Assembly (NCBI RefSeq): GCF_003609605.1
Contig: NZ_MCHY01000006.1
Span: 434,001 to 498,000, forward strand
Reading direction: 5' to 3'
DNA from: Ammoniphilus oxalaticus
Lineage (GTDB): Bacteria > Bacillota > Bacilli > Aneurinibacillales > RAOX-1
Length of the DNA stretch: 64,000 bases
The notes beneath the pieces were generated by a model that worked only from the letters and a program-made list of their open reading frames with translations, did not search any database and was not told the DNA's origin. Made by a program: the position numbers and the translations under genes. Positions 1-64,000 of the stretch are shown piece by piece (positions within the stretch are counted from its first letter, which is position 1; each line of letters opens with the position of its first letter).

Positions 1-1
1 T

Positions 2-244
2 ATTTGTTTGAGCTTTTCTTTTCGAACCATTTCTGTTAGTATCGCTTACGCGATTTGGTCGGGAGTCGGTACGGCGGCGATTGCGATTATTGGTTACTTT
101 ATTTTTCAGGAGTCGTTAACAGTGACAAAGGTAACGGCTATTTTGTTGATCATCATCGGTGTCGTATTGTTAAATATCGGCGGCGATTCAAAGACGCAAC
201 TAGAAGTGAGCTCACAAAACGACGTGGCGGTCGGGGATGAATGA
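2..244 (+). CDS. SMR-family small multidrug efflux protein, C-terminal part
   Basis: The reading frame is open from the window edge to a TGA at 242-244, so only the C-terminal part (about 80 residues) is visible. It contains the SMR-type stretch VSIAYAIWSGVGTA followed by two hydrophobic helices, one ending in IIIGVVLLNIGG, typical of helices 3-4 of a four-helix EmrE/SugE-like drug/proton antiporter of the inner membrane. A short polar tail follows. Such proteins usually have about 105-115 residues and often occur as paired genes; any partner lies outside the window. The TTG at position 8 is not the true start because the family homology extends upstream of it. Confidence 0.85.
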   Translation: MCLSFSFRTISVSIAYAIWSGVGTAAIAIIGYFIFQESLTVTKVTAILLIIIGVVLLNIGGDSKTQLEVSSQNDVAVGDE

Positions 245-269
245 GCTCACGAGGGCAGGTGGATCCAGA

Positions 270-298
270 TTGACGGCATGATTGTTTTTCTCTATGAT
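270..298 (+). promoter_or_regulatory. sigma-A type promoter of the HPP gene
   Basis: TTGACG (270-275), a 17-bp spacer and TATGAT (293-298) give a near-consensus vegetative promoter about 80 bp upstream of the HPP-family start codon. Confidence 0.6.
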
Positions 299-377
299 AT
301 GAATTGAAAAGTTGGAGATTTATAAAAGTCGAAAGTTGATAGGGATAGAAAAAGTAGAGTAGAAGGGGTGTAGCGGT

Positions 378-938
378 TTGCAAATCACGCAAAAAGAGGA
401 GATGCCGCTGGAGGAACAACCGAGCGCGTTAATTCGTTATTTATCTAAAATGAAAGGGTCAGGGAGAAGCCCACTTAAAGTGAATGGAAAAGATGCGCTT
501 ACGGGTCTTATTGGTGGATTTCTGACGATTCTTAGCTTGGTTTGGTTGACCGATGTGACGAACGCGACTTGGTTAATGGCGCCGTTTGGGGCTAGTTGCG
601 TACTTGTTTTTGGCGTTTGGAACGCGCCTTTGTCACAACCACGCAACGTGATTGGCGGCCATTTTTTATCGGGACTGATCGGCTTGACGATGTATCATTT
701 GTTTGGAAACCAACCCTGGTCGATCGCTTTAGCTGTTGGTTTGGCAATCATGGTCATGCTCGTTACCAAAACAACTCATCCGCCAGCGGGAGCGGACCCG
801 ATTGTAGTCATGTTGGGCGGATACGGTTGGAGTTATTTAGTCGCTCCCGTGTTGATCGGCGCAGTGCTGATTGTGGCGCTTGGCTTGATTATTAACAATT
901 TACGAAGCGCGCGTCAGTACCCGACCTTTTGGTTTTAA
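378..938 (+). CDS. HPP-family integral membrane protein
   Basis: This 186-residue protein starts at TTG 378 behind a GAAGGGG ribosome binding site. After a polar N-terminus of about 38 residues it has four to five hydrophobic helices and the family signature THPPAGADP at about residues 133-141. The pattern of small residues around APFGASCVL also fits. HPP-domain proteins are small inner-membrane proteins; some plant and cyanobacterial members have been linked to nitrite transport, but no substrate can be assigned here. It has its own promoter and a strong downstream terminator, so it appears monocistronic. Confidence 0.85.
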   Translation: MQITQKEEMPLEEQPSALIRYLSKMKGSGRSPLKVNGKDALTGLIGGFLTILSLVWLTDVTNATWLMAPFGASCVLVFGVWNAPLSQPRNVIGGHFLSGLIGLTMYHLFGNQPWSIALAVGLAIMVMLVTKTTHPPAGADPIVVMLGGYGWSYLVAPVLIGAVLIVALGLIINNLRSARQYPTFWF

Positions 939-980
939 CGGCGGCGTCGGATCGGCTTGGATGGGATGGATTGGGTAAAA

Positions 981-1026
981 CAAAAGCAGGTAAAGCAAAT
1001 CGCTTTACCTGCTTTTGTTGTTTTTG
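981..1026 (+). terminator. Intrinsic terminator of the HPP gene
   Basis: A perfect 16-bp stem (981-996 with 1002-1017), a 5-nt loop and the T-rich tail TTGTTTTT. Confidence 0.9.
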
Positions 1027-1043
1027 AGGAGGGCTTGCCTTTT

Positions 1044-1225
1044 TGTAAAGGTCAGAACTCCCGCTAGAACTCGATCACGTCGACGGATTCTAGTATCCAG
1101 GCGCTGTAATGGCCCCAACTCCCGTTACACTCGGATAATTTGGGACTTGTCGGCTGTAAAGGTCAGAACTCCCGCTAGATCTCGATTACGTCCACGGAAT
1201 CTAGTATCCAGGCGCTGCAATGGCC
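1044..1225. repeat. Dispersed intergenic repeat, copy 1 (alternating 61/50-bp units)
   Basis: Two near-identical 70-bp segments (1045-1114 and 1156-1225) lie 111 bp apart. Finer inspection shows a TGYAAWGG head repeated at 1044, 1105, 1155 and 1216, so spacings alternate 61, 50, 61 bp. Each head is followed about 15 bp later by CCGCTAGA or a variant. The same head motif and the same 50/61 alternation occur at 56244-56465. The 111-bp period equals 37 codons, which keeps a spurious frame open. The rest of the 939-1242 gap holds only the HPP terminator. Confidence 0.8.
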
Positions 1226-1242
1226 TCTTTTCCATCCTATTT

Positions 1243-2415
1243 TTACGAGGCAGCTTCTTGCATATCGGCGTTTGAGTTTTGAGACCGAATGACGGATATA
1301 AAGGTGAAGACAATGGCGATGCCTAAACCAACTGCGATCGCGCCATACTCAAAACGAATGGTAGGCATACCAACTAGGCGCCCGATTCCGTTCAATAAGA
1401 TAGGAGATAAAAATTGTCCAATAAATATCATACTGGAAGTGATTGCTATCGCTCGATCGCTTTGTTGCGGCTCGACCGCATTGATTACTTTAACTAAAAG
1501 AACCGGAAATAAAATCCCTTGCCCGAAACCGATTAAGCAAACGGAAATGAAAACGAGCGGCAGATTGTTCATTAGGGATAATATTGAAAATGCGATTCCC
1601 ATGACTAACAGTGTGATAGGAATAATATAGTTTTTCAATAAACCTTGCAATCGTACGAGGAGTATGCTGGTCGTCATACCGCCGACCGTTGTAAACGAAA
1701 TGACGGTTCCGGCTAAACCGGCGCCGCCTAAATTATTTTGTTCCATATACAAGGCCATGTTGGTCGCGATCGAATAATAAACAAGCATCACGCCGCCCAT
1801 CGATACAGCATAACCATACACTACCAATGGAATTTTTTTGCGCGGTTGATTGCCTGTTCGTTTTTCGACCGTACCTCTCGGTAGGAAAAAGAACACCAAA
1901 ATCATGATGATCAACCCGATAAAATACACGTTAAAAGGGACTCTCCAGCCAAACGTTGCGAGGTATCCCGCGAGCATCATCGTAACGATTCCGCCGAAAT
2001 TACTAAAGGCGGAGTTATACCCCATCATTTGCGTTCGTTCTTCCCCTGTAAAATAGTCGCTAATCAAGGACATTGAAAGCGGCATCACTAATCCTACCCC
2101 AGCTCCAAGCGCTAAGCGAAACGCGAGCAGCGATTCAATCGAATTCATAAATTGGGCGCCGACCCCGCTTAATAGATAGATGACTAACCCAGCCATCAGG
2201 AGTGACTTTTTCGTTATTTTTGTCGTTAAATAACTACATAAAAAAGAAAACGGGATGATCATCAGCGATGGGGCCGTCAAAATTAATTTAATGAGGACGG
2301 GATCGGCAGTAGGGAACTCCTGCGCGATCAGACCTAAAGCAGGTGAAATGGCAGCCCCAGCCATCACGGTCGCCATCCCAATGGAAATAATCGTTGGTTT
2401 TAACATTTTATTCAT
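1243..2415 (-). CDS. MFS transporter, 12-helix drug-efflux type
   Basis: The 390-residue protein has about 12 hydrophobic helices and features of the DHA1 drug/proton antiporters: an early helix with GAAISPALGLIAQEF, the cytoplasmic segment after helix 2 (TKITKKSLLMAG) in the motif A position, and a motif C-like GYNSAFSNFGGIV stretch. The start ATG at 2415 has only a weak upstream purine run. It lies 32 bp downstream of a TetR regulator on the same strand, so the two form a likely two-gene operon controlled by the operator at 3077-3094. This is the usual arrangement of an inducible exporter with its repressor. The substrate is unknown. Confidence 0.85.
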   Translation of the reverse strand: MNKMLKPTIISIGMATVMAGAAISPALGLIAQEFPTADPVLIKLILTAPSLMIIPFSFLCSYLTTKITKKSLLMAGLVIYLLSGVGAQFMNSIESLLAFRLALGAGVGLVMPLSMSLISDYFTGEERTQMMGYNSAFSNFGGIVTMMLAGYLATFGWRVPFNVYFIGLIIMILVFFFLPRGTVEKRTGNQPRKKIPLVVYGYAVSMGGVMLVYYSIATNMALYMEQNNLGGAGLAGTVISFTTVGGMTTSILLVRLQGLLKNYIIPITLLVMGIAFSILSLMNNLPLVFISVCLIGFGQGILFPVLLVKVINAVEPQQSDRAIAITSSMIFIGQFLSPILLNGIGRLVGMPTIRFEYGAIAVGLGIAIVFTFISVIRSQNSNADMQEAAS

Positions 2416-2447
2416 TCAATCACGCTCTTTTTCCTTTGAAATTTAAC

Positions 2448-3044
2448 TTATCGTTCAATGAGGCGCAGCACTTTATCAACTGATATTTCCACTTGTAAAA
2501 TATCGCGCGCATTCCATAGATTCAGTCCATGTGAGAGGGACATAAAGTAAATGGCCAATTCCGTTGGATCTCCATCGATGAACAGACCCTGCTCTTGTCC
2601 GTTTGCAATGATGCGGCTGATACCGTCAATAGCCGACTTATATTTTTCGCTCATCGTCTGCTTGACTTCATCGGACAGCTCCTTCGAGTCAAAGGCTTGG
2701 AGCAAAATTACGTGGCGATAAAGGCCCTTTTTTGTGGCCCCTTCATGAGACATTTTGGTCAGCCAGACGAGTTGATCGCGCGGAGAACCTGATTGACTTG
2801 CCGCATCATCCACACTTCGAATAAAAAGATCTAACACATCCAACACGATCGAAACATACGCATCCTCTTTTGAATCAAAGTAATGATAAAATAAGCCATG
2901 ACTTAAATTGACGGAAGAGGTAATTTCACTAATTTTTGTCGCCGCAAACCCTTTGGAGCTAAACAGTTGCAAAGCTGCTTGACTTAGTTGCTCATAACGT
3001 TGATCACGAATCTTTTGAAATTTATCAATCCTTTTTGTAGACAT
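2448..3044 (-). CDS. TetR/AcrR-family transcriptional repressor
   Basis: This 198-residue protein has an N-terminal TetR-type helix-turn-helix at about residues 12-60: an LFSSKGFAATKISEIT helix pair followed by LSHGLFYHYFDSKED, the typical recognition helix and F-Y-x-Y-F signature. The remainder is a helical ligand-binding and dimerisation domain. It is the first gene of an operon with the MFS exporter at 1243-2415. A perfect 18-bp palindrome lies 32 bp upstream of its start, so autorepression released by an exported compound is the likely mode of regulation. The inducer cannot be deduced. Confidence 0.9.
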   Translation of the reverse strand: MSTKRIDKFQKIRDQRYEQLSQAALQLFSSKGFAATKISEITSSVNLSHGLFYHYFDSKEDAYVSIVLDVLDLFIRSVDDAASQSGSPRDQLVWLTKMSHEGATKKGLYRHVILLQAFDSKELSDEVKQTMSEKYKSAIDGISRIIANGQEQGLFIDGDPTELAIYFMSLSHGLNLWNARDILQVEISVDKVLRLIER

Positions 3045-3076
3045 CGTTATCGACCCTTTTTTAGTAGATGTAATTG

Positions 3077-3094
3077 GTTGACTGATCAGTCAAC
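3077..3094. promoter_or_regulatory. Probable TetR operator palindrome
   Basis: GTTGACTGATCAGTCAAC is a perfect 18-bp palindrome between the divergent TetR gene and ABC exporter. A further half-site (ATCAGTCA) occurs near 3114. Position and symmetry suit a TetR dimer acting on its own promoter and possibly on the exporter. Confidence 0.7.
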
Positions 3095-3224
3095 GATCTA
3101 TACTTTAAATCAAATCAGTCACCTTTGTCAAAAAGTGATGTGCTCGCTTGATGTCGAATAATGTTAAAATAGAGTAGTTCCCTAAACGGAGCGCGTACTT
3201 TTTTTAGTTTTGGAGTGTGATGAA

Positions 3225-4937
3225 TTGTTTAAAAAATTCTTTTCGTATTACCAACCGTATAAAGGGTTGTTTGCGCTTGATTTTTCCTGCGCGATTTTAG
3301 CGGCATTATTTGAGTTGGCGTTCCCGCTCGCTGTTAATCGCGTTGTAGACGATCTGTTGCCATCGGGACAATGGGCAATCATATTTTGGGCATGTGTCGG
3401 GTTGTTGGCCATCTATGTGATCAGCGCCTGCTTGCAGTTTGTGGTTACCTATTGGGGTCATATGCTCGGTGTGAATATCGAGACAGACATGCGAAAGAAT
3501 TTATTTGTTCATGTGCAACGGCAGTCTTTCCGCTTTTTTGACAACAACAAAACGGGACATCTCGTGTCACGGATGACGAATGATTTGATGGACATTGGCG
3601 AACTAGCTCATCATGGACCTGAAGATGTGTTCATCGCGATCATGACATTGCTTGGCGCCTTCGGATTAATGTTGTGGATTAACCCACAGCTCGCCTTGCT
3701 TACATTTGCCGTCATTCCGATTATTATTTTTCTGTCCCTGTTTTTCAGTCGAAAAATGACGGGGGCATTTCGCAGTATGTTTGCCGACGTTGCGAACTAC
3801 AATGCCCGTGTGGAAAACAATGTAAGCGGGATGAGAGTGGTACAAGCTTTTGCAAACGAGCAACACGAAATTGATCAATTCAAGGTGAATAACGAGCAAT
3901 TTCGAACGACGAAACTGAGCGCCTACTGGTTGATGGCTTGGAACTCTTCAATCAGCAGTATTTTAATGAAGGTCGTATCCATTTTTGTGCTGTTGTGCGG
4001 CACGTGGTTTGTGTTACAAAAGCAATTAACGAGTGGAGAATTTATCGCGTTTATTTTATTGTCGAATATCTTTTTGGCGCCGATCAAGCAAATCAATGCG
4101 GTTATTGAGTTGTACCCAAAAGGGATTGCGGGTTTTCGACGCTACCTCGATTTGCTCGAATCCGATCCGGATATTAAGGATAGACCAGATGCGATAGAGG
4201 TTCCTCATTTAAAAGGGAACATCGAATTTAACAACGTTAAGTTTGGGTATGAGTCTGATCAAACAATTCTAAAAGATTTCAATTTATCAATCCGAGCAGG
4301 GGAAACGGTTGCCCTTGTTGGACCTTCAGGCGCGGGTAAAACGACGATTTGCAGTTTGTTGCCGCGATTTTATGATGTGAATGAAGGAACGATTAAAATC
4401 GATGGGATTGACACGAAACAGATCAAGCTTGAATCTCTGCGTTCGCAAATTGGGATTGTGCAACAAGACGTCTTTTTATTCGATGGCACCGTTCGGGAAA
4501 ATATTGCTTATGGAAAACTAGACGCAACCGAAGAAGAAATTTGGGAAGCGGCCCGCCGAGCGCAGTTGGAAGATGTGATTATGTCGCTTGATGACGGGTT
4601 GGACACGTTGATTGGGGAGCGTGGCGTGAAATTGTCAGGCGGACAAAAGCAACGTCTCTCGATCGCCCGCTTATTTCTGAAAAATCCATCTATCCTCATT
4701 TTGGACGAAGCGACATCGGCTTTGGATACGGAAACAGAGGCGGCGATTCAGCAGGCGCTATCGGAACTGACGATCGGCCGCACGACCATCGTCATCGCCC
4801 ACCGTTTGGCAACGATCAAAGATGCCGACCGAATTGTCGTGATCACGAAAGATGGTGTGGAAGAGCAAGGCAGTCATCAGCAATTATTGACGCGAGAAGG
4901 CGCTTATAGCCGATTGCATGAGGCGCAGTTTTCGTAG
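3225..4937 (+). CDS. ABC-type exporter half-transporter (fused permease and ATPase)
   Basis: One chain of about 570 residues carries six N-terminal membrane helices (about 15-300) and a C-terminal nucleotide-binding domain. Visible motifs are Walker A GPSGAGKTT, a Q-loop (IVQQDVFLFDG), the ABC signature LSGGQKQR, Walker B ILILDEATSALD and the H-loop IVIAHR. This is the MsbA/YfiB-YfiC type of lipid or multidrug exporter, which works as a dimer in the cytoplasmic membrane. I place the start at TTG 3225, preceded by GGAG at 3212-3215, because the protein then begins MFKKFFSYYQPYKG as usual in this family; a TTG at 3210 has no suitable ribosome binding site. It is divergent from the TetR gene. 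A bidirectional terminator follows. Confidence 0.92.
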   Translation: MFKKFFSYYQPYKGLFALDFSCAILAALFELAFPLAVNRVVDDLLPSGQWAIIFWACVGLLAIYVISACLQFVVTYWGHMLGVNIETDMRKNLFVHVQRQSFRFFDNNKTGHLVSRMTNDLMDIGELAHHGPEDVFIAIMTLLGAFGLMLWINPQLALLTFAVIPIIIFLSLFFSRKMTGAFRSMFADVANYNARVENNVSGMRVVQAFANEQHEIDQFKVNNEQFRTTKLSAYWLMAWNSSISSILMKVVSIFVLLCGTWFVLQKQLTSGEFIAFILLSNIFLAPIKQINAVIELYPKGIAGFRRYLDLLESDPDIKDRPDAIEVPHLKGNIEFNNVKFGYESDQTILKDFNLSIRAGETVALVGPSGAGKTTICSLLPRFYDVNEGTIKIDGIDTKQIKLESLRSQIGIVQQDVFLFDGTVRENIAYGKLDATEEEIWEAARRAQLEDVIMSLDDGLDTLIGERGVKLSGGQKQRLSIARLFLKNPSILILDEATSALDTETEAAIQQALSELTIGRTTIVIAHRLATIKDADRIVVITKDGVEEQGSHQQLLTREGAYSRLHEAQFS

Positions 4938-5022
4938 CTCGAAACTGAAATTGTCATGCGGCTGTGGCAGGGGCTTTAATAGCAGGAGAAAACTCCGCTT
5001 AAATTTGACCCTGATGAATAGG

Positions 5023-5066
5023 AAAGCCATAGACCTCCTGAAATTAGAAGTCTATGGCTTTTTTTA
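5023..5066. terminator. Bidirectional terminator between the ABC exporter and hybrid kinase 1
   Basis: A 12-bp stem, AAAGCCATAGAC (5023-5034) with GTCTATGGCTTT (5050-5061), has A/T runs on both sides and lies between convergent genes. Confidence 0.8.
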
Positions 5067-8060
5067 TATTTTTGGGGAGGCATCTAAATCTTTAGGAACG
5101 ATAAATTCTACGGTTGTTCCTTTGCGCGGTAAACTTTTGATTGTTAGGCCCGATCCGAAAATCCTTTTAATTCGATTATTTGTATTGGGCAGGCCAATTC
5201 CGGCTCCGCTTTTTCGTTGGGCGTCAAGTAGGTTGTTTACTTTTTCGGCATCCATTCCGATCCCATCATCGACGATTGCAATCCGCGCATGTGTTTCCTC
5301 ATCTGTTACACGGATCCAAACGGTTCCACTCTTCCGCTTTTTCAGGACGCCGTGTTGGACTGCATTTTCAACTAACGTTTGGATCGAGAGCGGTGGTACT
5401 TTGATATGGATCGATTTATCAATATTCCACTCAACTTGCAGGCGATCCCCAAACCTTTCCTTTTCGATATAAACATAGGATTTGACAAGCTCAAGTTCGT
5501 CTTGAATTGGAATCAGTTGCTGCAGGTTATCTTCTTTAAAACTTCGATATAAATATTTGCCAAACGTATCGAGCAAACGGATCATCCGATCAGGGTCAAT
5601 TTGGCTCAGACTCGCAATCGTATTTAAGGTGTTAAATAAAAAATGGGGACGAATTTGCGCCTGAAGCCACGCCGATTCCATCGCATGTCGTTCGATGATG
5701 GACTTTTTGAGATCGATCAAGGCTACACTGCGAGACTTTAATTCCACGGCATTGATCGGTTTTATTACGTAATCGTTCGCGCCAATCGTAAAAGCAACAT
5801 TGATTTCGGTCATTGCGCCGCGTGATGTTAGTAATAGGATCGGTAGCTCAAGTAGTGTGTATCGTTTTCGAATCCATTTGGTCAATTCATAACCAGACAT
5901 ATAGGGCATCAGGCCATCGATAATGATCAGGTCCCATTCCAACGCATGTATTAATGGAAGCGCTTCTTTGCCGCTCATTACTGTGACAACATTATAAAGT
6001 TCAGCTGGAAATAGTCCTTCAATCACCCGTAAACTCCCCGGATCATCATCAACGATCAAGATGTGAATGAGATCTACGGAGAATTGTGTCTGATTGTCTT
6101 CGACGATTTGTTCATATGCAGACTCTTCATCATCTTCATTATCTTGATCATGACTTAACGGCAAGCTAAAAGTGAACACCGTTTCTTTATCGGCTTCTGA
6201 TTTTATAGCCAAGCGTCCGCCATGTAATTCAATCAGCTGTCTGGATACGTCCAATCTGAGCCCAAAAGCGTCCCGATTGAGTTGTTCCTGTTTGTTTGCA
6301 ATCTCTCCGTTATCCCGCACATAGATGATAGCCATCTGATTGCAGACTTCTGCATGAACTGTGACTTTTCCCGCTCCCGTATTCGCGATCACCGTTTCTA
6401 TTAGATTAAAGCAAATCTGGTTGAGTCTGCTTTCATCGGCTAACACACGAGGAAATTGCGGGGGAACAGTTGAGACAAGTTCAACTTGCTTCCCATCAGC
6501 CAAATGTTTCACGAGATCAAACACTCCGGCGATTACTGCTTGAATGCTCGCGTTTTTCGGGTGGACTTGAATCATATGCTCTTTTAAACGTGTGAAATCT
6601 AGCAAATCATAAAGGACGTAGGACATCCCCCTGCCAATATTTATCAAATAATTTAGATCGCTTCGGTCGCGGTAAGTAAATGAACTTTGCTTGCGGTCAA
6701 AAAGCGTTTGGGCGATCGTTGTCATCTTATTCAATGGACTCCAAAGTTTATCCGTGCTTTCCACTAAAAATTCGTCTTTCAGTTGATCGGCCCGTTTCAG
6801 CTCATCGACCAGTTCAACGACTTGCCGATTTTGTCGGTAGAATCGTTTGAACCAAAAAACAGCAAAACCGAGAAATGCGCAAAGGTAATCGAAAGGATAG
6901 AAAGGGATTTGTAGGCCGTGAACATCCTTAATAAGTCCCCAGACAATTCCAGAAGTCGTACTGACGACGACGATCGCAATGAGAAACGACTCATCCTTGA
7001 ATTGGAAGTATTCTTTCAAAGCGAGCGTAATAACAGATAGGAATGAGACAAAGTAAAGCGAAAAAAACAGAACATCCACTTGCATAATCGCTTGAATGGG
7101 CAGCAGAATGATTAGGGCCGCGCCAATTCCATAGGCGATTGTAAACCACCGAAAACGCTTGTATTGTTTATAATTCGTGAGCAGCATTCTCATTAACTGC
7201 ACGAGGAAGAAAGGCGCTGCGAGATAGATGAATTCCCTCAGTTTGAACGACCAGGCATAATTTAATTGAAGCCAATCGAAGGTGGCGTTGCTATACGTCA
7301 CGAGCTCATCGATCGCTGGAAAAGTGAATCCGAGTGTAAAAAATAGAAAAATTTTATCTCGATGAATCAAAATATAGATAAGAAGGCTGTATATACTATG
7401 CAGAAAAAGGATGGTTACCATACTGATGAGTAGAATCTGAGCAAAACTTTGTTCTTTCGCGATTACCTCTGTGTAACTAAATTGAAGCGGTTTTGCAATT
7501 GAAATCCCTTTCATCGTATCAAAGTTGGACACGTGTAATACGAGGTCTATCTCGCCTTTTTCCGCTGAAAATGAAGCGATATATGGACTTCCTTTTCCGA
7601 TATGGTGTTCGGGAGTTGTCGCGACAACACCAGAATTTCCTTTTAAGTTTCCGTTTACAAACAAAGCGGTTGCCGTGTTAATAGATGGAATTTGGATTGA
7701 GTAGACAGCATCAGAGTCTGACGCTTCATCCAGCTGGATTTTTAAATGATACGTTCCAAACGGCTCTCCGTCTTTTTTATCTAAATTCTTCCCTATGCTC
7801 CTTATTTCATTGTCTCTCGCTAGGTTCAGTTTGTTAGGTTCGACCAATTGTTCGGGATAAAACACCCACTCTCCATCTAACGTAATCGAATCCTCATCCA
7901 GCGTAAAACCCCGCAAGTCCAACATTCCATTTTTGGCAAAAGGTTGTTCAGCCGGTGTATGGTAATTTAACCACAACAATCGAAAACTCGTTAAAACAAC
8001 GATCATGATTAATAGAATAAGGACCGCTTTCGATTTATCTTTTGAAATGTTTAAGCTCAT
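5064..8060 (-). CDS. Hybrid histidine kinase 1: 7TMR-DISM sensor, degenerate HisKA/HATPase, receiver, LytS-type kinase
   Basis: In this 998-residue protein an N-terminal helix (11-31) is followed by an extracellular beta-rich 7TMR-DISM-type domain (about 40-195), seven membrane helices (about 205-405), a HisKA/HATPase-like module (about 425-635), a receiver (about 665-785, phospho-acceptor Asp715 in IIIDGLMP) and a LytS-type module with His806 in QIRPHFLFN plus a second HATPase (about 890-990). The first H-box reads STDKLWSPL, with Asp437 where the paralogue at 24453-27521 has the phosphorylated His of TSHELRNPL. Its N- and G-boxes (FNLIETVIAN, VRDNGEIAN) are also degraded. I infer a pseudokinase scaffold feeding a functional C-terminal kinase. 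It is divergent from the adhesin gene. Confidence 0.9.
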   Translation of the reverse strand: MSLNISKDKSKAVLILLIMIVVLTSFRLLWLNYHTPAEQPFAKNGMLDLRGFTLDEDSITLDGEWVFYPEQLVEPNKLNLARDNEIRSIGKNLDKKDGEPFGTYHLKIQLDEASDSDAVYSIQIPSINTATALFVNGNLKGNSGVVATTPEHHIGKGSPYIASFSAEKGEIDLVLHVSNFDTMKGISIAKPLQFSYTEVIAKEQSFAQILLISMVTILFLHSIYSLLIYILIHRDKIFLFFTLGFTFPAIDELVTYSNATFDWLQLNYAWSFKLREFIYLAAPFFLVQLMRMLLTNYKQYKRFRWFTIAYGIGAALIILLPIQAIMQVDVLFFSLYFVSFLSVITLALKEYFQFKDESFLIAIVVVSTTSGIVWGLIKDVHGLQIPFYPFDYLCAFLGFAVFWFKRFYRQNRQVVELVDELKRADQLKDEFLVESTDKLWSPLNKMTTIAQTLFDRKQSSFTYRDRSDLNYLINIGRGMSYVLYDLLDFTRLKEHMIQVHPKNASIQAVIAGVFDLVKHLADGKQVELVSTVPPQFPRVLADESRLNQICFNLIETVIANTGAGKVTVHAEVCNQMAIIYVRDNGEIANKQEQLNRDAFGLRLDVSRQLIELHGGRLAIKSEADKETVFTFSLPLSHDQDNEDDEESAYEQIVEDNQTQFSVDLIHILIVDDDPGSLRVIEGLFPAELYNVVTVMSGKEALPLIHALEWDLIIIDGLMPYMSGYELTKWIRKRYTLLELPILLLTSRGAMTEINVAFTIGANDYVIKPINAVELKSRSVALIDLKKSIIERHAMESAWLQAQIRPHFLFNTLNTIASLSQIDPDRMIRLLDTFGKYLYRSFKEDNLQQLIPIQDELELVKSYVYIEKERFGDRLQVEWNIDKSIHIKVPPLSIQTLVENAVQHGVLKKRKSGTVWIRVTDEETHARIAIVDDGIGMDAEKVNNLLDAQRKSGAGIGLPNTNNRIKRIFGSGLTIKSLPRKGTTVEFIVPKDLDASPKI

Positions 8061-8190
8061 TTATGTCTCCATCCGTTTCAAACAATTTAAGGTAGTCTGT
8101 CCACTGTTACGTGTGCTCTCAGCATGATCATACCCTGTGGGAGACGGTTTTGTCTCATATTTCTTCCACTTTCCAATTAAGTCCAAATTC

Positions 8191-8224
8191 TGTACAGAAT
8201 CTGTATAGTTCACCCATTTATAAT
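8191..8224 (+). promoter_or_regulatory. SARP-type direct-repeat promoter of the adhesin gene
   Basis: TGTACAG (8191-8197) and TGTATAG (8202-8208) start 11 bp apart. Exactly 10 bp later comes a perfect -10 box TATAAT (8219-8224). No -35 hexamer is present, as expected for an activator-dependent promoter. The same layout is found at 16325-16358 and 23550-23583. The inferred activator is the BTAD-type response regulator at 15115-16251. Confidence 0.65.
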
Positions 8225-8261
8225 GGAATGTAATTACATATAGAAAGACGGTGAGCAGAAA

Positions 8262-11200
8262 TTGGTTAGAAGAATCGCTCAACTATCCCTATTATTCGCT
8301 TTGCTCTTTCAAACCTTTTTTGGTGGCATGGGTGTTCAACCACTCGTCGTTGCGCAAGAGTCGTGGACAGAGGAAGCAGTTGAAGATTCGGTAATAGACG
8401 AATCCGATGAAAATGGGGAAGTGGATGGACCTGTAGAGCAAGATCAAAATACAGGGGAAGAAGAATCTGAATCTAACGTAGAAGAGGTTGCGAAAGGCAC
8501 TCCTGAAGATGGGGACAATCTCGAAGACGGGGAATCGGAAGAAGATGTTGCTTTAGAACCTGAAAATGAAGGCAACAACTCTGAACCAGTCTCGGATGGA
8601 GAGAATCGTGGAGATGAGAAAGGTAATGAAAGTGATACAGATACAGATAAGACCGAAAAGCAAGATGCAGACAGCAAAGATCAAGTAGATGGCGAGAAGC
8701 CATCAGCTGAGAACCCAGATGAGCAACAGGAAGAAGAAAAGACAGGGCTGTTTTGGGGGCTATTTGGTGGAGTATTTGGAGGTAATTCAATCGTTGAATT
8801 CCCTTTTATCACCAATATAAGCATCAAGGATAAGGATGGCAAGGATCTAGACCAAGCTGAAAGTGTTAGTAAAAGTGAACAGGTTATACTTCGTTATGAT
8901 TGGCAGCTGCCCAACGATCATGAGATTCAAGAAGGCGCGACTTATAAATTTGCATTGCCAGAAGGCATATTTGCTATTATGAACACGATCAGTTTGTCTT
9001 TGGATTCTGACGGTGATCAAGTAGCAAATGTTAAAATTGATACGGACGGCAACGGAGTTATCACTTTTACGGAGTTTGTTGGATCTCACTCCAATGTTGA
9101 AGGATGGTTTGAAATCACTACCAAGTTTAATCCAAATGAGATACCAAATCAAAATCCAGTTGAAATTAAGTTTGAAGTGGATGGCAAATCGGAGCCTATT
9201 GTAGTGAAAGTAAACTTTGAGCAACCTGAGCCTACCATTAAGAAGACAGGAAAGTATAATGCTCAAACAAATACGATTACCTGGGTAGTCGACTTCAATA
9301 AGGAAAAGGTATCGTTGCAAAACGCTGTATTCAGCGACGCGTTGGTAGATGGACTTGAGTATGTGAATGGATCTTTTAAAGTTAGTCCAGATCCACGGGG
9401 GAATTTTAGTGAGGATAACGGGACGCTAACTTATGAATTTCCTGCCAAGATTCTTGATTCATATGCTATTACCTTTGACACGAAGGTTACCGATTTCGAA
9501 GGAACCTCGTTAATAAAGAAAAACACAGCAACGATCAAGTATAATGAAGATAAAGAAATAGAATCTAGCACTACAGTAACTGCAAATGCAAATTATATTA
9601 AGAAATCTGGTAAGGACAACTATGCGAACAAACAGATAGATTGGGAGATTATTGTTAACGAAGACGAACTTGAATTAGAGAACTTTACCATAATAGATCA
9701 ACTTCCAGTTGAACTAGAGTTAGTTATGGATTCGGTAAAATTAAATGATGGAAATTTGACGGGCTTTGAATACAAAGATGGTGAATTCAGTTATCAATTC
9801 GTGGGTGCTATCACCAGCAAGCAGATCATTACGTTTTCAACAAAAGTGCCTGAAAAATATTATAATGGCCAACACGAGATGCCGGAGTTCGAGAATGTTG
9901 CTAAGATCTTTATACCTAGTATTGGAAAAACCATCTCATCTAATAAAGTAGGCATTGGGCCGAAAACCAGCGTGATTCGAAAAACTGGAGCAGGTTATAA
10001 TCGTTCGACTCAAGAAATTACGTGGAAAATTACGGTGAACGAGAATGAGGTTGAAATTACAAATGCGGTATTAACGGACCAGATTCCCAAAGGACAGGAA
10101 TTTGTCAAAGGTTCCTTTGAGATCAATTCGAATCCAGGGGGAATATTTAGTCAAGAAGGCCAGACGTTAACTTTTACGTTCCCTGACAAGATTGAGAAAA
10201 CTTATATTATTACTTTTAAAACAAAAGTAATCAACCCAGCACACACAGCTGCAAATAAAAGTAAAAGTTATGAAAATAGCGTAACTTTGACGGGAGCCAA
10301 TATTACAGAATCCACATCAACAGGGAAACAAACAGTCACTAGTAAAGTAATTAAAAAAACAAATGAAGGTTACGACTACCTAGATAGGGTGTTAACATGG
10401 AAGATTGTCGTTAACCAAAACAAGATGGAGTTACCTAACGCGGTATTGACGGATGTGATAGGAGACGGTCAAGAGCTTGTAGAAGACTCTTTAGTACTTC
10501 CAGATGGGGCTACACACAGTTACGATAATAAAAAACTAAAAATTACCTTAGGAACGATTACTGAAGAACAGCTAATTATATTTAAAACTAGCATTGCTGA
10601 TCCAGAGTCTTTCTTCAAGGAAAATGGGGAAAAGACGGTTGAGAACACTGCGACATTAACAAACGACTTTGGCCCTTCCGAATCGAGCACTGGAACAAAG
10701 AAAATTGAAAACACGGTTGTTGCTAAAGGGGGTTCAATTGTAAATGGTGAACCGACTATTGAGTGGAAGGTAACGATTAACCAGAACAAACTGCTCCTAG
10801 GAAAAGCAATATTAACGGATGTTTTGCCTGAAGGATTGACTTTAGATACATCGTCCGTGAAACTTTATAAACAAGAGTTGGACGTTAATGGAAATCTGAC
10901 AAAAGGCATTGAAGTTAATGGCTTGGATGCCAGTAATATCTCGTATGATGGAAATGAAAGAAAATTTGTTTTCACTATGCCAGAAGTAGATAATAATAAT
11001 GAGGCCTTTCTCCTTGTATTTAGAACGGATATTTTAGACGCATCAAAATCACCGTTTAAAAATACGATCAACTTTAAAGGGTATGGCCTGAACGATGATC
11101 AAGGAACATCTAGCAATACGATTGCCTATCAGTCTGGAAGCGGTGGAGCAAGCGGAACAACAGGAAGCGTGAATATTATAAAGATTGACGCTGAAGATGA

Positions 11201-12767
11201 AACAAAAAGATTAAAAGACGCTTCGTTTGCTTTGTATGATAGGTATGGAAATTTAATTAGAGAAGCTAGTACAGGGAACAACGGTGAAGTCCTATTTGAT
11301 CGATTAAGATTTGAAATCCCTTATACGATTAAAGAGGTTTCTGCCCCAACAGGTTATTCTTTAAATGGAGAAGTGAAAGGATTCATTCTTACAAGTAAGA
11401 ATAAAAATGTTGAATACAAGGTAAAAAACGAAAAGATCACTGGAAGTATTAAGCTTATTAAGATTGATGCTGATAACAATACAACGAAACTCTCAGGAGC
11501 AATATTTGAACTCCTTGATGAGAATAAAGAAGTATTGAAACAGTCGGATGCAACGACAAGCGATGGTATTGTTGTCTTTGATAAACTAGAATTTAATACT
11601 AAGTACATTATTCGAGAAAAAACATCGCCTTGGGGCTACAAACTAAGCGACGAAGAATATTCTTTTACGCTACAAAACAATGATATTGAAAGAAATGTTG
11701 AATATGAATTCAAAAACAAGCAGTTCAAAGAAGGCTCCGTGTCAATTATAAAAGTTGACAGCCGCGATAAAAGCAAACGATTATCTGGCGCCGAGTTTGA
11801 AGTGAGGGACTCCGATGGCAAAGTTGTGGCTACAGTTATAACAGATGCCGATGGCAAAGCGGAAGTAAAAAATCTAACGTATGGAGACTACAAGTTAGTA
11901 GAAACAAAGGCTCCGCGTAATTACCAATTCGACAAAACGGAGCGCGATTTCACCATTGACGATAATGAGCATGTCATAGCGTTAGAGATTACGAATAAGA
12001 AACGACCTAGCGGAGGCGGCGGTGGAACACCTCCAACGGATCCAAAAGGTTCGCTCTCGATCATTAAGGTAGACAGCAGAGATCAGAGCAATCGATTGTC
12101 TGGAGCCACATTTGAATTAAAAGATTCTGATGGCAAAGTTGTCGCGACATTAACAACAGATGCGAACGGTCAAGCGAAAGTAGCCGATTTAGCCCTTGGC
12201 GAGTATACGTTAGTTGAAACAAAAGCTCCAGAGGGCTATGAACTTGGTGATGCGATTCGTACTATCAAGATCGAAAGAAATCACAAAGATATTACATTAG
12301 ACAAGATACCTAATGTTAAATCAACCGATCCTAAGGATCCAAAAAATCCGCAGGATCCCGATAAGCCTGTAGATCCTGAAGATCCGAATAAAGATCCAGA
12401 GGATCCTATTAATCCTGAAGATCCAGAGCAAACGGATCCGCTAGATCCAAGCAAGCCAGTTGACCCGGCGGATCCATCTGAATCTACGGATCCAGGACAA
12501 TCAGGTGAGCAAGGGGATGCTAGCGAATCCGATCAATCTGATGCTGTATCAGGCGGCGCGGAATCAGCCGACACAGGCAAAGTCGATGGACATAGTCAAT
12601 CAGGCGAGTCTGGACAAACGAAGTCTGGCAAAACGAAGTTCGACCAAGATGGTCGACAGTTGCCAAATACTGCGACACCGCTCTATAATTACGCGTTAGC
12701 GGGATTAGTGATCGTCTTAGCCGGGTTTGGATTAAGACAGTGGGGTAGTCGAAGAAGGCAACACTAG
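8262..12767 (+). CDS. Giant cell-wall-anchored adhesin with Cna_B repeats and LPNTA sorting signal
   Basis: The 1501-residue protein starts at TTG 8262 (GGTGAG upstream). A signal peptide (1-32) is followed by an acidic Glu/Asp-rich low-complexity segment (33-160), an Ig-fold-like domain (about 177-320), five related domains of about 120-130 residues, most opening with a KKTG-type strand (about 325-955), four SpaA/Cna_B-type domains (about 968-1350, each with a K-[IV]-D strand and a K-E or V-E-T-K-A-P turn typical of isopeptide-forming folds), a Pro-Asp repeat (1354-1412) and the sorting signal LPNTA (1467-1471), then a membrane helix and RRR tail. LPNTA is typical of class D sortase substrates, matching the sortase at 12861. 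Biofilm or surface adhesion is likely; the ligand is unknown. Confidence 0.93.
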   Translation: MVRRIAQLSLLFALLFQTFFGGMGVQPLVVAQESWTEEAVEDSVIDESDENGEVDGPVEQDQNTGEEESESNVEEVAKGTPEDGDNLEDGESEEDVALEPENEGNNSEPVSDGENRGDEKGNESDTDTDKTEKQDADSKDQVDGEKPSAENPDEQQEEEKTGLFWGLFGGVFGGNSIVEFPFITNISIKDKDGKDLDQAESVSKSEQVILRYDWQLPNDHEIQEGATYKFALPEGIFAIMNTISLSLDSDGDQVANVKIDTDGNGVITFTEFVGSHSNVEGWFEITTKFNPNEIPNQNPVEIKFEVDGKSEPIVVKVNFEQPEPTIKKTGKYNAQTNTITWVVDFNKEKVSLQNAVFSDALVDGLEYVNGSFKVSPDPRGNFSEDNGTLTYEFPAKILDSYAITFDTKVTDFEGTSLIKKNTATIKYNEDKEIESSTTVTANANYIKKSGKDNYANKQIDWEIIVNEDELELENFTIIDQLPVELELVMDSVKLNDGNLTGFEYKDGEFSYQFVGAITSKQIITFSTKVPEKYYNGQHEMPEFENVAKIFIPSIGKTISSNKVGIGPKTSVIRKTGAGYNRSTQEITWKITVNENEVEITNAVLTDQIPKGQEFVKGSFEINSNPGGIFSQEGQTLTFTFPDKIEKTYIITFKTKVINPAHTAANKSKSYENSVTLTGANITESTSTGKQTVTSKVIKKTNEGYDYLDRVLTWKIVVNQNKMELPNAVLTDVIGDGQELVEDSLVLPDGATHSYDNKKLKITLGTITEEQLIIFKTSIADPESFFKENGEKTVENTATLTNDFGPSESSTGTKKIENTVVAKGGSIVNGEPTIEWKVTINQNKLLLGKAILTDVLPEGLTLDTSSVKLYKQELDVNGNLTKGIEVNGLDASNISYDGNERKFVFTMPEVDNNNEAFLLVFRTDILDASKSPFKNTINFKGYGLNDDQGTSSNTIAYQSGSGGASGTTGSVNIIKIDAEDETKRLKDASFALYDRYGNLIREASTGNNGEVLFDRLRFEIPYTIKEVSAPTGYSLNGEVKGFILTSKNKNVEYKVKNEKITGSIKLIKIDADNNTTKLSGAIFELLDENKEVLKQSDATTSDGIVVFDKLEFNTKYIIREKTSPWGYKLSDEEYSFTLQNNDIERNVEYEFKNKQFKEGSVSIIKVDSRDKSKRLSGAEFEVRDSDGKVVATVITDADGKAEVKNLTYGDYKLVETKAPRNYQFDKTERDFTIDDNEHVIALEITNKKRPSGGGGGTPPTDPKGSLSIIKVDSRDQSNRLSGATFELKDSDGKVVATLTTDANGQAKVADLALGEYTLVETKAPEGYELGDAIRTIKIERNHKDITLDKIPNVKSTDPKDPKNPQDPDKPVDPEDPNKDPEDPINPEDPEQTDPLDPSKPVDPADPSESTDPGQSGEQGDASESDQSDAVSGGAESADTGKVDGHSQSGESGQTKSGKTKFDQDGRQLPNTATPLYNYALAGLVIVLAGFGLRQWGSRRRQH

Positions 12768-12778
12768 TTAAATTTCTT

Positions 12779-12820
12779 AAACAGGTGGAGAAAAGGAATC
12801 CTTTCCCCACCTGTTTTTCT
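12779..12820 (+). terminator. Terminator after the adhesin gene
   Basis: A 10-bp outer stem AAACAGGTGG/CCACCTGTTT, an inner AAAGG/CCTTT pair and a T-tract. It separates the adhesin from the sortase gene, so the sortase probably depends on read-through or its own promoter. Confidence 0.85.
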
Positions 12821-12860
12821 TTCATTAAGCTTTTAAAGTTGTGGAAAGGAGGGGGTTAGC

Positions 12861-13424
12861 TTGAGGCTGTTATCGACTTTTATGATTATTGTCGGTATCG
12901 CGCTGCTTGGTTATAGCGGCATTCAAATGTGGTCCTCAAACGAGCAACAACAGGCTGCATTATTAAAAGCGGAGCAAAGGATTATGGACCAAGCAAAGAG
13001 TGAAGGTCCTGTTGTTTTTGACCCGAAAATAGGCGAAGAAATCGGTGTGCTCTCATTGCCAAAACTAGACAGTACATTGCCAATTATTGAAGGTGTTGAC
13101 GAATCTGAGTTAAGCAGAGGTGTGGGTCATTATTATGGTACCTCTTTTCCGGATGACAAGGGGCAGATTGTATTGTCTGGTCATCGAGATACTGTTTTTC
13201 GCAGGATTGGCGAGCTGGAAATTGGCGATGAACTGGTCGTAAACATGCCTTACGGCAATTTTACTTATATTATTGAAGAAACCGAAATTGTCGAGGCTGG
13301 TGATACAACCGTGATTCGACCCGAACAAGATGAGGAATTGTTAACAGTCACGACTTGCTATCCTTTTCGGTACGTGGGCGATGCTCCTGATCGCTACATT
13401 ATATATGCTAAGCCCAAAAGTTGA
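12861..13424 (+). CDS. Class D sortase
   Basis: This 187-residue transpeptidase starts at TTG 12861 directly behind a strong GGAAAGGAGGGGG. One N-terminal membrane helix (about 3-23) anchors it outside-facing. The sortase fold carries the catalytic His108 in LSGHRD, Cys166 in TVTTC and Arg178 in APDR. The TxTC context and short length fit class D (YhcS or B. anthracis SrtC type), whose known substrates often carry LPNTA-type signals. The gene directly upstream encodes an LPNTA protein, so I infer that it attaches that adhesin to peptidoglycan. Confidence 0.92.
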   Translation: MRLLSTFMIIVGIALLGYSGIQMWSSNEQQQAALLKAEQRIMDQAKSEGPVVFDPKIGEEIGVLSLPKLDSTLPIIEGVDESELSRGVGHYYGTSFPDDKGQIVLSGHRDTVFRRIGELEIGDELVVNMPYGNFTYIIEETEIVEAGDTTVIRPEQDEELLTVTTCYPFRYVGDAPDRYIIYAKPKS

Positions 13425-13502
13425 AGCAAAGAAGGCAAGGGGTTTTTATTGATCTACTGATTTGTGTGACTAATTTCCGAATTTAATGTAGCTTTATATG
13501 CA

Positions 13503-13531
13503 TTGCAAGAATATTGAAGGTAAGATATAAA
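13503..13531 (+). promoter_or_regulatory. Possible promoter of the HemAT-like gene, with a long leader
   Basis: TTGCAA (13503-13508), a 17-bp spacer and TATAAA (13526-13531). It would give a 5' leader of about 230 nt before the start at 13770. I see no recognisable riboswitch, RNA gene or clear small ORF in the 13425-13769 gap, and no sigma-D type motif. Confidence 0.4.
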
Positions 13532-13769
13532 TATAGGGGGAGCATAAAGAACTAACGATTGATAGTCTTATGGTCCTGCTGCTTGTCGCGAGGAATGCTC
13601 TTTGATCCAATTCATCTTGTAGTGTTAGCTGATTAAGACAATCTATTTCACAGTTTTGTAAAGATCATTTGGGGTTCGTATAAGAGGTGAAAAAGGGTCA
13701 GTCTTTTACATAATGGACAGAAAAAATAAGGCTTTGAAAGAAATGTACGTAGGGGGAGAGGGTTCCTAG

Positions 13770-15077
13770 ATGTGGCCGTTGAAAAGAAATAGAAACCAAC
13801 TTAGCAATTTGGATTGGGTGAAAAGTGTCAACGATCAGACTGTCAGCATTGATTTGCAACAGTATCATGAAATAAGAAAACAGATGGAAATGATTCAATT
13901 TGATAAAAAAGAATTGCAGGTGATCAAGAGTCTTGAGTCGATTGTGGAAAAGAATATCGAGACGATTGTATCCGCATTTTACAATACGATTTTAGCGATT
14001 CCTCATTTAAAGGAAATAATTGATGAACACAGCTCGATTGATCGCCTACGGAATACGTTAAGCGGGCATATGATTGAAATGTTTAGCGGAAAAATAGATG
14101 AGGCGTTTATTCAAAAAAGGTTGCGTGTGGCTCAGGCGCACGTGCGAATCGGGTTAGAACCGAAATGGTATATCGGGGCTTTTCAAAATTTGCAAAGCGC
14201 CCTGTTTGATATCGTGAATCAGCATTTAACGAACAGAGAGGACAGTGTTCTCGCCGGAAAAGCGATTTCAAAAATATTAAATTTTGAACAACAGCTCGTG
14301 TTAGCAGAGTATGAAAAAGAGCATCTAAGATTAAGAGAGATGCAGTACGAAAAAGTAAAAGAGGAGTTAAAATCGAAGATTAGCGCGACAAGTGAAGAGT
14401 TAGTGGCCTTAACAGATCAAACGAACGCATCGGTTCAACAAGTTTCTGCTAATGTAAATGAGGTCAATCAAGCGATCCAGGATAGTTCTCATCTTTCAAA
14501 AGAGACGGAACGTCTAGCGAATTACGGTCAAGGTATGGTAGAAGGACTTGCGGGCCAAATGGAATCGATTGCGGGAGGCGCGGATCAAATGCAGGAATTT
14601 GTTCGAAAATTGGATGAATCTTCCCTTGAAATTAGGCAAATTATCTTGCTCGTTCAACGGATTGCGGATCAAACGCACCTATTGGCGTTGAATGCGGCCA
14701 TTGAAGCGGCAAGAGCGGGGGAACATGGCAGAGGATTTTCAGTTGTAGCTGATGAAGTCCGAAAGCTAGCCGAAGAATCGAAAGGTTCTGTTCAGGAAAT
14801 TACGGAATTGATTCAAGCGTCATTTGAACTGACCTCGGAAGTTACGAAATCTATCGCGGAGGTCCAAAATATTGTGGAAGCAGGCCTGCAAGGGTCGACA
14901 GCTACGCAAACGACATTTGATGAGATTCTATCATCAATGAGTCAAAGCATGGACCGTATTAAACAGGTCGAACGGGATGCGCAAGAGCTTGTCCAAGTTG
15001 TGGAAGGGATCAGTCAGGCAACAACGGAAGTAGCCGAATCCGCGGAATCTTTAAATCATTTGGCAACGAATATGTAG
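13770..15077 (+). CDS. hemAT: HemAT-like globin-coupled chemotaxis transducer
   Basis: The 435-residue soluble protein (432 in B. subtilis HemAT) has an N-terminal sensor globin (about 40-195) and a C-terminal methyl-accepting signalling domain. The proximal heme ligand is visible as His124 in [13 protein letters not shown], and Tyr71 matches the distal B10 tyrosine of HemAT. The tip hairpin [14 protein letters not shown] and the following [18 protein letters not shown] are classic MCP motifs. The family senses oxygen for aerotaxis through CheA/CheW. Here it sits between sortase and biofilm regulator genes. The start ATG has GGGGAGAGGG upstream. Confidence 0.93.
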
Positions 15078-15088
15078 CGATTGGCAAG

Positions 15089-15117
15089 AGACCGTCATCA
15101 AAGATGACGGTCTTTTA
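15089..15117. terminator. Bidirectional terminator between hemAT and the response regulator
   Basis: An 11-bp stem AGACCGTCATC/GATGACGGTCT with a 3-nt loop and a T-run on the + side. It lies between convergent genes and reaches the regulator stop codon. Confidence 0.85.
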
Positions 15118-16251
15118 TTTTGGTTTAACCACTTCTGTTCTCCACTGCTCATACCACTTTTTAACATGCGGACTAACTGCTAGATCCAACTCGGCTAATG
15201 CTATTTTCATTTGATTGTATTGTCGCTCAACTTCAGAGAACGCCCCGAAGGAAGCGTAACCTATCATTAATTGAAAATGAGCCCGTTCATCCTCCGCTTT
15301 GTACGAACAAATTTTTGTGTACCAATTTTTGGCCTTTTCAAAATTGTCGTGTTCATTATAGTGATCGGCGATCATGTAAGCATACTGTAACCAGCGCTGC
15401 TCCAAACGATACCGTTCGGGTTCTGCCCATAAATAATCATAATCTTGTAGGTAGGCCCCTGTGTAAAAATTCAACGCCGCTTCATATTCAGTGAGGGTTT
15501 CCTGGGTAAGAGGTGGAAGGGATGTAAGTTTTTCTTCCCACTCTACGGCATCAATGTGGACATCGTTGAGAAGTAAAATGTAGCCTTCCGATGTGTTTTT
15601 AATTGAACAATGCTCACCAAAATGACTGAGTGTTTTTCGGATATGATAGATCGTTGTGTATAGCTGTGAAAAAGCCCGTTGTTCATCGACATCTGGCCAT
15701 AAGAGCTCAATGAGTTCGGATTTTTGGGCCGTTTTCTTTTGATGATGCAGCAAATAAAGGAAACATTCTTGCGCTTTGGACGTACGCCATTGAATGACTT
15801 TGCGCGGGCTGTTGCCTGAGGTATTGTATGTCAACTTTCCAAATAGATTAAATTGCAGTTTGCTCTCCCGCGCAAGGGGACGACTTCGATCTTGTAATTG
15901 CGTCTTGATGCGGGTGATTGTTTTTTGTAGGCGATCCGTTTGAGCGGGCTTTAACACATAGTCCAATGCATTCAGTTCAAATGCCTGCACCGCATATTCA
16001 TGAAAGGCGGTTACAAAAACGATGGCTAAATTCTTGTTTACTTCAAGTAATTGTTCGGCTAATTCAAGGCCGTTTTTTCCAGGCATTTCAATATCTAAGA
16101 ACACAAGGTCAATATTTTGTAGTAGCTTCTCGCGCTCAGCGATCTCTAAATTCGTTAATTTCTCAACTATGACGATATTGCTAATTTTATTTATTTGATG
16201 TTCTAGAAAATCTAAGGCAAGTGGTTCGTCGTCAACAAGAATCGCCCTCAT
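15115..16251 (-). CDS. Response regulator with SARP-like winged helix and BTAD output domain
   Basis: The 378-residue protein has an N-terminal receiver (1-120) with acidic residues in VDDEP and phospho-acceptor Asp53 in FLDIEMPG, then a winged-helix DNA-binding domain (about 130-225) and a bacterial transcriptional activator (BTAD) helical domain (about 230-370, WEEKL and the tetratricopeptide-like DNFEKAKNWYTKIC). This combination links a two-component receiver to SARP-type promoter activation. It lies between two hybrid kinases with LytS-type modules, its likely phospho-donors, and is divergent from the polysaccharide operon. Three nearby promoters carry SARP-style 11-bp direct repeats, so it probably activates adhesin, polysaccharide operon and diguanylate cyclase together. 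Confidence 0.9.
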   Translation of the reverse strand: MRAILVDDEPLALDFLEHQINKISNIVIVEKLTNLEIAEREKLLQNIDLVFLDIEMPGKNGLELAEQLLEVNKNLAIVFVTAFHEYAVQAFELNALDYVLKPAQTDRLQKTITRIKTQLQDRSRPLARESKLQFNLFGKLTYNTSGNSPRKVIQWRTSKAQECFLYLLHHQKKTAQKSELIELLWPDVDEQRAFSQLYTTIYHIRKTLSHFGEHCSIKNTSEGYILLLNDVHIDAVEWEEKLTSLPPLTQETLTEYEAALNFYTGAYLQDYDYLWAEPERYRLEQRWLQYAYMIADHYNEHDNFEKAKNWYTKICSYKAEDERAHFQLMIGYASFGAFSEVERQYNQMKIALAELDLAVSPHVKKWYEQWRTEVVKPK

Positions 16252-16324
16252 CTGTTCTCCTCCATAAGTATTAAGTCAACGCTCCAGGATGCATGTAGTC
16301 ACACATATACTATTATAGATTCAA

Positions 16325-16358
16325 TGTATAGTTTTTGTATAGTTTTGGACTGTATGAT
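16325..16358 (+). promoter_or_regulatory. SARP-type direct-repeat promoter of the polysaccharide operon
   Basis: TGTATAG (16325-16331) and TGTATAG (16336-16342) are perfect direct repeats 11 bp apart. After 10 bp comes the -10 box TATGAT (16353-16358). No -35 box is visible. Spacing is identical to the sites before the adhesin and the diguanylate cyclase. Confidence 0.7.
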
Positions 16359-16403
16359 GGATATCAATTGTGTGCGAGAGTATACGGAATGGTGTGAAGT
16401 ATT

Positions 16404-17486
16404 ATGTTGCTAAAGTGGATTTTGCGAGTTAGTTCTATCCTTCTTATTGTTTTGTTGGTTGTAATTAGGGTGAATTTGGTAAAAGAGACGGAGCAGCAAG
16501 ATATCTTGGAACGACCAATCCTTCAAACAGAGCAATTTATCTTTAATCATTTGCTTGATGAAGCGGGTATGATCCGTACAGATTTTAAGGGAAATCCAAA
16601 TGGAAACCTCATATTATCTGAATCGATGGGGTTATGGTTAGAATATCTTGCGCTAAAAAAGGATAATTCTCTTTTTGATTCAGCTTACCTTGCGTTAAAG
16701 AAAGACTTTATTAGTAAAGAGAATCTCGTGATGTGGAAAGTGGAAGGAAGCGTTAGGGCGGATACGAATGCCTTGATAGATGATTTGCGGATTATTGCTT
16801 CTTTATTTCGCAAAGGGGAACAAATGAATCGGAGCGATTATATCAAGCAAGCCATACGCCTGTCTAAATCTATAATGAAATATAATCGGCAAGACGATTA
16901 TTTTGTTGATTTTTATGATGTGAGATACAAGTATCAGAACAAAGAATTGACTCTTTCTTATCTAATTCCAAAGGCCTTTCAATATATGGTTAATTACGGG
17001 GTAATTACAGTCGATGAACTCGATCAACTTCGGGACTTTTTACGCAATATGCCTACGGATAATGGATTTTATCCAAAGTATTATTCTGTTGAAGATAATC
17101 GATTTCATTTTGATCAAGAAATTAATTTAATAGATCAATTGTATACTGTGATTCACCTAGAAGGATTCGGAATATCGACCGATTCATTTTTCAAGTGGAT
17201 TAAAGATATCTATCTCCAGGAAAACGTCATATATGGTCGATATGATCGGTTGAGTAAGCAACGGATAGTTGAATATGAAGCCCCAGCTGTTTATGCGTTG
17301 TTAGTTATTTATAGTCTAGAAAAAAATGAACGCGCGTTTGCTAAGAGTGTTTATGAACGGATGACTGAATTGCGATCGGACGATCCGATGTCTACGTATA
17401 AGGGGGGGTATGTATTCTCTAATTCAACCCATTCTTTTGATAATTTATTGGCATTGGTGGCGGAGAGGAAATTATTGAATGAATAA
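16404..17486 (+). CDS. ydaJ: Glycoside hydrolase family 8-like protein of the exopolysaccharide operon (YdaJ-type)
   Basis: This 360-residue protein has one N-terminal membrane helix (about 5-23) and an all-alpha extracellular domain. LILSESMGLWLEYL resembles the catalytic-acid region of GH8 enzymes (Glu73 in SES), and RADTNALIDDLRI resembles the second catalytic region (Asp120). In cellulose-type secretion systems such an enzyme trims or releases polymer. It is the first of five overlapping genes in the order of B. subtilis ydaJKLMN; the next gene overlaps it by 8 bp. The promoter has the SARP-like repeat. Family assignment is by motif and context, not by search. Confidence 0.8.
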   Translation: MLLKWILRVSSILLIVLLVVIRVNLVKETEQQDILERPILQTEQFIFNHLLDEAGMIRTDFKGNPNGNLILSESMGLWLEYLALKKDNSLFDSAYLALKKDFISKENLVMWKVEGSVRADTNALIDDLRIIASLFRKGEQMNRSDYIKQAIRLSKSIMKYNRQDDYFVDFYDVRYKYQNKELTLSYLIPKAFQYMVNYGVITVDELDQLRDFLRNMPTDNGFYPKYYSVEDNRFHFDQEINLIDQLYTVIHLEGFGISTDSFFKWIKDIYLQENVIYGRYDRLSKQRIVEYEAPAVYALLVIYSLEKNERAFAKSVYERMTELRSDDPMSTYKGGYVFSNSTHSFDNLLALVAERKLLNE

Positions 17487-18330
17487 AATTTTAAATAAAA
17501 ATAATCTTTTGTTTATTTTGCTAACGAGCATCTTATTATTAGTGCTCAGTTTTGGTTTGTTTTTATTTCCGCGGGGACAAGGCGGGGCCATCCTATATAC
17601 ACTGGGATTGTTCATCGGTCTTGTCGGAGTGATAGGGGGCGCCGTTGCGGCTTTAGGCTTTACATTGCTTTTATTTTTTATGATTGGCAGCGTTATGTTT
17701 TGGACAGCTTTTACTGAAACTCCATTATTTAATATAGACATTTCATTTTTCGTCATTATCGTGTGGATGATCGGCATGCTGCTTATTTCTTTGCTTACGG
17801 GGCAAATGTCATCCCAACTGAAAGCAATGCACGATGAGAATCAATCATTGCGCGAGCAGATCAGAACGTTAGTTGCAATTGATCCGACCACTGGCTTTGA
17901 TAATAAAGAGCGGATGTTGGTTGAACTTGAATTAGAATTCAATCGTTCTAAACGATATAAGCAAACATTTACCTTTGTATTAATGAAAATCAATCATTTA
18001 GATCAATTTGAAAAATTGTACGGAGTAAAAGAAATGAACAGACTGTTCCAACATTTTGCTAAAGGGATTCATCGTTGTGTAAGAGCGAGCGATCAAAAAT
18101 ATCGTCCGGAAAAGGATATGTTTGCTTTGATCTTGCCTTATACGGAAATTAGTGATGTGAAAGTTGTGATCCAAAAGTTAGAAAAGGAACTAAAAGTATA
18201 TCAGCTGGAAAATCGAAAATATACGACGTTAACAATTGAGTATGGGTACATCGGTTTGGATGAAAGAATTAGCCAGTTTTCAAATATTTACGAGTTAGCG
18301 AAAGAACAGGTGTCTGCCCATGTTTCGTAG
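17479..18330 (+). CDS. ydaK: Membrane c-di-GMP receptor with degenerate GGDEF domain (YdaK-type)
   Basis: The 283-residue protein has three to four membrane helices (about 8-108) and a cytoplasmic GGDEF-like domain (about 125-283). The active-site motif is EKDMF (211-215) instead of GGDEF, so it should be catalytically dead. The inhibitory-site motif RASD (202-205) is intact at exactly the canonical distance, five residues before the motif. That is the pattern of a c-di-GMP-binding receptor, as in Listeria PssE and B. subtilis YdaK. It overlaps the genes on both sides (8 and 11 bp). I infer that it activates the glycosyltransferase complex when c-di-GMP is high. Confidence 0.88.
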   Translation: MNKILNKNNLLFILLTSILLLVLSFGLFLFPRGQGGAILYTLGLFIGLVGVIGGAVAALGFTLLLFFMIGSVMFWTAFTETPLFNIDISFFVIIVWMIGMLLISLLTGQMSSQLKAMHDENQSLREQIRTLVAIDPTTGFDNKERMLVELELEFNRSKRYKQTFTFVLMKINHLDQFEKLYGVKEMNRLFQHFAKGIHRCVRASDQKYRPEKDMFALILPYTEISDVKVVIQKLEKELKVYQLENRKYTTLTIEYGYIGLDERISQFSNIYELAKEQVSAHVS

Positions 18331-20059
18331 ATTCTTGTCATTGTTGCTTGTTTCTTTGTTAGTTTTGCCTATGATGGCCAATGGAGCGCGCGCGAAACAA
18401 CAGCTCGAAGCTTTACAAAATGATGATGTACGAGTCTTGCTTATCTATTCTAATGAAAATAGCGCTGAAAGTGTGGCCGTTCGAAAATTAGATTTATTGC
18501 TTCATCATTTTACAAAGCATGTTCGTTTAGTCGCTGATTTTGCGCTCACAGAACAAATGCTGAAAGACGCTACGCACGTTATTTATTACGGGGAGACGGA
18601 GCGGCAGTTAAATAAAGAAGTGGTTTCTCTAATGAAGGGCATTAAAAAACCATTGATTATGGTTGGCGAAAACTTTGAACAGTTCTCTTCTTTTAATAGG
18701 CGGATGGGGGCAATTTTAGCGGTAAATCAGATTAGTCAGCAGGACTCGGCAACCTATTTTCAATCATCGCCGCTCTTAATTAAGCCCATTCATGTTACTG
18801 AGGAGATGGAGGTCATGTTGTATGGGGTTAAAGAGGAAGAACGCGTTCCGCTGTTTGTTCAGTATGAAGATGAGTACGCGCTTACTTCAAGTGGGGTCTT
18901 AGAAGAATTAGTCTACTATTATATTGCGGAAATACTCCATGAGATACTACCGAATAATCATGCCGATGAACATCTGGCTTATCTTCGCCTGGAAGATATT
19001 CACCCGATGTCCGATCCGAAAAAATTAAAAGATGTTGCCGCTTATCTGGAGGAGCGAGGCATTCCTTATCTACTCGTTGTGATCCCTGTTTATATTACAC
19101 CTAACACGGGGGAGCGAGTGTATTTTGCCGATTCTCCAGAGTTAGTCGAAGTTCTGCGAGAATTACAAAATAAGGGAGGGACAGTCATTTCCCACGGATA
19201 TACGCACCAATACCGAGACAGTGAAACGGGAGAAGGATTTGAATTTTGGGACGTAGTAAATGACCAATTTATTATTGAATCAAATCCGAATAATTCGATT
19301 GAAACGATTAGGACGATCGATCAATTTCCAAACGAAGAAGAATATCGGGCCTATATTGAACCGCTTAAAAAAAAAGAGAGAAAGTATGTAAAAAAACGAA
19401 TAAAAGATTCAATTCATGAGTTGGCATCGCATGAATTGTATCCATTAGCTTTTGAAGCCCCGCATTATACGATGTCTCAACAAGGATATGAGATCGTTGC
19501 AGATTATTTCACGTCAATTTTTGGTCAAATTCAATTAAGTGATGAAAATTGGGAGCAAATGAGCGCCCCACCATACCTCTCTTCCGCTCATCTTTTGCGC
19601 GGGATGGCTCTTTATCCTGAAACGATTGGGTATGTGGATGGGACAGTGGAAGGATCTATGGAAAACCAAAAGCGATTAAATCAAGTATTAATTGTTAGGG
19701 ATAGCGTGATCGGTGGATTTTATCATCCTTATTTAGGCGTAGAACCTTTGCCCGAATTTTTATCCCTCTATGAGAAGGTTCCAAATTTAAAATGGATCGA
19801 TTTTAAAAAGCATTCTAATGCGGTAAAGACTTCAAGGGTTCAGATCTCAACTGAAAAAACAGGGACGATTCATATCAAAAATGACATAGCGCGATGGGAA
19901 AATATATGGAATCATTCAGAGCTATCCAGTCTTGAAAAAGTTTTATGGGGATTAACCACAATTGTTCTTTTATTCATCCTCTTGTTTTTGGCATTTTCCT
20001 TTTATTTGAGAACACAGGTAAAAAAACGATTGTTTAAGGAGAGAGACACGATTGGCTAA
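18320..20059 (+). CDS. ydaL: DUF2334 / polysaccharide deacetylase-like membrane protein (YdaL-type)
   Basis: The 579-residue protein has a signal peptide (about 1-25, ending near GARA) and a C-terminal membrane helix (about 540-565), so most of it lies outside the membrane. The central part shows DUF2334 features: RLEDIHPM, a strand LLVVIPVYITP and VISHGYTHQY, resembling the metal-binding surface of deacetylase-like barrels. The start overlaps ydaK by 11 bp. By position it is likely to modify or help export the operon's polysaccharide. Deacetylase activity is inferred only from the fold family. Confidence 0.82.
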   Translation: MFRRFLSLLLVSLLVLPMMANGARAKQQLEALQNDDVRVLLIYSNENSAESVAVRKLDLLLHHFTKHVRLVADFALTEQMLKDATHVIYYGETERQLNKEVVSLMKGIKKPLIMVGENFEQFSSFNRRMGAILAVNQISQQDSATYFQSSPLLIKPIHVTEEMEVMLYGVKEEERVPLFVQYEDEYALTSSGVLEELVYYYIAEILHEILPNNHADEHLAYLRLEDIHPMSDPKKLKDVAAYLEERGIPYLLVVIPVYITPNTGERVYFADSPELVEVLRELQNKGGTVISHGYTHQYRDSETGEGFEFWDVVNDQFIIESNPNNSIETIRTIDQFPNEEEYRAYIEPLKKKERKYVKKRIKDSIHELASHELYPLAFEAPHYTMSQQGYEIVADYFTSIFGQIQLSDENWEQMSAPPYLSSAHLLRGMALYPETIGYVDGTVEGSMENQKRLNQVLIVRDSVIGGFYHPYLGVEPLPEFLSLYEKVPNLKWIDFKKHSNAVKTSRVQISTEKTGTIHIKNDIARWENIWNHSELSSLEKVLWGLTTIVLLFILLFLAFSFYLRTQVKKRLFKERDTIG

Positions 20060-21308
20060 TACTTTATTTCTACTTTCTCTAGTCGTGATCTGGGTGATGC
20101 TTCTGTATCATATGTTTCTCATGTTAGGTGGTTATTTACATTTCACACGTTTTGAACGTGTCATCCCTCAATGGAAAAAGAAGTTAACTGATTTGCCAAC
20201 AGTAAGCATTTTAATTCCCGCACACAACGAGGCGGTAGTTATTGAAAAAACATTAAGGGCGATGATTCGCCTTGAATATCCTAAAGATCGACTGGAAGTC
20301 GTCGTGATTAATGATAATTCCACTGATAAAACAGGAGAAATTGCTCGCAAAATCGCAATGGACCATCCTTTCATAAAGGTAGTCGACACGATGCCGCCTC
20401 GCGCTGGAAAAGGGAAATCAAGCGCGTTGAACCAAGGCTTTGAGATATCGACTGGAAAGTACATTATTGTTTACGATGCCGATAATACACCGGAAAAAAA
20501 AGCAGTCTATTATCTCGTAATGGGTCTGGAAAACGATCAGAAAGCTGGCGCAATTGTAGGGAAGTTTAGAGTTAGTAATGCAAAGAGAACGTTGCTAACG
20601 CGATTTATTAATATAGAAACGATTTGTTTTCAATGGATGGCCCAGGCGGGGCGATGGTTCTGGTTTAAAATGACGACAATACCGGGAACAAATTTTGCGA
20701 TTCGTCGTTCAATCATTGAAACTTTAGGCGGGTGGGATGAACAAGCGCTTGCAGAAGATACAGAGTTGTCTATTCGTGTCTATAATCTCGGGTATTCTAT
20801 TCGATTTTTTCCGGCAGCCATTACGTGGGAACAAGAACCGGAAACGTGGAAGGTTTGGTGGCGACAACGAACGAGATGGGCGAGAGGGAATCAGTATGTT
20901 GTTGTAAAGTTTATGCGGACGTTTTTAAGTTTGGAAAGAAAGATAGTGGCTTTCGACTTAATTTATTTTTTCTTTACGTATTTTTTGTTTTTTTCGGGCG
21001 TGATTGTTTCCAACATTATTTTTATAACGAATTTATTTATTGATCTTCAGTTAACGATCGGCCTCGTATCGATCATTTTATGGGTTCTGGCATATTTTTT
21101 ATATGTTACTGAGGTCTTTATAACACTGAGTATTGAACAAACCGAGATGACATTAACTAACTTTTTCATAGTGTTATTAATGTATTTCACCTATTCACAA
21201 TTGTGGATTATATTGGTGGCATATTCTTTGATTTTGGAAATCAAACGCGCATTATTAAGACAGGAAGTGCAGTGGTATAAAACAGAGCGATTTGACTCTG
21301 AATCATGA
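20052..21308 (+). CDS. ydaM: Processive family 2 glycosyltransferase, synthase subunit (YdaM-type)
   Basis: The 418-residue protein has an N-terminal membrane helix, a GT2 catalytic domain and at least three C-terminal helices. Visible motifs are SILIPAHNE, VVINDNSTDKT, the metal-binding YDADN, the acceptor-site AEDTEL and QRTRW, which together make the D, DxD, D, Q-x-x-R-W pattern of BcsA-like processive synthases. It lacks a PilZ domain, so c-di-GMP control must come from a separate subunit, namely the upstream receptor. It overlaps ydaL by 8 bp and is followed 18 bp later by the BcsB-like gene. The polymer is not known; Listeria's related Pss system makes a ManNAc-Gal polymer. Confidence 0.9.
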   Translation: MANTLFLLSLVVIWVMLLYHMFLMLGGYLHFTRFERVIPQWKKKLTDLPTVSILIPAHNEAVVIEKTLRAMIRLEYPKDRLEVVVINDNSTDKTGEIARKIAMDHPFIKVVDTMPPRAGKGKSSALNQGFEISTGKYIIVYDADNTPEKKAVYYLVMGLENDQKAGAIVGKFRVSNAKRTLLTRFINIETICFQWMAQAGRWFWFKMTTIPGTNFAIRRSIIETLGGWDEQALAEDTELSIRVYNLGYSIRFFPAAITWEQEPETWKVWWRQRTRWARGNQYVVVKFMRTFLSLERKIVAFDLIYFFFTYFLFFSGVIVSNIIFITNLFIDLQLTIGLVSIILWVLAYFLYVTEVFITLSIEQTEMTLTNFFIVLLMYFTYSQLWIILVAYSLILEIKRALLRQEVQWYKTERFDSES

Positions 21309-21326
21309 TAGGCGGAGTGTGCGCAT

Positions 21327-23486
21327 ATGAGATATAAAATGAATAAATTGTTTCAGAGATTAACTATATTAGTACTAAGTTTGCTTCTAATCCTTCCTTC
21401 AATAACTACAGAGGCTGTTGGCTTTCCGTTGCAGGGTAGAACGATCCAATTAAATGACGATATCTTTCAAAGCGACGGAAGTGAAAGTTCGACAGTGTCT
21501 ATAATCAATTTGACAGCGCAAGATCAAGTGTTGGAAGGAATGGCTGATAACGTTGAGTTTTTCTATGAAATCCCATCAGGATCGGGTTTAGATGGAAGTA
21601 TGTTGAATTTAATTGTCCAATATTCTGAACTTCTACAGGAAGGTTCTACGATGACAGTTTACATTGATGATAAACCATTCCATAGCGAAGCTTTACAAAT
21701 GGATCGACAGGCAATGGAGATTAAAAGACCTTTGCCAACTGAAGCGCTCAGTGAAGGTTTTCATACGATTAGAGTGAATTTTTATGGCCATATATCGGAA
21801 GAGCTTTGCGCTGATTTGGAGAATCCTGCAAATTGGTTGATGATTTTAGCGGAGAGCCATCTCGTAATGCATACGAATGATCGCTCAGATAGAATCAATA
21901 TGTTACAAGATTATCCATATCCATTTATTCAAAGACAACAGGCTAAAACCGTTCAATCGGTCCTCGTGATTCCGGATGAAGCTTCTGCGTCAGTCATACT
22001 GGCGGCATTAAAACTAACAAATTACTTAAGTCATCATGCTAGCGATCAGGAAGAAATAATGATTGTAAGAGAATCAGAGTTAAATATGATATCTACTAAT
22101 ATTATTGCATTGGGAAAACAGGAGGATTGGACGGGGATCATACGAAAAGTATTTAATGCGGCGAATGTAAAAGTCGAGAATGAAAATCTTGTAGTAAGTA
22201 ACTATCTCATCAGAGCTTCTGCTGAATCGAAACAAATTATGTTTATTACGGCATTAAAAGATCAAATCATTTCAGATAAGATTACTGCGCTAACAACCGA
22301 TCATTTTGTTAAACAATTAGCAGGGGATCAACTTTCGATTGATAAGATACCAACTCTAGCTAAGGAGGAAAAGGCAGAACGTCACGTATTTCAAGAGATA
22401 GGTATTGCTAATCAAACATTGACAGAAGCGAGAAAAAAATCTTTGAACTATTTTTTTCAGTTACCTTCCTATGTTGATGTAGAACAAGATGGTACATTGC
22501 ATTTAAAAATTAGAGCATCTAAACCTTTAGCAAGATCAGAGCGTAGAGGAAATGAAGACGGTGCTGAGCTAGTCGTCATTATAAATGAAATTCCACATTC
22601 AATTGATATTCGAGAACAACTACAAGAATCCGAAGAATCTTTTGTTAATGTGGAGATTCCGATCGAAGCTGAGCAAATCAAGAAAGCTCCCTACTTAACA
22701 ATTCAATTTGAGGCAATTGGACTTGGCGAACCTAAAATTTGTGTTCCTGTTGAGGATGGAAGATGGATTTTTGTACATGAAGAAAGTTATTTACAATTTG
22801 GCACTCGTGAATATAGAACAGAAAGTAATTTTAAAACATGGCCTGATCCGTTCGTTTCGATTGACAGTAATGACGAAACAGTTTTTCTGTTGCCGAATGA
22901 TGTCCCTACCGATTCCCTCAACCAATTGCAAAGGATTATATTGAGAAATAATGATCGCAATTTTTTGGATAACGTAGAAATTATATTTGAAAAAGAGTTA
23001 AATGAAACCAATTTATTAGGAAAACATGTCATTATCTTCGGGAGATTTGGACTTAATCTACTTTTAACCACCTATCAAGATCAGTTAATTGTTGATGTTG
23101 AAAATAACAGGTTAGATCTGTCCTCATTCCAATTTGTTAATGAAACAGCTAAGCATGTAGCCTGGCTACAGCCATCAGTGTGGGATGATAGCAAAATCAT
23201 GGCAGTGTTTGCTCCCGTGCAGGCGCAGACAACTGAACCGTTTTTAATTGATGGTTTGATTCGGTATATAAATACAAATCGACCCAACACAAATATAATT
23301 GTTGAAAATAATAACGGACAAATCTTTACACATCAATTGAAAGAAGGTGGAACGGTTGCGATACCTGACTCAACTAAACGAGATAAAGGCCAAGTTAAGC
23401 TACTGCCACTGATAATATTTGCTGGGATCTTCATTTTTAGCATGGCAATTTTTATTTTATTGTATCAGAAAAAGCGTTCATCCTAA
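21327..23486 (+). CDS. ydaN: BcsB-like exopolysaccharide secretion subunit (YdaN-type)
   Basis: The 719-residue protein has a signal peptide (about 1-31), a large extracellular beta-rich region and one C-terminal membrane helix (about 692-713) with a short basic tail. This is the layout of BcsB, which guides the nascent glycan from the synthase. Segments such as VNFYGHISEELCADLENPANW fit the cellulose-synthase-subunit B family. It is the last gene of the operon. No convincing terminator follows; the next gene has its own repeat-type promoter. Confidence 0.85.
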   Translation: MRYKMNKLFQRLTILVLSLLLILPSITTEAVGFPLQGRTIQLNDDIFQSDGSESSTVSIINLTAQDQVLEGMADNVEFFYEIPSGSGLDGSMLNLIVQYSELLQEGSTMTVYIDDKPFHSEALQMDRQAMEIKRPLPTEALSEGFHTIRVNFYGHISEELCADLENPANWLMILAESHLVMHTNDRSDRINMLQDYPYPFIQRQQAKTVQSVLVIPDEASASVILAALKLTNYLSHHASDQEEIMIVRESELNMISTNIIALGKQEDWTGIIRKVFNAANVKVENENLVVSNYLIRASAESKQIMFITALKDQIISDKITALTTDHFVKQLAGDQLSIDKIPTLAKEEKAERHVFQEIGIANQTLTEARKKSLNYFFQLPSYVDVEQDGTLHLKIRASKPLARSERRGNEDGAELVVIINEIPHSIDIREQLQESEESFVNVEIPIEAEQIKKAPYLTIQFEAIGLGEPKICVPVEDGRWIFVHEESYLQFGTREYRTESNFKTWPDPFVSIDSNDETVFLLPNDVPTDSLNQLQRIILRNNDRNFLDNVEIIFEKELNETNLLGKHVIIFGRFGLNLLLTTYQDQLIVDVENNRLDLSSFQFVNETAKHVAWLQPSVWDDSKIMAVFAPVQAQTTEPFLIDGLIRYINTNRPNTNIIVENNNGQIFTHQLKEGGTVAIPDSTKRDKGQVKLLPLIIFAGIFIFSMAIFILLYQKKRSS

Positions 23487-23549
23487 TGATTGAATGGTAA
23501 AGTGGTCTGAAAAGTAGTCAGGTTACAACGATCAACTAGAAAGCTCCTC

Positions 23550-23583
23550 TGTATATATTTTGTATAGTTCCCTGGTGTAGAGT
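23550..23583 (+). promoter_or_regulatory. SARP-type direct-repeat promoter of the diguanylate cyclase
   Basis: TGTATAT (23550-23556) and TGTATAG (23561-23567) start 11 bp apart. After 10 bp comes TAGAGT (23578-23583) as a weaker -10 box. The layout is the same as at 8191 and 16325. Confidence 0.6.
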
Positions 23584-23637
23584 GGAGTTGACTGCGCATA
23601 GTCTAAAAGCTTTGGTCGAAGGGGGGATTAGTCCAAG

Positions 23638-24414
23638 ATGTCTGACTCTGAATTTATTGTTATTTCATTGCTTACGTTGTTAATACTTCTCCAATTACTT
23701 GGACTCCTATTCAACTATTCTACGAGAACTCAGCTCCAGTCTCATCTTGGAACGCTGAAGAGGGTAATGCTTGAAGCGCAAACTGGGAAAGACTTTAAAT
23801 CCATGATGTTGGATCCTCTCGGAAGTTCTAAGGAATTAGAACAAGTCGTCTTGGCGTTTAATGAAATGTTAGCGACGATTCAACAGCGGGAAAAAATGTT
23901 AAAGAAACTGTCTTATACTGATCCATTAACGGGCGCGGCGAATCGGCGCGCGTTTGAACAGTATTTTGATGAACAATGGGGGATAGCTAGCTCAAATGAA
24001 TCTGCTCTATCCGTTGCGTTAATCGATATTGATCACTTTAAAAGGTTTAATGATCGATTTGGGCATTTAGCTGGGGACCAATGCTTAAAAGAAGTCACGG
24101 TAGCGGTTGAACAGACTCTATGCAATTCGAACTCCTTTCTGGCTCGTTATGGCGGAGAAGAATTTATTATCATTTTGCCAGGGATAGAGATCGATGAAGC
24201 GGCTCAAATCGCGGAGCAAGCGCGTAAAAATATAGCGGAGCTTCGAATCCCAATGGGGATAGATTATAACAAGCAAAACTTTATCACGATTAGTATCGGT
24301 GTGGCAAGTATTACTCCATCCAGCAAAATGGCTAAAGAGGATCTTATTGAGGTGGCGGATCAAGCGTTATATGAAGCCAAAAGCGGAGGAAGAAACAAGG
24401 TGGTTATAAAATAG
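23638..24414 (+). CDS. Membrane-bound diguanylate cyclase lacking the inhibitory site
   Basis: This 258-residue protein has one N-terminal membrane helix (about 6-26), a linker with a coiled-coil-like segment (about 65-90) and a GGDEF domain (about 93-258). The catalytic motif GGEEF (172-176) and the substrate residues in DIDHFKRFNDRFGH are intact, so it should make c-di-GMP. The product-inhibition motif RxxD is replaced by NSNS (163-166), so feedback control is probably lost. It sits just downstream of the c-di-GMP-dependent polysaccharide operon and shares its promoter type. I infer a dedicated signal source for that operon. Confidence 0.93.
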   Translation: MSDSEFIVISLLTLLILLQLLGLLFNYSTRTQLQSHLGTLKRVMLEAQTGKDFKSMMLDPLGSSKELEQVVLAFNEMLATIQQREKMLKKLSYTDPLTGAANRRAFEQYFDEQWGIASSNESALSVALIDIDHFKRFNDRFGHLAGDQCLKEVTVAVEQTLCNSNSFLARYGGEEFIIILPGIEIDEAAQIAEQARKNIAELRIPMGIDYNKQNFITISIGVASITPSSKMAKEDLIEVADQALYEAKSGGRNKVVIK

Positions 24415-24453
24415 TAGAAGAGATAGGGTTATCCACATCTCTTCTACTATTTT
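24413..24453. terminator. Bidirectional terminator between the cyclase and hybrid kinase 2
   Basis: A perfect 12-bp stem AGTAGAAGAGAT/ATCTCTTCTACT (24413-24424, 24437-24448) followed by ATTTTTAAT, between convergent genes. Confidence 0.88.
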
Positions 24454-27400
24454 TAATCTCTCGGAATTTGAAATCGAACGGTTGTACCATGATCGGGCTT
24501 GCTTGTAATCTCTAATCCCATTCCATATTGTTTGATTAGCCGATGATGGGTGTTCGTGATTCCAAGCGATGGAGATTCATGTGGTTGTTTGGCAAGCAGT
24601 TCTTGAACTTTCGTTGGACTTATTCCGACGCCGTCATCGGTAACGGTGATCAAATAAAAAGTTTCTGCTTCATTCACATTAATCTCAATTGTTCCGCCCC
24701 GAATTCGTTGAAGTACGCCATGCCTCACAGCATTTTCGACAAGGGGTTGAATCGAAAGAGGCGGAAGTTGAAAATCGAGTCCTTCCGGGACCTTCCATTC
24801 GATTCTCAAGCGATCGCCAAATCGCTCTTTTTCGATGTATAGATACGATTCGATCAACTCAAGTTCGGCTTGGAGTGATACGCGACTTCGTAAGTTTTGA
24901 ATATCGAAGCTTCTCCTTAAGTAATTTCCAAATTCATGAAGGAGCTTCGTCATCCTCGTAATATCGATTTCGCTTAACGATGCGATCGTGTTCAAGGTGT
25001 TAAATAGAAAATGCGGTTGTATCTGAGCTTGTAACCAGGCAGCTTCTAATCTTAGTTGTTCATCGACGGATTTTTTAAGCTCGGTCAACGCATTTACACG
25101 CGCCCGCAGTTCCAAGGCATCTAACGGTTTTGCGACATAATCATTGGCTCCTGATTGGAATCCAGCGTTAATATCTTCCGTTTGATTGCGGGCCGTCAAC
25201 AGGAGGATCGGCAATTCAAACGCGGTCCATTGTCGACGGATTATTTGCGTTAGTTCGTAACCGGACATGTTCGGCATCATCACATCGGAAATGACCAAAT
25301 CGAAATCCCTCTTTTTAATCCAAGCGAGCGCTGACTGACCGCTCTGCGCGGTTACGACCTCATAATCCGCCTCCAGAACTTGTTTAATGACTTGCAAATT
25401 CACGGGATCATCATCAACGATTAAAATGGAGGGCTGATTTCCGAGCGCATCCGTTTGATCTGGCGTCGGCGACGAGAAGGCTACTGTGGGTTCATTCTCG
25501 AGGGTAACAGCTACCTCATTGTAATCTATTCTTTCGTCGCCAACAAAATCAGCCAAGGGCAGGGTAAACCGAAAGGTCGAACCTTCGCCAACTTTTGATT
25601 CGATAGAAATTGTTCCTCCATGTAGTTCAACTAATTCTTTACAAATATGCAGCCCCAATCCGATGCCGCCTTCATTCGGGGACGTTGCGTTTTCTGCTTG
25701 TTTATACCGTTCAAAAAGGTGTTGAATCGTATGTTCATTTATGCCTCGTCCGGTGTCAATCACGCTTATTGTCGCTAAACGACGATCGTGAGTCGCTTGA
25801 ACGGTGATAGATCCTTCTTTCGTATATTTAATCGCATTGTGCAACAAATTGAATAAAATTTGAATGAGTCGATGTTCATCCGCGTTCACTTTTGGAAAGG
25901 ATTTCGGAATCGCGACAGTTAACGCAATGTTTTTTTCTAAATTCATGAAGCGAATCATGTCGATGACACCTGTCGTCACAGCTGGTAAATAAATGTTTTG
26001 CTTACGAAGTTTGATTTGTTTTTCGTCCAAACGTGAGATATCGAGCAGATCATTGAGTGTAAGGGTCATGTGTTGGCTAATTAAAAGCAATAGTTGCAGG
26101 TTGTTTTTCGTCTTCGGATGTAAATGCTCTTGTTTATCACGCAAAATGGTTTGGGTGATGTTCATGATCCCATGCAGTGGGTTTCGTAGTTCATGCGATG
26201 TATTCGCTAAAAATTGGTCTTTTATTTTATCGGCCTGTTGCAGTTCCTTGGTCTGTTTTTCATTCAACTGAACGATTCGTAGATGACGCTTGAATAAAAA
26301 GCCCGCAAAGGCAAAGATGCCAATCAGATAGTCGAACGGGTAGTACGGTATTTGTGTGAGGCGTAGATTGATCGCGACCCCCCACAGTACATTATATAAA
26401 TTAACGATGTTGGAAACGAAAATAAAAATAGCGTCCCGATTCCCACTCTTGAGTTGTTTCAGTACAATAATAAAAATATAGCTGTATGAAAAGAGGTTCA
26501 TCAGCATGATCAAAGCTCCGACTGCATTAACAAAGGAATTTGGCAGAATCAAAAGCGCTGCGCTGGCAATCGTGTAAGTGAACAGTAATCCGCGTAAAAG
26601 GGCGCCTTTCAATTGAAACACGGATTGATTAAACTTCAGTATGAAAAAGACGGTTCCGGCAAAAGTAAGGTATAACCATTTCAAAGACCACTCGACATTA
26701 ATAGGGAGCAAAGATAACAAGATTTTATCATCATCGACTAAAATAGATAGCGACGCAAAAAGGAGTACTCCGCCAAAGTAAAGAAGTTCTGGCTGTCTGT
26801 TTCGACCCATCGCGTATAAGACAAAAGCGTACAGGCTGTGCGTAAGCAGGATGCCTACGACGATCCATTGCATTAGATGAGAAAAAGAGACTTGTCGATC
26901 AATCGCTTTGGCTGTTCCAAATGTAATGGATTCCAACATTCCTCCGTCTACCGTATTTTCGAAATTAGCGACATGAATCACAAGCTCCACTCGATTAGAC
27001 TCGGGTTTAAAAAATTCCTTATACTTTCCTGTTCGGCTTTCGTATTGATCCGCGGTTTTGGCTGGAACGCCTATTTGCATAAGCAGTTGTTCATTTTGAT
27101 AGACGCGCGCGGCGGGGATATCTTTTATATGGATCCCGTACAGTTGGTTGTCGGAGTGATTGTTAGGGAGTTGGATCGTTAGTAAATAAGAGCCAAAGTG
27201 GATCGGCTTACTTCCTTTTGAAACGTGAGACCAAGGACCAGGCGCTCTAATTAGCTCGCTAGCTAGATGAGCATGCGCGTTTGGGTCGATAAATTTGTTC
27301 GGATAAAACAACCATTCTCCATCAAGCGACGCGGTCTGCCTTTCTGACATTGCCCATTCGCTTAAATCTAGTAAACCGTTTTGCGCTTGTGGATGATCAT

Positions 27401-27521
27401 CGGGAGCTTGATGGTATTGGACCCAAGCGATACGAAAGCCTGATAGTAAAAAAAGAAACAAGATCATTCCGATCCATAGTTTTCCAAAGTTAAGCGGTTT
27501 TGACGCAGCCATCGGGGTCAT
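24453..27521 (-). CDS. Hybrid histidine kinase 2: 7TMR-DISM sensor, HisKA/HATPase, receiver, LytS-type kinase
   Basis: The 1022-residue paralogue of the kinase at 5064-8060 has the same domain order, with all key sites intact. It has a first membrane helix (about 14-34), an extracellular DISM-type domain (about 45-205), seven helices (about 212-411), a HisKA with His443 in TSHELRNPL, a HATPase (about 545-655, IQILFNLLHNAIKYT, VIDTGRGI, GLGLHICKEL), a receiver with Asp746 in VISDVMMP and a LytS-type module with His837 in QIQPHFLFN plus a second HATPase (about 925-1020). It is convergent with the cyclase. Together with kinase 1 it brackets the polysaccharide locus and probably phosphorylates the BTAD regulator. 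Confidence 0.93.
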   Translation of the reverse strand: MTPMAASKPLNFGKLWIGMILFLFLLSGFRIAWVQYHQAPDDHPQAQNGLLDLSEWAMSERQTASLDGEWLFYPNKFIDPNAHAHLASELIRAPGPWSHVSKGSKPIHFGSYLLTIQLPNNHSDNQLYGIHIKDIPAARVYQNEQLLMQIGVPAKTADQYESRTGKYKEFFKPESNRVELVIHVANFENTVDGGMLESITFGTAKAIDRQVSFSHLMQWIVVGILLTHSLYAFVLYAMGRNRQPELLYFGGVLLFASLSILVDDDKILLSLLPINVEWSLKWLYLTFAGTVFFILKFNQSVFQLKGALLRGLLFTYTIASAALLILPNSFVNAVGALIMLMNLFSYSYIFIIVLKQLKSGNRDAIFIFVSNIVNLYNVLWGVAINLRLTQIPYYPFDYLIGIFAFAGFLFKRHLRIVQLNEKQTKELQQADKIKDQFLANTSHELRNPLHGIMNITQTILRDKQEHLHPKTKNNLQLLLLISQHMTLTLNDLLDISRLDEKQIKLRKQNIYLPAVTTGVIDMIRFMNLEKNIALTVAIPKSFPKVNADEHRLIQILFNLLHNAIKYTKEGSITVQATHDRRLATISVIDTGRGINEHTIQHLFERYKQAENATSPNEGGIGLGLHICKELVELHGGTISIESKVGEGSTFRFTLPLADFVGDERIDYNEVAVTLENEPTVAFSSPTPDQTDALGNQPSILIVDDDPVNLQVIKQVLEADYEVVTAQSGQSALAWIKKRDFDLVISDVMMPNMSGYELTQIIRRQWTAFELPILLLTARNQTEDINAGFQSGANDYVAKPLDALELRARVNALTELKKSVDEQLRLEAAWLQAQIQPHFLFNTLNTIASLSEIDITRMTKLLHEFGNYLRRSFDIQNLRSRVSLQAELELIESYLYIEKERFGDRLRIEWKVPEGLDFQLPPLSIQPLVENAVRHGVLQRIRGGTIEINVNEAETFYLITVTDDGVGISPTKVQELLAKQPHESPSLGITNTHHRLIKQYGMGLEITSKPDHGTTVRFQIPRD

Positions 27522-27557
27522 TCCTTCCTTCTCTATCGATCCTTTTTGAGCAAAAAT

Positions 27558-27594
27558 AAAGCCCTAAACCTTTCCACGTCAGGTCTAGGGCTTT
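27558..27594 (-). terminator. Terminator of the small gene at 27601-27828
   Basis: Stem AAAGCCCTAAACCT/AGGTCTAGGGCTTT (one mismatch); on the minus strand it is followed by ATTTTTG. Confidence 0.8.
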
Positions 27595-27600
27595 TGGCGA

Positions 27601-27828
27601 CTATTTTATTCTTTGCCAGTGACCAAGATGTTCGGGACCGTCAACTTTTCCGTCTAGATCGTCCCATGGGCGGTATCCTGTGGAGTGCGTGTAAACCGCT
27701 TCCGCAGCGGATGATACCGTGCTATGGTAACTATACACTTTGTCATCAACATAGATTCCGTATCTTTTTTTAAGAAAATCGACTTGTATTCTCATTACGC
27801 CTACTGAACTTTCATATTCAAAAATCAT
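27601..27828 (-). CDS. Small conserved-looking protein of unknown function
   Basis: The 75-residue reading frame starts at ATG 27828 with an excellent AAGGAGA ribosome binding site 7 nt upstream and ends just before a strong terminator, so it is very likely expressed. The sequence is hydrophilic with many aromatic residues (YGIYVDDKVYSYHS, GYRPWDD), no membrane segment and no Cys. I do not recognise a family. It lies upstream of hybrid kinase 2 on the same strand but is separated from it by the terminator. Confidence 0.7.
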   Translation of the reverse strand: MIFEYESSVGVMRIQVDFLKKRYGIYVDDKVYSYHSTVSSAAEAVYTHSTGYRPWDDLDGKVDGPEHLGHWQRIK

Positions 27829-28144
27829 ACGCGTTCTCCTTCCTGCCCTCTCATTACAGCTAATGAACGAGGGGCGAGTTGTTCCTTCTATTATCCTAGC
27901 AAATTTAGAATCTTCCGTCTATCTGCCGCTCTCTTAAAACGCTGCGTTGAAATGGAAAACAAAGAATCGATTGCGTCCTAAACTTCTCTACTTTTTATAA
28001 AGATATGAAAAAAAGTTGTTAAGCGCTAGCCAAAGGAATGGTAAAATGTAACTAAAGACTCAGCGCAAAAGTCATGATTGGTTCTCAAATATTTACGATA
28101 TCATGCGCTAAAAACTGTTGCAGGCGTATTGGAGATGACTACCA

Positions 28145-29264
28145 TTGAAAAATAAGCATCTTGCGATTGGATTTATTATTTTATTGACAGTCATTTTTTA
28201 TAGTTGGATTATTTATTTCGCGGATCTATCGTCCACTCGCGCAATCGGCGGGACTTTCTTTCCGATCATCGGCGGCGTGGTAGCGTTAAGCTGGATGGTT
28301 CGAAATAATTGTCTTTCTAGCGGATCAAATAATCTGTTCTGGTTATTGTTGAAAATTGGGATGACTACTCACCTCGTTTCGAGCCTTTGCTGGTTTGTGA
28401 ATCAGCTCGTTGGTGGCATTTCCGAATATTCAAAAATGTTTCATGTGATGTGGTTAGCGACCTATATTTGCTTTTTAATCGCTTAAACTTATAAGTTACG
28501 TCTTCAAAAAAAGGAGCAAGCCGTCTTTACTATTATAATCTAGGTACTTTCATGGTGGGCGCGATATCATTAACTTTTGGATCAGCTGTGGCGTCAAGCA
28601 TACTACGATCCGTTAACAGAGTTACACAATCGCGCTTGTTTTCAAAAAGATTTGACCCATTATTTGAAGAAAGCAAAGGTTGAACAGACAAAATTAGGGG
28701 TATTGTTACTCGATTTAGACCATTTTAAAAAGATTAATGATCGGCTTGGTCATGATATGGGGGATTTGTTATTAATCAAGAATCGCTTTGAATTTTTTAC
28801 AGCAGAATTAGATCGGGATAACAAGCGGAAGGCGCTAATAGAAAGCGAAATGAATCGAGTGCTGCTAGATGATCAGTTCATGTTGTATTATCAACCGAAG
28901 GTCAACTTATGGACAAGAGAGTTTATCGGGGTGGAAGCATTACTGCGTTGGGAGCACCCTGAACTTGGATTTCTCTCTCCAAGTGAATTTTTCCCGATAG
29001 CGGAGGAAACAGGACGGATTGTTTTGATTGGGGAATGGGTGATGAGAGCAGCTTGTCAACAGATGAAAGAGTGGATCGATCAAGGGAAAAAACCGTTAAC
29101 TATTGCTGTGAATGTGTCGCTCGTCAATGTGAATATCATGCTTTTGTAAAGAGAACAGAACAAATCTTGACGGCTTGATTGTCAACTATCCCCCCTTACT
29201 TGGACAAGGTTTCCTGTTTGGAAAAGCAGTCAGCGCTCAAGAGTTCATGCAGAGACTATCATAA
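28145..29264 (+). pseudogene. Decayed GGDEF-EAL protein with a membrane N-terminus
   Basis: A membrane segment of 113 residues (28145-28486) ends in a stop. A second frame from 28577 carries the start of a GGDEF domain (YDPLTELHNRACFQ, LDLDHFKKINDRLGHDMGD). It then jumps, without the GGDEF signature, to the junction before an EAL domain (YYQPKV, EALLRWEHPELGFLSP) and stops at 29149. The EAL C-terminus reappears at 29199-29264 as GQGFLFGKAVSAQEF. Two internal deletions and at least one frameshift or stop are needed to explain this. It is probably a lost c-di-GMP phosphodiesterase or bifunctional enzyme. The 27829-28144 gap upstream shows no other feature. Confidence 0.85.
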
Positions 29265-29371
29265 AGCTAATAAATTGCGAAGACAGTCGGGTTATTTGCT
29301 TATTTGAAACGGGTTTTGTAACATGAAAAGCAAGAAATGAAGCGGGTATTTTACGGATGGGAGAGGTTCAG

Positions 29372-30814
29372 TTGAGTTATGCGGAGCAATCGGTCAAAGA
29401 GCAGCAACATGGTCCTAATCGCAATCGATGGTTAATCTTGGCGAATGTTTCGTTAGGAACGTTTATGTCGACATTGGATGGAAGTATTGCCAATGTGGCG
29501 TTGCCAAATATTTCTGCGATTATGAATGCGCCATTGCATCAAGTCCAGTGGGTGCTGACTGCTTATTTGTTGACTATTTGCGCAACACTGCCGATTATTG
29601 GGAATCTGTCAGATCGGTGGGGAAGAAGTCGGGTTTATAATTATGGATTCCTCGTGTTCGTACTCGGATCGATTGGATGCGCGCTCTCGTCATCTTTAGC
29701 TGTTCTAATCATGTCACGCATTTTTCAAGCGATTGGCGCTTCCTGTCTAATGTCGAATAGCCAGGCGATCGTAGCTGAGATTTTTACTACGCAACGTGGA
29801 CAAGCGCTTGGAATTATTGGAACGGTTGTTTCAATCGGTTCCCTGACGGGACCGGGCATTGGCGGTGTATTAGTTCAACATTTCGGCTGGGGTTCGATTT
29901 TTTGGATTAACGTACCGATCGGCATTGCCGCATTTATCGCGGGATGGTTTATCTTGCCTAAAACAAACACCATCAAAGATAAGCGGAGCTTCGATTATTT
30001 TGGTTCGTTCTTGTTTGCCTTCGGGATGACCGCTTTTTTATATACATTCTCACATGCGGAAGATTGGGGATGGCAATCGGGTCGCTTCTGGTCGCTGTTC
30101 ATCGTTTCTGCTGCAACGCTCGTTGTTTTTTACTTTTGGGAGCGCAGAATCCGTTTTCCGATGCTGGACTTTTCCCTGTATCGGATCCCGGCTTTTGCGA
30201 TCGGAAATGTCACCGCCACGTTATCTTTTATTTCTCTGTCCTGTACAACAGTAATGATGCCTTTTTATATGCAAAATGTGTTGCAATTTACCCCGTCGCT
30301 GACAGGATACGTGATGATTGCCTACCCGCTGACGATGGCCATTGTTGCTCCATTATCTGGCGGTCTATCCGATAAAATAGGCTCTTACGCGCTCACCACA
30401 GGCGGACTGGTCATCAACGCGATCGGTTTCGCGTTACTAACGGGTTTGGGTTTAGAATCGTCAGCATGGGTGATTGCTTTTCATCTGATGGTGTTTGGGG
30501 TTGGGGCCGGTATGTTCCATTCTCCGAACAACGCTAGTATCATGGGTTCGGTTCCCAAAGCAAAACTGGGGACAGCGGGCGGTTTGAACGCGCTCGTGCG
30601 TAACATTGGGATGGTTCTCGGCATCTCTGCGTCTGTTTCCTTGTTTTCGTATCGATTCGGCAATTTAACGGATGGGAGCGGAAGTATGTTGCATCTTACT
30701 GCGGATTTGGCGCCGCAGGCGTTACGCGCTTTACACCTTGTTTTTTGGGTTGCTGCGGCGGTTTGTATGGTCGGAGCGTTTTTATCCGCAGTACGAATGA
30801 AGAAGAAAATATAG
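29372..30814 (+). CDS. MFS transporter, 14-helix DHA2 (EmrB/QacA) type
   Basis: A protein of about 480 residues with 14 hydrophobic helices. Visible DHA2 signatures are TFMSTLDGSIANVALP in helix 1, QWVLTAYLL, the motif A region NLSDRWGRSRVYN and a motif C-like GSLTGPGIGGVL in helix 5. It should export drugs or metabolites using the proton gradient. I prefer TTG 29372, since GGGAGAGG lies just upstream; ATG 29357 in the same frame has no ribosome binding site. It stands alone with its own terminator. The substrate is unknown. Confidence 0.9.
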   Translation: MSYAEQSVKEQQHGPNRNRWLILANVSLGTFMSTLDGSIANVALPNISAIMNAPLHQVQWVLTAYLLTICATLPIIGNLSDRWGRSRVYNYGFLVFVLGSIGCALSSSLAVLIMSRIFQAIGASCLMSNSQAIVAEIFTTQRGQALGIIGTVVSIGSLTGPGIGGVLVQHFGWGSIFWINVPIGIAAFIAGWFILPKTNTIKDKRSFDYFGSFLFAFGMTAFLYTFSHAEDWGWQSGRFWSLFIVSAATLVVFYFWERRIRFPMLDFSLYRIPAFAIGNVTATLSFISLSCTTVMMPFYMQNVLQFTPSLTGYVMIAYPLTMAIVAPLSGGLSDKIGSYALTTGGLVINAIGFALLTGLGLESSAWVIAFHLMVFGVGAGMFHSPNNASIMGSVPKAKLGTAGGLNALVRNIGMVLGISASVSLFSYRFGNLTDGSGSMLHLTADLAPQALRALHLVFWVAAAVCMVGAFLSAVRMKKKI

Positions 30815-30823
30815 TTAAAGATA

Positions 30824-30868
30824 AAAAAGACAAGCAGGCTTTGATGTGAGCCTCTTGTCTTTTTCATT
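30824..30868 (+). terminator. Terminator of the MFS gene
   Basis: Stem AAAAAGACAAG/CTTGTCTTTTT with an inner AGGCT/AGCCT pair. The rest of 30869-31115 shows nothing I can interpret. Confidence 0.85.
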
Positions 30869-31115
30869 GTCTCTTTATTATAAAATAAGTGCCTTCCACC
30901 TCATCGACCGCTCAATTTAATTGAGTTCGTATTACACAAGTAAAAATGTTTTTCTTCTATGCAGTCATCAACAAGGTGAAACCGTTTTCAATATGATAAT
31001 GGTTGTTCATTGTTTCCTTGTTTCGGCATGGGAGTGAATCCTGTCTTGTGATCACAGAAAATAACTTGATGTATGTTTCGCTTTTGTAAGATGTCTTGAC
31101 CACGAACACCCGAAT

Positions 31116-31301
31116 TTAATCTAAAATAATTGCTGGCTCCCAGCTGTAATGGGTCATAATGTCGGAAATATTTGTAACAGCGATATTTGCAACCGACAAG
31201 GTAACAACCGCAAGAACCACACACATACCTGTCATTTTTAGCTTGTGTCTTAATTTTTCTTTTTTCTTTCGCAAGCGATACTGATTAATATCTGTGATCA
31301 T
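31116..31301 (-). CDS. Small single-helix membrane protein
   Basis: A 61-residue frame starts at ATG 31301 with AGGAGG and GAGGA stretches upstream. A strongly basic N-terminus (RLRKKKEKLRHKLK) is followed by one hydrophobic helix (about 24-46) and a short tail, predicting an N-in inner-membrane peptide. No family is recognised. An overlapping frame at 30988-31224 is less convincing because it lacks a ribosome binding site. Confidence 0.5.
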   Translation of the reverse strand: MITDINQYRLRKKKEKLRHKLKMTGMCVVLAVVTLSVANIAVTNISDIMTHYSWEPAIILD

Positions 31302-31386
31302 CGTTATCCTCTTGAACCTCCTTTTTCATCAAAAATATAATATGAACGTTGACACGATGGATCTTTGTCACGCTAAAAAAATCACA

Positions 31387-31423
31387 CCAAGAGCTGCGTT
31401 AGCAGCTACGTTGGCTTTGTTTT
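31387..31423. terminator. Orphan terminator-like hairpin
   Basis: CCAA-AGCTGC-GTTA-GCAGCT-TTGG forms a nested hairpin followed by CTTTGTTTTT on the plus strand and by a T-run on the minus strand. No plus-strand gene lies upstream, so it could end a small RNA from about 31310-31390, or be incidental. Confidence 0.4.
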
Positions 31424-31666
31424 TACTCTTTGAAATGAACGTCTTTCACCCCCATCCTAATATTTGAATTGTTTGAATTATTCTAATTATACCAAACTTT
31501 CCGTGTTAATGGTTAAAATCTTTAAAATTATGTAAAAGTTTTGAATGTTATGGGATTTGCTTGGTGAAGCGGTTAAAATCTGCTGATGTGAGGCGAGCAT
31601 TTACCGTTCTTGTCTGTTTTTAATCAATGAATTTACACGTTAGCGGGTTGTGATGATGTTATCGGT

Positions 31667-31695
31667 TTGACAATCAAGGACATAAATTCTATACT
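31667..31695 (+). promoter_or_regulatory. Strong sigma-A promoter of the DMT exporter leader
   Basis: TTGACA (31667-31672), a 17-bp spacer and TATACT (31690-31695). The start of transcription is expected near 31702, giving a leader of about 120 nt that contains a terminator hairpin. Confidence 0.8.
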
Positions 31696-31759
31696 AGATT
31701 TTAATTTGAATGATAAAAATACTTTGGACGTGGACTTTTCTAGAGGAAACTCTATTTTC

Positions 31760-31797
31760 GCCACACGATTGTCAATCGACAGTTGTGTGGCTTTTTT
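31760..31797 (+). terminator. Leader terminator (possible attenuator) before the DMT exporter
   Basis: GCCACAC...TTGTC pairs with GACAG...GTGTGGC (31760-31773 with 31778-31791), followed by TTTTTT and ending 25 nt before the start codon. A small GAAA-loop hairpin (TAGAG-GAAA-CTCTA) sits just upstream at 31741-31754. Because promoter, leader and terminator precede a single gene, attenuation is likely. It matches no riboswitch class I recognise. Confidence 0.65.
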
Positions 31798-31821
31798 ATG
31801 TGATAAGAAAGGGGAAAAAAG

Positions 31822-32733
31822 ATGAAAACGTGGCATTATGCTTGCATTGTATTTATTGGTGGGTGTTGTTATGGTATTTTATCTACATTTGTTAAACTCG
31901 CTTACGCCGCGGGTTTTTCAACGGCGGAGGTAACAGGTGGACAATTTTTATCAGGAACGTTGCTAATCTGGTTGGTTGCGCTGTTCGCGAAAAAGGGCGT
32001 GATACATAGTAAACAAGTTGTTCAACTGCTGTTGGCGGGTATTCCATTTGGATTGACGAGTGTTTTTTATTACCAATCATTGCAATCGTTATCGGCTTCT
32101 TTAGCGATTATTTTCTTGTTTCAATTTGTGTGGATTGGGGCTTTGTTTGAGAGAATATTTCTAAAAATAAGACCGACAAGAAGAAAGTTGATGTCCATTT
32201 TTATTATTTTAGTCGGTTCAATTTTCGCTGCAAACGTTCTGTCTGCTGGGGGAATGAGTGTGTCATGGCAAGGAGTAACCTGGGGATTATTGTCCGCGCT
32301 CACGTTTACAACCTTTATTTTTCTAAGCGGCTCCATCGGCAAAGATACGCCACCTGTGCTTAAAGGCGCGCTTCTCTCAACGGGAGGTTTGGTCGTTGTT
32401 TGTATTGTTTGGCCGCCCATGTTTCTAGTTGACTATCCCGTTTTGATCGGCGTGATGCCCTATGGCCTTCTGCTTGGTTTGTTCGGCGTCTTGTTACCGC
32501 CCTTGTTATTTTCAATCGGAATGCCGCGCGTTGGACCTGGGTTGGGAACGATTTTGACGGCTTCTGAGCTGCCAGTAGCGGTGTCCATGTCCTCGCTCGT
32601 CTTAGGGGAACAGGTCGGATTCACGCAATGGTTCGGTGTCGCTCTTATACTAGGCGGAATTGTCGCTAGCAACATCAGTCTGCCAAGTGGTAAAATAAAG
32701 CCTGCTCAATCGCAGCAAAGATCGGCATCTTGA
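31822..32733 (+). CDS. EamA/DMT-family exporter
   Basis: The 303-residue protein has ten predicted helices arranged as two EamA repeats (about 5-138 and 148-293). The N-terminal helix CIVFIGGCCYGILSTFVKLAY and repeat-end segments such as ILVGSIFAANVL and LILGGIVASNI are typical of DMT metabolite exporters. A GGGGAAAAAAG stretch precedes the ATG. Expression is probably controlled by the terminator in its leader. The substrate cannot be assigned. Confidence 0.88.
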   Translation: MKTWHYACIVFIGGCCYGILSTFVKLAYAAGFSTAEVTGGQFLSGTLLIWLVALFAKKGVIHSKQVVQLLLAGIPFGLTSVFYYQSLQSLSASLAIIFLFQFVWIGALFERIFLKIRPTRRKLMSIFIILVGSIFAANVLSAGGMSVSWQGVTWGLLSALTFTTFIFLSGSIGKDTPPVLKGALLSTGGLVVVCIVWPPMFLVDYPVLIGVMPYGLLLGLFGVLLPPLLFSIGMPRVGPGLGTILTASELPVAVSMSSLVLGEQVGFTQWFGVALILGGIVASNISLPSGKIKPAQSQQRSAS

Positions 32734-32751
32734 TGAAGGAAGGTTGAGCAT

Positions 32752-32951
32752 ATGAGAGTCATCATTGGTGTTATAGTGGATTTTACTTTTTGAACTTCTT
32801 GGTATTTCTTATGATCTATCCTTTTATATTCCCAACGGGCGGCGTGTCTGAAATTTATTTGCGCCCTATTTATATGGGAATGATTTTGTTGAGTGGACTT
32901 GTGGTGGCCTGTACAAAAGTGATTTTGGCAGAAATGAAGAAGGAAAAGTGA
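32752..32951 (+). pseudogene. Small membrane protein gene with a frameshift
   Basis: An ATG at 32752 with AAGGAAGG upstream opens a frame (MRVIIGVIVDFTF) that stops after 13 codons. A +1 shift joins it smoothly to LNFLVFLMIYPFIFP and a further 40 residues with a second hydrophobic helix, ending at 32951. The joined product of about 65 residues would be a two-helix membrane protein. This may be a real frameshift mutation or a sequencing error. It follows the DMT gene by 18 bp. Confidence 0.4.
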
Positions 32952-33010
32952 TTGAAAGAGAGGAGAGGCTAGCTGCTTCATATAATGGAAGCAGCGCCAA
33001 ACAGTCGCTG

Positions 33011-33053
33011 CCCAATGCCGAACGCTGGGGTTTTTTGAGCGTTTGGCATTGGG
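33011..33053. terminator. Long inverted repeat, probable bidirectional terminator
   Basis: A 16-bp stem with one mismatch, CCCAATGCC-AACGCT pairing with AGCGTT-GGCATTGGG, between convergent genes and followed by AGTTTCTTTT on the plus side. Confidence 0.6.
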
Positions 33054-33097
33054 ATAGTTTCTTTTAACAGCACTAATTTTACACAGATTTGAAACGC

Positions 33098-33460
33098 TTA
33101 GTGTTGTTGTCGCTCATGCTTTTTAACCGCTGGGGATATTCCTAAGATGTTGGGATCATCGCCGTTAATCATAATGTCATATAAGTCATAGGCTTCGTCT
33201 TGGTTTGCTTTGGTCCTCTTATAATTATCCAATGCTTTATACATGTTTTCAGAGGTAGGCGCCTTCGCTTTGATTGGGCCGCGGTTCCCATCGTGCTCAA
33301 AATATATCATATACTTTCCGTCCTCATACCTATAGTCCGTAATAATGGCATCTAAATAAGCCATGTTGGCCTCCATATCTTGTTTCGATTCCGATGTGGG
33401 TTCTGAACCACAGCCCACCAACAAAGCAATAGTCAAAGTAAATAGAATGAATGGTTTCAT
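33098..33460 (-). CDS. Small lipoprotein of unknown function
   Basis: The 120-residue protein starts at ATG 33460 with AAGGAGA upstream. It has a lipoprotein signal peptide with lipobox LLVGC (Cys17), so it should be lipidated and held on the outer face of the membrane. The mature part is short and polar (YRYEDGKYMIYFEHDGN). No family is recognised. Confidence 0.8.
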   Translation of the reverse strand: MKPFILFTLTIALLVGCGSEPTSESKQDMEANMAYLDAIITDYRYEDGKYMIYFEHDGNRGPIKAKAPTSENMYKALDNYKRTKANQDEAYDLYDIMINGDDPNILGISPAVKKHERQQH

Positions 33461-33561
33461 TTTATGATCTCCTTGTTAATGTATTAAAGAGGAAGGCTCA
33501 GGCAACTCCACTTGTTTAAAATAGAGTGGATCAACCGTTGATCGTTGTCTAAATCATTGGT

Positions 33562-33798
33562 TTAATCGCTAAAATCCCGTAATAGGACGTCGAGTTCGTT
33601 TGAATCGTAAAAGTCTTGATCACTAATGAACTTCTCAATCTCAATTGTTCCGTCCTCCATGAATTCAATTTCCCATCGTTGACCTGGAACAGCGACCTCA
33701 ACCATAATCGCTTCGTTTCTTACTTTGTTTAATTTGTAGTAAATCTTCATCTTTTCTAATTGATTCAGAAAATAAATCAGTTTCTTTAAATTAGCCAC
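33562..33798 (-). CDS. Conserved small Bacillales protein, function unknown
   Basis: I place the start at GTG 33798, where GGGGTGA precedes it, giving 78 residues beginning MANLKKLIYFLNQLE. The segment IMVEVAVPGQRWEIEF followed by EDGTIEIEKFIS resembles a family of short proteins often found near toxin or immunity loci in Bacillales, but no function is established. It is soluble, acidic and mostly beta-predicted. An ATG 15 nt upstream (33813) is less well placed. Confidence 0.65.
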   Translation of the reverse strand: MANLKKLIYFLNQLEKMKIYYKLNKVRNEAIMVEVAVPGQRWEIEFMEDGTIEIEKFISDQDFYDSNELDVLLRDFSD

Positions 33799-33946
33799 AT
33801 GATCACCCCACATGAATACTGCTCTAAGAATAGGATCTAAAACAAAAGAAAGTCAATAATCAAGCTAGCTTGGAAATATATGTTATAGTAGCCCTAATGT
33901 TTTATTGAGAAAAACGGCTCATTGTTAGAGTGAAGGAGGTTGTCTC

Positions 33947-34342
33947 GTGGCCATTATAATTTTTGGTATCTTACTTCTCGTTTTATTCCTTCTATTGGAG
34001 AAGGTTACGCGCCGAATACTCGGTGTAAAAAAGCAAAAGATTTCCGTAACACGCGGTAGACATATAGATCAATGGGGTAGAGGCGCAATATTCGTTGTAT
34101 TTATAAGCGCCATACCCTTTGTTGTTACAACGGATGGACCCGTTCTAAAGTGGTATTTTATGTTTTACTTTTTGCTTATGCTTGGATTGCGATCGATTTT
34201 GGAATGGAAGTATTTGAAGAGTTCAAAACAATACGTCGCCACACTGATTTTCACATTTGTAGTTGTTGTTATGTTTTATTCAGTTGACAGTTGGATGCTA
34301 GAACTGTATCGATTAATAGAAGGCGGATTAGGAGCAAAATGA
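33947..34342 (+). CDS. DUF4181-like membrane protein
   Basis: The 131-residue protein starts at GTG 33947 behind GAAGGAGGT. It has four hydrophobic helices; the cytoplasmic stretch VTRGRHIDQWGR and the segment RSILEWKYLKSSKQYVATL are features I associate with the Bacillales DUF4181 family. Its function is unknown. The next gene starts inside its stop codon (ATGA overlap), so the two are translationally coupled. Confidence 0.75.
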   Translation: MAIIIFGILLLVLFLLLEKVTRRILGVKKQKISVTRGRHIDQWGRGAIFVVFISAIPFVVTTDGPVLKWYFMFYFLLMLGLRSILEWKYLKSSKQYVATLIFTFVVVVMFYSVDSWMLELYRLIEGGLGAK

Positions 34343-34527
34343 TGATAAAACAAATACTCAACGTTGTTATCTACTTCATTGTTATCTTTCTTGGAGCCTA
34401 TTATTTTGTGAATATGGATGTAATCAATTCGGGAAAATTTGCGCTCATGATGAGTGTTGTCAATATTATATTTAGATTTGTTGATCGATACAGGGTGTCC
34501 AGAAAAAGGGGGCATGATCTGTTATGA
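34339..34527 (+). CDS. Small two-helix membrane protein coupled to the DUF4181 gene
   Basis: A 62-residue frame from ATG 34339, overlapping the previous stop by 4 bp, with TAGGAGC upstream. Two hydrophobic stretches (about 6-24 and 32-45) are followed by a basic tail RYRVSRKRG. It is part of a run of small membrane-protein genes. No family is recognised. Confidence 0.65.
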   Translation: MMIKQILNVVIYFIVIFLGAYYFVNMDVINSGKFALMMSVVNIIFRFVDRYRVSRKRGHDLL

Positions 34528-34637
34528 AAACAGCTTCCTATAAAATGGGCGCAATTTACGAGCGTGTTTGTCGGTGACTGGTTGTTTGCGAATAGACAGG
34601 ATCATAGACAGATGTAACCTTTAAATTTTGGAGGTGG

Positions 34638-34799
34638 TTGAAAATCATTCAGAATATTTTGATTCTCCTCAGTATTAGTTTTGTGGCTTTGGTGATGATC
34701 GCGGAAATACTAAGGGATAGCAAAGGGAATATAAAAGGCGCGCTTATTTTTATTGCTGGAATGCTTTGTATTTCTTTCGTTATCTCGTTATTTGTGTAA
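34638..34799 (+). CDS. Very small membrane protein (53 residues)
   Basis: An open frame from TTG 34638 encodes two hydrophobic helices separated by LRDSKGNIKG. GGAGGT lies only 2 nt upstream of this TTG, which is too close, so the real start may be a rare ATC/ATT codon at 34644-34649. The coding character is supported by composition and by the neighbouring small membrane-protein genes. Confidence 0.45.
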   Translation: MKIIQNILILLSISFVALVMIAEILRDSKGNIKGALIFIAGMLCISFVISLFV

Positions 34800-34831
34800 A
34801 TTGTGGCGCGGTTAGAAAGGGGTGAGGCGAT

Positions 34832-35257
34832 ATGAAAAATCTGAAATATGGATTGTTGGTTAGTTCGTTTCTGATGATCGGGGTTTCAATCTTGTTAATA
34901 TACGATGCTTACCGACCGAGGGTTGGTCCGATTGGAAATGGACCAAATGAGACGGCATTGTGGACTAACTTTATCTTTTTTATTCTTTTTGGGATTGCAT
35001 TGTTTGCATCATCAATCTATCTGTTTCTGACGGATGATAAGCGTTCATCTACTAACGATCGAAACAAACAGGATCCCCGTTATCTTGTCATCATTTCTAT
35101 ATTTTTTATCTTCATGGTTGTTAGGAATAGTATAACGATCATCCAATCCTCAGATTCTTTCATGCGGATGATTAGTGTTATCACGATCATCCCATTATCG
35201 ATGGTAATTGGCGCGTTTCTTCGCGAGATCTTCATTTTAAGGGCTGAACGTTTGTAA
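34832..35257 (+). CDS. Four-helix membrane protein of unknown function
   Basis: The 141-residue protein starts at ATG 34832 with AAAGGGGTGAGG upstream. It has four predicted membrane helices (about 7-26, 45-66, 83-99, 108-132) with a polar loop between helices 2 and 3. It is the last in a run of small membrane proteins starting at 33947. No family is recognised. Confidence 0.7.
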   Translation: MKNLKYGLLVSSFLMIGVSILLIYDAYRPRVGPIGNGPNETALWTNFIFFILFGIALFASSIYLFLTDDKRSSTNDRNKQDPRYLVIISIFFIFMVVRNSITIIQSSDSFMRMISVITIIPLSMVIGAFLREIFILRAERL

Positions 35258-35374
35258 CGGGATTGGAGATCTACCTTCATTTAGTTTTGGCTCCTTTAGG
35301 AGTCGTTAGCCCGTCCAAGCGCTCTCTAGTAATTGACATATACTATAGTAAGTCAGAATAAGGGAGTGGTATAA

Positions 35375-35482
35375 ATGGGTGGATTTCGATTTGGTAGAAG
35401 GCGTTGTCGTCGATTCCGTTTCCGCCGTCGTCGTTTACGCTCAAGATTCCGTTTTTGTCGTCGCCGTAGACGATTCTGTTAA
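35375..35482 (+). CDS. 35-residue Arg/Phe-rich peptide
   Basis: ATG 35375 with AGGGAG upstream opens a short frame of 35 codons of which 19 encode Arg, 7 Phe and 3 Cys (for example GRRRCRRFRF). A CATATACTA element at 35337-35345 resembles the -10 consensus of mother-cell sporulation sigma factors (CATANNNTA). A hairpin follows. Such an extremely basic mini-protein could bind DNA or a polyanion, or be a spore-layer component. This is an inference from composition only. Confidence 0.6.
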   Translation: MGGFRFGRRRCRRFRFRRRRLRSRFRFCRRRRRFC

Positions 35483-35501
35483 TAAACTTTAGCAATGTTC
35501 A

Positions 35502-35540
35502 AAGTGTAGAGAGACGGCGGTTGTTTCTCTACACTTCTTA
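35502..35540 (+). terminator. Hairpin after the Arg-rich peptide gene
   Basis: An 11-bp stem AAGTGTAGAGA/TCTCTACACTT; the T-tract after it is poor, so termination may be weak. Confidence 0.5.
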
Positions 35541-35593
35541 TACAATAGATATATTAAATTCTGCTATGATTAAACGTAAAGGAGGAGAAAGAG

Positions 35594-36055
35594 ATGGTTC
35601 GTGTTGTGTTTGTATGCTTGGGTAATATTTGTCGTTCGCCATTAGGGGAAGGTGTTTTTAAAGAGCTGCTTCGTGAAAAAGGGTTGGAAGACCAATTTGT
35701 GGTTGATTCTGCGGGAACGGCCGATTACCACATTGGAAAACTTCCTGATCCAGGTTCGCGTCGGGTGGCTGTGAAAAAAGGGTTCAGCATTGACGATCAG
35801 CGAGCGAGACAGTTTAAGTCAACGGATCTGAATGAGTGGGATTATGTTATTGCGATGGATGCTTCGAACCGCGAAAACATTGAGAAACTTGGAAAAGTGG
35901 CGGGAGAACTGCATATGATGCGTGACTTCGATCCAGAAGGTAACGGTGACGTGCCAGATCCTTACCAATTGGACGACAGCGCTTTTGACAACGTACATAC
36001 GATCATCCGTCGTTCGTGTGAAAAATTGTTGGATCATATTCTATCAAAACGATAA
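35594..36055 (+). CDS. Low-molecular-weight protein tyrosine phosphatase
   Basis: The 153-residue cytoplasmic enzyme starts at ATG 35594 behind AAAGGAGGAG. The P-loop CLGNICRS (Cys8 nucleophile, Arg14) is at the N-terminus as in all LMW-PTPs, and the general acid lies in the late DPYQ motif (about residue 120). In Firmicutes such enzymes dephosphorylate phosphotyrosine or arginine-phosphate residues. The usual arginine-phosphatase marker is a Thr after the P-loop Asn; here Ile is present, which favours tyrosine specificity. It stands alone with its own terminator. Confidence 0.93.
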   Translation: MVRVVFVCLGNICRSPLGEGVFKELLREKGLEDQFVVDSAGTADYHIGKLPDPGSRRVAVKKGFSIDDQRARQFKSTDLNEWDYVIAMDASNRENIEKLGKVAGELHMMRDFDPEGNGDVPDPYQLDDSAFDNVHTIIRRSCEKLLDHILSKR

Positions 36056-36073
36056 ATGGTGGATGAAACCTTG

Positions 36074-36110
36074 AAAACAGCGTTCTTGAATAGAGCGCTG
36101 TTTTGTTTAT
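36074..36110 (+). terminator. Terminator of the phosphatase gene
   Basis: Stem AAAACAGCG/CGCTGTTTT followed by a T-rich tail. Confidence 0.85.
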
Positions 36111-36151
36111 TTAAATAAAAGACTAAGGTCTAGGTACGTTGTGGAGGATAA

Positions 36152-37540
36152 ATGATGAGAACAAATGAGGTTGTCGGGATCATGACGAGATATTTCCCCC
36201 TTGCTTTACTCGTGGTCATCGTTTTCGGAATGATATTTTTGGTCGGGTATGTTTTTATTTATCGGAATATGGTAGGTGGAAAGAGAAGTTTTTCTAAGCG
36301 GCGTATACTTGTTGGGACAATGTTGATTGGTTATGTGGTGATGGTGATTGGCGTGACCTTTTTGAATAGGGGGCCAAATTTTAGCGGGATCGATTTATCT
36401 TTGTTTAGTTCATATCGAGAGGCATGGCACCGTTTTAGCGTCAGACATTGGCAATTTGTGTATTTAAATATTTTGATGTTTGCGCCGCTTGGCATTCTTT
36501 TGCCCCTTTTGCATACACGTTTTAAAAAGGCGATTTGGACGATTGGGGCAGCTGCTGTGGCTACTCTTTCGATCGAAACGACTCAGTTGTTGACGGGATA
36601 CGGTAACTTTGTTGTTGACGACTTGTTCAATAACCTCCTCGGCGCCACGATCGGTTTTGGGATGACAATGGGTTTCATCACGATCAAAGCAAAGAAGTTG
36701 AAGAAATCGATGCTCTACTTTGCGCCTTTGATCATCGTTCTTCTTCTATCAGGGGGCATGGTTACCTATTATCAGTTGAAAGAGTTTGGAAATCTTTCGA
36801 TGAGACCGTCGCATAAATTGGACCTCGCTGAAACAGTGATTTCGCTCGATGTCCAATTGGATCCGCATAAAAATGCTGTTCCGATTTATCGGACTGAGGG
36901 CTATACGAAGGAGGCGGCTTTAAAGTTTGTATATGATTTTTTTGAAAAAGAGAATCTCGACACAGCTAATATGGAGATCATTGCTTACCAAAATTCAGGT
37001 ATTTATTGGACGGCGGATCGTTCCCACAGTATTTCCATTGAATACTTAGACGCGAGTTACAGTTATACGGATTATTCAAGCTTTGAAGAGGATCTAAACA
37101 GCAAAGATATAGATGAAGCAACCTTAATTGAAAAGGTAAGGGGGTTCGGTATTGATGTCCCACAGGACTCTTTTTTTGAAAAGCGTGAGACAGGGCAGTA
37201 TCAATGGACGGTTGATAAAGAGGTTATAGGGAATCAACTTGTTGACGGTTATTTATCCGTTCAGTATTACAGTGATGATACCGTGAAAGGGATTGACAAT
37301 CAGTTAGTTCGCTATGACAAAGTGAGGAATGTTCAAATGAAAAGTGAACAAGAGGCGTACCAAGAAATTTTAGATGGGAAGTTTCGCTTTTACATGGATG
37401 ACGAAAAAATAGAAACGATACGGGTTCATAAAGTGGGGATAAGTTATCAGTTAGATTCAAAAGGTTTCTATCAACCGATCTACCTCTTCTATGGCGCGAT
37501 AAATGGAAGGGAGGGGACGATTCCAATTCCAGGAATTTGA
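36152..37540 (+). CDS. VanZ-like membrane protein with a C-terminal extracytoplasmic domain
   Basis: The 462-residue protein begins with a VanZ-type domain (about 10-185) of five helices containing the typical FLNRGPNF, NILMFAPLGILLP, LSIETTQLLTGYGNFVVDDLFNN and NLLGATIGF segments. A further helix (about 190-208) leads to a polar region of about 250 residues that I do not recognise (YTKEAALKFVYDFFEKENL). Most VanZ proteins have only 150-200 residues, so the C-terminal extension is unusual. Two lipoprotein genes follow at 46 and 30 bp, suggesting one operon with a cell-envelope role. Confidence 0.82.
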   Translation: MMRTNEVVGIMTRYFPLALLVVIVFGMIFLVGYVFIYRNMVGGKRSFSKRRILVGTMLIGYVVMVIGVTFLNRGPNFSGIDLSLFSSYREAWHRFSVRHWQFVYLNILMFAPLGILLPLLHTRFKKAIWTIGAAAVATLSIETTQLLTGYGNFVVDDLFNNLLGATIGFGMTMGFITIKAKKLKKSMLYFAPLIIVLLLSGGMVTYYQLKEFGNLSMRPSHKLDLAETVISLDVQLDPHKNAVPIYRTEGYTKEAALKFVYDFFEKENLDTANMEIIAYQNSGIYWTADRSHSISIEYLDASYSYTDYSSFEEDLNSKDIDEATLIEKVRGFGIDVPQDSFFEKRETGQYQWTVDKEVIGNQLVDGYLSVQYYSDDTVKGIDNQLVRYDKVRNVQMKSEQEAYQEILDGKFRFYMDDEKIETIRVHKVGISYQLDSKGFYQPIYLFYGAINGREGTIPIPGI

Positions 37541-37586
37541 TAGAAGTGGTATAATCTGGAGTAACAAATGTAGAGGGAGATTGGTG

Positions 37587-38219
37587 ATGAAAAAGATAGC
37601 TTCAATCGTTTCAATGGTCGTCTTATTCATGAGCTTGATGGCTTGTTCAAGTGAACCGAAGGCAATGAAGCCACTCAATAAGGAAGGGGTTGCCCCGTAC
37701 GTTTTTTCTACAGATGAAAAATTCCTTTTGCAATCGATCGGTTTTGAACAGGACGTCCTCTTTGTTTCTTTCAAAGCGCCCCAAGCGGCTAAAAGCATGA
37801 AAATTGCTTCTTATGTTTTAAAAAAAGGGCAATGGTTGGAGTTCGGTGGCGGACAGATTTCATTAGGAGAGGACGCGGAACCGAATGCCCGCTTGGAAGG
37901 CCTACTTTCGATGCTGATAAAAGAGGATTATGCGATCCAATTTCAACTCGTCGGCAACAGTCTGGGGCGAACGACTTTTCCAAACAGTAAGCCACTTGAA
38001 TTTGAAAAGGCGGCTCGCTCGCTCGCTACGCTAAAAACGTCGCTATCTGATTTTCATGCAATTGAACTGAACAAAGAAATACCCGTGGCGCTGATGGTTT
38101 ATGATGAGGCGCAGATGATAAAGACCTATGATTTGCAGGATTATCATTCACCCGAAGTTTTTGCGGAAATGGACCTTGTCCAGGCGGTGACCTTGACTTT
38201 TTCGGAGCAGGTGAAATGA
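37587..38219 (+). CDS. Lipoprotein of unknown function
   Basis: I place the start at ATG 37587 (AGGGAGA upstream), not at the in-frame ATG 37503, because a lipoprotein signal then begins at once: MKKIASIVSMVVLFMSLMACSS with lipobox LMAC. The mature part of about 190 residues is soluble. No family is recognised. It is the second gene of a probable operon with the VanZ-like protein. Confidence 0.78.
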   Translation: MKKIASIVSMVVLFMSLMACSSEPKAMKPLNKEGVAPYVFSTDEKFLLQSIGFEQDVLFVSFKAPQAAKSMKIASYVLKKGQWLEFGGGQISLGEDAEPNARLEGLLSMLIKEDYAIQFQLVGNSLGRTTFPNSKPLEFEKAARSLATLKTSLSDFHAIELNKEIPVALMVYDEAQMIKTYDLQDYHSPEVFAEMDLVQAVTLTFSEQVK

Positions 38220-38249
38220 ATTTGAATCGCGGTTGGGGGATGCGTGTGA

Positions 38250-38711
38250 ATGTATAAAATAGTTAGTATCCTCATCTGTATGGTATCCTTGTTGGCTTGT
38301 TCAGCTGAATCAGTAGAAGAGGGGAATCAAAAGCTGCAGGGGCAATTGAGCAAAGCGATCAAAGAGGCGCAAAGCAATCAGGATTCAATTGAATTTAAAG
38401 AGATAGCGGACTTTCCCTGGGATCGCATGTTTATCTTCCCGCCTTATACTCCAGTAGAAACGATCAACGAAGAATTGGGAGTTAGTTGGTCAAAAGTTGG
38501 ATCGACAGGAATTCAGAATCGGGATGATATTAATCTTATCGTATTCGTGAAGGACAACAAAGTCGTTAGGTATCTTGAATACCCGCGGGGGCAAGGCGAT
38601 TTTGCGGATATTAAAAAAACGGGTGGTTTTGAACCTGAAGCGGCCGTCTTTCAAGTGGTAAAGGAACAGATAGGGGGGCAGGAATGGATTCAATTGCGCC
38701 AATATGAATAG
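38250..38711 (+). CDS. Lipoprotein of unknown function
   Basis: The 153-residue protein has a lipoprotein signal with lipobox SLLAC (Cys17) and a mature domain with DFPWDRMFIFPPYTP, VGSTGIQNRDDINLIVFV and a closing WIQLRQYE. The DFPWDxMFIFPPYTP pattern is also seen in other small Firmicutes lipoproteins, but I know no function for it. It follows the previous lipoprotein by 30 bp. Confidence 0.78.
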   Translation: MYKIVSILICMVSLLACSAESVEEGNQKLQGQLSKAIKEAQSNQDSIEFKEIADFPWDRMFIFPPYTPVETINEELGVSWSKVGSTGIQNRDDINLIVFVKDNKVVRYLEYPRGQGDFADIKKTGGFEPEAAVFQVVKEQIGGQEWIQLRQYE

Positions 38712-38799
38712 ATAATGGCATTGGGTATTTTTGATATGTACGATTAAATTTCTAAATCATACATAGGTCCGATTTTTAAATGAAATGAAGGGGTGAAAG

Positions 38800-38976
38800 T
38801 TGGTGGGGATAGCGATCGGTGTTTTACTAGCTGCTTTATATTTAATTTTTAATTCGTTAGAATATTGGTTGGCTCCTAACAATGGCTCCCTTTTCAAGGG
38901 AATTAAAAAGAAAATAATGTTTATTCTCCCGTTATATGTCGTTTCCTTTGGGTTATGGTATTTGTTTTTTTCTTAA
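38800..38976 (+). CDS. Small two-helix membrane protein
   Basis: TTG 38800 with AAGGGGTGA upstream opens a 58-residue frame. Two hydrophobic helices (about 3-19 and 40-57) flank a loop with FKGIKKK. No family is recognised. The frame is short and supported mainly by its ribosome binding site and composition. Confidence 0.55.
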   Translation: MVGIAIGVLLAALYLIFNSLEYWLAPNNGSLFKGIKKKIMFILPLYVVSFGLWYLFFS

Positions 38977-39107
38977 AGGAGTTTGTCCCGTTTTGAGCGA
39001 TCTTCAATCTGGGTTCCACTTCATTCCAAACTAACCAGAAATTTAGTGTTTCGGTTTGTCCACGCATTCTTTATTATTGTGTGTATCCTGAAAAGGAGGA
39101 ATGAAGA

Positions 39108-39734
39108 TTGAAAAAATTAAAAGGGTTAGGGAATGCGTTACTATTAGGCGCAGTTGTTTTCGCAGCAGCGGGGATTGTAACAGATTCCGCGGCGGCAGCT
39201 GATTATCGCGTACTGCCTAACGACACGATGTGGAAAATTGCATCACAACATCAAGTTGATTTGAATGAACTGATCCAAGCGAATCCGCAGGTTTCGAATC
39301 CTGCATCGATTCATTGGGGGCAAGTTCTAACGATCCCGCAAGCAGGTCCTATCCAACAGTTTGAAGAGGAAGTCATTGCATTGACCAATCTTGAACGGGT
39401 AAAAGCGGGTCTTCCCGCGTTAAAAGTGAATCAAGAGTTGGGGCGAGTGGCCAGAGTGAAGTCACAAGAAATGATTGATCTACGTTATTTTGACCATCAA
39501 TCGCCGACATATGGATCCCCGTTCGAGATGATGGAATCTTTCGGAATTTCGTATACTTATGCGGGGGAAAACATCGCTGCTGGGCAGCAGACAGCAGAAG
39601 AGGTTGTCAACGGGTGGATGAATAGCCCGGGACATCGCGCTAATATTATGAATGCGAACTATACACAAATTGGGGTTGGACTTGCTAAAGGCGGTTCGTA
39701 CGGTTTTTATTGGACACAACAGTTTATCCGTTAA
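39108..39734 (+). CDS. Secreted LysM-CAP domain protein
   Basis: The 208-residue protein starts at TTG 39108 behind AGGAGGA. A signal peptide (1-31, ending near AAA) is followed by one LysM domain (about 32-77, YRVLPNDTMWKIA) that binds peptidoglycan and a CAP/SCP domain (about 87-208) with the conserved ERVKAGLPAL, HRANIM, GENIA and IGVGLA blocks. This is the layout of the YkwD/SafA-associated proteins of spore formers. The function is probably in the cell wall or spore coat. It is followed by a strong terminator. Confidence 0.9.
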   Translation: MKKLKGLGNALLLGAVVFAAAGIVTDSAAAADYRVLPNDTMWKIASQHQVDLNELIQANPQVSNPASIHWGQVLTIPQAGPIQQFEEEVIALTNLERVKAGLPALKVNQELGRVARVKSQEMIDLRYFDHQSPTYGSPFEMMESFGISYTYAGENIAAGQQTAEEVVNGWMNSPGHRANIMNANYTQIGVGLAKGGSYGFYWTQQFIR

Positions 39735-39740
39735 TCGTTA

Positions 39741-39777
39741 AGGGAGGCGTTTTTCTATAAAAGCGCCTCCCTATTTA
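39741..39777 (+). terminator. Terminator of the LysM-CAP gene
   Basis: Stem AGGGAGGCG/CGCCTCCCT with a short AT-rich tail. Confidence 0.75.
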
Positions 39778-39799
39778 GTATACCGACAGAGTAAGCGGC

Positions 39800-40372
39800 T
39801 TAAGGAAATGCAAGGAAAAAGGCATTGTCATAAGGATATTTGTCAAAAGGGAATTTAAAACGCAACCGAAATCCGTAGGGCATAATCGCTACCATTTGCA
39901 GATTGGGAGAGTCCACTTTGCTGCGGATAACTTGATTTAGAATGCGGGTTTCTTTGCGGAAAATTGCTTCGACGATCGTTTTCGAAAACAAGGCATTGGA
40001 GCTGATGCCTTCGTATAACGGTTGAATTGCGTTAGCGATTAGACGGTGGGCCTTGGCGCTAAAGTGGAACTGAACTTTTCCAGGCGGGATTGCGGTGCTG
40101 TTCGTAAAAATTCCAAGTTGACCCGGGGTGGGCGCATCGATAAAATAGCCGATCCCATTGACCCCTAGTGCGAATTGATGACGATCGAACCGCGGGATCG
40201 TTTGTTTTATTAGGCGATTCATCTGATCAAGATCCGCATTCCTTACGGCTGCGCTCCAACGTTGCCCATAGAGTGGATCATTGGCAATCTTTCGGTAAAA
40301 GGGTAGCGTAATCCGAGCTGTTTTTTGCAATAGTAATGAAGCAACATGTACACGAGGATGATGGGTTCTCAC
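39800..40372 (-). CDS. Conserved-looking soluble protein of unknown function
   Basis: The 190-residue protein starts at GTG 40372 with GAGGAGG upstream. It has no signal or membrane segment. Features are a basic N-terminus, GVNGIGYFIDAPTPGQLGIF, and an aromatic end (FKFPFDKYPYDNAFFLAFP). The Pro- and aromatic-rich ending might suit a spore-associated protein, but this is speculation. It lies downstream of the WG-repeat gene on the same strand, with a terminator between. Confidence 0.7.
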   Translation of the reverse strand: MRTHHPRVHVASLLLQKTARITLPFYRKIANDPLYGQRWSAAVRNADLDQMNRLIKQTIPRFDRHQFALGVNGIGYFIDAPTPGQLGIFTNSTAIPPGKVQFHFSAKAHRLIANAIQPLYEGISSNALFSKTIVEAIFRKETRILNQVIRSKVDSPNLQMVAIMPYGFRLRFKFPFDKYPYDNAFFLAFP

Positions 40373-40456
40373 GAATTTTTCCTCCTCGAAAGGTGTGGTC
40401 TATTATACTATTCGGCCATCTTTTGCTCTGGTTGGACGCTTGCTAAAAATAGGCAA

Positions 40457-40493
40457 AAGAAAAACCAGTTTCTGGTTTAGACTGGTTTTCTTG
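40457..40493 (-). terminator. Terminator of the WG-repeat gene
   Basis: Stem AAAACCAGT/ACTGGTTTT; on the minus strand it is followed by TTCTTTTG. Confidence 0.8.
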
Positions 40494-40501
40494 ATTATTG
40501 T

Positions 40502-41650
40502 CTATTGGTGATCCTCAAAAAAAGCATGATGATGGCTACCATATTTGGCGGCTTGAACGATGATGTCATCGATATAGGGGACGGGTTTACTCCAAATGAA
40601 TTCCCCTCTCGTATTGATATACCCTTCAATCCCATCGGTCACGTTTCCGTCCGCATTGTATTTAAGTTTAATGACTTTTGCAAACCCGTTGCGGAAATTG
40701 GTTGATGAAATAAAATCCCCTTGAATGACATACTGACCTTGCTTGTCGATGAAACCATCCCCAACATAAGCAATACCCGCGTGGAAGGAAGCGATATTTG
40801 CTCCTAGACCGCTATGCATCGTCATAAGTGGGGAAAAGCTTGGCGGAATCATATATTGACCTTGTTTGTTGATAAAGCCCCATTTATTTTCAACCGCATC
40901 ATAGACGGTAGCCAACCCATCCGAAAACGGGAGGGCATAGTCAAAGTTAGGTTCAATTACCCACGTTCCTTTTGCATCGATAAATCCGACTTTCCCATCT
41001 TTTAAAGTGGGGGCGAGTCCTTCCTGAAAAGAAAGATAAGCGGGGGCAAGTACGACGAGTTCTGCTTTTTTGTTAATAAAAAGAGTCTCGTGGACGTCGT
41101 TCCTTGTACGGGTTACGAGCGCCAACCCTTCTGAAAATGGCTTGACTGTATCAAAAACAGGAGGTACAATCCATTCGCCGAGTCGCGTGATGAATCCATA
41201 CTTTTGGGTGACTGGACTTAAAGCTGCCGCCACGCCTGCTTGATGAGAGAATACTTCTAGAAACATCGGTTTCACAACCCAATTTCCGTTCGTATCGATA
41301 AAACCCCATAATTCACTTTTTCGGGCTGCCGCTAGTCCTTCTGAAAAAAGCTTGAGTTCATCGTGGACCATTGGGATCATAACTTTTCCTTGCTTATTGA
41401 TTGCCCCAAAACGTCCTGTTTTCTTGTCTTGGACAACGGCTAATCCATCTGAAAAGTTTTTGGCGCTTTCGTATATAAGCGGAATGACGGTTTTACCCTC
41501 GCTGTTAATATACCCCGCGCTTGGAATCCCATCTTTCACAACTTCAATGGGCAATAAAATGGGAGCATCGGCGGCGAATGTATCAGCTGACGCCGCGAGT
41601 AATGAAAATGTAGATAGCAGCATAATGAGCGGCAAAATAATTCGATTCAT
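40502..41650 (-). CDS. Secreted WG-repeat (KWG) beta-propeller-like protein
   Basis: The 382-residue protein has a signal peptide (1-27, ending ADTFAADA) and about seven WG repeats of 45-55 residues. Each contains a core like WGFIDTNGNWVVKP or FGAINKQGKVMIP followed by F-S-[DE]-G-L-A. These repeats form an all-beta fold found in secreted and surface proteins, probably for binding. No catalytic motif is seen. The start ATG 41650 is preceded by GGGGGAAAC. Substrate and partners are unknown. Confidence 0.9.
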   Translation of the reverse strand: MNRIILPLIMLLSTFSLLAASADTFAADAPILLPIEVVKDGIPSAGYINSEGKTVIPLIYESAKNFSDGLAVVQDKKTGRFGAINKQGKVMIPMVHDELKLFSEGLAAARKSELWGFIDTNGNWVVKPMFLEVFSHQAGVAAALSPVTQKYGFITRLGEWIVPPVFDTVKPFSEGLALVTRTRNDVHETLFINKKAELVVLAPAYLSFQEGLAPTLKDGKVGFIDAKGTWVIEPNFDYALPFSDGLATVYDAVENKWGFINKQGQYMIPPSFSPLMTMHSGLGANIASFHAGIAYVGDGFIDKQGQYVIQGDFISSTNFRNGFAKVIKLKYNADGNVTDGIEGYINTRGEFIWSKPVPYIDDIIVQAAKYGSHHHAFFEDHQ

Positions 41651-41763
41651 AGTTTCCCCCTTTAAATAAACGCTTACTAATTATGACGCAACGAGGCCTT
41701 GAAATGTTCCGATTATAGGGAAGAGCATGATTATCTTCTGATGATATAATTGAAAATGAGCAG

Positions 41764-41791
41764 GAAAAAAGACTCTCTACTCTTGAGAGTC
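41764..41791 (-). terminator. Terminator overlapping the end of the RHH gene
   Basis: On the minus strand GACTCTC-AAGAGTA-GAGAGTC is followed by TTTTTT; the hairpin overlaps the last codons and the stop codon. Confidence 0.8.
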
Positions 41792-41932
41792 TTCTAAGCC
41801 TTTTTTAATAAGCGCCCGAATGGCGTCGTTTCTTGTGCGAATATCGTTATCAAGCTTGTACTGTGTGATTTCCTCGACCATGGCGCCAGGCAACATCACA
41901 AGCGCGCCGGTGACTCCACTTTTTCTCGACAT
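41777..41932 (-). CDS. 51-residue ribbon-helix-helix DNA-binding protein
   Basis: ATG 41932 with AGAGGTGAG upstream opens a 51-codon frame ending in TAG 41777-41779. A beta-strand (GALVMLP) followed by two helices (AMVEEITQYKLDND and RTRNDAIRALIKKGLED) matches the ribbon-helix-helix (CopG/Arc-like) fold. Such proteins bind operators as dimers. No toxin gene is adjacent, so this looks like a solitary regulator. It lies in the 41651-42139 gap, which otherwise holds only its terminator. Confidence 0.75.
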   Translation of the reverse strand: MSRKSGVTGALVMLPGAMVEEITQYKLDNDIRTRNDAIRALIKKGLEDSQE

Positions 41933-42139
41933 GTGCTCACCTCTACCTTAAGTATGACACATATAGTCATGAAATGCAAGTTTTGGGCTAGATCTATACC
42001 TTTTAGGGTATTGAAATTCGTGAAGTTTTGCGTTAATAAGCAGCAGCTGAACGTGACGAAAATTAAAAATAAAACATATGCTAATTGGTAAGCTATGGAG
42101 TAATACGGAACAAAAGTAAACGATAAAAGGGTGAATAGG

Positions 42140-42316
42140 ATGATGTACTTTTTAGCGATTGTGTTGCCGCCTGTTGCTGTGTTGTTATGTGGAAAACCAT
42201 TTCAGGCAGTATTGAATTTTATTTTAACGTGCTTCTTCTGGTTTCCTGGGGCGCTCCATGCGATCTTAGTCGTCAAGGATAAGAAAGATGACAAACGAAT
42301 GAAAAAGTGGCAGTAA
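42140..42316 (+). CDS. YqaE/Pmp3-family small membrane protein
   Basis: A 58-residue protein from ATG 42140 (AAAAGGGTGAA upstream; an in-frame GTG at 42131 is less likely). The family pattern is clear: LPPVAVLLCGKPFQAVLNFILT followed by a second helix FFWFPGALHAILVV and a charged tail. Members are two-helix proteins linked to membrane potential and stress in several organisms. Confidence 0.88.
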   Translation: MMYFLAIVLPPVAVLLCGKPFQAVLNFILTCFFWFPGALHAILVVKDKKDDKRMKKWQ

Positions 42317-42387
42317 AGCCGAAAATAGAGAGAAAGTTGGTCGTTTCGATCAATTTTATTATTTTGAAGAAAACAGGAGGGATGGAC

Positions 42388-43041
42388 ATGCTTTCCGTTA
42401 CAACTTTCACGCGTAAGGCATCGAATGTAGAGACCGCGACATTTGGGATGGGCTGATTTTGGGGACCTGATGCTCGGTTCGGGCAGCTACCTGGTGTGAT
42501 TCGGACGCGCGTAGGTTATGCGGGAGGATCAACCGACAATCCGACTTATCGCAACATAGGGGATCATTCGGAAACAATTCAGCTCGACTTTGATCCAACC
42601 CTGATTTCATTTGAAGAGATCGTGGAATTGTTTTGGAAACATCATAACCCCCTTTATGAAGGACGCCCGCGTCAATACCTTTCCATTTTATTGTGTCACA
42701 ATCCATTGCAAGTAGAGCAGGCGCAAAGTAAAAAGGTGAAATGGGAACATATCTGGGGCGGTTCGATTCAAACTGAAATTACTGCTTGCCGTTCCTTTAC
42801 GCTTGCTGAGGATTATCATCAGAAATATTATTTGAAAAGGTATAAAGCGGCAACGGAAACACTCCTTCGGCTATTTCCCGATCACGCTGCTTTTATTGAT
42901 GCTACGTTAACCGCTCGCTTAAACGGATTTGTCAAAGAATTTGGATCGTGGAATGAGATCAAAGCTGAGATCCGACAATGGGGCCATAGCGAACGCGCGA
43001 AAATCGCCTTATTAGGCGAGTTGGACCATTTACGTTGGTAA
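42388..43041 (+). CDS. msrA: Peptide-methionine (S)-S-oxide reductase MsrA, probable selenoprotein (in-frame UGA)
   Basis: From ATG 42388 (AGGAGGG 6 nt upstream) the frame runs to 43041 except for one TGA at 42454-42456, codon 23. Read through, the protein has 217 residues and shows normal MsrA features: ATFGMG-U-FWGPDARFG, RTRVGYAGG, NPTYRNIGDHSE and AEDYHQKYY. The TGA stands exactly at the catalytic Cys of the GCFWG motif, so selenocysteine (GUFWG) is the best reading; Sec-MsrA forms are known in other bacteria and algae. A hairpin with a GGU loop lies at the right distance downstream. MsrA repairs oxidised methionine in proteins. The alternative is a nonsense mutation of the active-site codon. 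Confidence 0.85.
42461..42492 (+). promoter_or_regulatory. Candidate bacterial SECIS element in msrA
   Basis: Nineteen nt after the UGA a short hairpin (GCUC/GGGC at 42472-42475 and 42481-42484, extended by U-A and, after mismatches, G-C and GG/CC pairs) presents the loop GGUUC at 42476-42480. In E. coli fdhF the GGU of the SelB-binding loop lies at a similar distance. The stem is imperfect, so this is a candidate only. Confidence 0.5.
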
Positions 43042-43244
43042 TGGCTATTGGAAGTCATTTCCTGTCGGAGCGGCTCGAAAAAACAAAAAACAAAGATTGG
43101 TGGAGAAAACGTGAAATAATTTATGGAAAACATAAAATTTAAACGGGATTCTATCCTGTTATCGAGGTAGCATTTTATCGTATTAAAGTGGTAGACTAAG
43201 TAAAGAGCAGATAAATTACTATTTTATAGGGGAGCTAGACAAAT

Positions 43245-44084
43245 ATGAAGAGAGTAACATTCATAGGCTTTATTTTTGCAATGATTTTAACTGTGTTTAC
43301 AGGATGTTCCAGTTCGAATTCTACCACTGGATCGAACGCAGATCCTGGAACGCCAAACGAAAATACGGAAGCGCCCGCAGATGGCGAAGCGAAAAAATTG
43401 GTGATTGGTGTCGACGACAAGTTTGCTCCGATGGGTTTTAGAGATGAGCAAAATGAACTAGTCGGTTTCGATATCGATTATGCGCGAGCGGCTGGTGAAA
43501 AAATGGGCTATGAAGTGACCTTCCAACCGATCGACTGGAAAGCGAAAGAATCCGAATTGAACAGCGGTCGCATCGATCTTATATGGAACGGTTATACGAT
43601 TACAGATGATCGTAAAGAAAAGGTGTTATTTACGAAGCCGTATTTAAAAAACACGCAAGTGGTTTTAACAAAAGCGGATTCCGAAATCTCGAAGCTTGAT
43701 GACTTAGCGGGTAAAGAGGTCGGACTGCAAGCATTATCTTCGGCATTGGACGCGTTAGAGGCGAATGAGATCAGTTCCGAAGTGAAGAAAGTGACCGAGT
43801 TCACAGACAACGTATTAGCTTTGGCTGACTTGAAAAACGGTCGCGTCGATGCGGTCGTCATCGATGAAGTGGTGGCTCGTTATTACATGTCCAAAGAAGA
43901 GGACACATTCAAGTTGCTTGAAGAATCACTTGCTCCGGAAGAATACGGAGTCGGTGTGAAACAAGGTAATGAAGAATTATTGAACGAATTACAAGCTGCG
44001 CTGGACGCATTAAATGAAGATGGAACAGCGGCGGAAATCTCCACAAAATGGTTTGGAGAAGATAAAGTATTGAAAAACGACTAA
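43245..44084 (+). CDS. Amino-acid ABC transporter substrate-binding lipoprotein
   Basis: The 279-residue protein has a lipoprotein signal with lipobox FTGC (Cys21), a Ser/Thr/Asn-rich linker and a type II periplasmic-binding (SBP_bac_3) domain from about residue 50: KLVIGVDDKFAPMGFRDEQNELVGFDIDYA, DLIWNGYTIT.., KEVGLQALSSALDAL. This family binds polar amino acids such as cystine, Gln or Arg; the exact ligand is not clear. Permease and ATPase genes follow on the same strand. A terminator between it and the permease probably makes the binding protein more abundant than the membrane subunits. Confidence 0.9.
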   Translation: MKRVTFIGFIFAMILTVFTGCSSSNSTTGSNADPGTPNENTEAPADGEAKKLVIGVDDKFAPMGFRDEQNELVGFDIDYARAAGEKMGYEVTFQPIDWKAKESELNSGRIDLIWNGYTITDDRKEKVLFTKPYLKNTQVVLTKADSEISKLDDLAGKEVGLQALSSALDALEANEISSEVKKVTEFTDNVLALADLKNGRVDAVVIDEVVARYYMSKEEDTFKLLEESLAPEEYGVGVKQGNEELLNELQAALDALNEDGTAAEISTKWFGEDKVLKND

Positions 44085-44127
44085 TTTCACGTTTTAGTCG
44101 AGATTTCTAAATAGATACAAATTTGTT

Positions 44128-44167
44128 AAAACAAAGACGGATCGAATTATTGATCCGCTTTTGTTTT
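44128..44167 (+). terminator. Internal terminator between binding protein and permease
   Basis: A long stem AAAACAAAG-CGGATC/GATCCG-CTTTTGTTTT with a T-tail (44128-44167). It runs into the ribosome binding site of the permease gene, so it likely works as a partial terminator. Confidence 0.75.
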
Positions 44168-44182
44168 TAGGAGAATCAAATC

Positions 44183-44842
44183 ATGAGCATAGACTATCTC
44201 ATTATGATCACGAAGCCGATGTTGCAAGGCGCCCAGATGACGGTATTGCTATTTTTTGTGGCAATCCTCACTTCGCTGCCGTTAGGGTTTATGTTTACGT
44301 TAATGGCCAGAAGCGCCTTTAAACCGTTTGCTTGGATCGCTAATTTTTACATTTATATCATGCGTGGAACACCGCTTTTGTTGCAGTTGCTGTTTGTATG
44401 TTTTGGTTTGCCGATCTTGCCAGTCGTTGGCGAATACTTGGTGATGGACCGTTTTGTCGCTGCTTGCGTCGCTTTTATTTTGAATTACGCGGCTTACTTC
44501 GCGGAAATTTTCAGAGGCGGGTTGCTCGCGATCGACAAAGGGCAATATGAGGCGGCTCAGGTTCTCGGTTTAAGCCGATGGCAAACGACGAGAAAAATCG
44601 TCGTTCCGCAAATGTTTCGAATCGCGCTGCCAGCTGTATCCAATGAATCGATTACGTTGGTCAAAGATACGGCGCTGTTGTATGCGGTCGCTGTTCCCGA
44701 GTTGTTGCACTTTGCTCAAACAGCTGTTAACCGTGATTTTACAATCGTCCCTTTTTTCGTGGCGGGAATTATTTACTTACTGATGACCTTGTTGTTAACG
44801 CTGTTTTTTAAACAGTTAGAAAAAAGATACAGGTTCGAATAA
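44183..44842 (+). CDS. Polar amino-acid ABC transporter permease
   Basis: The 219-residue protein has five membrane helices and the HisM/GlnP-type signature: YIMRGTPLLLQLLF near residue 70 and the cytoplasmic EAA loop YEAAQVLGLSRWQTTRKIVVPQMFR (about 130-155) that contacts the ATPase. An AGGAG site lies in the tail of the preceding terminator. It ends 15 bp before the ATPase gene. Confidence 0.92.
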   Translation: MSIDYLIMITKPMLQGAQMTVLLFFVAILTSLPLGFMFTLMARSAFKPFAWIANFYIYIMRGTPLLLQLLFVCFGLPILPVVGEYLVMDRFVAACVAFILNYAAYFAEIFRGGLLAIDKGQYEAAQVLGLSRWQTTRKIVVPQMFRIALPAVSNESITLVKDTALLYAVAVPELLHFAQTAVNRDFTIVPFFVAGIIYLLMTLLLTLFFKQLEKRYRFE

Positions 44843-44857
44843 AGGGGGGGTGGAAAA

Positions 44858-45604
44858 GTGTCGCTGATTCAAGTTTCTCAAATGAAAAAATCGTTCGGCT
44901 CGCTCGACGTGTTGAAAAATATCAATTTTGAAGTGGAAAGAAGCCAGGTTGTCGCCGTGATTGGCCCGTCAGGCTCCGGGAAAAGCACGATGCTTCGAAG
45001 CCTCGTTCATCTGGAACAAATCGATGGCGGCAGCATTTGTGTGGAAGGGGACTACCTGGCCAAGGATGGCGTCTATGCCAACCATCAAACGTTAAAGCGC
45101 ATTACATCAAAAATGGGCATGGTTTTTCAACACTTTAACCTGTTTCCCCACTTTACGGTAAAAGAAAATTTAGAGCTCGCTCCGAAGTATGTAAAGCGCG
45201 CTTCGGCTGGGGAAATCCGTCATAAAAGCGCGGATCTGCTAGAAAAAGTGGGACTTTCCGATAAAGCGAACGAATATCCGTCCAGGCTCTCCGGCGGTCA
45301 AAAACAACGTGTTGCGATTGCGCGGGCGTTAATGATGAGCCCAGCAATTCTATTGTTCGATGAACCTACTTCCGCGCTCGATCCCGAGTTGACGGGGGAG
45401 GTTTTGCAGGTCATTAAACAGTTAGCCGAAGAAAATATGACGATGGTTGTTGTAACCCATGAAATGGGTTTTGCCAGGGAAGTAGCCGACCAAGTTTTAT
45501 TTATGGACGATGGTGAAGTTGTCGAGGCAGGTCCTCCACAACAATTATTTACAAACCCTCAACATAAACGGACGCAAGCTTTTCTCAACACGATTTTAAA
45601 GTAG
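44858..45604 (+). CDS. Polar amino-acid ABC transporter ATP-binding protein
   Basis: The 248-residue protein starts at GTG 44858 and carries all ABC ATPase motifs: Walker [11 protein letters not shown]-loop [13 protein letters not shown], signature LSGGQKQR, Walker [15 protein letters not shown] and H-loop [10 protein letters not shown]. GlnQ/HisP-like, energising the permease at 44183. The order binding protein, permease, ATPase is normal for this family. Confidence 0.94.
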
Positions 45605-45712
45605 TAGCCGAGGAGCAAGCGCGTTACGCCTTGCCAAAAACGAGCGGAGTAGGCTAAAGTTTAGTGTAGAAAGCTATTACTATCAAGTTATCTATGAATC
45701 GGAGGTCATACT

Positions 45713-46360
45713 ATGAAAAGTCCATTAGAATATACGGTGTTGCAGCCAGCTAACGCGCAACCAGATAAAAAATACCCTGTCATTTTTGTGATGCACGGTA
45801 GAGGCGCAAATGAACACGACCTTCTTCCATTGGTGGAAGAGTTGCAAAATGATTTTATCATTTTTGGAATTCGCGGTGATGTGCCGGAAGGACCTGGGTT
45901 TGCCTATTTTACAAATATTAGCCACGGTAATCCAGATCGAGCGTCATTTGACCGTTGTATTGAAAAGCTACAGGGTGTCATCGACTATGCGGCCAAAACG
46001 TATCCCATCGATACAAACTATCAATATTTGCTCGGTTTTAGCCAAGGCGCCATTTTATCGATGTCGTTAGCGGTTGCGATGGGGAACAAGATCAAAGGAA
46101 TCGTCTCGATGAACGGGTATATTCCGACATTTGTGAAAGAAGACTATCCAGCGGTCCCGGGTGAAAACGTATCGATTTATCTTTCCCATGGAGAAGTGGA
46201 CCATGTCTATCCGTTAGAACATGGCTTGGATAATAAGCAATTTTTTGAAGGCCGAGGCAACAAAGCGCATTTTTCTTCTTACCCAGTCGGGCACGGCATC
46301 ACCCCAGGGAATAGGGATGAATTCGTAAAGTGGCTTTATGATGATGTAGCCGCTAAATAG
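45713..46360 (+). CDS. Alpha/beta-hydrolase, phospholipase/carboxylesterase type
   Basis: The 215-residue soluble enzyme has an oxyanion-hole region VMHGRGANEHDL, the nucleophile elbow GFSQG (Ser110), a catalytic Asp in HGEVDHVYP and His in PVGHGI. This is the YtpA/Ypt- or EstB-like phospholipase/carboxylesterase family. The substrate is unknown. GGAGGT precedes the ATG and a terminator follows. It is not clearly linked to the neighbouring ABC genes. Confidence 0.9.
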   Translation: MKSPLEYTVLQPANAQPDKKYPVIFVMHGRGANEHDLLPLVEELQNDFIIFGIRGDVPEGPGFAYFTNISHGNPDRASFDRCIEKLQGVIDYAAKTYPIDTNYQYLLGFSQGAILSMSLAVAMGNKIKGIVSMNGYIPTFVKEDYPAVPGENVSIYLSHGEVDHVYPLEHGLDNKQFFEGRGNKAHFSSYPVGHGITPGNRDEFVKWLYDDVAAK

Positions 46361-46389
46361 GACGTACATACATGAGTGATGCACCGAGC

Positions 46390-46420
46390 AGCCAGGCGTT
46401 GAATACGTCTGGCTTTTTTC
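46390..46420 (+). terminator. Terminator of the esterase gene
   Basis: Stem AGCCAGGCGT/ACGTCTGGCT with a TTTTTT tail. Confidence 0.85.
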
Positions 46421-46561
46421 AATCGGATTCATCGTCCTTTTAAAAGTTTTTAGCAGCTCCCGCTCGTTGGAAAATTGTAATAAATTATTTGTTGTATAAC
46501 ATATATCAATATGATAGAGTCGTTTATGGGTATTAACAAAAAAGAGAGTGAGATGGATAGA

Positions 46562-47314
46562 ATGAAAAGATCGACAGTGATTCGATTATTATCAGCAGTT
46601 GGACTAGCGATGGTTTTACTCGTAGGTTGCTCAAACGAACCGACAGCGAAACCAAACGATGCAACTGGAACGGATCAAGAAACGACGAAAGTCGCCGAGA
46701 TCAAAACGATGACGGGTGAAGAGCTTGTAAAACAAAACTCTGATAAGGAAAAAGACAAAGTACTCATTATTGATGTTCGTTCCCCTGAAGAGTATTTAGC
46801 AGGTCACATTCCACACGCGATTAATATGAATGTGGATAGTTTTGAAACAAGAATCGGCGAGCTTGAAGATCTTAAAGACTTCCCAATTATCACGTATTGC
46901 AACACCGATAAGAAGAGTAGCCAAGTGGCCGAAATTTTAGTTAACAATGGCTTTACAGATATTACGAACGCCCCTGGCGTGAAACAATTCGATTATGATC
47001 TCGTTACTTATCAAGACGTTAGAGGCGCAACATTTGAGAAGTTTATCGATGATTTTGAGGATATCGTTATTGTCGATTCACGTCCAGCGAAGCAAGCAGA
47101 GGATGAAGGCATGATCGAGGGAGCGATTAACGTTCCGTTTGATACTGTAGCAGAGAACCTGGATAAATTGCCAAAAGACAAAATGATTGGTTTGTACTGT
47201 AATACAGGCACGAAAAGCGCTGAAATGGCCGCTGAACTGGAGAAACTCGGCTATACGAATATCATTAACTCAATCGATGGAGTGAAAGAATATCCTTTTA
47301 CATTAGTGAAATAA
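46562..47314 (+). CDS. Tandem rhodanese-domain lipoprotein
   Basis: I place the start at ATG 46562, giving about 250 residues that open with a lipoprotein signal (lipobox LLVGC); an in-frame ATG at 46553 is nearly as likely. Two rhodanese domains follow. The first has IIDVRSPEEY and a catalytic loop YCNTDKKS, the second IVDSRPAKQ and YCNTGTKS, so both active-site Cys residues are kept. Tandem rhodaneses transfer sulfane sulfur; this one acts outside the membrane. The physiological acceptor is unknown. Confidence 0.88.
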   Translation: MKRSTVIRLLSAVGLAMVLLVGCSNEPTAKPNDATGTDQETTKVAEIKTMTGEELVKQNSDKEKDKVLIIDVRSPEEYLAGHIPHAINMNVDSFETRIGELEDLKDFPIITYCNTDKKSSQVAEILVNNGFTDITNAPGVKQFDYDLVTYQDVRGATFEKFIDDFEDIVIVDSRPAKQAEDEGMIEGAINVPFDTVAENLDKLPKDKMIGLYCNTGTKSAEMAAELEKLGYTNIINSIDGVKEYPFTLVK

Positions 47315-47321
47315 ACCATAC

Positions 47322-47358
47322 AAAACCCCTTTGAGTATCGCTCAGAGGGGTTTTTGCT
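47322..47358. terminator. Terminator of the rhodanese gene (also faces the YheC/D gene)
   Basis: A 14-bp stem AAAACCCCT-TGAG/CTCA-AGGGGTTTT with T-runs, between convergent genes. Confidence 0.88.
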
Positions 47359-47369
47359 TGTTGTTCTGT

Positions 47370-48104
47370 TTAGCGTGATCCGTAGTAGTAGGACATGATC
47401 CGTCTGTACATCGTTTTATCTTTTAAGCGTCGAAAATACGTTTTATCAGGAGAAAAATTAGCCTCAATAATCCACACTTTCCCTTGTTCATCGATACCCA
47501 TATCAATCCCTACCGTTCGGATGCGATAATACTTCTGCAGGCGATAGACGGTTTGGAGGGCGAGCCGATGAATTTGTTGGTTAATCTTGTCGTACGATGC
47601 TCTTCTAATCGAAGCTTGCTGAACAGCGGTCCGCAACGGAAGCGCTTTTCCTTTACTTTCAACGATATTCGTAATGAAAAAACCTGAGCCTGCGACTTTA
47701 GCTAAGATCCCTGTCACGACCCATTCTGAATTTCTTTTTCGCTGGACCATCACACGAAGATCAAAAGGTCTTCCGTTAATCTTCGCTAGTTTTATGCCTT
47801 GCTGAGCGAGATACAAACCCTTCGCTTTACTTTGCGCAAATTGATAAGTGGGCAGGAGCCCTTGAATTGTTTTTTGATATTTTCCATAGTGCACTGCGTA
47901 TCGTCGTTTGCCCATAGAAATAATTTGCATAACCCCAACCCCGCCTGAACCAGACGACGGTTTAACGACAATGCGGCCGTATCGATTTAGAAGAGAACAA
48001 AAACTTTCCTTTGTCATTTTTTGAGTGTGTGGGAGTGATGAAACCAAATCTTTAGACATCATGAGGAATTTGTGTTTCGTAAGTTTGCCTAGGCTATTAG
48101 CCAT
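47370..48104 (-). CDS. YheC/YheD-type ATP-grasp protein, spore-associated
   Basis: Starting at ATG 48104 (AAGGGAGGAACGAGC upstream; an in-frame ATG at 48134 is less likely) the protein has about 244 residues. The ATP-grasp features are VVKPSSGSGGVGVMQI, PFDLRVMVQRKRN, GIDMGIDEQGKVWIIEANFSPD and the terminal tyrosine-rich RRIMSYYYG. Family members in Bacillus (YheC, YheD) are endospore coat-associated and are thought to ligate an unknown substrate. It supports a spore-forming host. Confidence 0.9.
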   Translation of the reverse strand: MANSLGKLTKHKFLMMSKDLVSSLPHTQKMTKESFCSLLNRYGRIVVKPSSGSGGVGVMQIISMGKRRYAVHYGKYQKTIQGLLPTYQFAQSKAKGLYLAQQGIKLAKINGRPFDLRVMVQRKRNSEWVVTGILAKVAGSGFFITNIVESKGKALPLRTAVQQASIRRASYDKINQQIHRLALQTVYRLQKYYRIRTVGIDMGIDEQGKVWIIEANFSPDKTYFRRLKDKTMYRRIMSYYYGSR

Positions 48105-48372
48105 GCTCGTTCCTCCCTTTTCAAGAATCAACACATTAATTTAGTGTATGTCCCGACAAAAGGAATGACTGGGTAGATGAAGTGGTCTAGAATGATTTGT
48201 GCGGGTGACCTTAAAAGGGTGGCTGCTAAGGGATCAATGTAGCGGTTTGTAGCGCAAGGAAAAATGGGAAGTGTGATGAGGAGAGAGAAAAGCTGGGCGA
48301 ATTGGAACGCTCAGCAGAGCGTGTAGATCTTGTTGGCAAGAGGTCGAAATCGCCCTTACACTCAAGGGGACT

Positions 48373-48768
48373 TTATACAGATTCAGCTACCTGTTCTCGC
48401 GCCAGTGACACATCAGCTTCGACTCGATCCAAACGGACGGCGGCATGATCTTGACGGCGCTCCAAGCGTTCGATTCGATCATTGACTAACTTATCGAATT
48501 GAGCGGAGGCGTCCTTTTTAAACTCGTCAAGCTTGTCTTCTAGCAGTATAAATTTAAGTTCCGCTGTATCGAAACGGTGATTCATTTGTGATCTTGTATC
48601 TTTTAACTCTTGTTTTAATGTTTTCATATCGCTCTGCAATGTCTTTACGTCACCTTGCATCGTTTTCATATCAGCTTGCATGACTTTTACGTCGCCTTGC
48701 ATCGTCTGCACATCAACACGCAACTTTTTTATTTCATCAAGCAACAAATCGAATTTTTTATCATCCAT
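48373..48768 (-). CDS. Coiled-coil protein of unknown function
   Basis: The 131-residue protein starts at ATG 48768 with AAGGAGGTAAC upstream. Nearly all of it is heptad coiled coil, with internal repeats such as VKVMQADMKTMQGDVKTL (about 27-50), no Cys and no membrane segment. Repeats of seven residues at the DNA level suggest expansion by slippage. Similar short coiled-coil proteins are common in Bacillales and of unknown function. The 48105-48372 gap shows nothing. Confidence 0.72.
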   Translation of the reverse strand: MDDKKFDLLLDEIKKLRVDVQTMQGDVKVMQADMKTMQGDVKTLQSDMKTLKQELKDTRSQMNHRFDTAELKFILLEDKLDEFKKDASAQFDKLVNDRIERLERRQDHAAVRLDRVEADVSLAREQVAESV

Positions 48769-48945
48769 TATGAGTTACCTCCTTTTTTATTATAGCTGAC
48801 AAGGTCATTATACATGAACTAGTTGTTAAATAAAATAGATTTTCACTTAAAATTGTTTCAATCATCATCGTTAATCTTTTATAATGGAAGCCAACATGTG
48901 AGACGATCTTTCGAAGATTCGTACATAAAAAACAGAGGTGTTTAC

Positions 48946-50274
48946 GTGAATAGAAGACCAACATCATGGGCTACGACAACGATGGAAACGTTTCAATGGT
49001 TTGTGTTCCTGCTTGCGAGCTCGGTGGCTTTGCCGATTGTGATCGGATCGATTTTCCAGTTAAGTTTCACGGAAGTTGCAGGATTGATGCAACGGACGTT
49101 TTTCGTTGTGGGACTAGCTTCGCTGTTGCAAGGATTGTTCGGGCACCGCTTGCCAATTATGGAAGGACCGGCGGGGATATGGGTTAGTATTTTCTCCGTT
49201 ATGGCGGTAACTGGACTCCATAGCGGTTCATCCTATGCGGACACGCTTCGCTCGTTGGAAACAACGATGCTCATGACCGGCTTATTTTTATTTTTGTTTG
49301 GAATGTTTAAAATCTCGCAAAAAATTTTACCGATTTTTACTCCCTTGGTGACGGGGAATTTCTTTTTGTTGCTGACCGTTCAATTAAGCGGAACATTTCT
49401 CAAAGGGATGTTGGGCTTGCAGAGTGGTTCATCGATGATTCAATTGACTGATGCGCTGCTCGCGTTTATCACCTTTGTGATCGTGCTCGGATTGTCTCAA
49501 TTTGGTAGAGGGTGGCTGAGGAACTACGCCGTTTTCATCGGTATTATCATCGGTTGGATTGCGTATGCGCTGCTTATTGGCGGTCAATCCGCTTCTTCAG
49601 AAAGGATTTTACTATTTTCCTTCCCTGAATGGTTCGCGTTCGGAAGGCCAACATTCGATCTGAGTGTGATTCCAATCGCTTTTATCACTGCGATTATTTC
49701 CATTTCCAATATCGTCGCATCAATTGTTGCTGTCAGCCAGACGTTAGGCGTAGAATATGACGATCAAAGTCAAAGTAAGCAAGTCAATCAGGGCACGATG
49801 ATTTCAGGGCTAAACAATGGATTAGCCGGTTTGTTCGCGGCGATTGCCAATGTACCGCTGGCTACTTCCGCAGGGTTTATCGCCTTAACAGGACAAAAAC
49901 GGAAAAGACCTTTTATTTTTGCGACGATTTTGTTAATATTTATCGCGTTTTTTCCACCGATTGTCAGCTTTGTTTCCAGTATTCCTAGCCCGATTGCTAA
50001 TGCCGCTTTGATGGCCTCATTTATTCAATTGGTCGGGCTGGCGATTCATAATTTGAGTTTAGCGCCGTTGGATTCAAGAAAGATTATGATCGTCGGCGTC
50101 TCTTATTTAATCGGAATGGGCGCGATGTTTTTACCCACCGATGCGTTCGCAAATTTGCCTTCGATCGCTCAAAATTTGCTGAGTAATGGGCTATTAGTGG
50201 GCACGGGCTTGGTGATTTTGTTGGAGCAACTGTGGCGTGTTGGAAAAGAGGGGGCGCGAGTGGGAAAACGGTAA
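48946..50274 (+). CDS. NCS2-family nucleobase (xanthine/uracil-type) permease
   Basis: A 442-residue protein from GTG 48946 (AGAGGTG upstream; the longer frame from 48823 lacks a ribosome binding site and begins with unrelated sequence). About 12-14 helices carry NCS2-type segments: SVALPIVIGSIF, GLFGHRLPIMEGPAGIW, the late AFITAIISISNIVAS region that normally binds substrate, and NNGLAGLFAAIANVPLATSAGFI. It should import a purine or pyrimidine base with cations; which base is not determined. A bidirectional terminator follows. Confidence 0.9.
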   Translation: MNRRPTSWATTTMETFQWFVFLLASSVALPIVIGSIFQLSFTEVAGLMQRTFFVVGLASLLQGLFGHRLPIMEGPAGIWVSIFSVMAVTGLHSGSSYADTLRSLETTMLMTGLFLFLFGMFKISQKILPIFTPLVTGNFFLLLTVQLSGTFLKGMLGLQSGSSMIQLTDALLAFITFVIVLGLSQFGRGWLRNYAVFIGIIIGWIAYALLIGGQSASSERILLFSFPEWFAFGRPTFDLSVIPIAFITAIISISNIVASIVAVSQTLGVEYDDQSQSKQVNQGTMISGLNNGLAGLFAAIANVPLATSAGFIALTGQKRKRPFIFATILLIFIAFFPPIVSFVSSIPSPIANAALMASFIQLVGLAIHNLSLAPLDSRKIMIVGVSYLIGMGAMFLPTDAFANLPSIAQNLLSNGLLVGTGLVILLEQLWRVGKEGARVGKR

Positions 50275-50301
50275 TCTGAAGGCGATCGCTCATCGCAAAT
50301 G

Positions 50302-50334
50302 AAAAAGCCCACGTTCGATTAGTGGGCTTTTTCT
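50302..50334. terminator. Bidirectional terminator between the permease and the 50337 gene
   Basis: Stem AAAAAGCCCAC/GTGGGCTTTTT between convergent genes. Confidence 0.9.
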
Positions 50335-50336
50335 CA

Positions 50337-50555
50337 TTACGATAGTAAGTAAATATCTTTATGCGGTGGTTTATCTAATTTTTCTTTGCGTAATCGCCCC
50401 TCGTCAACCAGCTCGGCCAGATATTGTTCAATTTGTTCGTGGCTGTCACCGAGTAAATCCGCCATACGCACACTTGAAATCGACATGTGTTTCGGATCGT
50501 GTGTAGAGGAATGAATGGCGGTTTGCGCAATTTCAAATAAACGTTCTTTATTCAT
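50337..50555 (-). CDS. Small winged-helix-like protein
   Basis: The 72-residue protein starts at ATG 50555 with AAAGGATG upstream. The pattern MSISSVRMADLLGDSHEQIEQYLAELVDEGRLRKEKLDKPPHKDIYLL looks like a helix-turn-helix followed by a wing, as in small winged-helix DNA-binding proteins. I do not know a named family. It lies alone between terminators. Confidence 0.65.
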   Translation of the reverse strand: MNKERLFEIAQTAIHSSTHDPKHMSISSVRMADLLGDSHEQIEQYLAELVDEGRLRKEKLDKPPHKDIYLLS

Positions 50556-50691
50556 TGTTCTATCATCCTTTTCTAAAATTTCGATTACACTTAGGATGCC
50601 CCAATCTTACTCGTTTTGTTGTATTTTCAAGACTAATCGATACGGGTGCGCTATAAATGAACTATTCAACCTACAAGCAGGAGCTGATTTT

Positions 50692-51129
50692 TTGCGAACG
50701 GTGTATATCTTTTTCATTTTACTAGGTGTTGCTTTTTCCGTCGGATACATCAATAACAAGAGTAAAGACACGATGGTTTTGTTAGATGAACCGATCGCTT
50801 CAGTGGCCGTGTCGCGGTCGAACGGATCGGGTGATATGAACTTAAATTTGCTCGCTTCTTTTAAAGATGAAGCAACGAAGGCTATGTTTAAAGAGGCGAT
50901 TACATCAGCTAAAAAGGGCGTGTCAAAGTTTGCTCAAACAATGCCAGATTATGACGTAATGATCAAATACAAGGGCGGCCTTCCGATTCACGCGATTCAT
51001 TTGTGGTTGGGAGAGAAAAACGAACGAAGCGTCTTAGTTTATATGACGGAAGATCAAGAGGCGTTTTTGACCACTTCCAAAGCGACTAATCAGTTAAGAA
51101 AAGTTCTACTTGAAGAAGAGCGCAATTAA
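50692..51129 (+). CDS. Membrane-anchored protein of unknown function
   Basis: Start at TTG 50692 (CAGGAGCTGATT upstream) gives 145 residues with an N-terminal helix (about 2-17) and a soluble extracytoplasmic domain containing SVAVSRSNGSGDMNLN and VMIKYKGGLPIHAIHLWLG. The longer upstream frame from 50515 has no ribosome binding site and overlaps the convergent gene. A 50-residue membrane protein follows 13 bp later, suggesting an operon. Confidence 0.7.
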   Translation: MRTVYIFFILLGVAFSVGYINNKSKDTMVLLDEPIASVAVSRSNGSGDMNLNLLASFKDEATKAMFKEAITSAKKGVSKFAQTMPDYDVMIKYKGGLPIHAIHLWLGEKNERSVLVYMTEDQEAFLTTSKATNQLRKVLLEEERN

Positions 51130-51142
51130 AAGGAGATTTAGC

Positions 51143-51295
51143 ATGATTGAATTTATATTGTTTATTATCGTTGTCCAGTTGGCGCTGATTCTATCAAAAA
51201 TAGATAAGCTTGTTTCAGGGAAAAGTAATGTTTCGATGTCGAAGTGGAGTTGGCGGATCGATCGACGACCGCCGCGCAAGGATGAGTATCACTAA
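51143..51295 (+). CDS. Very small membrane protein (50 residues)
   Basis: ATG 51143 with AAAAGGAGATTT upstream. One N-terminal hydrophobic helix (about 2-20) is followed by a basic cytoplasmic tail (SKWSWRIDRRPPRKDEYH). It is 13 bp behind the previous gene. No family is recognised. Confidence 0.65.
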   Translation: MIEFILFIIVVQLALILSKIDKLVSGKSNVSMSKWSWRIDRRPPRKDEYH

Positions 51296-51305
51296 CACGT
51301 TAACA

Positions 51306-51334
51306 TTGACATGGCGGGTATAGTTCGATATTGT
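51306..51334 (+). promoter_or_regulatory. Sigma-A promoter of the monooxygenase/aldehyde dehydrogenase pair
   Basis: TTGACA (51306-51311), a 17-bp spacer and TATTGT (51329-51334). The leader of about 140 nt contains a possible 18-codon upstream frame (TTG 51389 to TAG 51445) preceded by AGAGGAG. Confidence 0.6.
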
Positions 51335-51479
51335 GATGTATCAAATGAAAGATTAAACGGAAATATAAAACGTCCAGAGGAGCGTCGATTGTTGCGTCAG
51401 GTTATGATGCAGGATCTTACGCAATCCTTTCGCAAATATAATTAGCCTGCTAATTAAACCTGAGAGGGGTAAGTTAAAA

Positions 51480-52514
51480 ATGGGAGTATCTAGTGACTTA
51501 AAATTATCAATTTTAGATTTAGCGACGGTTTGGAATGGGGAATCAGCGACAGAAGCATTGCAAAATTCCACCGAACTTGCTCAATTGGCCGATCGGTTGG
51601 GGTATACGCGGTATTGGTTTGCGGAGCATCATAACTCGAAGCATCAGATGAGCACTTCGCCTGATTTGCTTGCGGCGCACGTGGCGGCAGTCACGGATAC
51701 GATTCGGATCGGTACTGGCGGAATTATGTTACCGAATCATAGTCCGCTGAAAGTCGCTGAGAATTTTTCGCTACTGGAAGCTTTACATCCTGGCAGAATT
51801 GATCTTGGCCTTGGCCGCGCGCCAGGGACGGATGGACTGACAGCGTTGGCATTGCGACGCTCAAGATCAAGAACGGCGCTAAGTGGCGAAGATTTTCCGG
51901 AACAACTTGCTGAATTGCTTGCCTATTTTTCAAAAGATTTCCCTGAAGACCATCCCTTCAAAGAGATTACGGTTTCACCAGATGAAAAGTTGAGACCCGA
52001 CTTTTATATGCTCGGATCTAGCGATGGCGGGATGCGTTTTGCGACACATCACGGACTCGGTTTTGTGTTTGCGGCGCACATTTCACCTCATCTAGCAATT
52101 CCTGTGCTGCGGTCTTACCGAGAACGTTTTCAGCCGTCTGTGTTTTACAGCGAACCGAAGAGCGCCTTGTCAATTATTGTAATTACCGCGGAAACGGAGG
52201 AAGAAGCGCGGCAATTAGCAGGACCTGCTGAACTACAATGGGTACGATGGGGAACGGGACAATTTAAATTTGCGCCGCCAACGTTAGAAGAAGCAAACGC
52301 CCACGTGTACACGCCGCAGGAAGAAATGGTCAGAGAACAAAATAAAGATCGATTCGTGATCGGTAGTATCAAACAGGTGGAAAAAAGATTGAGGCAACTG
52401 GCGGAAGAGGCGCAGGTCGATGAAATTATGATTCCAACGATGCTCCCTGAAAAACAGTCGCGCCATCGTTCGTTTGAACTGTTGGCGGAGGCGTTTGGAC
52501 TGAAAAGGCGGTAA
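51480..52514 (+). CDS. Luciferase-like (LLM class) flavin-dependent monooxygenase
   Basis: The 344-residue protein has the bacterial-luciferase barrel: LSILDLATVWNGESATEAL at the start, YTRYWFAEHHNS, RIGTGGIMLPNHSPLKVAENF and LGLGRAPGTDG. These are typical of the MsnO8/YwcH-like subgroup that lacks the second luciferase subunit. It uses reduced flavin and oxygen. An aldehyde dehydrogenase gene starts 5 bp after its stop, so the monooxygenase may make an aldehyde or acid precursor for it. AGAGGGG precedes the ATG. Confidence 0.9.
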   Translation: MGVSSDLKLSILDLATVWNGESATEALQNSTELAQLADRLGYTRYWFAEHHNSKHQMSTSPDLLAAHVAAVTDTIRIGTGGIMLPNHSPLKVAENFSLLEALHPGRIDLGLGRAPGTDGLTALALRRSRSRTALSGEDFPEQLAELLAYFSKDFPEDHPFKEITVSPDEKLRPDFYMLGSSDGGMRFATHHGLGFVFAAHISPHLAIPVLRSYRERFQPSVFYSEPKSALSIIVITAETEEEARQLAGPAELQWVRWGTGQFKFAPPTLEEANAHVYTPQEEMVREQNKDRFVIGSIKQVEKRLRQLAEEAQVDEIMIPTMLPEKQSRHRSFELLAEAFGLKRR

Positions 52515-52519
52515 ATAGC

Positions 52520-53884
52520 GTGAAAGCGTTGATAGATAAACAACAAACTTTTTTTGCGACAGGCGAGACCCGCTCCATTCAATTCCGCTTGAGAGTGCTA
52601 GATTCATTGGGTAAGATGATCCGTTCTTATGAACCGCAAGTGACAAAAGCTTTGCAAGAAGATTTAAACAAAAGTGAGTTTGAGGCGTACACGACGGAAA
52701 TTGGTTTTTTGTTAGAAGAAATTCGGTTCACGCGTAAACACTTACAAAAGTGGACTCGACGGCGGAGGGTCAAATCATCGCTGCTACAACTCGGCTCAAA
52801 AAGCTATATTTATCCGGAACCGTATGGCGTTGCATTGATTATTGCGCCTTGGAATTACCCGTTTCAACTCGCGATTGCCCCGCTGATAGGGGCGCTTGCG
52901 GCGGGGAATTGCGCGGTGATTAAGCCGTCGGAATGGACGCCCGCAACATCGCGGTTGCTAGCGCAAATAATTAGTGAGACTTTTCCAGAAGATTACGTTG
53001 CCGTTGTTGAAGGAGCAGTTGAAACAAGTCAAGCGTTGCTTGAGGAGAAGTTCGATAAAATCTTTTTTACGGGGAGTGTGGCAGTCGGAAAAAAGGTGAT
53101 GGAAGCCGCCGCAAAAAATCTCACGCCCGTTACTCTTGAATTGGGCGGGAAAAGCCCTTGTATCGTTCACAAGGACGCAAATTTACCGTTAGCAGCGAAG
53201 CGGATTGCGTGGGGCAAGTACTTGAATGCAGGGCAAACGTGTGTTGCGCCAGATTACGTGTACGTTCATAGAGACGTTAAAGAGCAATTTTTAACCTTGC
53301 TAAAGCAGGCGATTACGGCATTATACGGGGATGATGTTTTGCGAGGTGACAGCGGATTCACGCGGATTGTGAGTTCACAGCATTTTGAGCGGCTCGTTGC
53401 CTTGTTGGGTGACGGAACTACGATTCATGGCGGTCGTTTTGATTCCAACTCTTTGGCGATTGAACCCACCATACTTGACGGGATTACATGGGATCATAAG
53501 ATTATGGTGGAAGAGATCTTTGGACCGATTTTGCCGATCCTTGCTTACACAGATGAATCGGGTCTGATCGCGGCGATCAATGCTAGGCCGAAGCCGCTTG
53601 CGCTTTATCTTTTTACGGAAAGTGATGCGTTTCAGGCCGAAATTATAGAAAGCATCTCTTTTGGTGGCGGCTGCGTTAACGATACGCTTTATCATTTAAC
53701 TTCGCCCTATCTTCCTTTTGGCGGGGTGGGAGAAAGCGGAATCGGCGCTTATCATGGCAAAGGGAGTTTCGATGCTTTTTCCCATGAAAAAAGTGTGCTG
53801 AAGCAGACGACTGCTTTTGATATTCCTTTCCGCTATCCGAATCATAAGCATGCGTTAAAATGGATCAAACGATTACTCAAATAA
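52520..53884 (+). CDS. Aldehyde dehydrogenase (class 3-like)
   Basis: The 454-residue protein starts at GTG 52520, 5 bp after the monooxygenase stop. Catalytic residues are visible as Glu207 in LELGGKSP and Cys241 in NAGQTCVAPDYV. NAD-binding segments IIAPWNYPFQL and FFTGSVAVGKK are intact. Length and lack of an N-terminal extension fit the short class 3 (YwdH-like) fatty or aromatic aldehyde dehydrogenases. It is co-transcribed with the flavin monooxygenase. Confidence 0.93.
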   Translation: MKALIDKQQTFFATGETRSIQFRLRVLDSLGKMIRSYEPQVTKALQEDLNKSEFEAYTTEIGFLLEEIRFTRKHLQKWTRRRRVKSSLLQLGSKSYIYPEPYGVALIIAPWNYPFQLAIAPLIGALAAGNCAVIKPSEWTPATSRLLAQIISETFPEDYVAVVEGAVETSQALLEEKFDKIFFTGSVAVGKKVMEAAAKNLTPVTLELGGKSPCIVHKDANLPLAAKRIAWGKYLNAGQTCVAPDYVYVHRDVKEQFLTLLKQAITALYGDDVLRGDSGFTRIVSSQHFERLVALLGDGTTIHGGRFDSNSLAIEPTILDGITWDHKIMVEEIFGPILPILAYTDESGLIAAINARPKPLALYLFTESDAFQAEIIESISFGGGCVNDTLYHLTSPYLPFGGVGESGIGAYHGKGSFDAFSHEKSVLKQTTAFDIPFRYPNHKHALKWIKRLLK

Positions 53885-53930
53885 AAAAAGCTGTAATGGG
53901 TCTTGATAAGTCCTCTGCAGCTTTTTTATA
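53884..53930. terminator. Terminator between aldehyde dehydrogenase and MFS genes
   Basis: Stem AAAAAAGCTG/CAGCTTTTTT between convergent genes. Confidence 0.8.
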
Positions 53931-53934
53931 TTTT

Positions 53935-55494
53935 TTAAGCGGCGGTTCCTTCTTGCTCTTCATCTTTTTTGAATCTCCTTTGAAAAGCAACGACAATGAC
54001 GATGATTAGCAAAGCGGCGACCGCTGTAAACAAGTAGATCGGTTGATATGCCGCATGAGCTGCTTCCGCAAATGCTTCCAACAGCGCTTGCTGAATTTGT
54101 GGATCTGGAATAATCGACACCGCAGTCTGGAGGTCTTCAGCTCCAGCTAGACGCTCCATTTGGCCGCGAAATTCGGTTGGAATCTGAGTTGGATCGATGC
54201 CAATCACTTGTAATTTTTCAGGAATGATTCGTCCCAGTTGACCAAATCCGTTTTGAATAAACGTCGCAAAAATCGTCGGTGAAAGGGTCAGACCAATTTG
54301 ACGCGCGACGGAAAGCGTTCCAATCGCAGATCCTTTTTGTTCACCGGCCGCGTTGGAAGTCAAGACAGTTAGGGGAGCGCCAAGGAAAAAGCCAAACCCG
54401 ATTCCTGCGAACGTTGAAAAGAGGATGAACATCGTCTTTGTGTCGGTAAAGGCCAATCCAATGAACCCGATGATTGAAATGATTCCTGACAGGACTAATG
54501 TTGGAATTGCGCCCCGTTTGTCAACTAAAACGCCACCGCCACCCGCTCCGATTCCTGCCGCTAATGCTAACGGTGTCATCCAATAGCCCGATTTTGCCGC
54601 GGACACCCCCAATATTTGCTGGGCAAACGAAGGGATGAAGATGATCGACCCAATGAATGTTCCTGTCAATAAACCCATGATCATCGTCAACGTAAACGTC
54701 GGCTTTTTCAAAAGGGAGTAGGGAAGAATCGGATCAAACTCAGTTCCCATTTCATTTCGCTTCTCCACCCAAATCAACAGAGCAAATAGGAGAACGGCTA
54801 ACACGAGCAACCCGAAAACGCTTAGATGAAGCATACTTTCAAGTAGATTGCCTGTTGATAAGTTGTTCAGAGCGAACATCACACTTAGGATCGATAGGGA
54901 AAGCAACGTAATCCCAAGGAAATCGATTTTAGATAACTGATGTCCTTTTGTCTCTTGCAATGAAGTTATCCCTAAAATGACTAAACCGATGCCGATCGGG
55001 GCATTGATTAGAAATAACCAGTGCCAATTCCCCGTCCAATCGATTAAAAAACTTCCAATGTTCGGTCCAAGCAAGGAGGCAATTCCGTTCATGCCGCCGA
55101 GCATTCCTAGCATACTGCCTTGTCGTTCTTTGGCTACTGTACTTAATACATGCGAACTGGCGATGATGAAAATTCCACCGCCACCTAACGCTTGCAACAA
55201 CCGAGCCGCTAAAAAGAAACTAAACGTCGGACTCAAAGCGACCGCTATTGAGCCAATTGTAAAAATAGCGACTTCGATCAGAAATAACTTTTTTCGACCA
55301 TAACGATCCGCCAATTTTCCAACAATCGGTGTTGTGACCGCCATCCCCAACGCATACAGTGTAATTCCCCATGAGCCTTGCGTCGGTGAAACTTCAAAAG
55401 AAGTATTGATCGTTGTTAAGGCCGCGCTAATAATTCCATTGTCCAGAGCCGCCATAAAAACGCCAATCATCAAAACGATAAAACCTAGATTCAC
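53935..55494 (-). CDS. MFS transporter, 14-helix DHA2 (EmrB/QacA) type
   Basis: I place the start at GTG 55494 with GGGGTGA just upstream, giving 519 residues that open at helix 1 (GFIVLMIGVFMAALDNGIIS). The in-frame TTG 55560 has no ribosome binding site. Motif A is GKLADRYGRKKLF and motif C IASLLGPNIGSFLI; 14 helices are predicted and a basic C-terminus (RRFKKDEEQ) is cytoplasmic. A long extracellular loop near residues 425-480 is typical of EmrB-like proteins. The substrate is unknown. Confidence 0.9.
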   Translation of the reverse strand: MNLGFIVLMIGVFMAALDNGIISAALTTINTSFEVSPTQGSWGITLYALGMAVTTPIVGKLADRYGRKKLFLIEVAIFTIGSIAVALSPTFSFFLAARLLQALGGGGIFIIASSHVLSTVAKERQGSMLGMLGGMNGIASLLGPNIGSFLIDWTGNWHWLFLINAPIGIGLVILGITSLQETKGHQLSKIDFLGITLLSLSILSVMFALNNLSTGNLLESMLHLSVFGLLVLAVLLFALLIWVEKRNEMGTEFDPILPYSLLKKPTFTLTMIMGLLTGTFIGSIIFIPSFAQQILGVSAAKSGYWMTPLALAAGIGAGGGGVLVDKRGAIPTLVLSGIISIIGFIGLAFTDTKTMFILFSTFAGIGFGFFLGAPLTVLTSNAAGEQKGSAIGTLSVARQIGLTLSPTIFATFIQNGFGQLGRIIPEKLQVIGIDPTQIPTEFRGQMERLAGAEDLQTAVSIIPDPQIQQALLEAFAEAAHAAYQPIYLFTAVAALLIIVIVVAFQRRFKKDEEQEGTAA

Positions 55495-55825
55495 CTCTTC
55501 ACCCCATTTTGCCTTTTCTTTATCTTTCCAGTATAGCGCTGAAAACGGGACTGTATTCAATCAGTTGCTGTGATTAGGTAGCTTAATAATTTTTTTGGTC
55601 CAAGCGAGGTGATCAAGGCATGATGAGTTTTTTGACGGGAAAATAAAAAATAAGTTGTGATAAAAGTATTCTTCTTTTAAAGTGGGGGTTGTGGTGTACA
55701 TAAAATGAAGTGTCCTGAACATGTTAAAAATGGACGCGTTGTTTAAGCTTTCATGCTACTTGGCGAATCTAACCGTTGAGTCCAATATAAAAAAGTGATG
55801 AGGTGGAAGGAGGCGCGAAAAAGGT
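55495..55825. other. Gap without recognisable genes
   Basis: The 331 bp between divergent genes hold the leader of the MFS gene and an AT-rich stretch. A GTGTACAT-type sequence near 55694 is not repeated. I see no RNA gene or repeat. Confidence 0.5.
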
Positions 55826-56089
55826 ATGCATGCTTTTTTGAAATTTGCGGTTATAACGATATTTATTGTGATGTTTATGTTCGCATTTATAAAGGATTTT
55901 AAAAGGTGGGATCACGGTCGGATCAGTCTGATTGGATTAATCATGGAAACGCTCCTGGCGATTGGGTTAATCGCGTTTATAATCGGGATTTTTTTAGCCT
56001 CCCCTGTTATAAAAGTGCTCGGTATTTTCATCGTTCTGATCGGCGCTATTGTAAGAACGTTGCGAATGGCGAGTAAAGAAACAAAGTAA
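55826..56089 (+). CDS. Small membrane protein of unknown function
   Basis: The 87-residue protein starts at ATG 55826 with GGAGGC about 10 nt upstream. Three hydrophobic helices (about 6-22, 37-56, 61-75) and a positively charged cytoplasmic end (RTLRMASKETK) are visible. No family is recognised. Confidence 0.65.
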   Translation: MHAFLKFAVITIFIVMFMFAFIKDFKRWDHGRISLIGLIMETLLAIGLIAFIIGIFLASPVIKVLGIFIVLIGAIVRTLRMASKETK

Positions 56090-56161
56090 AATTCAAGCAA
56101 ATTATTCGTGTGTTCGTCTTATCCCTTCCGTTAGCGGGACTTTTACTGTACTTTGTTTATG

Positions 56162-56190
56162 AAAAGTAGCCTTCGATGGCTACTTTTTTT
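56162..56190 (+). terminator. Terminator after the small membrane protein gene
   Basis: Stem AAAAGTAGCC/GGCTACTTTT with a 6-nt loop and a T-tract. Confidence 0.85.
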
Positions 56191-56243
56191 GTTTACATCT
56201 CGATACACTCACATCTTGCAACATAGGAGGACTGGTCAGTTGC

Positions 56244-56465
56244 TGCAATGGCATATTCGACCATTAGAGTCGTCAGCTGGATATGGTGAAACCTGCAACG
56301 GGAGATTTGACCACTGCATCCAAGTCCCATCACCTGGGATCGATTTTACCTTTATGCAATGGCATTTTCAGCCGCTAGAGCCCGCGTTCTTGGACTACGG
56401 ATCTTGCAACGGTCAAATCGACCGCTACATGGATGCCTCCAATCACGTGATCTGTGAGTTCGTGA
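56244..56465. repeat. Dispersed intergenic repeat, copy 2 (alternating 50/61-bp units)
   Basis: TGCAATGG or TGCAACGG heads occur at 56244, 56294, 56355 and 56405, so spacings alternate 50, 61, 50 bp; the full period is 111 bp. Each is followed about 15 bp later by a CCGCTAGA-like block (ACCATTAGA, ACCACTGCA, GCCGCTAGA, ACCGCTACA). Head, block and spacing match the repeat at 1044-1225. The copies here are more diverged. The rest of the 56090-56675 gap holds only the terminator. Confidence 0.78.
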
Positions 56466-56675
56466 TCCCCAACGATCACCTCTGACATGTTCCATCCACA
56501 TGACATACATTCCACCGATTTCTACAACCACTAGGTGAGATTCCTCACATTGCGCCCGTCAGATCGTTCCCATCGATTCCCTAATGAAATCCACCGCCAA
56601 TCCGTGATAAGTTACAACATGTCACTTCAGAAAAACGAACGAATTTATGAAATAGAAAGTTGAGGAAGAAATGAC

Positions 56676-58988
56676 ATGCAAATAACAAAACGAATGAAAT
56701 TAACATCTGTTATGTCGACAGTCGCTCTACTCGCAAGTTTGATGACACCACTTGTTGTAGATGCTGCGGCGACGGTCAGTGTAGTCGGCGCGCAAGCTGT
56801 CAGTATGAGCGCGACGAGCGATGATTATAAAAGTTTAGGACAATTGAAAATTGAAGTTCCGATTACAGATATTAAGACGGGTGATTTTTTCATTGTAAGA
56901 TTGCCGGCGGATTTTAAGCTAAACATTCCAGCGGCAACAGATGACACTGTCGATATCGCTGCGGCTACGATTACCATGCCAGATGGAACAACCGCGCGAT
57001 TAATGCAAACAGTGAGCCCATCCGATCCGTGGAACGACGAGGTTAGCGAGCATCTGGCTGTCTATCAAACGCATTCTAATGAGATGAAAGTCGTTGTGAA
57101 AAATGCGGACAAAGCGCCTAATGGCGGGTCGGATGCGAATACCATTATAAAAATTAATCTTGGGAGCGTGTATGTCCCTGGCAGCTCGGCTGGGAAGATT
57201 GAGGCGATCATTGAAACCCAACCTGGCAGCGCCTTTACGAATGAAAAGGTAACATTGGCCACGAAAGGAACAGGTATTGTTGACGTATCTGTCGATTCGG
57301 TGAAGACGATTCCAGAAAGTGGCGAAGCGGCGCTGGATACGATTCGTTTTAAAGAAGATAGCCCAGGGGCGCTAACAACGGGTAGTCGTTTAAAACTGAC
57401 GTTGCCATCAGGTTTCGAGTGGAAAGAAAATGAATATCCGCTTCATTTTATTTATGGGGATAACGATGCGGTAGCGAAGTTAAGCGCCACACGCGGCGCG
57501 GATCGACGCGAACTTGAAATCCAAGTTCCTGTAACGACGAATGCGGCAAGTTATTTCACGTTAAAAGATGCGGTGATTACGGTTGGCGATGATAAGTTAG
57601 CCGCTTACGGAGCGATTTCTGTAGAACTGAGCGGTACAAGCAAAATGAGCGAAAAATCATTAGTGGTTGGTAAGTATGTGAAATACGAAGCGACGATTCG
57701 TGTTGGAGAGGTCAAGAACGTGCTAGCCGGTCGAGCGGGGGCCGCAGATCCTGAGCATACTGAAATTGGTCAGTTGGTCATTGAAGAACAGGCGCCAGGA
57801 TCACTCCGAGCAGGCGGTTCGATTCGAGTCCGTTTAGACAATCGCGTGAAATGGGCGGTTGATTCCGATCGAAAACTCGTTCAAGCGCCTCGTCTGAATA
57901 CATTTTTATCCGATCTGCAAGGGTTAGAATTAGCGGAGTGGGAGCTTGTCGATGATCAAACAATTTTGACCTCGGTTAAAACGACATCGCAAGGAACCAA
58001 AGGCGGTAAGCTTGTTTTGGAAAAAGGGTTGGTCGATGTGGCCGCAGACGCTACATCTGCTGATGTGAGCGCGACTATTAGCGGTAATGCGGGCGCGTCC
58101 GGCAATGCGGGAGTGATTGCGAACGTAGTTGCTCCGCTTCGCTTATCCGTTCCAGACGCGACATTGAAACCGGTTCAAGCCGGTGTGCAAGATCGAACGA
58201 TCAGTGATTTGATTGTCGAAGAACAGCTCGCGGGCGCGATTGATAGCGCGGGAAGAGATTCATTTATTCGCTTGACGTTCCCTGCAGGGGTCAGACCGAA
58301 TATGCCGGATTCAGATCAAATTCAGATCGACGGAGACCTTGCCCTTGATACGGCGAATCCAATCATTGATAAAGATGAATACGGACGTTGGTATTTGCAA
58401 TTGGCTACGTTAGCGGCGAGCTCAAAGCCGTCTACAATTACCTTTAGTGGGTTAAAAGTAACGGCGGACCGAACAGTTGCCGAAGGCGAAATGCGTATTG
58501 AGTTAGGTGGTTCAATGATTCAAACAGGCGGAGCGATTACAAACAGTTTCCCTCAAACGGATACAGTGGGGAGTATCGGGGTGGCGAATGTCGTGGTGCC
58601 GACGAATGGGACGATTATGAACTCTGTGAGCTTTGTGATCGGTTCTAATTCCTATATGGTTAACGATGTTGCCAAAAAAATCGATGTCGCCCCATTTATC
58701 GATAAGCATGGACGTACGCTTGTGCCTGTGCGAGCGGTAGCGGAAGCGTTTGACGCTGTCGTCGGATGGGACCCGCAAGATGGGAAAGTAACCATCCTTA
58801 AAGGGGGCAAAGCGATTTCAGTTATCGTCGGTAGCTATGTGATGAACGTGAATGGCGTATTTATTCAAAACGATAGTCCAGCAATTAATAAAAATGGACG
58901 TGTATTTTTACCGGTTCGCGTGATTGCCGAAGCTTTCGGAGCAAAAGTAAATTGGGACCCGCAAACTGAAACCATCTATCTAAACTAA
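56676..58988 (+). CDS. Secreted protein with C-terminal stalk (copper amine oxidase N-like) domain
   Basis: The 770-residue protein starts at ATG 56676 (GAGGAAG upstream). A signal peptide (1-30, cut near VDA-AAT) is followed by three to four beta-rich repeats of about 150 residues, for example LGQLKIEVPITDIKTGDF, IGQLVIEEQAPGSL and ISDLIVEEQLAGAI. The end (about 655-770) contains two stalk-domain motifs, GRTLVPVRAVAEAFDAVVGWD and GRVFLPVRVIAEAFGAKVNWD. Stalk domains attach surface proteins of Paenibacillus-like bacteria non-covalently to the wall. No catalytic motif is seen; it is probably structural or adhesive. A strong terminator follows. Confidence 0.88.
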   Translation: MQITKRMKLTSVMSTVALLASLMTPLVVDAAATVSVVGAQAVSMSATSDDYKSLGQLKIEVPITDIKTGDFFIVRLPADFKLNIPAATDDTVDIAAATITMPDGTTARLMQTVSPSDPWNDEVSEHLAVYQTHSNEMKVVVKNADKAPNGGSDANTIIKINLGSVYVPGSSAGKIEAIIETQPGSAFTNEKVTLATKGTGIVDVSVDSVKTIPESGEAALDTIRFKEDSPGALTTGSRLKLTLPSGFEWKENEYPLHFIYGDNDAVAKLSATRGADRRELEIQVPVTTNAASYFTLKDAVITVGDDKLAAYGAISVELSGTSKMSEKSLVVGKYVKYEATIRVGEVKNVLAGRAGAADPEHTEIGQLVIEEQAPGSLRAGGSIRVRLDNRVKWAVDSDRKLVQAPRLNTFLSDLQGLELAEWELVDDQTILTSVKTTSQGTKGGKLVLEKGLVDVAADATSADVSATISGNAGASGNAGVIANVVAPLRLSVPDATLKPVQAGVQDRTISDLIVEEQLAGAIDSAGRDSFIRLTFPAGVRPNMPDSDQIQIDGDLALDTANPIIDKDEYGRWYLQLATLAASSKPSTITFSGLKVTADRTVAEGEMRIELGGSMIQTGGAITNSFPQTDTVGSIGVANVVVPTNGTIMNSVSFVIGSNSYMVNDVAKKIDVAPFIDKHGRTLVPVRAVAEAFDAVVGWDPQDGKVTILKGGKAISVIVGSYVMNVNGVFIQNDSPAINKNGRVFLPVRVIAEAFGAKVNWDPQTETIYLN

Positions 58989-58994
58989 ACACAG

Positions 58995-59042
58995 CAGCAG
59001 GTTCAGAAAAACAGCTCGTTTTTTTGAACCTGCTGTTTTTTT
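58995..59042 (+). terminator. Terminator of the stalk-domain protein gene
   Basis: An 11-bp stem CAGCAGGTTCA/TGAACCTGCTG with a T-tract. Confidence 0.9.
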
Positions 59043-59129
59043 GTTTACTCTATTTTGTCGCGGCGCCACTAGCTTTTCGACAGACAAGGGGCTATATTAG
59101 AATGGATATTATTCATTGAATGGGGGAGT

Positions 59130-59996
59130 ATGATGACCAACTATTTGCCAGCCTACTTAACCGAGCGGGATGGGTCTCTTTGGTTAACGGAAGACGAACA
59201 TGATAATCTGAAAGTGAGTTATCGGATTAAGGAAATTGTATTTAAAGAGAAGTCATCTTTTCAAGAAGTGATGATTTTAGATTCTTACCACTTTGGGCGG
59301 ATGCTCGCGCTCGATGGTATTGTGCAAACGACAGCTATCGATGGCCACATTTACAACGAAATGATTTCGCATGTTCCAATGGCGGTTCACCCTAATCCGA
59401 AAAAAGTATTAATCATTGGTGGCGGTGATTGCGGTGTAGCGAAAGAAGTATGTAAGTATGAACAAGTGGAGCAGGTCGATATGGTTGAAATTGACGAGCT
59501 TGTCGTTAAAGCTTGCAGGGAGCATTTGCCGGAAGTGTCGGGACGACTGTCTGATAAGCGTGTCCATTTTATTTTTGATGATGGGGTTAAATTTGCTCAA
59601 TCGAAAAAGAGTGAGTACGATCTAATCATTGTTGATTCATCCGACCCGATCGGTCCAGCCCAAGCGTTGTTCGAAAAAAGTTTCTATGAAAGCCTACATA
59701 CTGCATTAAAAGAGGATGGCGTGATGGTCTGCCAAAGTCAGTCGCCAATCTTCCATGTGGACGTGATGAAGCAAACGCGCAACCGAATTTCTGAACTTTT
59801 CGATGAGACAAAAATGTACACAGCAGTTGTTCCCACTTATCCAGGCGGTTTTTGGAGTTTTACCATTGGGGCAAAGCAATCGATTCAGCCGAACGCCTCC
59901 AAAGTAAGCGGGAAAGAAACGAAGTACGTCAATGAACAAATCGTAGAAAGTTGTTTTGCGTTGCCTCAATTTCTTGTGAAGACGCTTGAAAGTTAA
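59130..59996 (+). CDS. speE: Polyamine aminopropyltransferase (spermidine synthase)
   Basis: The 288-residue protein has the spermidine synthase fold: WLTEDEHDNLKVSYRIKEIV at the start, DGIVQTTAIDGHIYNEMISH (putrescine pocket), the SAM-like cofactor loop GGGDCGVAKEV and the catalytic VDSSDPIGPA loop. It transfers aminopropyl from decarboxylated SAM to putrescine. The cofactor loop reads GGGDCG-x-x-KEV where most family members have GGGDGG-x-x-REV, a slight deviation. No speD is in the window. GGGGGAG precedes the start; ATG 59133 is equally possible. Confidence 0.92.
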   Translation: MMTNYLPAYLTERDGSLWLTEDEHDNLKVSYRIKEIVFKEKSSFQEVMILDSYHFGRMLALDGIVQTTAIDGHIYNEMISHVPMAVHPNPKKVLIIGGGDCGVAKEVCKYEQVEQVDMVEIDELVVKACREHLPEVSGRLSDKRVHFIFDDGVKFAQSKKSEYDLIIVDSSDPIGPAQALFEKSFYESLHTALKEDGVMVCQSQSPIFHVDVMKQTRNRISELFDETKMYTAVVPTYPGGFWSFTIGAKQSIQPNASKVSGKETKYVNEQIVESCFALPQFLVKTLES

Positions 59997-60031
59997 TGTC
60001 ATAATTTCCCAGGAAACAAGTGGATGAACAT

Positions 60032-60071
60032 AAAAAAACACCGCTCCTCGAGTTTTGGACGGTGTTTTTTT
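60032..60071. terminator. Terminator between speE and the aminotransferase gene
   Basis: Stem AAAAAAACACCG/CGGTGTTTTTTT between convergent genes. Confidence 0.88.
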
Positions 60072-60100
60072 TGTATCTCTTTGGAGATCGACTATGTTGT

Positions 60101-61282
60101 TTAGTATTCTAATACAATTCGGTTTTCGCATGTTTCTTGGAATTTCCGAACAGCTGCTTGTGTGTCCACGGTGTATCCAATCTCATTTAACGTTACGCCA
60201 ATTAACTCAATTGCTCTGGCGAACATGTCGTTCGTAGCGTTCCCCATATGGCCCACTCTGAACGCCTTGCCCGCTAACGAGGCAAGCGCTCCAGCAACGA
60301 CAACCCCTTTATCTGCTAAAGCGGCTCTAAATTTTCCATCGTCAATGCCTTCTGGATAAATGAAGCAACTTAACGTAGAGGCTGCAATCGCTTCATCTGC
60401 CAATGCTTCCATACCGTAAGTCGCCAGCGCGGCGCGAATCGCTTTCGCAGAGATCGTGTGGCGGTTCCACCGTGTTTCTAATCCTTCCTCCATAACCAAT
60501 TGCAGTCCGCGGTGATAAGCGTAAATTAAGTTTACCGGTGGAGTCGCAAAGTACTTCGCAGGATTTTCCATCACCGGCTGCCATTTTTTAATATCGCTAT
60601 AGTAGGCGTTAATGCGTCCTAACTTTTCTCTCGCCGCTAACGCTTCAGGGCTAAAGGCGACGATCGCGATGCCTGGAGGAACCCCGATCGCTTTTTGCGA
60701 ACCTGTCAAAATGACGTCGATTCGGTGGTTTGAAGCGCCGTATTCTTTCCCCATATCTTCGTCCATCGCTGCTGTTGCGCAGACACCGTCTAGAATAAAT
60801 AATGCGCCCGCTTCTTTCACCACTGGGACAAGTTGCTCTAAACTTGCGGCAACACCTGTTGATGTATCCGCATGGGAAACAGTGACAGCCTTAAAGCCGC
60901 CTTCAGCCAATTTCGCCCGAACTTGTTCTGGATCGACATGTTGTCCCCATTCCGCTTGAATCGTTTCAGCTTGAATACCAAACGCTTCAGCTATATCTAT
61001 AAATCGATCGCCAAAAAATCCGTGACTGACGACTAAAATCTTTTCTCCTGGAGCAACGGTATTAACGAGCGCCATTTCCATCGCAACGGTCCCAGAACCA
61101 GCGAGGACAAACACTTCACCGTCTGTATTAAATAATTGCTTTGTTAAAGCAATCGACTCTTTGAAAATTTTAACAAAACGCGGATCGGTATGACCCCATG
61201 TTTCTTGCGCAAGCGCATCGTAGATTTCGCCCGTAACAGGAGTAGGCCCTGGCACCAATAACATCTCTTTATTTCGTTTCAT
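60101..61282 (-). CDS. Class V aminotransferase (alanine-glyoxylate / serine-pyruvate type)
   Basis: The 393-residue PLP enzyme starts at ATG 61282 with AAGGAGGACAC upstream. Characteristic segments are LLVPGPTPV, the cofactor region LAGSGTVAMEMAL, Asp165 in FILDGVC and the Schiff-base Lys197 in LTGSQKAIGVPPG. The family covers serine-pyruvate, alanine-glyoxylate and ureidoglycine-glyoxylate aminotransferases; without purine-catabolic neighbours no single substrate is assigned. Confidence 0.9.
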   Translation of the reverse strand: MKRNKEMLLVPGPTPVTGEIYDALAQETWGHTDPRFVKIFKESIALTKQLFNTDGEVFVLAGSGTVAMEMALVNTVAPGEKILVVSHGFFGDRFIDIAEAFGIQAETIQAEWGQHVDPEQVRAKLAEGGFKAVTVSHADTSTGVAASLEQLVPVVKEAGALFILDGVCATAAMDEDMGKEYGASNHRIDVILTGSQKAIGVPPGIAIVAFSPEALAAREKLGRINAYYSDIKKWQPVMENPAKYFATPPVNLIYAYHRGLQLVMEEGLETRWNRHTISAKAIRAALATYGMEALADEAIAASTLSCFIYPEGIDDGKFRAALADKGVVVAGALASLAGKAFRVGHMGNATNDMFARAIELIGVTLNEIGYTVDTQAAVRKFQETCENRIVLEY

Positions 61283-61762
61283 CTTGTGTCCTCCTTAAAC
61301 TATCCAGTATTCAGTTCTTCTCCTCATCCTTGTTTTTACCTTTAATTAAAATGTGAACAATTGAAGAAAGTCGGGGTGTGAATGTTCAGTTTTTTAATCT
61401 GCGGATTAAAGACAAACTTTTCTCTATCATGTAAATTTAAGCGGAAAATTATGCATGCTTGTCCATATTTTACACGATTCGCATTTCAAAGTGGGTGAAA
61501 AACTGTGTTGGATGATAACCTTTTTTCCTTTAAACAATTAAAGTGTTTTAAAAATAATAGCTATCCATGCTCATTTTGGCAAGTGGACAATTAAAGAATT
61601 TCTACTCTATTTTTCAATTTCGCGCGGATCAGCTAATCTTATTATAAGGAATATATTCGTTACATAACAGGGTAAATTCATAAAAAGTTGAATTAATGAA
61701 AAAGCTTAAGTTTTCTGTCATCTTTGTGGGTGGTGAAGCGAAGGGGGAGAGGAGGCCGATCT
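61283..61762. other. AT-rich intergenic gap
   Basis: The 480 bp hold the leader of the aminotransferase gene. I looked for a T-box, glycine or SAM riboswitch motif on the minus strand and found none. No repeat or coding frame stands out. Confidence 0.5.
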
Positions 61763-62260
61763 CTATCCCCCGTCATGAACAGATAAGCTTGCGTTTTTTT
61801 CGCGCAACATCTTTTCAGCTCGTTTAGCCGCCTCTAAAATATCACGTGTATAAGGAAGCCAAGCGACCGCGGCATCTTGGCTTGTCGCTCCTAATGGAAT
61901 ACAGGCGTCGATGCCAGGTTTAAGCAGTCGACATCCAGCGGGGCGTTGTTCGCTCGTTAAACGACAGCCCATCTGTGTCAAATGTACACATTCGCCTCCT
62001 GTGGAAAAGTCGAATACTTTTCCAATCGCGTTCGTATGGGCGGGACGAATGAAATAAGCCTCATCAAAAATAGACATTCCTTCACGCGGATCTCCGTCCC
62101 AAATATCAACCGCCCATTCACCGGAAGCAAACTTTTCAGTTAGCGCGGTGACACTGATCGATTCAAAATCCGAAGGCAGGGCAGAACCCGCATAATATTT
62201 ACAGCAGGCCCCTTGGCAAGTTGCGCACAACTGTTCATCCGTATAGTTTACTTTCGACAC
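61763..62260 (-). CDS. YkgJ-like cysteine-cluster (Fe-S/zinc) protein
   Basis: I choose GTG 62260, 6 nt behind AGAGGG, giving 165 residues starting MSKVNYTDEQLCATCQ; an ATG at 62266 is too close to that site and the long upstream frame looks unrelated. CATCQGACCKYYAG, GECVHL, GCRL and RPAGCRLLKPG form the YkgJ-type CxxCxxxCC...C pattern for a metal cluster. Members are of unknown function; some are linked to Fe-S biology. The 62261-62730 gap upstream shows nothing else recognisable. Confidence 0.85.
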   Translation of the reverse strand: MSKVNYTDEQLCATCQGACCKYYAGSALPSDFESISVTALTEKFASGEWAVDIWDGDPREGMSIFDEAYFIRPAHTNAIGKVFDFSTGGECVHLTQMGCRLTSEQRPAGCRLLKPGIDACIPLGATSQDAAVAWLPYTRDILEAAKRAEKMLREKNASLSVHDGG

Positions 62261-62730
62261 AATCATCCCTCTTTTCAGATGAAATATCTCCCTGAATTCG
62301 CTCCTTACTATTATTGTAACCGATAGTAAAGGTATTCTAAATGACGATAACTTAACAAATTTTGAACAAATATTAAAAACGCTACGGAATATATTGAATA
62401 TTATAACACCTTTAAATAAGTGAGGGAAAGGCAATGGCTGAACAATGATTTGGAAGCAGTTGGATGATATGGTTTTTGATGTGGTTATGTTAAAATATAA
62501 TTAATTTGCTTATAAAGATCATTGAAGCGTAAATTAATCAAAGGGTACTGAAGAGTCAGAAAACTGTTGCAAATGGCGAGTAGTTTCGATAATATAAAAA
62601 AAAGTAGATGATGAAATGCCCTTTATCAAAGGAGATCTCCGATCCAATTGAAAATGTTACGATTTGTCTAGAGATATGATTTGTCAAAAGGTAGGGATGA
62701 TTACCTTCTAGTTAAGGGGGATGGAAACAG

Positions 62731-63129
62731 ATGAATACATTGACACATGAGATTTATAATGAATTGCGATGGTTTGTAGGCCGACAAGTCGGTTTGATGA
62801 CGATTTTGTCCACTGAAAATGATTATGAATATTACCATGAAGGCAGGATGCAATTGGAGTTACGTAAAATTAAAGGGTTTGGAGAAGTCGTTGATATTCT
62901 TCTAGCAAAGGATGAGGGCAGCAAAGGAGCTACTTTTGAGTCCAAACAATTGCGAGAGTATATGTTAGATAATCGTGAGGTGGAAGACCATCTCGTTAAA
63001 ACGTTAACGATCTATTTAAAAGATGGATCAATGTTCAGTTTAACGGCTAAGTACGTGGTCGATGACCAGCATACTGATATTACAATATCAGATGAATACG
63101 CGCGTTTTTTATTTAATTTAATTGGATAA
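62731..63129 (+). CDS. Soluble protein of unknown function
   Basis: The 132-residue protein starts at ATG 62731 (AAGGGGGATGG upstream). It has no signal, Cys or membrane helix. Predicted beta-rich segments include VGRQVGLMTILS, MQLELRKIKGFGEVVDILLA and LTIYLKDGSMFSLTAKYVV. No family is recognised. It has its own terminator. Confidence 0.7.
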   Translation: MNTLTHEIYNELRWFVGRQVGLMTILSTENDYEYYHEGRMQLELRKIKGFGEVVDILLAKDEGSKGATFESKQLREYMLDNREVEDHLVKTLTIYLKDGSMFSLTAKYVVDDQHTDITISDEYARFLFNLIG

Positions 63130-63142
63130 CGGAGAATGTGAT

Positions 63143-63172
63143 AAGGAGCCGCGACAATGGCTCCTTTTTTTC
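63143..63172 (+). terminator. Terminator of the 62731 gene
   Basis: Stem AAGGAGCC/GGCTCCTT with a TTTTTTTCC tail. Confidence 0.85.
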
Positions 63173-63281
63173 CTTGACATCGATTTTTACATAGACTAGC
63201 TTGCTTATTTTCGCTATACAAGTTTGCCATCTTTGTTATAATGTTGAGCATATTAAATTTATAGGATAGGGGTTGGCGCGC

Positions 63282-63554
63282 ATGTTATACGTAGCAATGT
63301 TACCGATTATTGATGAACAATTGAATGCAAAGGTTCGTCCTGCTCATCTTGCATATTTAGATGATCTTTACAAACAAGGAAAAGTCTTATCAGCAGGTCC
63401 ATTTACAGATAAAAAAGGCGGCATGGTTATTTACCGCGCTCATTCGTTTGAAGAGGCGAAAGCGTTAGCTGAAGCAGACCCTGTGATTGTTGAAAAAGCC
63501 CGTACACTGGAATTACGCGAGTGGAATTCTTTGCCGTTCCCGCTCGGTGAATAA
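63282..63554 (+). CDS. YciI-like protein
   Basis: A 90-residue protein from ATG 63282 (AGGGGTTGG upstream; a TTG at 63273 is less likely). VRPAHLAYLDDLYKQGKVLSAGPF, GGMVIYRAHSFEEAKALAEADP and TLELREWN are the YciI fold, with the conserved His of RPAHLAYL and Asp of the EADP motif. YciI-like proteins are small dimers related to muconolactone isomerase; the role here is unknown. The HesB-like gene starts 25 bp after its stop, so the two may be co-transcribed. Confidence 0.88.
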   Translation: MLYVAMLPIIDEQLNAKVRPAHLAYLDDLYKQGKVLSAGPFTDKKGGMVIYRAHSFEEAKALAEADPVIVEKARTLELREWNSLPFPLGE

Positions 63555-63579
63555 AGATGAATGAGGTGATTCACAAACG

Positions 63580-63849
63580 ATGGTGATTACAGATGATGCT
63601 TGTCTGTTTATCCAGCAATTAATGAACAAGTTAAGTCGTGACGGCGTTCGAATCGGCTACAATGAAAAAAGTAGTTGAGGTTTATCCGCCTTTCGCTTGA
63701 CTCTGGATGAGATCAAAGAAGGAGACATTGTAATAAAAGTCAATGGGCTAACGGTCGTTTATGGGGAAGAGGCCGCCGCGCATATCCATCGTTTACATAT
63801 TTCGTATGTTAATGGTAGGCTTGAACTGAGAGATGCGGGAGGTCTTTGA
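63580..63849 (+). CDS. HesB-like protein, probable selenoprotein (in-frame UGA)
   Basis: From ATG 63580 (GAGGTGA upstream) the frame continues through one TGA (63676-63678, codon 33) to a TGA at 63847-63849, giving 89 residues. The read-through product resembles IscA/HesB: GVRIGYNEKSS-U-GLSAFRLTLDEIKEGDIVIKVNGLTVV, with U next to the Cys position of the IscA GCSGLS motif. HesB-like selenoproteins are a known bacterial family. A possible stem (UUAUCC/GGAUGA) follows the UGA. The alternative is a simple nonsense mutation, but the downstream sequence keeps the family pattern. The YciI gene is 25 bp upstream. Confidence 0.75.
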
Positions 63850-63902
63850 TCGTTGGACGGGCGCCCTCCCCGTAACGGGTTCTCCCGCCAATCACTTTCG
63901 GT

Positions 63903-63908
63903 TATAAT
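63903..63908 (+). promoter_or_regulatory. Possible -10 box before the last gene
   Basis: TATAAT at 63903-63908, 40 bp before the start codon at 63948; no good -35 hexamer is found at 16-18 bp. Confidence 0.4.
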
Positions 63909-63947
63909 ATAATGAGAAATTAAAACAAGTGAGGCGAGTAAATAAAC

Positions 63948-64000
63948 ATGAATAAATTTACAGAAGCAATCGCCGTGACAAGCCCGAATCATCCAGCTTC
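63948..64000 (+). CDS. Start of an unidentified gene, cut by the window end
   Basis: ATG 63948 with AGTGAGGCGAG upstream opens a frame (MNKFTEAIAVTSPNHPA) that runs off the window. Too little is visible to name a family. Confidence 0.5.
   Translation, partial: MNKFTEAIAVTSPNHPA

Follow-up and report, generated by a model that had tools for sequence, protein, structure and literature searches.

The window analysed here, the whole stretch of 64,000 nucleotides from Ammoniphilus oxalaticus, encodes a hybrid sensor kinase of 998 residues (P1) whose first kinase module is dead, together with an intact paralogue (P2). We consider it slightly more probable than the contrary that this module is a maintained pseudokinase, coupling the sensor of P1 to a receiver and LytS-type output whose regulator is shared with P2; the dead half of the protein probably relays or tunes a signal rather than producing one. 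Known regulatory histidine pseudokinases, such as RetS and DivL, are for the most part isolated examples. The His-less group that includes P1 is a conserved multi-genus set with graded losses, the histidine being lost in all members and the ATP site being kept in some only, and no literature on it was found among open-access papers. Genomes that hold no intact partner, together with natural chimeras, allow testing what a dead kinase module does, and the group also allows testing how a receiver with no donor in cis gets charged. An adhesin and sortase pair is tied to the pathway, suggesting a control of surface attachment.

Domain organization of P1

5064..8060, minus strand: P1, hybrid sensor kinase of 998 aa with a dead first module; ORF with an ATG start
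6819..8060, minus strand: P1 sensor (residues 1-414), with an extracellular beta-sandwich at about 45-196 and putative 7TMR-DISM-like membrane helices
6141..6818, minus strand: P1 module 1 (residues 415-640), a pseudo-DHp and a degraded ATPase
5715..6071, minus strand: P1 receiver domain (residues 664-782), phospho-acceptor Asp715
5085..5714, minus strand: P1 LytS-type His_kinase and HATPase (residues 783-992), His806

P1 is composed of a sensor, a DHp-like helical pair with a first HATPase domain, a receiver, a LytS-type His_kinase domain (PF06580) and a second HATPase domain. As a sequence-only reading had claimed, the H-box histidine, which is His443 of TSHELRNPL in P2, is replaced in P1 (STDKLWSPL) by Asp437 (codon GAT at 6750-6752). 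The adjacent Glu is replaced by Lys438 (AAA); in a Pfam search HisKA gave no match in P1 and matched P2 at 3.4e-12. That reading had also described the N- and G-boxes of the first ATPase as degraded, which is correct for the N-box, where Thr556 replaces the Asn, for G2, where Arg602 replaces the second Gly, and for the lid, G1 being partly kept (Asp583 and Gly585). The spacing between G1 and G2 is only 13, compared with 27-28 in intact members, so that much of the ATP lid of this module is gone. With neither the His nor the Glu, an incomplete ATP site and a shortened lid, module 1 is, judged by its residues, incapable of standard autophosphorylation. The same reading took Asp715, His806 and the second ATPase to be kept, and the residues agree: the receiver is complete, with D671 and D672 (the acidic pair), D715 (GAT at 5916-5918), T745 and K767, and the LytS module retains H806 (CAT at 5643-5645), N899, D931, G933 and G935, with Pfam matches to PF06580 at 1.4e-22 and to HATPase_c at 6.2e-28. 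Among solved structures, the best sequence match of this C-terminal module is GanS (6swj).

In the AlphaFold2 model of residues 408-998 (mean pLDDT 75.7, pTM 0.43), module 1 has a DHp and CA fold, and its listed Foldseek matches include ShkA, HK853, RetS, GacS and DivL (4q20); the likeness to RetS is that of a fold common to all HisKA kinases and is no proof of mechanism. Residues 1-418 are predicted (pLDDT 84.3, pTM 0.78) as a beta-sandwich followed by a helical membrane part, and the beta-sandwich resembles the N-terminal domain of GH2 glucuronidase (Z 12.1, 2.6 A over 126 residues), a likeness of fold only. The membrane domain of 7TMR-DISM sensors (PF07695, cut-off 29 bits) scores 54.9 in P2 and 25.3, below the cut-off, in P1. 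RetS has a sensor of this 7TMR-DISM type.

The His-less orthologous group

Searches covered 61 relatives, 398 genomes of the class and named genomes, and yielded an orthologous group that has 25 rows including P1 (two pairs of rows being one genome reached by two routes each), from Sporosarcina, Paenibacillus faecalis, Domibacillus, Bacillus, Siminovitchia, Lysinibacillus and further genomes. Neither the module-1 His nor the next Glu occurs in any of the 25, the former position being occupied by Q in 19 and by D, K, R or E in the others. A sequencing or assembly error at Asp437, for which the sequence-only reading had pointed to orthologues as the check, is refuted, because Q, D, E, K and R stand there in independent genomes; the same variety makes it unlikely that Asp437 acts as a phosphomimic. 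Eight other module-1 positions (W440, N444, M446, T448 and four more) are invariant or nearly invariant within the group, and intact members hardly ever share these residues. The receiver is retained even without any His in cis to supply it with phosphate (Asp715 and Lys767 in 25/25, Thr745 in 23/25), and the LytS His and the second ATP site are invariant. The equivalent of Thr745 is Pro in two His-less members (L068:9944-12940 and L085:9893-13039).

Among 101 distinct family members, the module-1 His has been lost in 27, and the receiver Asp and the LytS His in none, which marks the LytS half as the constant output. Given this asymmetry of loss, output probably comes from the LytS half, and module 1 is probably a maintained regulatory pseudokinase. 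Between close pairs of the group (Nei-Gojobori; P1 itself is too diverged from all its relatives for this measure), dN/dS is 0.02-0.15 in the dead DHp and 0.11-0.24 in the first ATPase, values like or below those of the other domains of the group, indicating that the dead module is maintained by strong purifying selection. Of the 25, 15 still have an intact first ATP site, and its loss appears in seemingly separate lineages (P1 with P. faecalis; the Bacillus REN10-type; genome G025; the L. mangiferihumi-type), so the tree suggests that the module-1 His was lost first and the ATP site afterwards, more than once.

The histidine is also lost outside the group, in L034, L166:2685-5264, L178, L179 and L182 (Y, Q, Q, K and K, respectively), and, with these five sequences, one origin for all His-less modules is not likely. 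The closest relatives of P1 are found in Sporosarcina and Paenibacillus (about 60%), those of its own family and order reaching 39% or less; by these sequence comparisons, P1 may possibly have been acquired by horizontal transfer.

The intact paralogue and chimeric relatives

24453..27521, minus strand: P2, intact paralogue of 1022 aa (His443, Asp746, His837)
L065:9953-13057, L067:11191-14250, L069:9983-13114, L071:1369-4548 and L073:9908-13048: chimeric kinases

P1 and P2 share 37% identity over 1011 columns. Five His-bearing kinases from Ornithinibacillus, Lederbergia, Amphibacillus and Oceanobacillus combine a P1-type sensor with a P2-type intact core. The whole-protein tree, in which the His-less group is one clade (0.93), is misleading, and trees of the separate segments (quick searches, with SH-aLRT support only) were used instead. 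In the tree of residues 1-414 the chimeras cluster with the P1 group (support 100; p 5e-8 in the AU test against a single His-less clade), and in those of module 1 and of receiver plus LytS they group with P2 and L045 (97-99; AU test against grouping with P1, p about 1e-4). Mean identities follow the same pattern, the chimeric sensor being 55% identical to the P1 group against 26% to P2/L045, and module 1 being 42% against 60%, with the crossover at about residues 400-440. These fusions suggest that signals from a P1-type sensor can be passed through a P2-type core to a regulator of the same kind.

Regulator and surface genes

15115..16251, minus strand: response regulator (REC, Trans_reg_C and BTAD domains), the only BTAD protein of the genome
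8262..12767, plus strand: LPxTATN-type cell-wall adhesin with Collagen_bind and SpaA repeats and an LPxTATN-like sorting signal
12861..13424, plus strand: class D sortase, LPxTATN-specific

The BTAD regulator is located between the two kinases, 7 kb from P1, and is adjacent to neither of them in the window; it is likely to be their shared output. The nearest regulators found are 52 and 49% identical (Ornithinibacillus and Amphibacillus), each with a chimeric kinase beside it or near it. The lone BTAD regulator, its surroundings and the chimeras support a pathway shared by P1 and P2. Both the adhesin and the sortase lie between P1 and the regulator, and this linkage makes the adhesin a likely target of the pathway. 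In 12 of 17 genomes, some of them related to one another, a sortase gene lies within 13 kb of a family kinase or family regulator, against 0.55 expected. The adhesin's neighbour is the intact kinase in P. faecalis and the dead-module kinase in Bacillus REN10-type genomes.

A chemoreceptor of the protoglobin-MCP type (HemAT-like; 13770-15077) is encoded between the sortase and the regulator, and upstream of the regulator is an exopolysaccharide-like cluster (16404-23486) that codes for a GGDEF protein, a DUF2334 protein, a PgaC-like glycosyltransferase and a BcsB-like protein. Counterparts of the GGDEF gene adjoining P2 stand next to family kinases in other genomes. A short ORF at 28577-29149 matches the first 61 positions of the GGDEF profile and the first 90 of the EAL profile, and looks like an internally deleted diguanylate cyclase/phosphodiesterase. 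With the adhesin, the sortase and the exopolysaccharide surroundings, the theme of the pathway is likely to be the control of surface attachment.

Genomes without a His-bearing partner

A His-less kinase is the sole member of the family in G144 (a 100% complete genome of 3.7 Mb) and in G025, and G392, G398 and G407 contain two or three members each, none of them His-bearing, so a universal need for an intact paralogue is ruled out. The sequence-only reading had proposed that P1 may act as a pseudokinase partner, for example by receiving phosphate from P2 or dimerising with it. Its pseudokinase part is well supported by the group-wide loss of His and Glu and by the purifying selection on the dead domain, and a partnership is plausible in this genome, given the single BTAD regulator between the kinases, the chimeras and the RetS and DivL fold matches, but it does not hold as an obligation for the group, because of these five genomes.

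In G144 a stretch of 94 residues (L152:3183-3527), adjoining the BTAD regulator, is 82% identical to the C-terminus of an intact kinase; this remnant marks, as read from its sequence, a recent natural deletion of such a kinase at that place. One acidic residue of the receiver is gone in G025 (D671 to G). Receivers depart from the complete set in 4/27 His-less and 1/74 other members (Fisher p 0.017, kinship not corrected). A kept ATP site and the presence of a His-bearing paralogue appear linked (13/14 against 5/9; Fisher one-sided p 0.056, kinship not corrected), which is suggestive only.

Proposed role and alternatives

In the mechanism that we favour, P1 would be a receptor in the membrane that signals through its C-terminal receiver and LytS-type kinase to the REC-BTAD regulator, and module 1 would be a dimerising, signal-transmitting pseudokinase placed between the sensor and this output. 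Asp715, lacking a module-1 His donor in cis, would be charged in trans, in this genome most simply by His443 of P2; the LytS His806 would then phosphorylate the BTAD regulator, and this regulator in turn probably governs the adhesin and sortase genes nearby and, with them, surface attachment. The five genomes that contain His-less members only imply that feeding by a paralogue is not general and that other donors would be needed there. An extension of this mechanism, unlikely when all its parts are taken jointly, presents the His-less group as a class of co-receptors of Bacilli that connect additional sensors to a partner hybrid kinase: a His-less member with an intact first ATPase would phosphorylate the partner's His across a heterodimer, P1-like members would have lost even this cross-phosphorylation and have a receiver fed only in trans, and recombination would have joined a sensor of this kind to an intact core again.

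P1 could instead act mainly in the manner of RetS, which drains phosphate from GacS, acts on it as a phosphatase and blocks its autophosphorylation (PMC5992135). It would form hetero-oligomers with P2 through the pseudo-DHp and thereby block or alter the autophosphorylation of P2, Asp715 would serve as a phosphate sink for His443 of P2, and the LytS output of P1 would be secondary. We regard this as possible and rather doubtful: one regulator serves two kinases, the P1-type sensor is fused to a P2-type core in four genera (Ornithinibacillus, Lederbergia, Amphibacillus and Oceanobacillus), and four of the five receiver departures fall among the 27 His-less members, including that of the partnerless G025, but the invariance of the LytS His and of the second ATP site in the group argues for an output half that is still working, no His-bearing partner exists in five genomes, and P1, with D-K-L-W-S, has lost the HExxT/N phosphatase motif on which RetS relies. 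The opposite simplification, P1 as a plain LytS-type sensor kinase that acts alone and keeps module 1 and the receiver as structural leftovers, is quite improbable. It would fit the genomes that have His-less members only, above all G144, which retains the dead-module protein when only a C-terminal remnant is left of the intact kinase by the regulator; it is opposed by the conservation of Asp715, Lys767 and Thr745 in the orthologues, by the eight newly fixed positions of module 1 and by its low dN/dS. We give next to no credence to P1 being a decaying pseudogene or a sequencing error: the module-1 ATP site does look eroded, but the reading frame is fully open, the loss is conserved in a group of 25 members under purifying selection, and the second half is intact.

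Comparison with known systems

The P2-type hybrid kinases of Bacilli (HisKA-HATPase-REC-LytS) have the same five-part architecture and type of regulator as P1, at 37% identity, and differ in that their first module is intact. The C-terminal PF06580 and HATPase module is shared by GanS and other LytS/YesM-type kinases, although the solved GanS construct has no HisKA-HATPase-REC block before the matched module. RetS of Pseudomonas aeruginosa is, like P1, a hybrid kinase with a degenerate first ATPase and a retained receiver Asp (PMC5992135), it regulates a paralogous kinase and attachment, and the fold matches of module 1 include its kinase region. RetS, devoid of G-boxes, cannot autophosphorylate; its receiver is a phosphate acceptor for GacS, its HExxT motif serves to dephosphorylate GacS, and it blocks the autophosphorylation of GacS (PMC5992135). 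It differs from P1 in having two receivers and in keeping the HisKA His and the HExxT motif, in place of which P1 has DKLWS; P1, for its part, is deprived of the His, the Glu and the T/N residue, and bears a complete LytS kinase after its receiver. An evolved ChrS pseudokinase has been shown to promote signalling via its paralogue HrrS (PMC9491836). Since P1 has neither the His nor HExxT, only the phosphate-acceptor and allosteric routes of the RetS and ChrS types remain for it, in addition to its own LytS output. DivL of Caulobacter crescentus is likewise a histidine-kinase fold kept for regulation that has no phospho-accepting His; unlike P1, it has a Tyr at this position and neither a receiver nor a second kinase, and it acts on CckA (in part after PMC9491836). 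P1 is probably a variant of the RetS- and DivL-like regulatory kinases.

Follow-up and report, generated by a model that had tools for sequence, protein, structure and literature searches.

A two-component activator of the SARP type very likely controls a surface-attachment regulon in Ammoniphilus oxalaticus, as judged from sequence. In the window (the whole 64-kb stretch of DNA that has been analysed, to which positions without a contig name refer), three promoters with heptamer direct repeats precede an adhesin gene, an exopolysaccharide (EPS) operon and a diguanylate cyclase gene, and a response regulator with winged helix and BTAD domain is encoded in the middle of the region (Table 1). 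The idea put forward in the initial annotation, that this regulator would activate all three promoters, is well supported, and the regulon has been found to extend beyond A. oxalaticus, as the pairing of regulator and motif recurs in many Bacilli. In actinomycetes, SARPs are known for activating antibiotic clusters. What appears to be new is a SARP mechanism that is coupled to a receiver domain, is found outside the phylum of the actinomycetes and serves a surface or biofilm programme, while SARP activators, the ydaJKLMN operon and the c-di-GMP riboswitch in front of sinI are each already known separately. The literature on SARP or BTAD regulators and biofilm in Bacilli has yielded no such regulon, which is weak evidence with subscription journals scarcely covered.

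Table 1. Promoter elements and genes of the proposed regulon in the window
Feature	Positions	Strand	Basis
Second 7TMR-DISM hybrid kinase, LytS-type module intact, without Pfam HisKA match	5064..8060	-	
SARP-style direct repeat, adhesin-sortase promoter	8191..8208	+	exact match, one of four in the genome
-10 box TATAAT	8219..8224	+	N10 3' of the 8191 repeat
Large surface adhesin: Big_8, five Collagen_bind, four SpaA, C-terminal LPNTA-type sorting signal	8262..12767	+	Pfam, translation
Sortase	12861..13424	+	Pfam Sortase 8e-31
Response regulator (P0001), proposed activator: LytR/BtsR-like receiver, OmpR-type winged helix, BTAD	15115..16251	-	
SARP-style direct repeat, EPS operon promoter	16325..16342	+	exact match
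-10 box TATGAT	16353..16358	+	N10 3' of the 16325 repeat
First gene of EPS operon, without Pfam match, YdaJ position	16404..17486	+	
Membrane protein, degenerate GGDEF (PEKDMF), YdaK-like	17479..18330	+	Pfam GGDEF 2.5e-20, motif
DUF2334 protein, YdaL position	18320..20059	+	
GT2 polysaccharide synthase, PgaC/IcaA-like, YdaM position	20052..21308	+	
BcsB-like protein, YdaN position	21327..23486	+	
SARP-style direct repeat, diguanylate cyclase promoter	23550..23567	+	exact match to TGTANANNNNNTGTATAG
-10 box TAGAGT	23578..23583	+	N10 3' of the 23550 repeat
Diguanylate cyclase, intact GGEEF	23638..24414	+	Pfam GGDEF 2e-47, motif
7TMR-DISM hybrid histidine kinase: HisKA, receiver, LytS-type His_kinase module	24453..27521	-	Pfam

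Repeats and -10 boxes in the window and the genome

The initial annotation had described the three sites as heptamer direct repeats with an 11-bp period, a -10 box at a distance of 10 bp and no -35 box, and the sequences match this account. The repeats read TGTACAG-AATC-TGTATAG, TGTATAG-TTTT-TGTATAG and TGTATAT-ATTT-TGTATAG, each followed after N10 by its -10 hexamer, and the T that ends the first heptamer of the 23550 site had been covered by the "G/T" of that description. A -35 box is indeed absent at all three, as the best hexamer 16-18 bp 5' of the -10 box agrees with TTGACA at 2 of 6 positions. In the 64-kb window the repeat has been found eight times with up to two mismatches, against 1.8 matches expected, and none of 100 shuffles reached eight. 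A third heptamer 11 bp 5' of 16325 (TATAGAT at 16314, 4/7 match) has not been counted.

The genome-wide scan at fixed spacing that had been suggested as a check has been carried out on 3.32 Mb in 13 contigs. The repeat itself occurs without mismatch at exactly four places; once the -10 box is required at N10, four perfect promoters remain, no further promoter has a single mismatch and 19 have two, the last class corresponding to background (23 matches in total vs 24 in the reversed control). The one-mismatch matches to the repeat alone mostly lack a -10 box at N10 and have been removed by this requirement. The fourth site lies at C6:536337, 38 kb past the window end, and is followed by a c-di-GMP-I riboswitch (RF01051, L004:1705-1790, 72.4 bits against a gathering score of 35) and then by sinI, which encodes a short antirepressor of 44 residues (P0008, Pfam SinI 5e-14) in a genome that also encodes two SinR-like HTH plus SinI-type proteins. 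This site, outside the stretch from which the function had been proposed, fits that function. A possible weak fifth site at C6:552106 has the first heptamer AGTACCG, a perfect second heptamer and the -10 box TAAAAT, with a gene for a small membrane protein behind it.

The arrangement of these promoters closely resembles that of described SARP promoters, with 11-bp-period direct repeats that overlap the -35 region and lie near the -10 box. The afs box of AfsR consists of 22 bp with two 11-bp repeats and is centred at -29.5, and as a rule of thumb the downstream SARP repeat lies 8 bp from the -10 box, with a period of 11 (or 22) bp (PMC10936776). With the -10 hexamer taken as -12 to -7, arithmetic on the sequence lets the 22-bp box 8191-8212 span -40 to -19, and its centre falls at -29.5 as well. 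The gap between heptamer and -10 box is 10 bp here compared with 8 bp in the published rule, whereas the centre of the box is the same. AfsR at the afsS promoter shares with the present system the winged helix and BTAD fold, the 11-bp-period repeats and the absence of a good -35 box; it differs in its C-terminal NOD/TPR part, in place of which the Bacilli regulator carries an N-terminal receiver, in the heptamer (TGTTCAG/TGTATAG here), in the host class, which is Bacilli here, and in its targets, which here are adhesin, exopolysaccharide, c-di-GMP and SinI genes and not antibiotic genes.

The regulator and the motif across Bacilli

The winged helix and the BTAD domain that the initial annotation had assigned to the regulator have been confirmed by profile matches and by a structure model. 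The receiver is matched by Response_reg at 1.8e-20, the BTAD domain of ∼120 residues at 3.5e-10, above the Pfam cut-off, and the winged helix (Trans_reg_C) at 1.2e-4, below it; no other BTAD protein is encoded in the genome. The receiver residues D7, D8, D53 and K101 do not vary across 38 relatives, so the regulator is probably phosphorylated. In the AlphaFold2 model, which has been built from these 38 relatives and has a mean pLDDT of 91, residues 130-376 align with the whole SARP domain of AfsR (8k60, promoter complex; Z 17.7, 239 residues, rmsd 4.6), and the EmbR structures 2ff4 and 2fez are among the best Foldseek matches. EmbR of Mycobacterium tuberculosis likewise combines winged helix and BTAD and controls cell-envelope genes; it carries an FHA domain with Ser/Thr kinase control and, unlike the regulator here, no receiver domain. 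The order of an OmpR-type winged helix followed by BTAD is that of SARPs, the receiver with its phosphorylatable aspartate is that of two-component systems, and the extra BTAD domain sets the protein apart from the plain PhoP/PhoB architecture of the OmpR family. The secondary-metabolite targets typical of described actinomycete SARPs are replaced by surface, polysaccharide and signalling genes, and the genome has its relatives among Bacilli such as those with SinI/SinR. The regulator has therefore been assigned to the SARP type on the strength of its domain architecture and promoters, and has not been grouped with the antibiotic regulators of Streptomyces.

Fourteen other genomes of the order hold no close relative of the EPS operon, and the conservation of the promoter has therefore been followed via the regulator. 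A single-protein search of named genomes has retrieved distant loci only, mostly by receiver-domain matches. Among 399 Bacilli genomes, 86 contain a regulator relative (E<=1e-45), and the extended motif is present in 69 of these 86 compared with 24 of the 313 without one (Fisher p 3.6e-40). At genus level, which limits double counting of relatives, the contrast persists with 20/26 vs 15/119 (p 2e-10). The genomes with a regulator yield 252 sites against 19 matches in the reversed control and those without 31 against 32, so that the motif stands at chance level where no regulator relative exists; the 17 of 86 regulator-bearing genomes that lack the exact motif mostly hold more distant relatives. 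The density of sites amounts to 36.7 per Mb near regulator genes and, estimated from site and genome counts, to ∼0.5 per Mb over regulator-bearing genomes.

When TGTNNAG-N4-TGTNNAG followed by TANNNT was searched with gaps of 6 to 14 in 47 regulator neighbourhoods, the window and the fourth site, 37 exact matches were found at N10, one at N12 and none at any other gap, and the reversed sequence gave no match. Positions that had been left free in the search are conserved too among 116 distinct sites, namely the spacer AATT, with ∼1 bit per position, and the A in fourth and fifth place of the -10 box, which results in the consensus TGTTCAG-AATT-TGTTYAG-N10-TANAAT. Simple gene calling places 118 of 124 sites in intergenic DNA, with a median of 100 bp between the inferred transcription start and the start codon. 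In one relative (L154), two BTAD regulator genes stand in tandem, and a c-di-GMP-I riboswitch (80.6 bits) is found in the same 20 kb.

Genes behind the sites

In the window, the sortase gene starts 94 bp 3' of the adhesin gene, with which it probably forms one operon. A gene for a soluble protoglobin-MCP protein (13770-15077, plus strand), probably a haem oxygen sensor, lies between sortase and regulator and lacks a SARP-style site. The EPS operon is of the ydaJKLMN type, as a degenerate GGDEF protein, a DUF2334 protein, a GT2 synthase and a BcsB-like protein are united in one operon in the same order by domain (unknown, degenerate GGDEF, DUF2334, GT2, BcsB-like) as in Bacillus subtilis. There, the operon is under SigB, in contrast to the SARP-type promoter here, and EPS depends on YdaK as a c-di-GMP receptor (PMC13274460); the degenerate GGDEF protein in the A. 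oxalaticus operon is a candidate for the same function. A c-di-GMP riboswitch before sinI has been reported in Bacillus methanolicus (PMC4342826), compared with three such units here (sinI-like genes at C6:536541, C6:529428 and C12:2821; L025, L028 and L027), one of which also has a SARP-style promoter. Further c-di-GMP-I riboswitches precede a flagellar flgB-like gene (C8:476518, L029) and adjoin chemotaxis-receptor genes (C6:578095, L026). Contig C9 encodes several more SinI-like and two SinR-like proteins at ∼651846-694945, and the genome holds about six SinI antirepressors.

One hundred first genes behind sites have been compared with 100 other genes of the same loci. Sortases (11 vs at most one), adhesin domains (nine each with Collagen_bind and Big_8; three control genes with Collagen_bind) and GGDEF domains (seven vs at most one) are enriched behind the sites, the bounds on the control reflecting that Sortase and GGDEF fall outside its 25 top domains listed; the few control genes with adhesin domains are explained by control loci that contain the same operons. 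Receivers (14 vs eight) and polysaccharide deacetylases (two vs four) are not clearly enriched, and UDP-glucose dehydrogenases (three), SLH (three) and 7TMR-DISM (two) have been found as rarer first genes. Large LPXTG or SLH proteins stand behind many sites, and some sites precede genes without an obvious biofilm role, such as those for tail-collar proteins, acetyltransferases and NUDIX proteins. Several sites lie at the regulator itself: in another family (L160), a site with one mismatch directly adjoins the regulator gene and is followed by a SinI gene, in L167 a site precedes the regulator gene, and in L182 a one-mismatch site is followed by a 7TMR-DISM kinase gene and then by the regulator gene. 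In one genus of the same order (L195, L196, L202 and similar loci), sites are often found before genes for small phage-tail-collar-like and SLH proteins, at times as a run of several sites, and in one family (L173, L176, L183, L191, L254, L260, L262) the site is repeatedly located 5' of a stand-alone CheY-like receiver gene.

Alternative readings and a proposed mechanism

PhoP-type regulators are near-universal in Bacilli, Pho boxes are heptamer-like direct repeats that share the 11-bp period and lie about as far from the -10 box, and the DNA-binding domain of SARPs is itself of the OmpR type. The motif alone does not separate the two kinds of binding, and PhoP or another OmpR/PhoB-type regulator might thus bind the repeats with the BTAD regulator as a bystander. 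We regard this as improbable, as the motif tracks the BTAD regulator and falls to chance level in genomes without it, sites are many-fold denser around its gene and precede this gene or its neighbours in several relatives, and the target genes are not phosphate genes. Still less probable is a promoter of an alternative sigma factor, in which the heptamers would form part of a -35-like element. A constant gap from the upstream element to the -10-like box would suit such a promoter, as would the SigB control of ydaJKLMN in B. subtilis (PMC13274460), but the upstream element is a repeat with an 11-bp period, its centre at ∼-29.5 is that of the AfsR box (PMC10936776), the -10 box has the sigma-A form TANAAT, and the presence of the motif follows the BTAD regulator, a protein other than a sigma factor.

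A different question is what the programme serves if regulator and repeats are real. It could be a general remodelling of the cell surface, e.g., for adhesion to carbohydrate substrates or as a change linked to sporulation, and not biofilm formation. Sortase/adhesin or SLH genes account for many of the targets, some targets have no relation to matrix, carbohydrates may be ligands of 7TMR-DISM sensors, and all of this would agree with remodelling; the ydaJKLMN products, moreover, promote spore adhesion in B. subtilis (PMC13274460). The convergence of SinI, c-di-GMP synthesis, a c-di-GMP riboswitch and a polymer operon with a GGDEF-type receptor in one genome argues against it, and we consider general remodelling unlikely, although it deserves some weight.

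For the SARP-type activator of a surface-attachment regulon, the following mechanism may be proposed. The two flanking 7TMR-DISM hybrid kinases would receive the signal and phosphorylate the regulator, a pairing suggested by their gene positions and by the LytS-type last module of the kinases, which suits the LytR-type receiver of the regulator. The kinase encoded at 24453-27521 is a candidate partner on the basis of neighbourhood and domain type. In the kinase encoded at 5064-8060, the first phospho-acceptor histidine has apparently been lost (ESTDKLWSP vs NTSHELRNP in its paralogue). Each of the two heptamers would then be occupied by one protomer, both on the same side of the helix, where they would substitute for the absent -35 box, and the bound regulator, by analogy with the AfsR structures, would recruit RNA polymerase. 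The c-di-GMP made by the diguanylate cyclase may act on the degenerate GGDEF protein of the EPS operon, and the sinI transcript would run through the c-di-GMP-I riboswitch, by which c-di-GMP would become a second gate on sinI. We infer that adhesin, polymer and c-di-GMP would rise jointly under the regulator, as the initial annotation had suggested, and SinR antagonism along with them, and we propose that adhesin, EPS, cyclase and gated sinI are outputs of a coherent feed-forward arrangement.

It is likely that Bacilli possess a widespread class of phosphorylation-controlled SARPs with the fixed promoter code TGTTCAG-AATT-TGTTYAG-N10-TANAAT, which co-ordinates sortase-anchored adhesins, matrix polysaccharide, c-di-GMP and SinI/SinR. 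If this is true, a new regulator would stand alongside Spo0A, SinR and SigB, its regulon could be listed in any sequenced genome from sequence alone, and one two-component signal would be tied to adhesin, polymer, c-di-GMP and SinI together.
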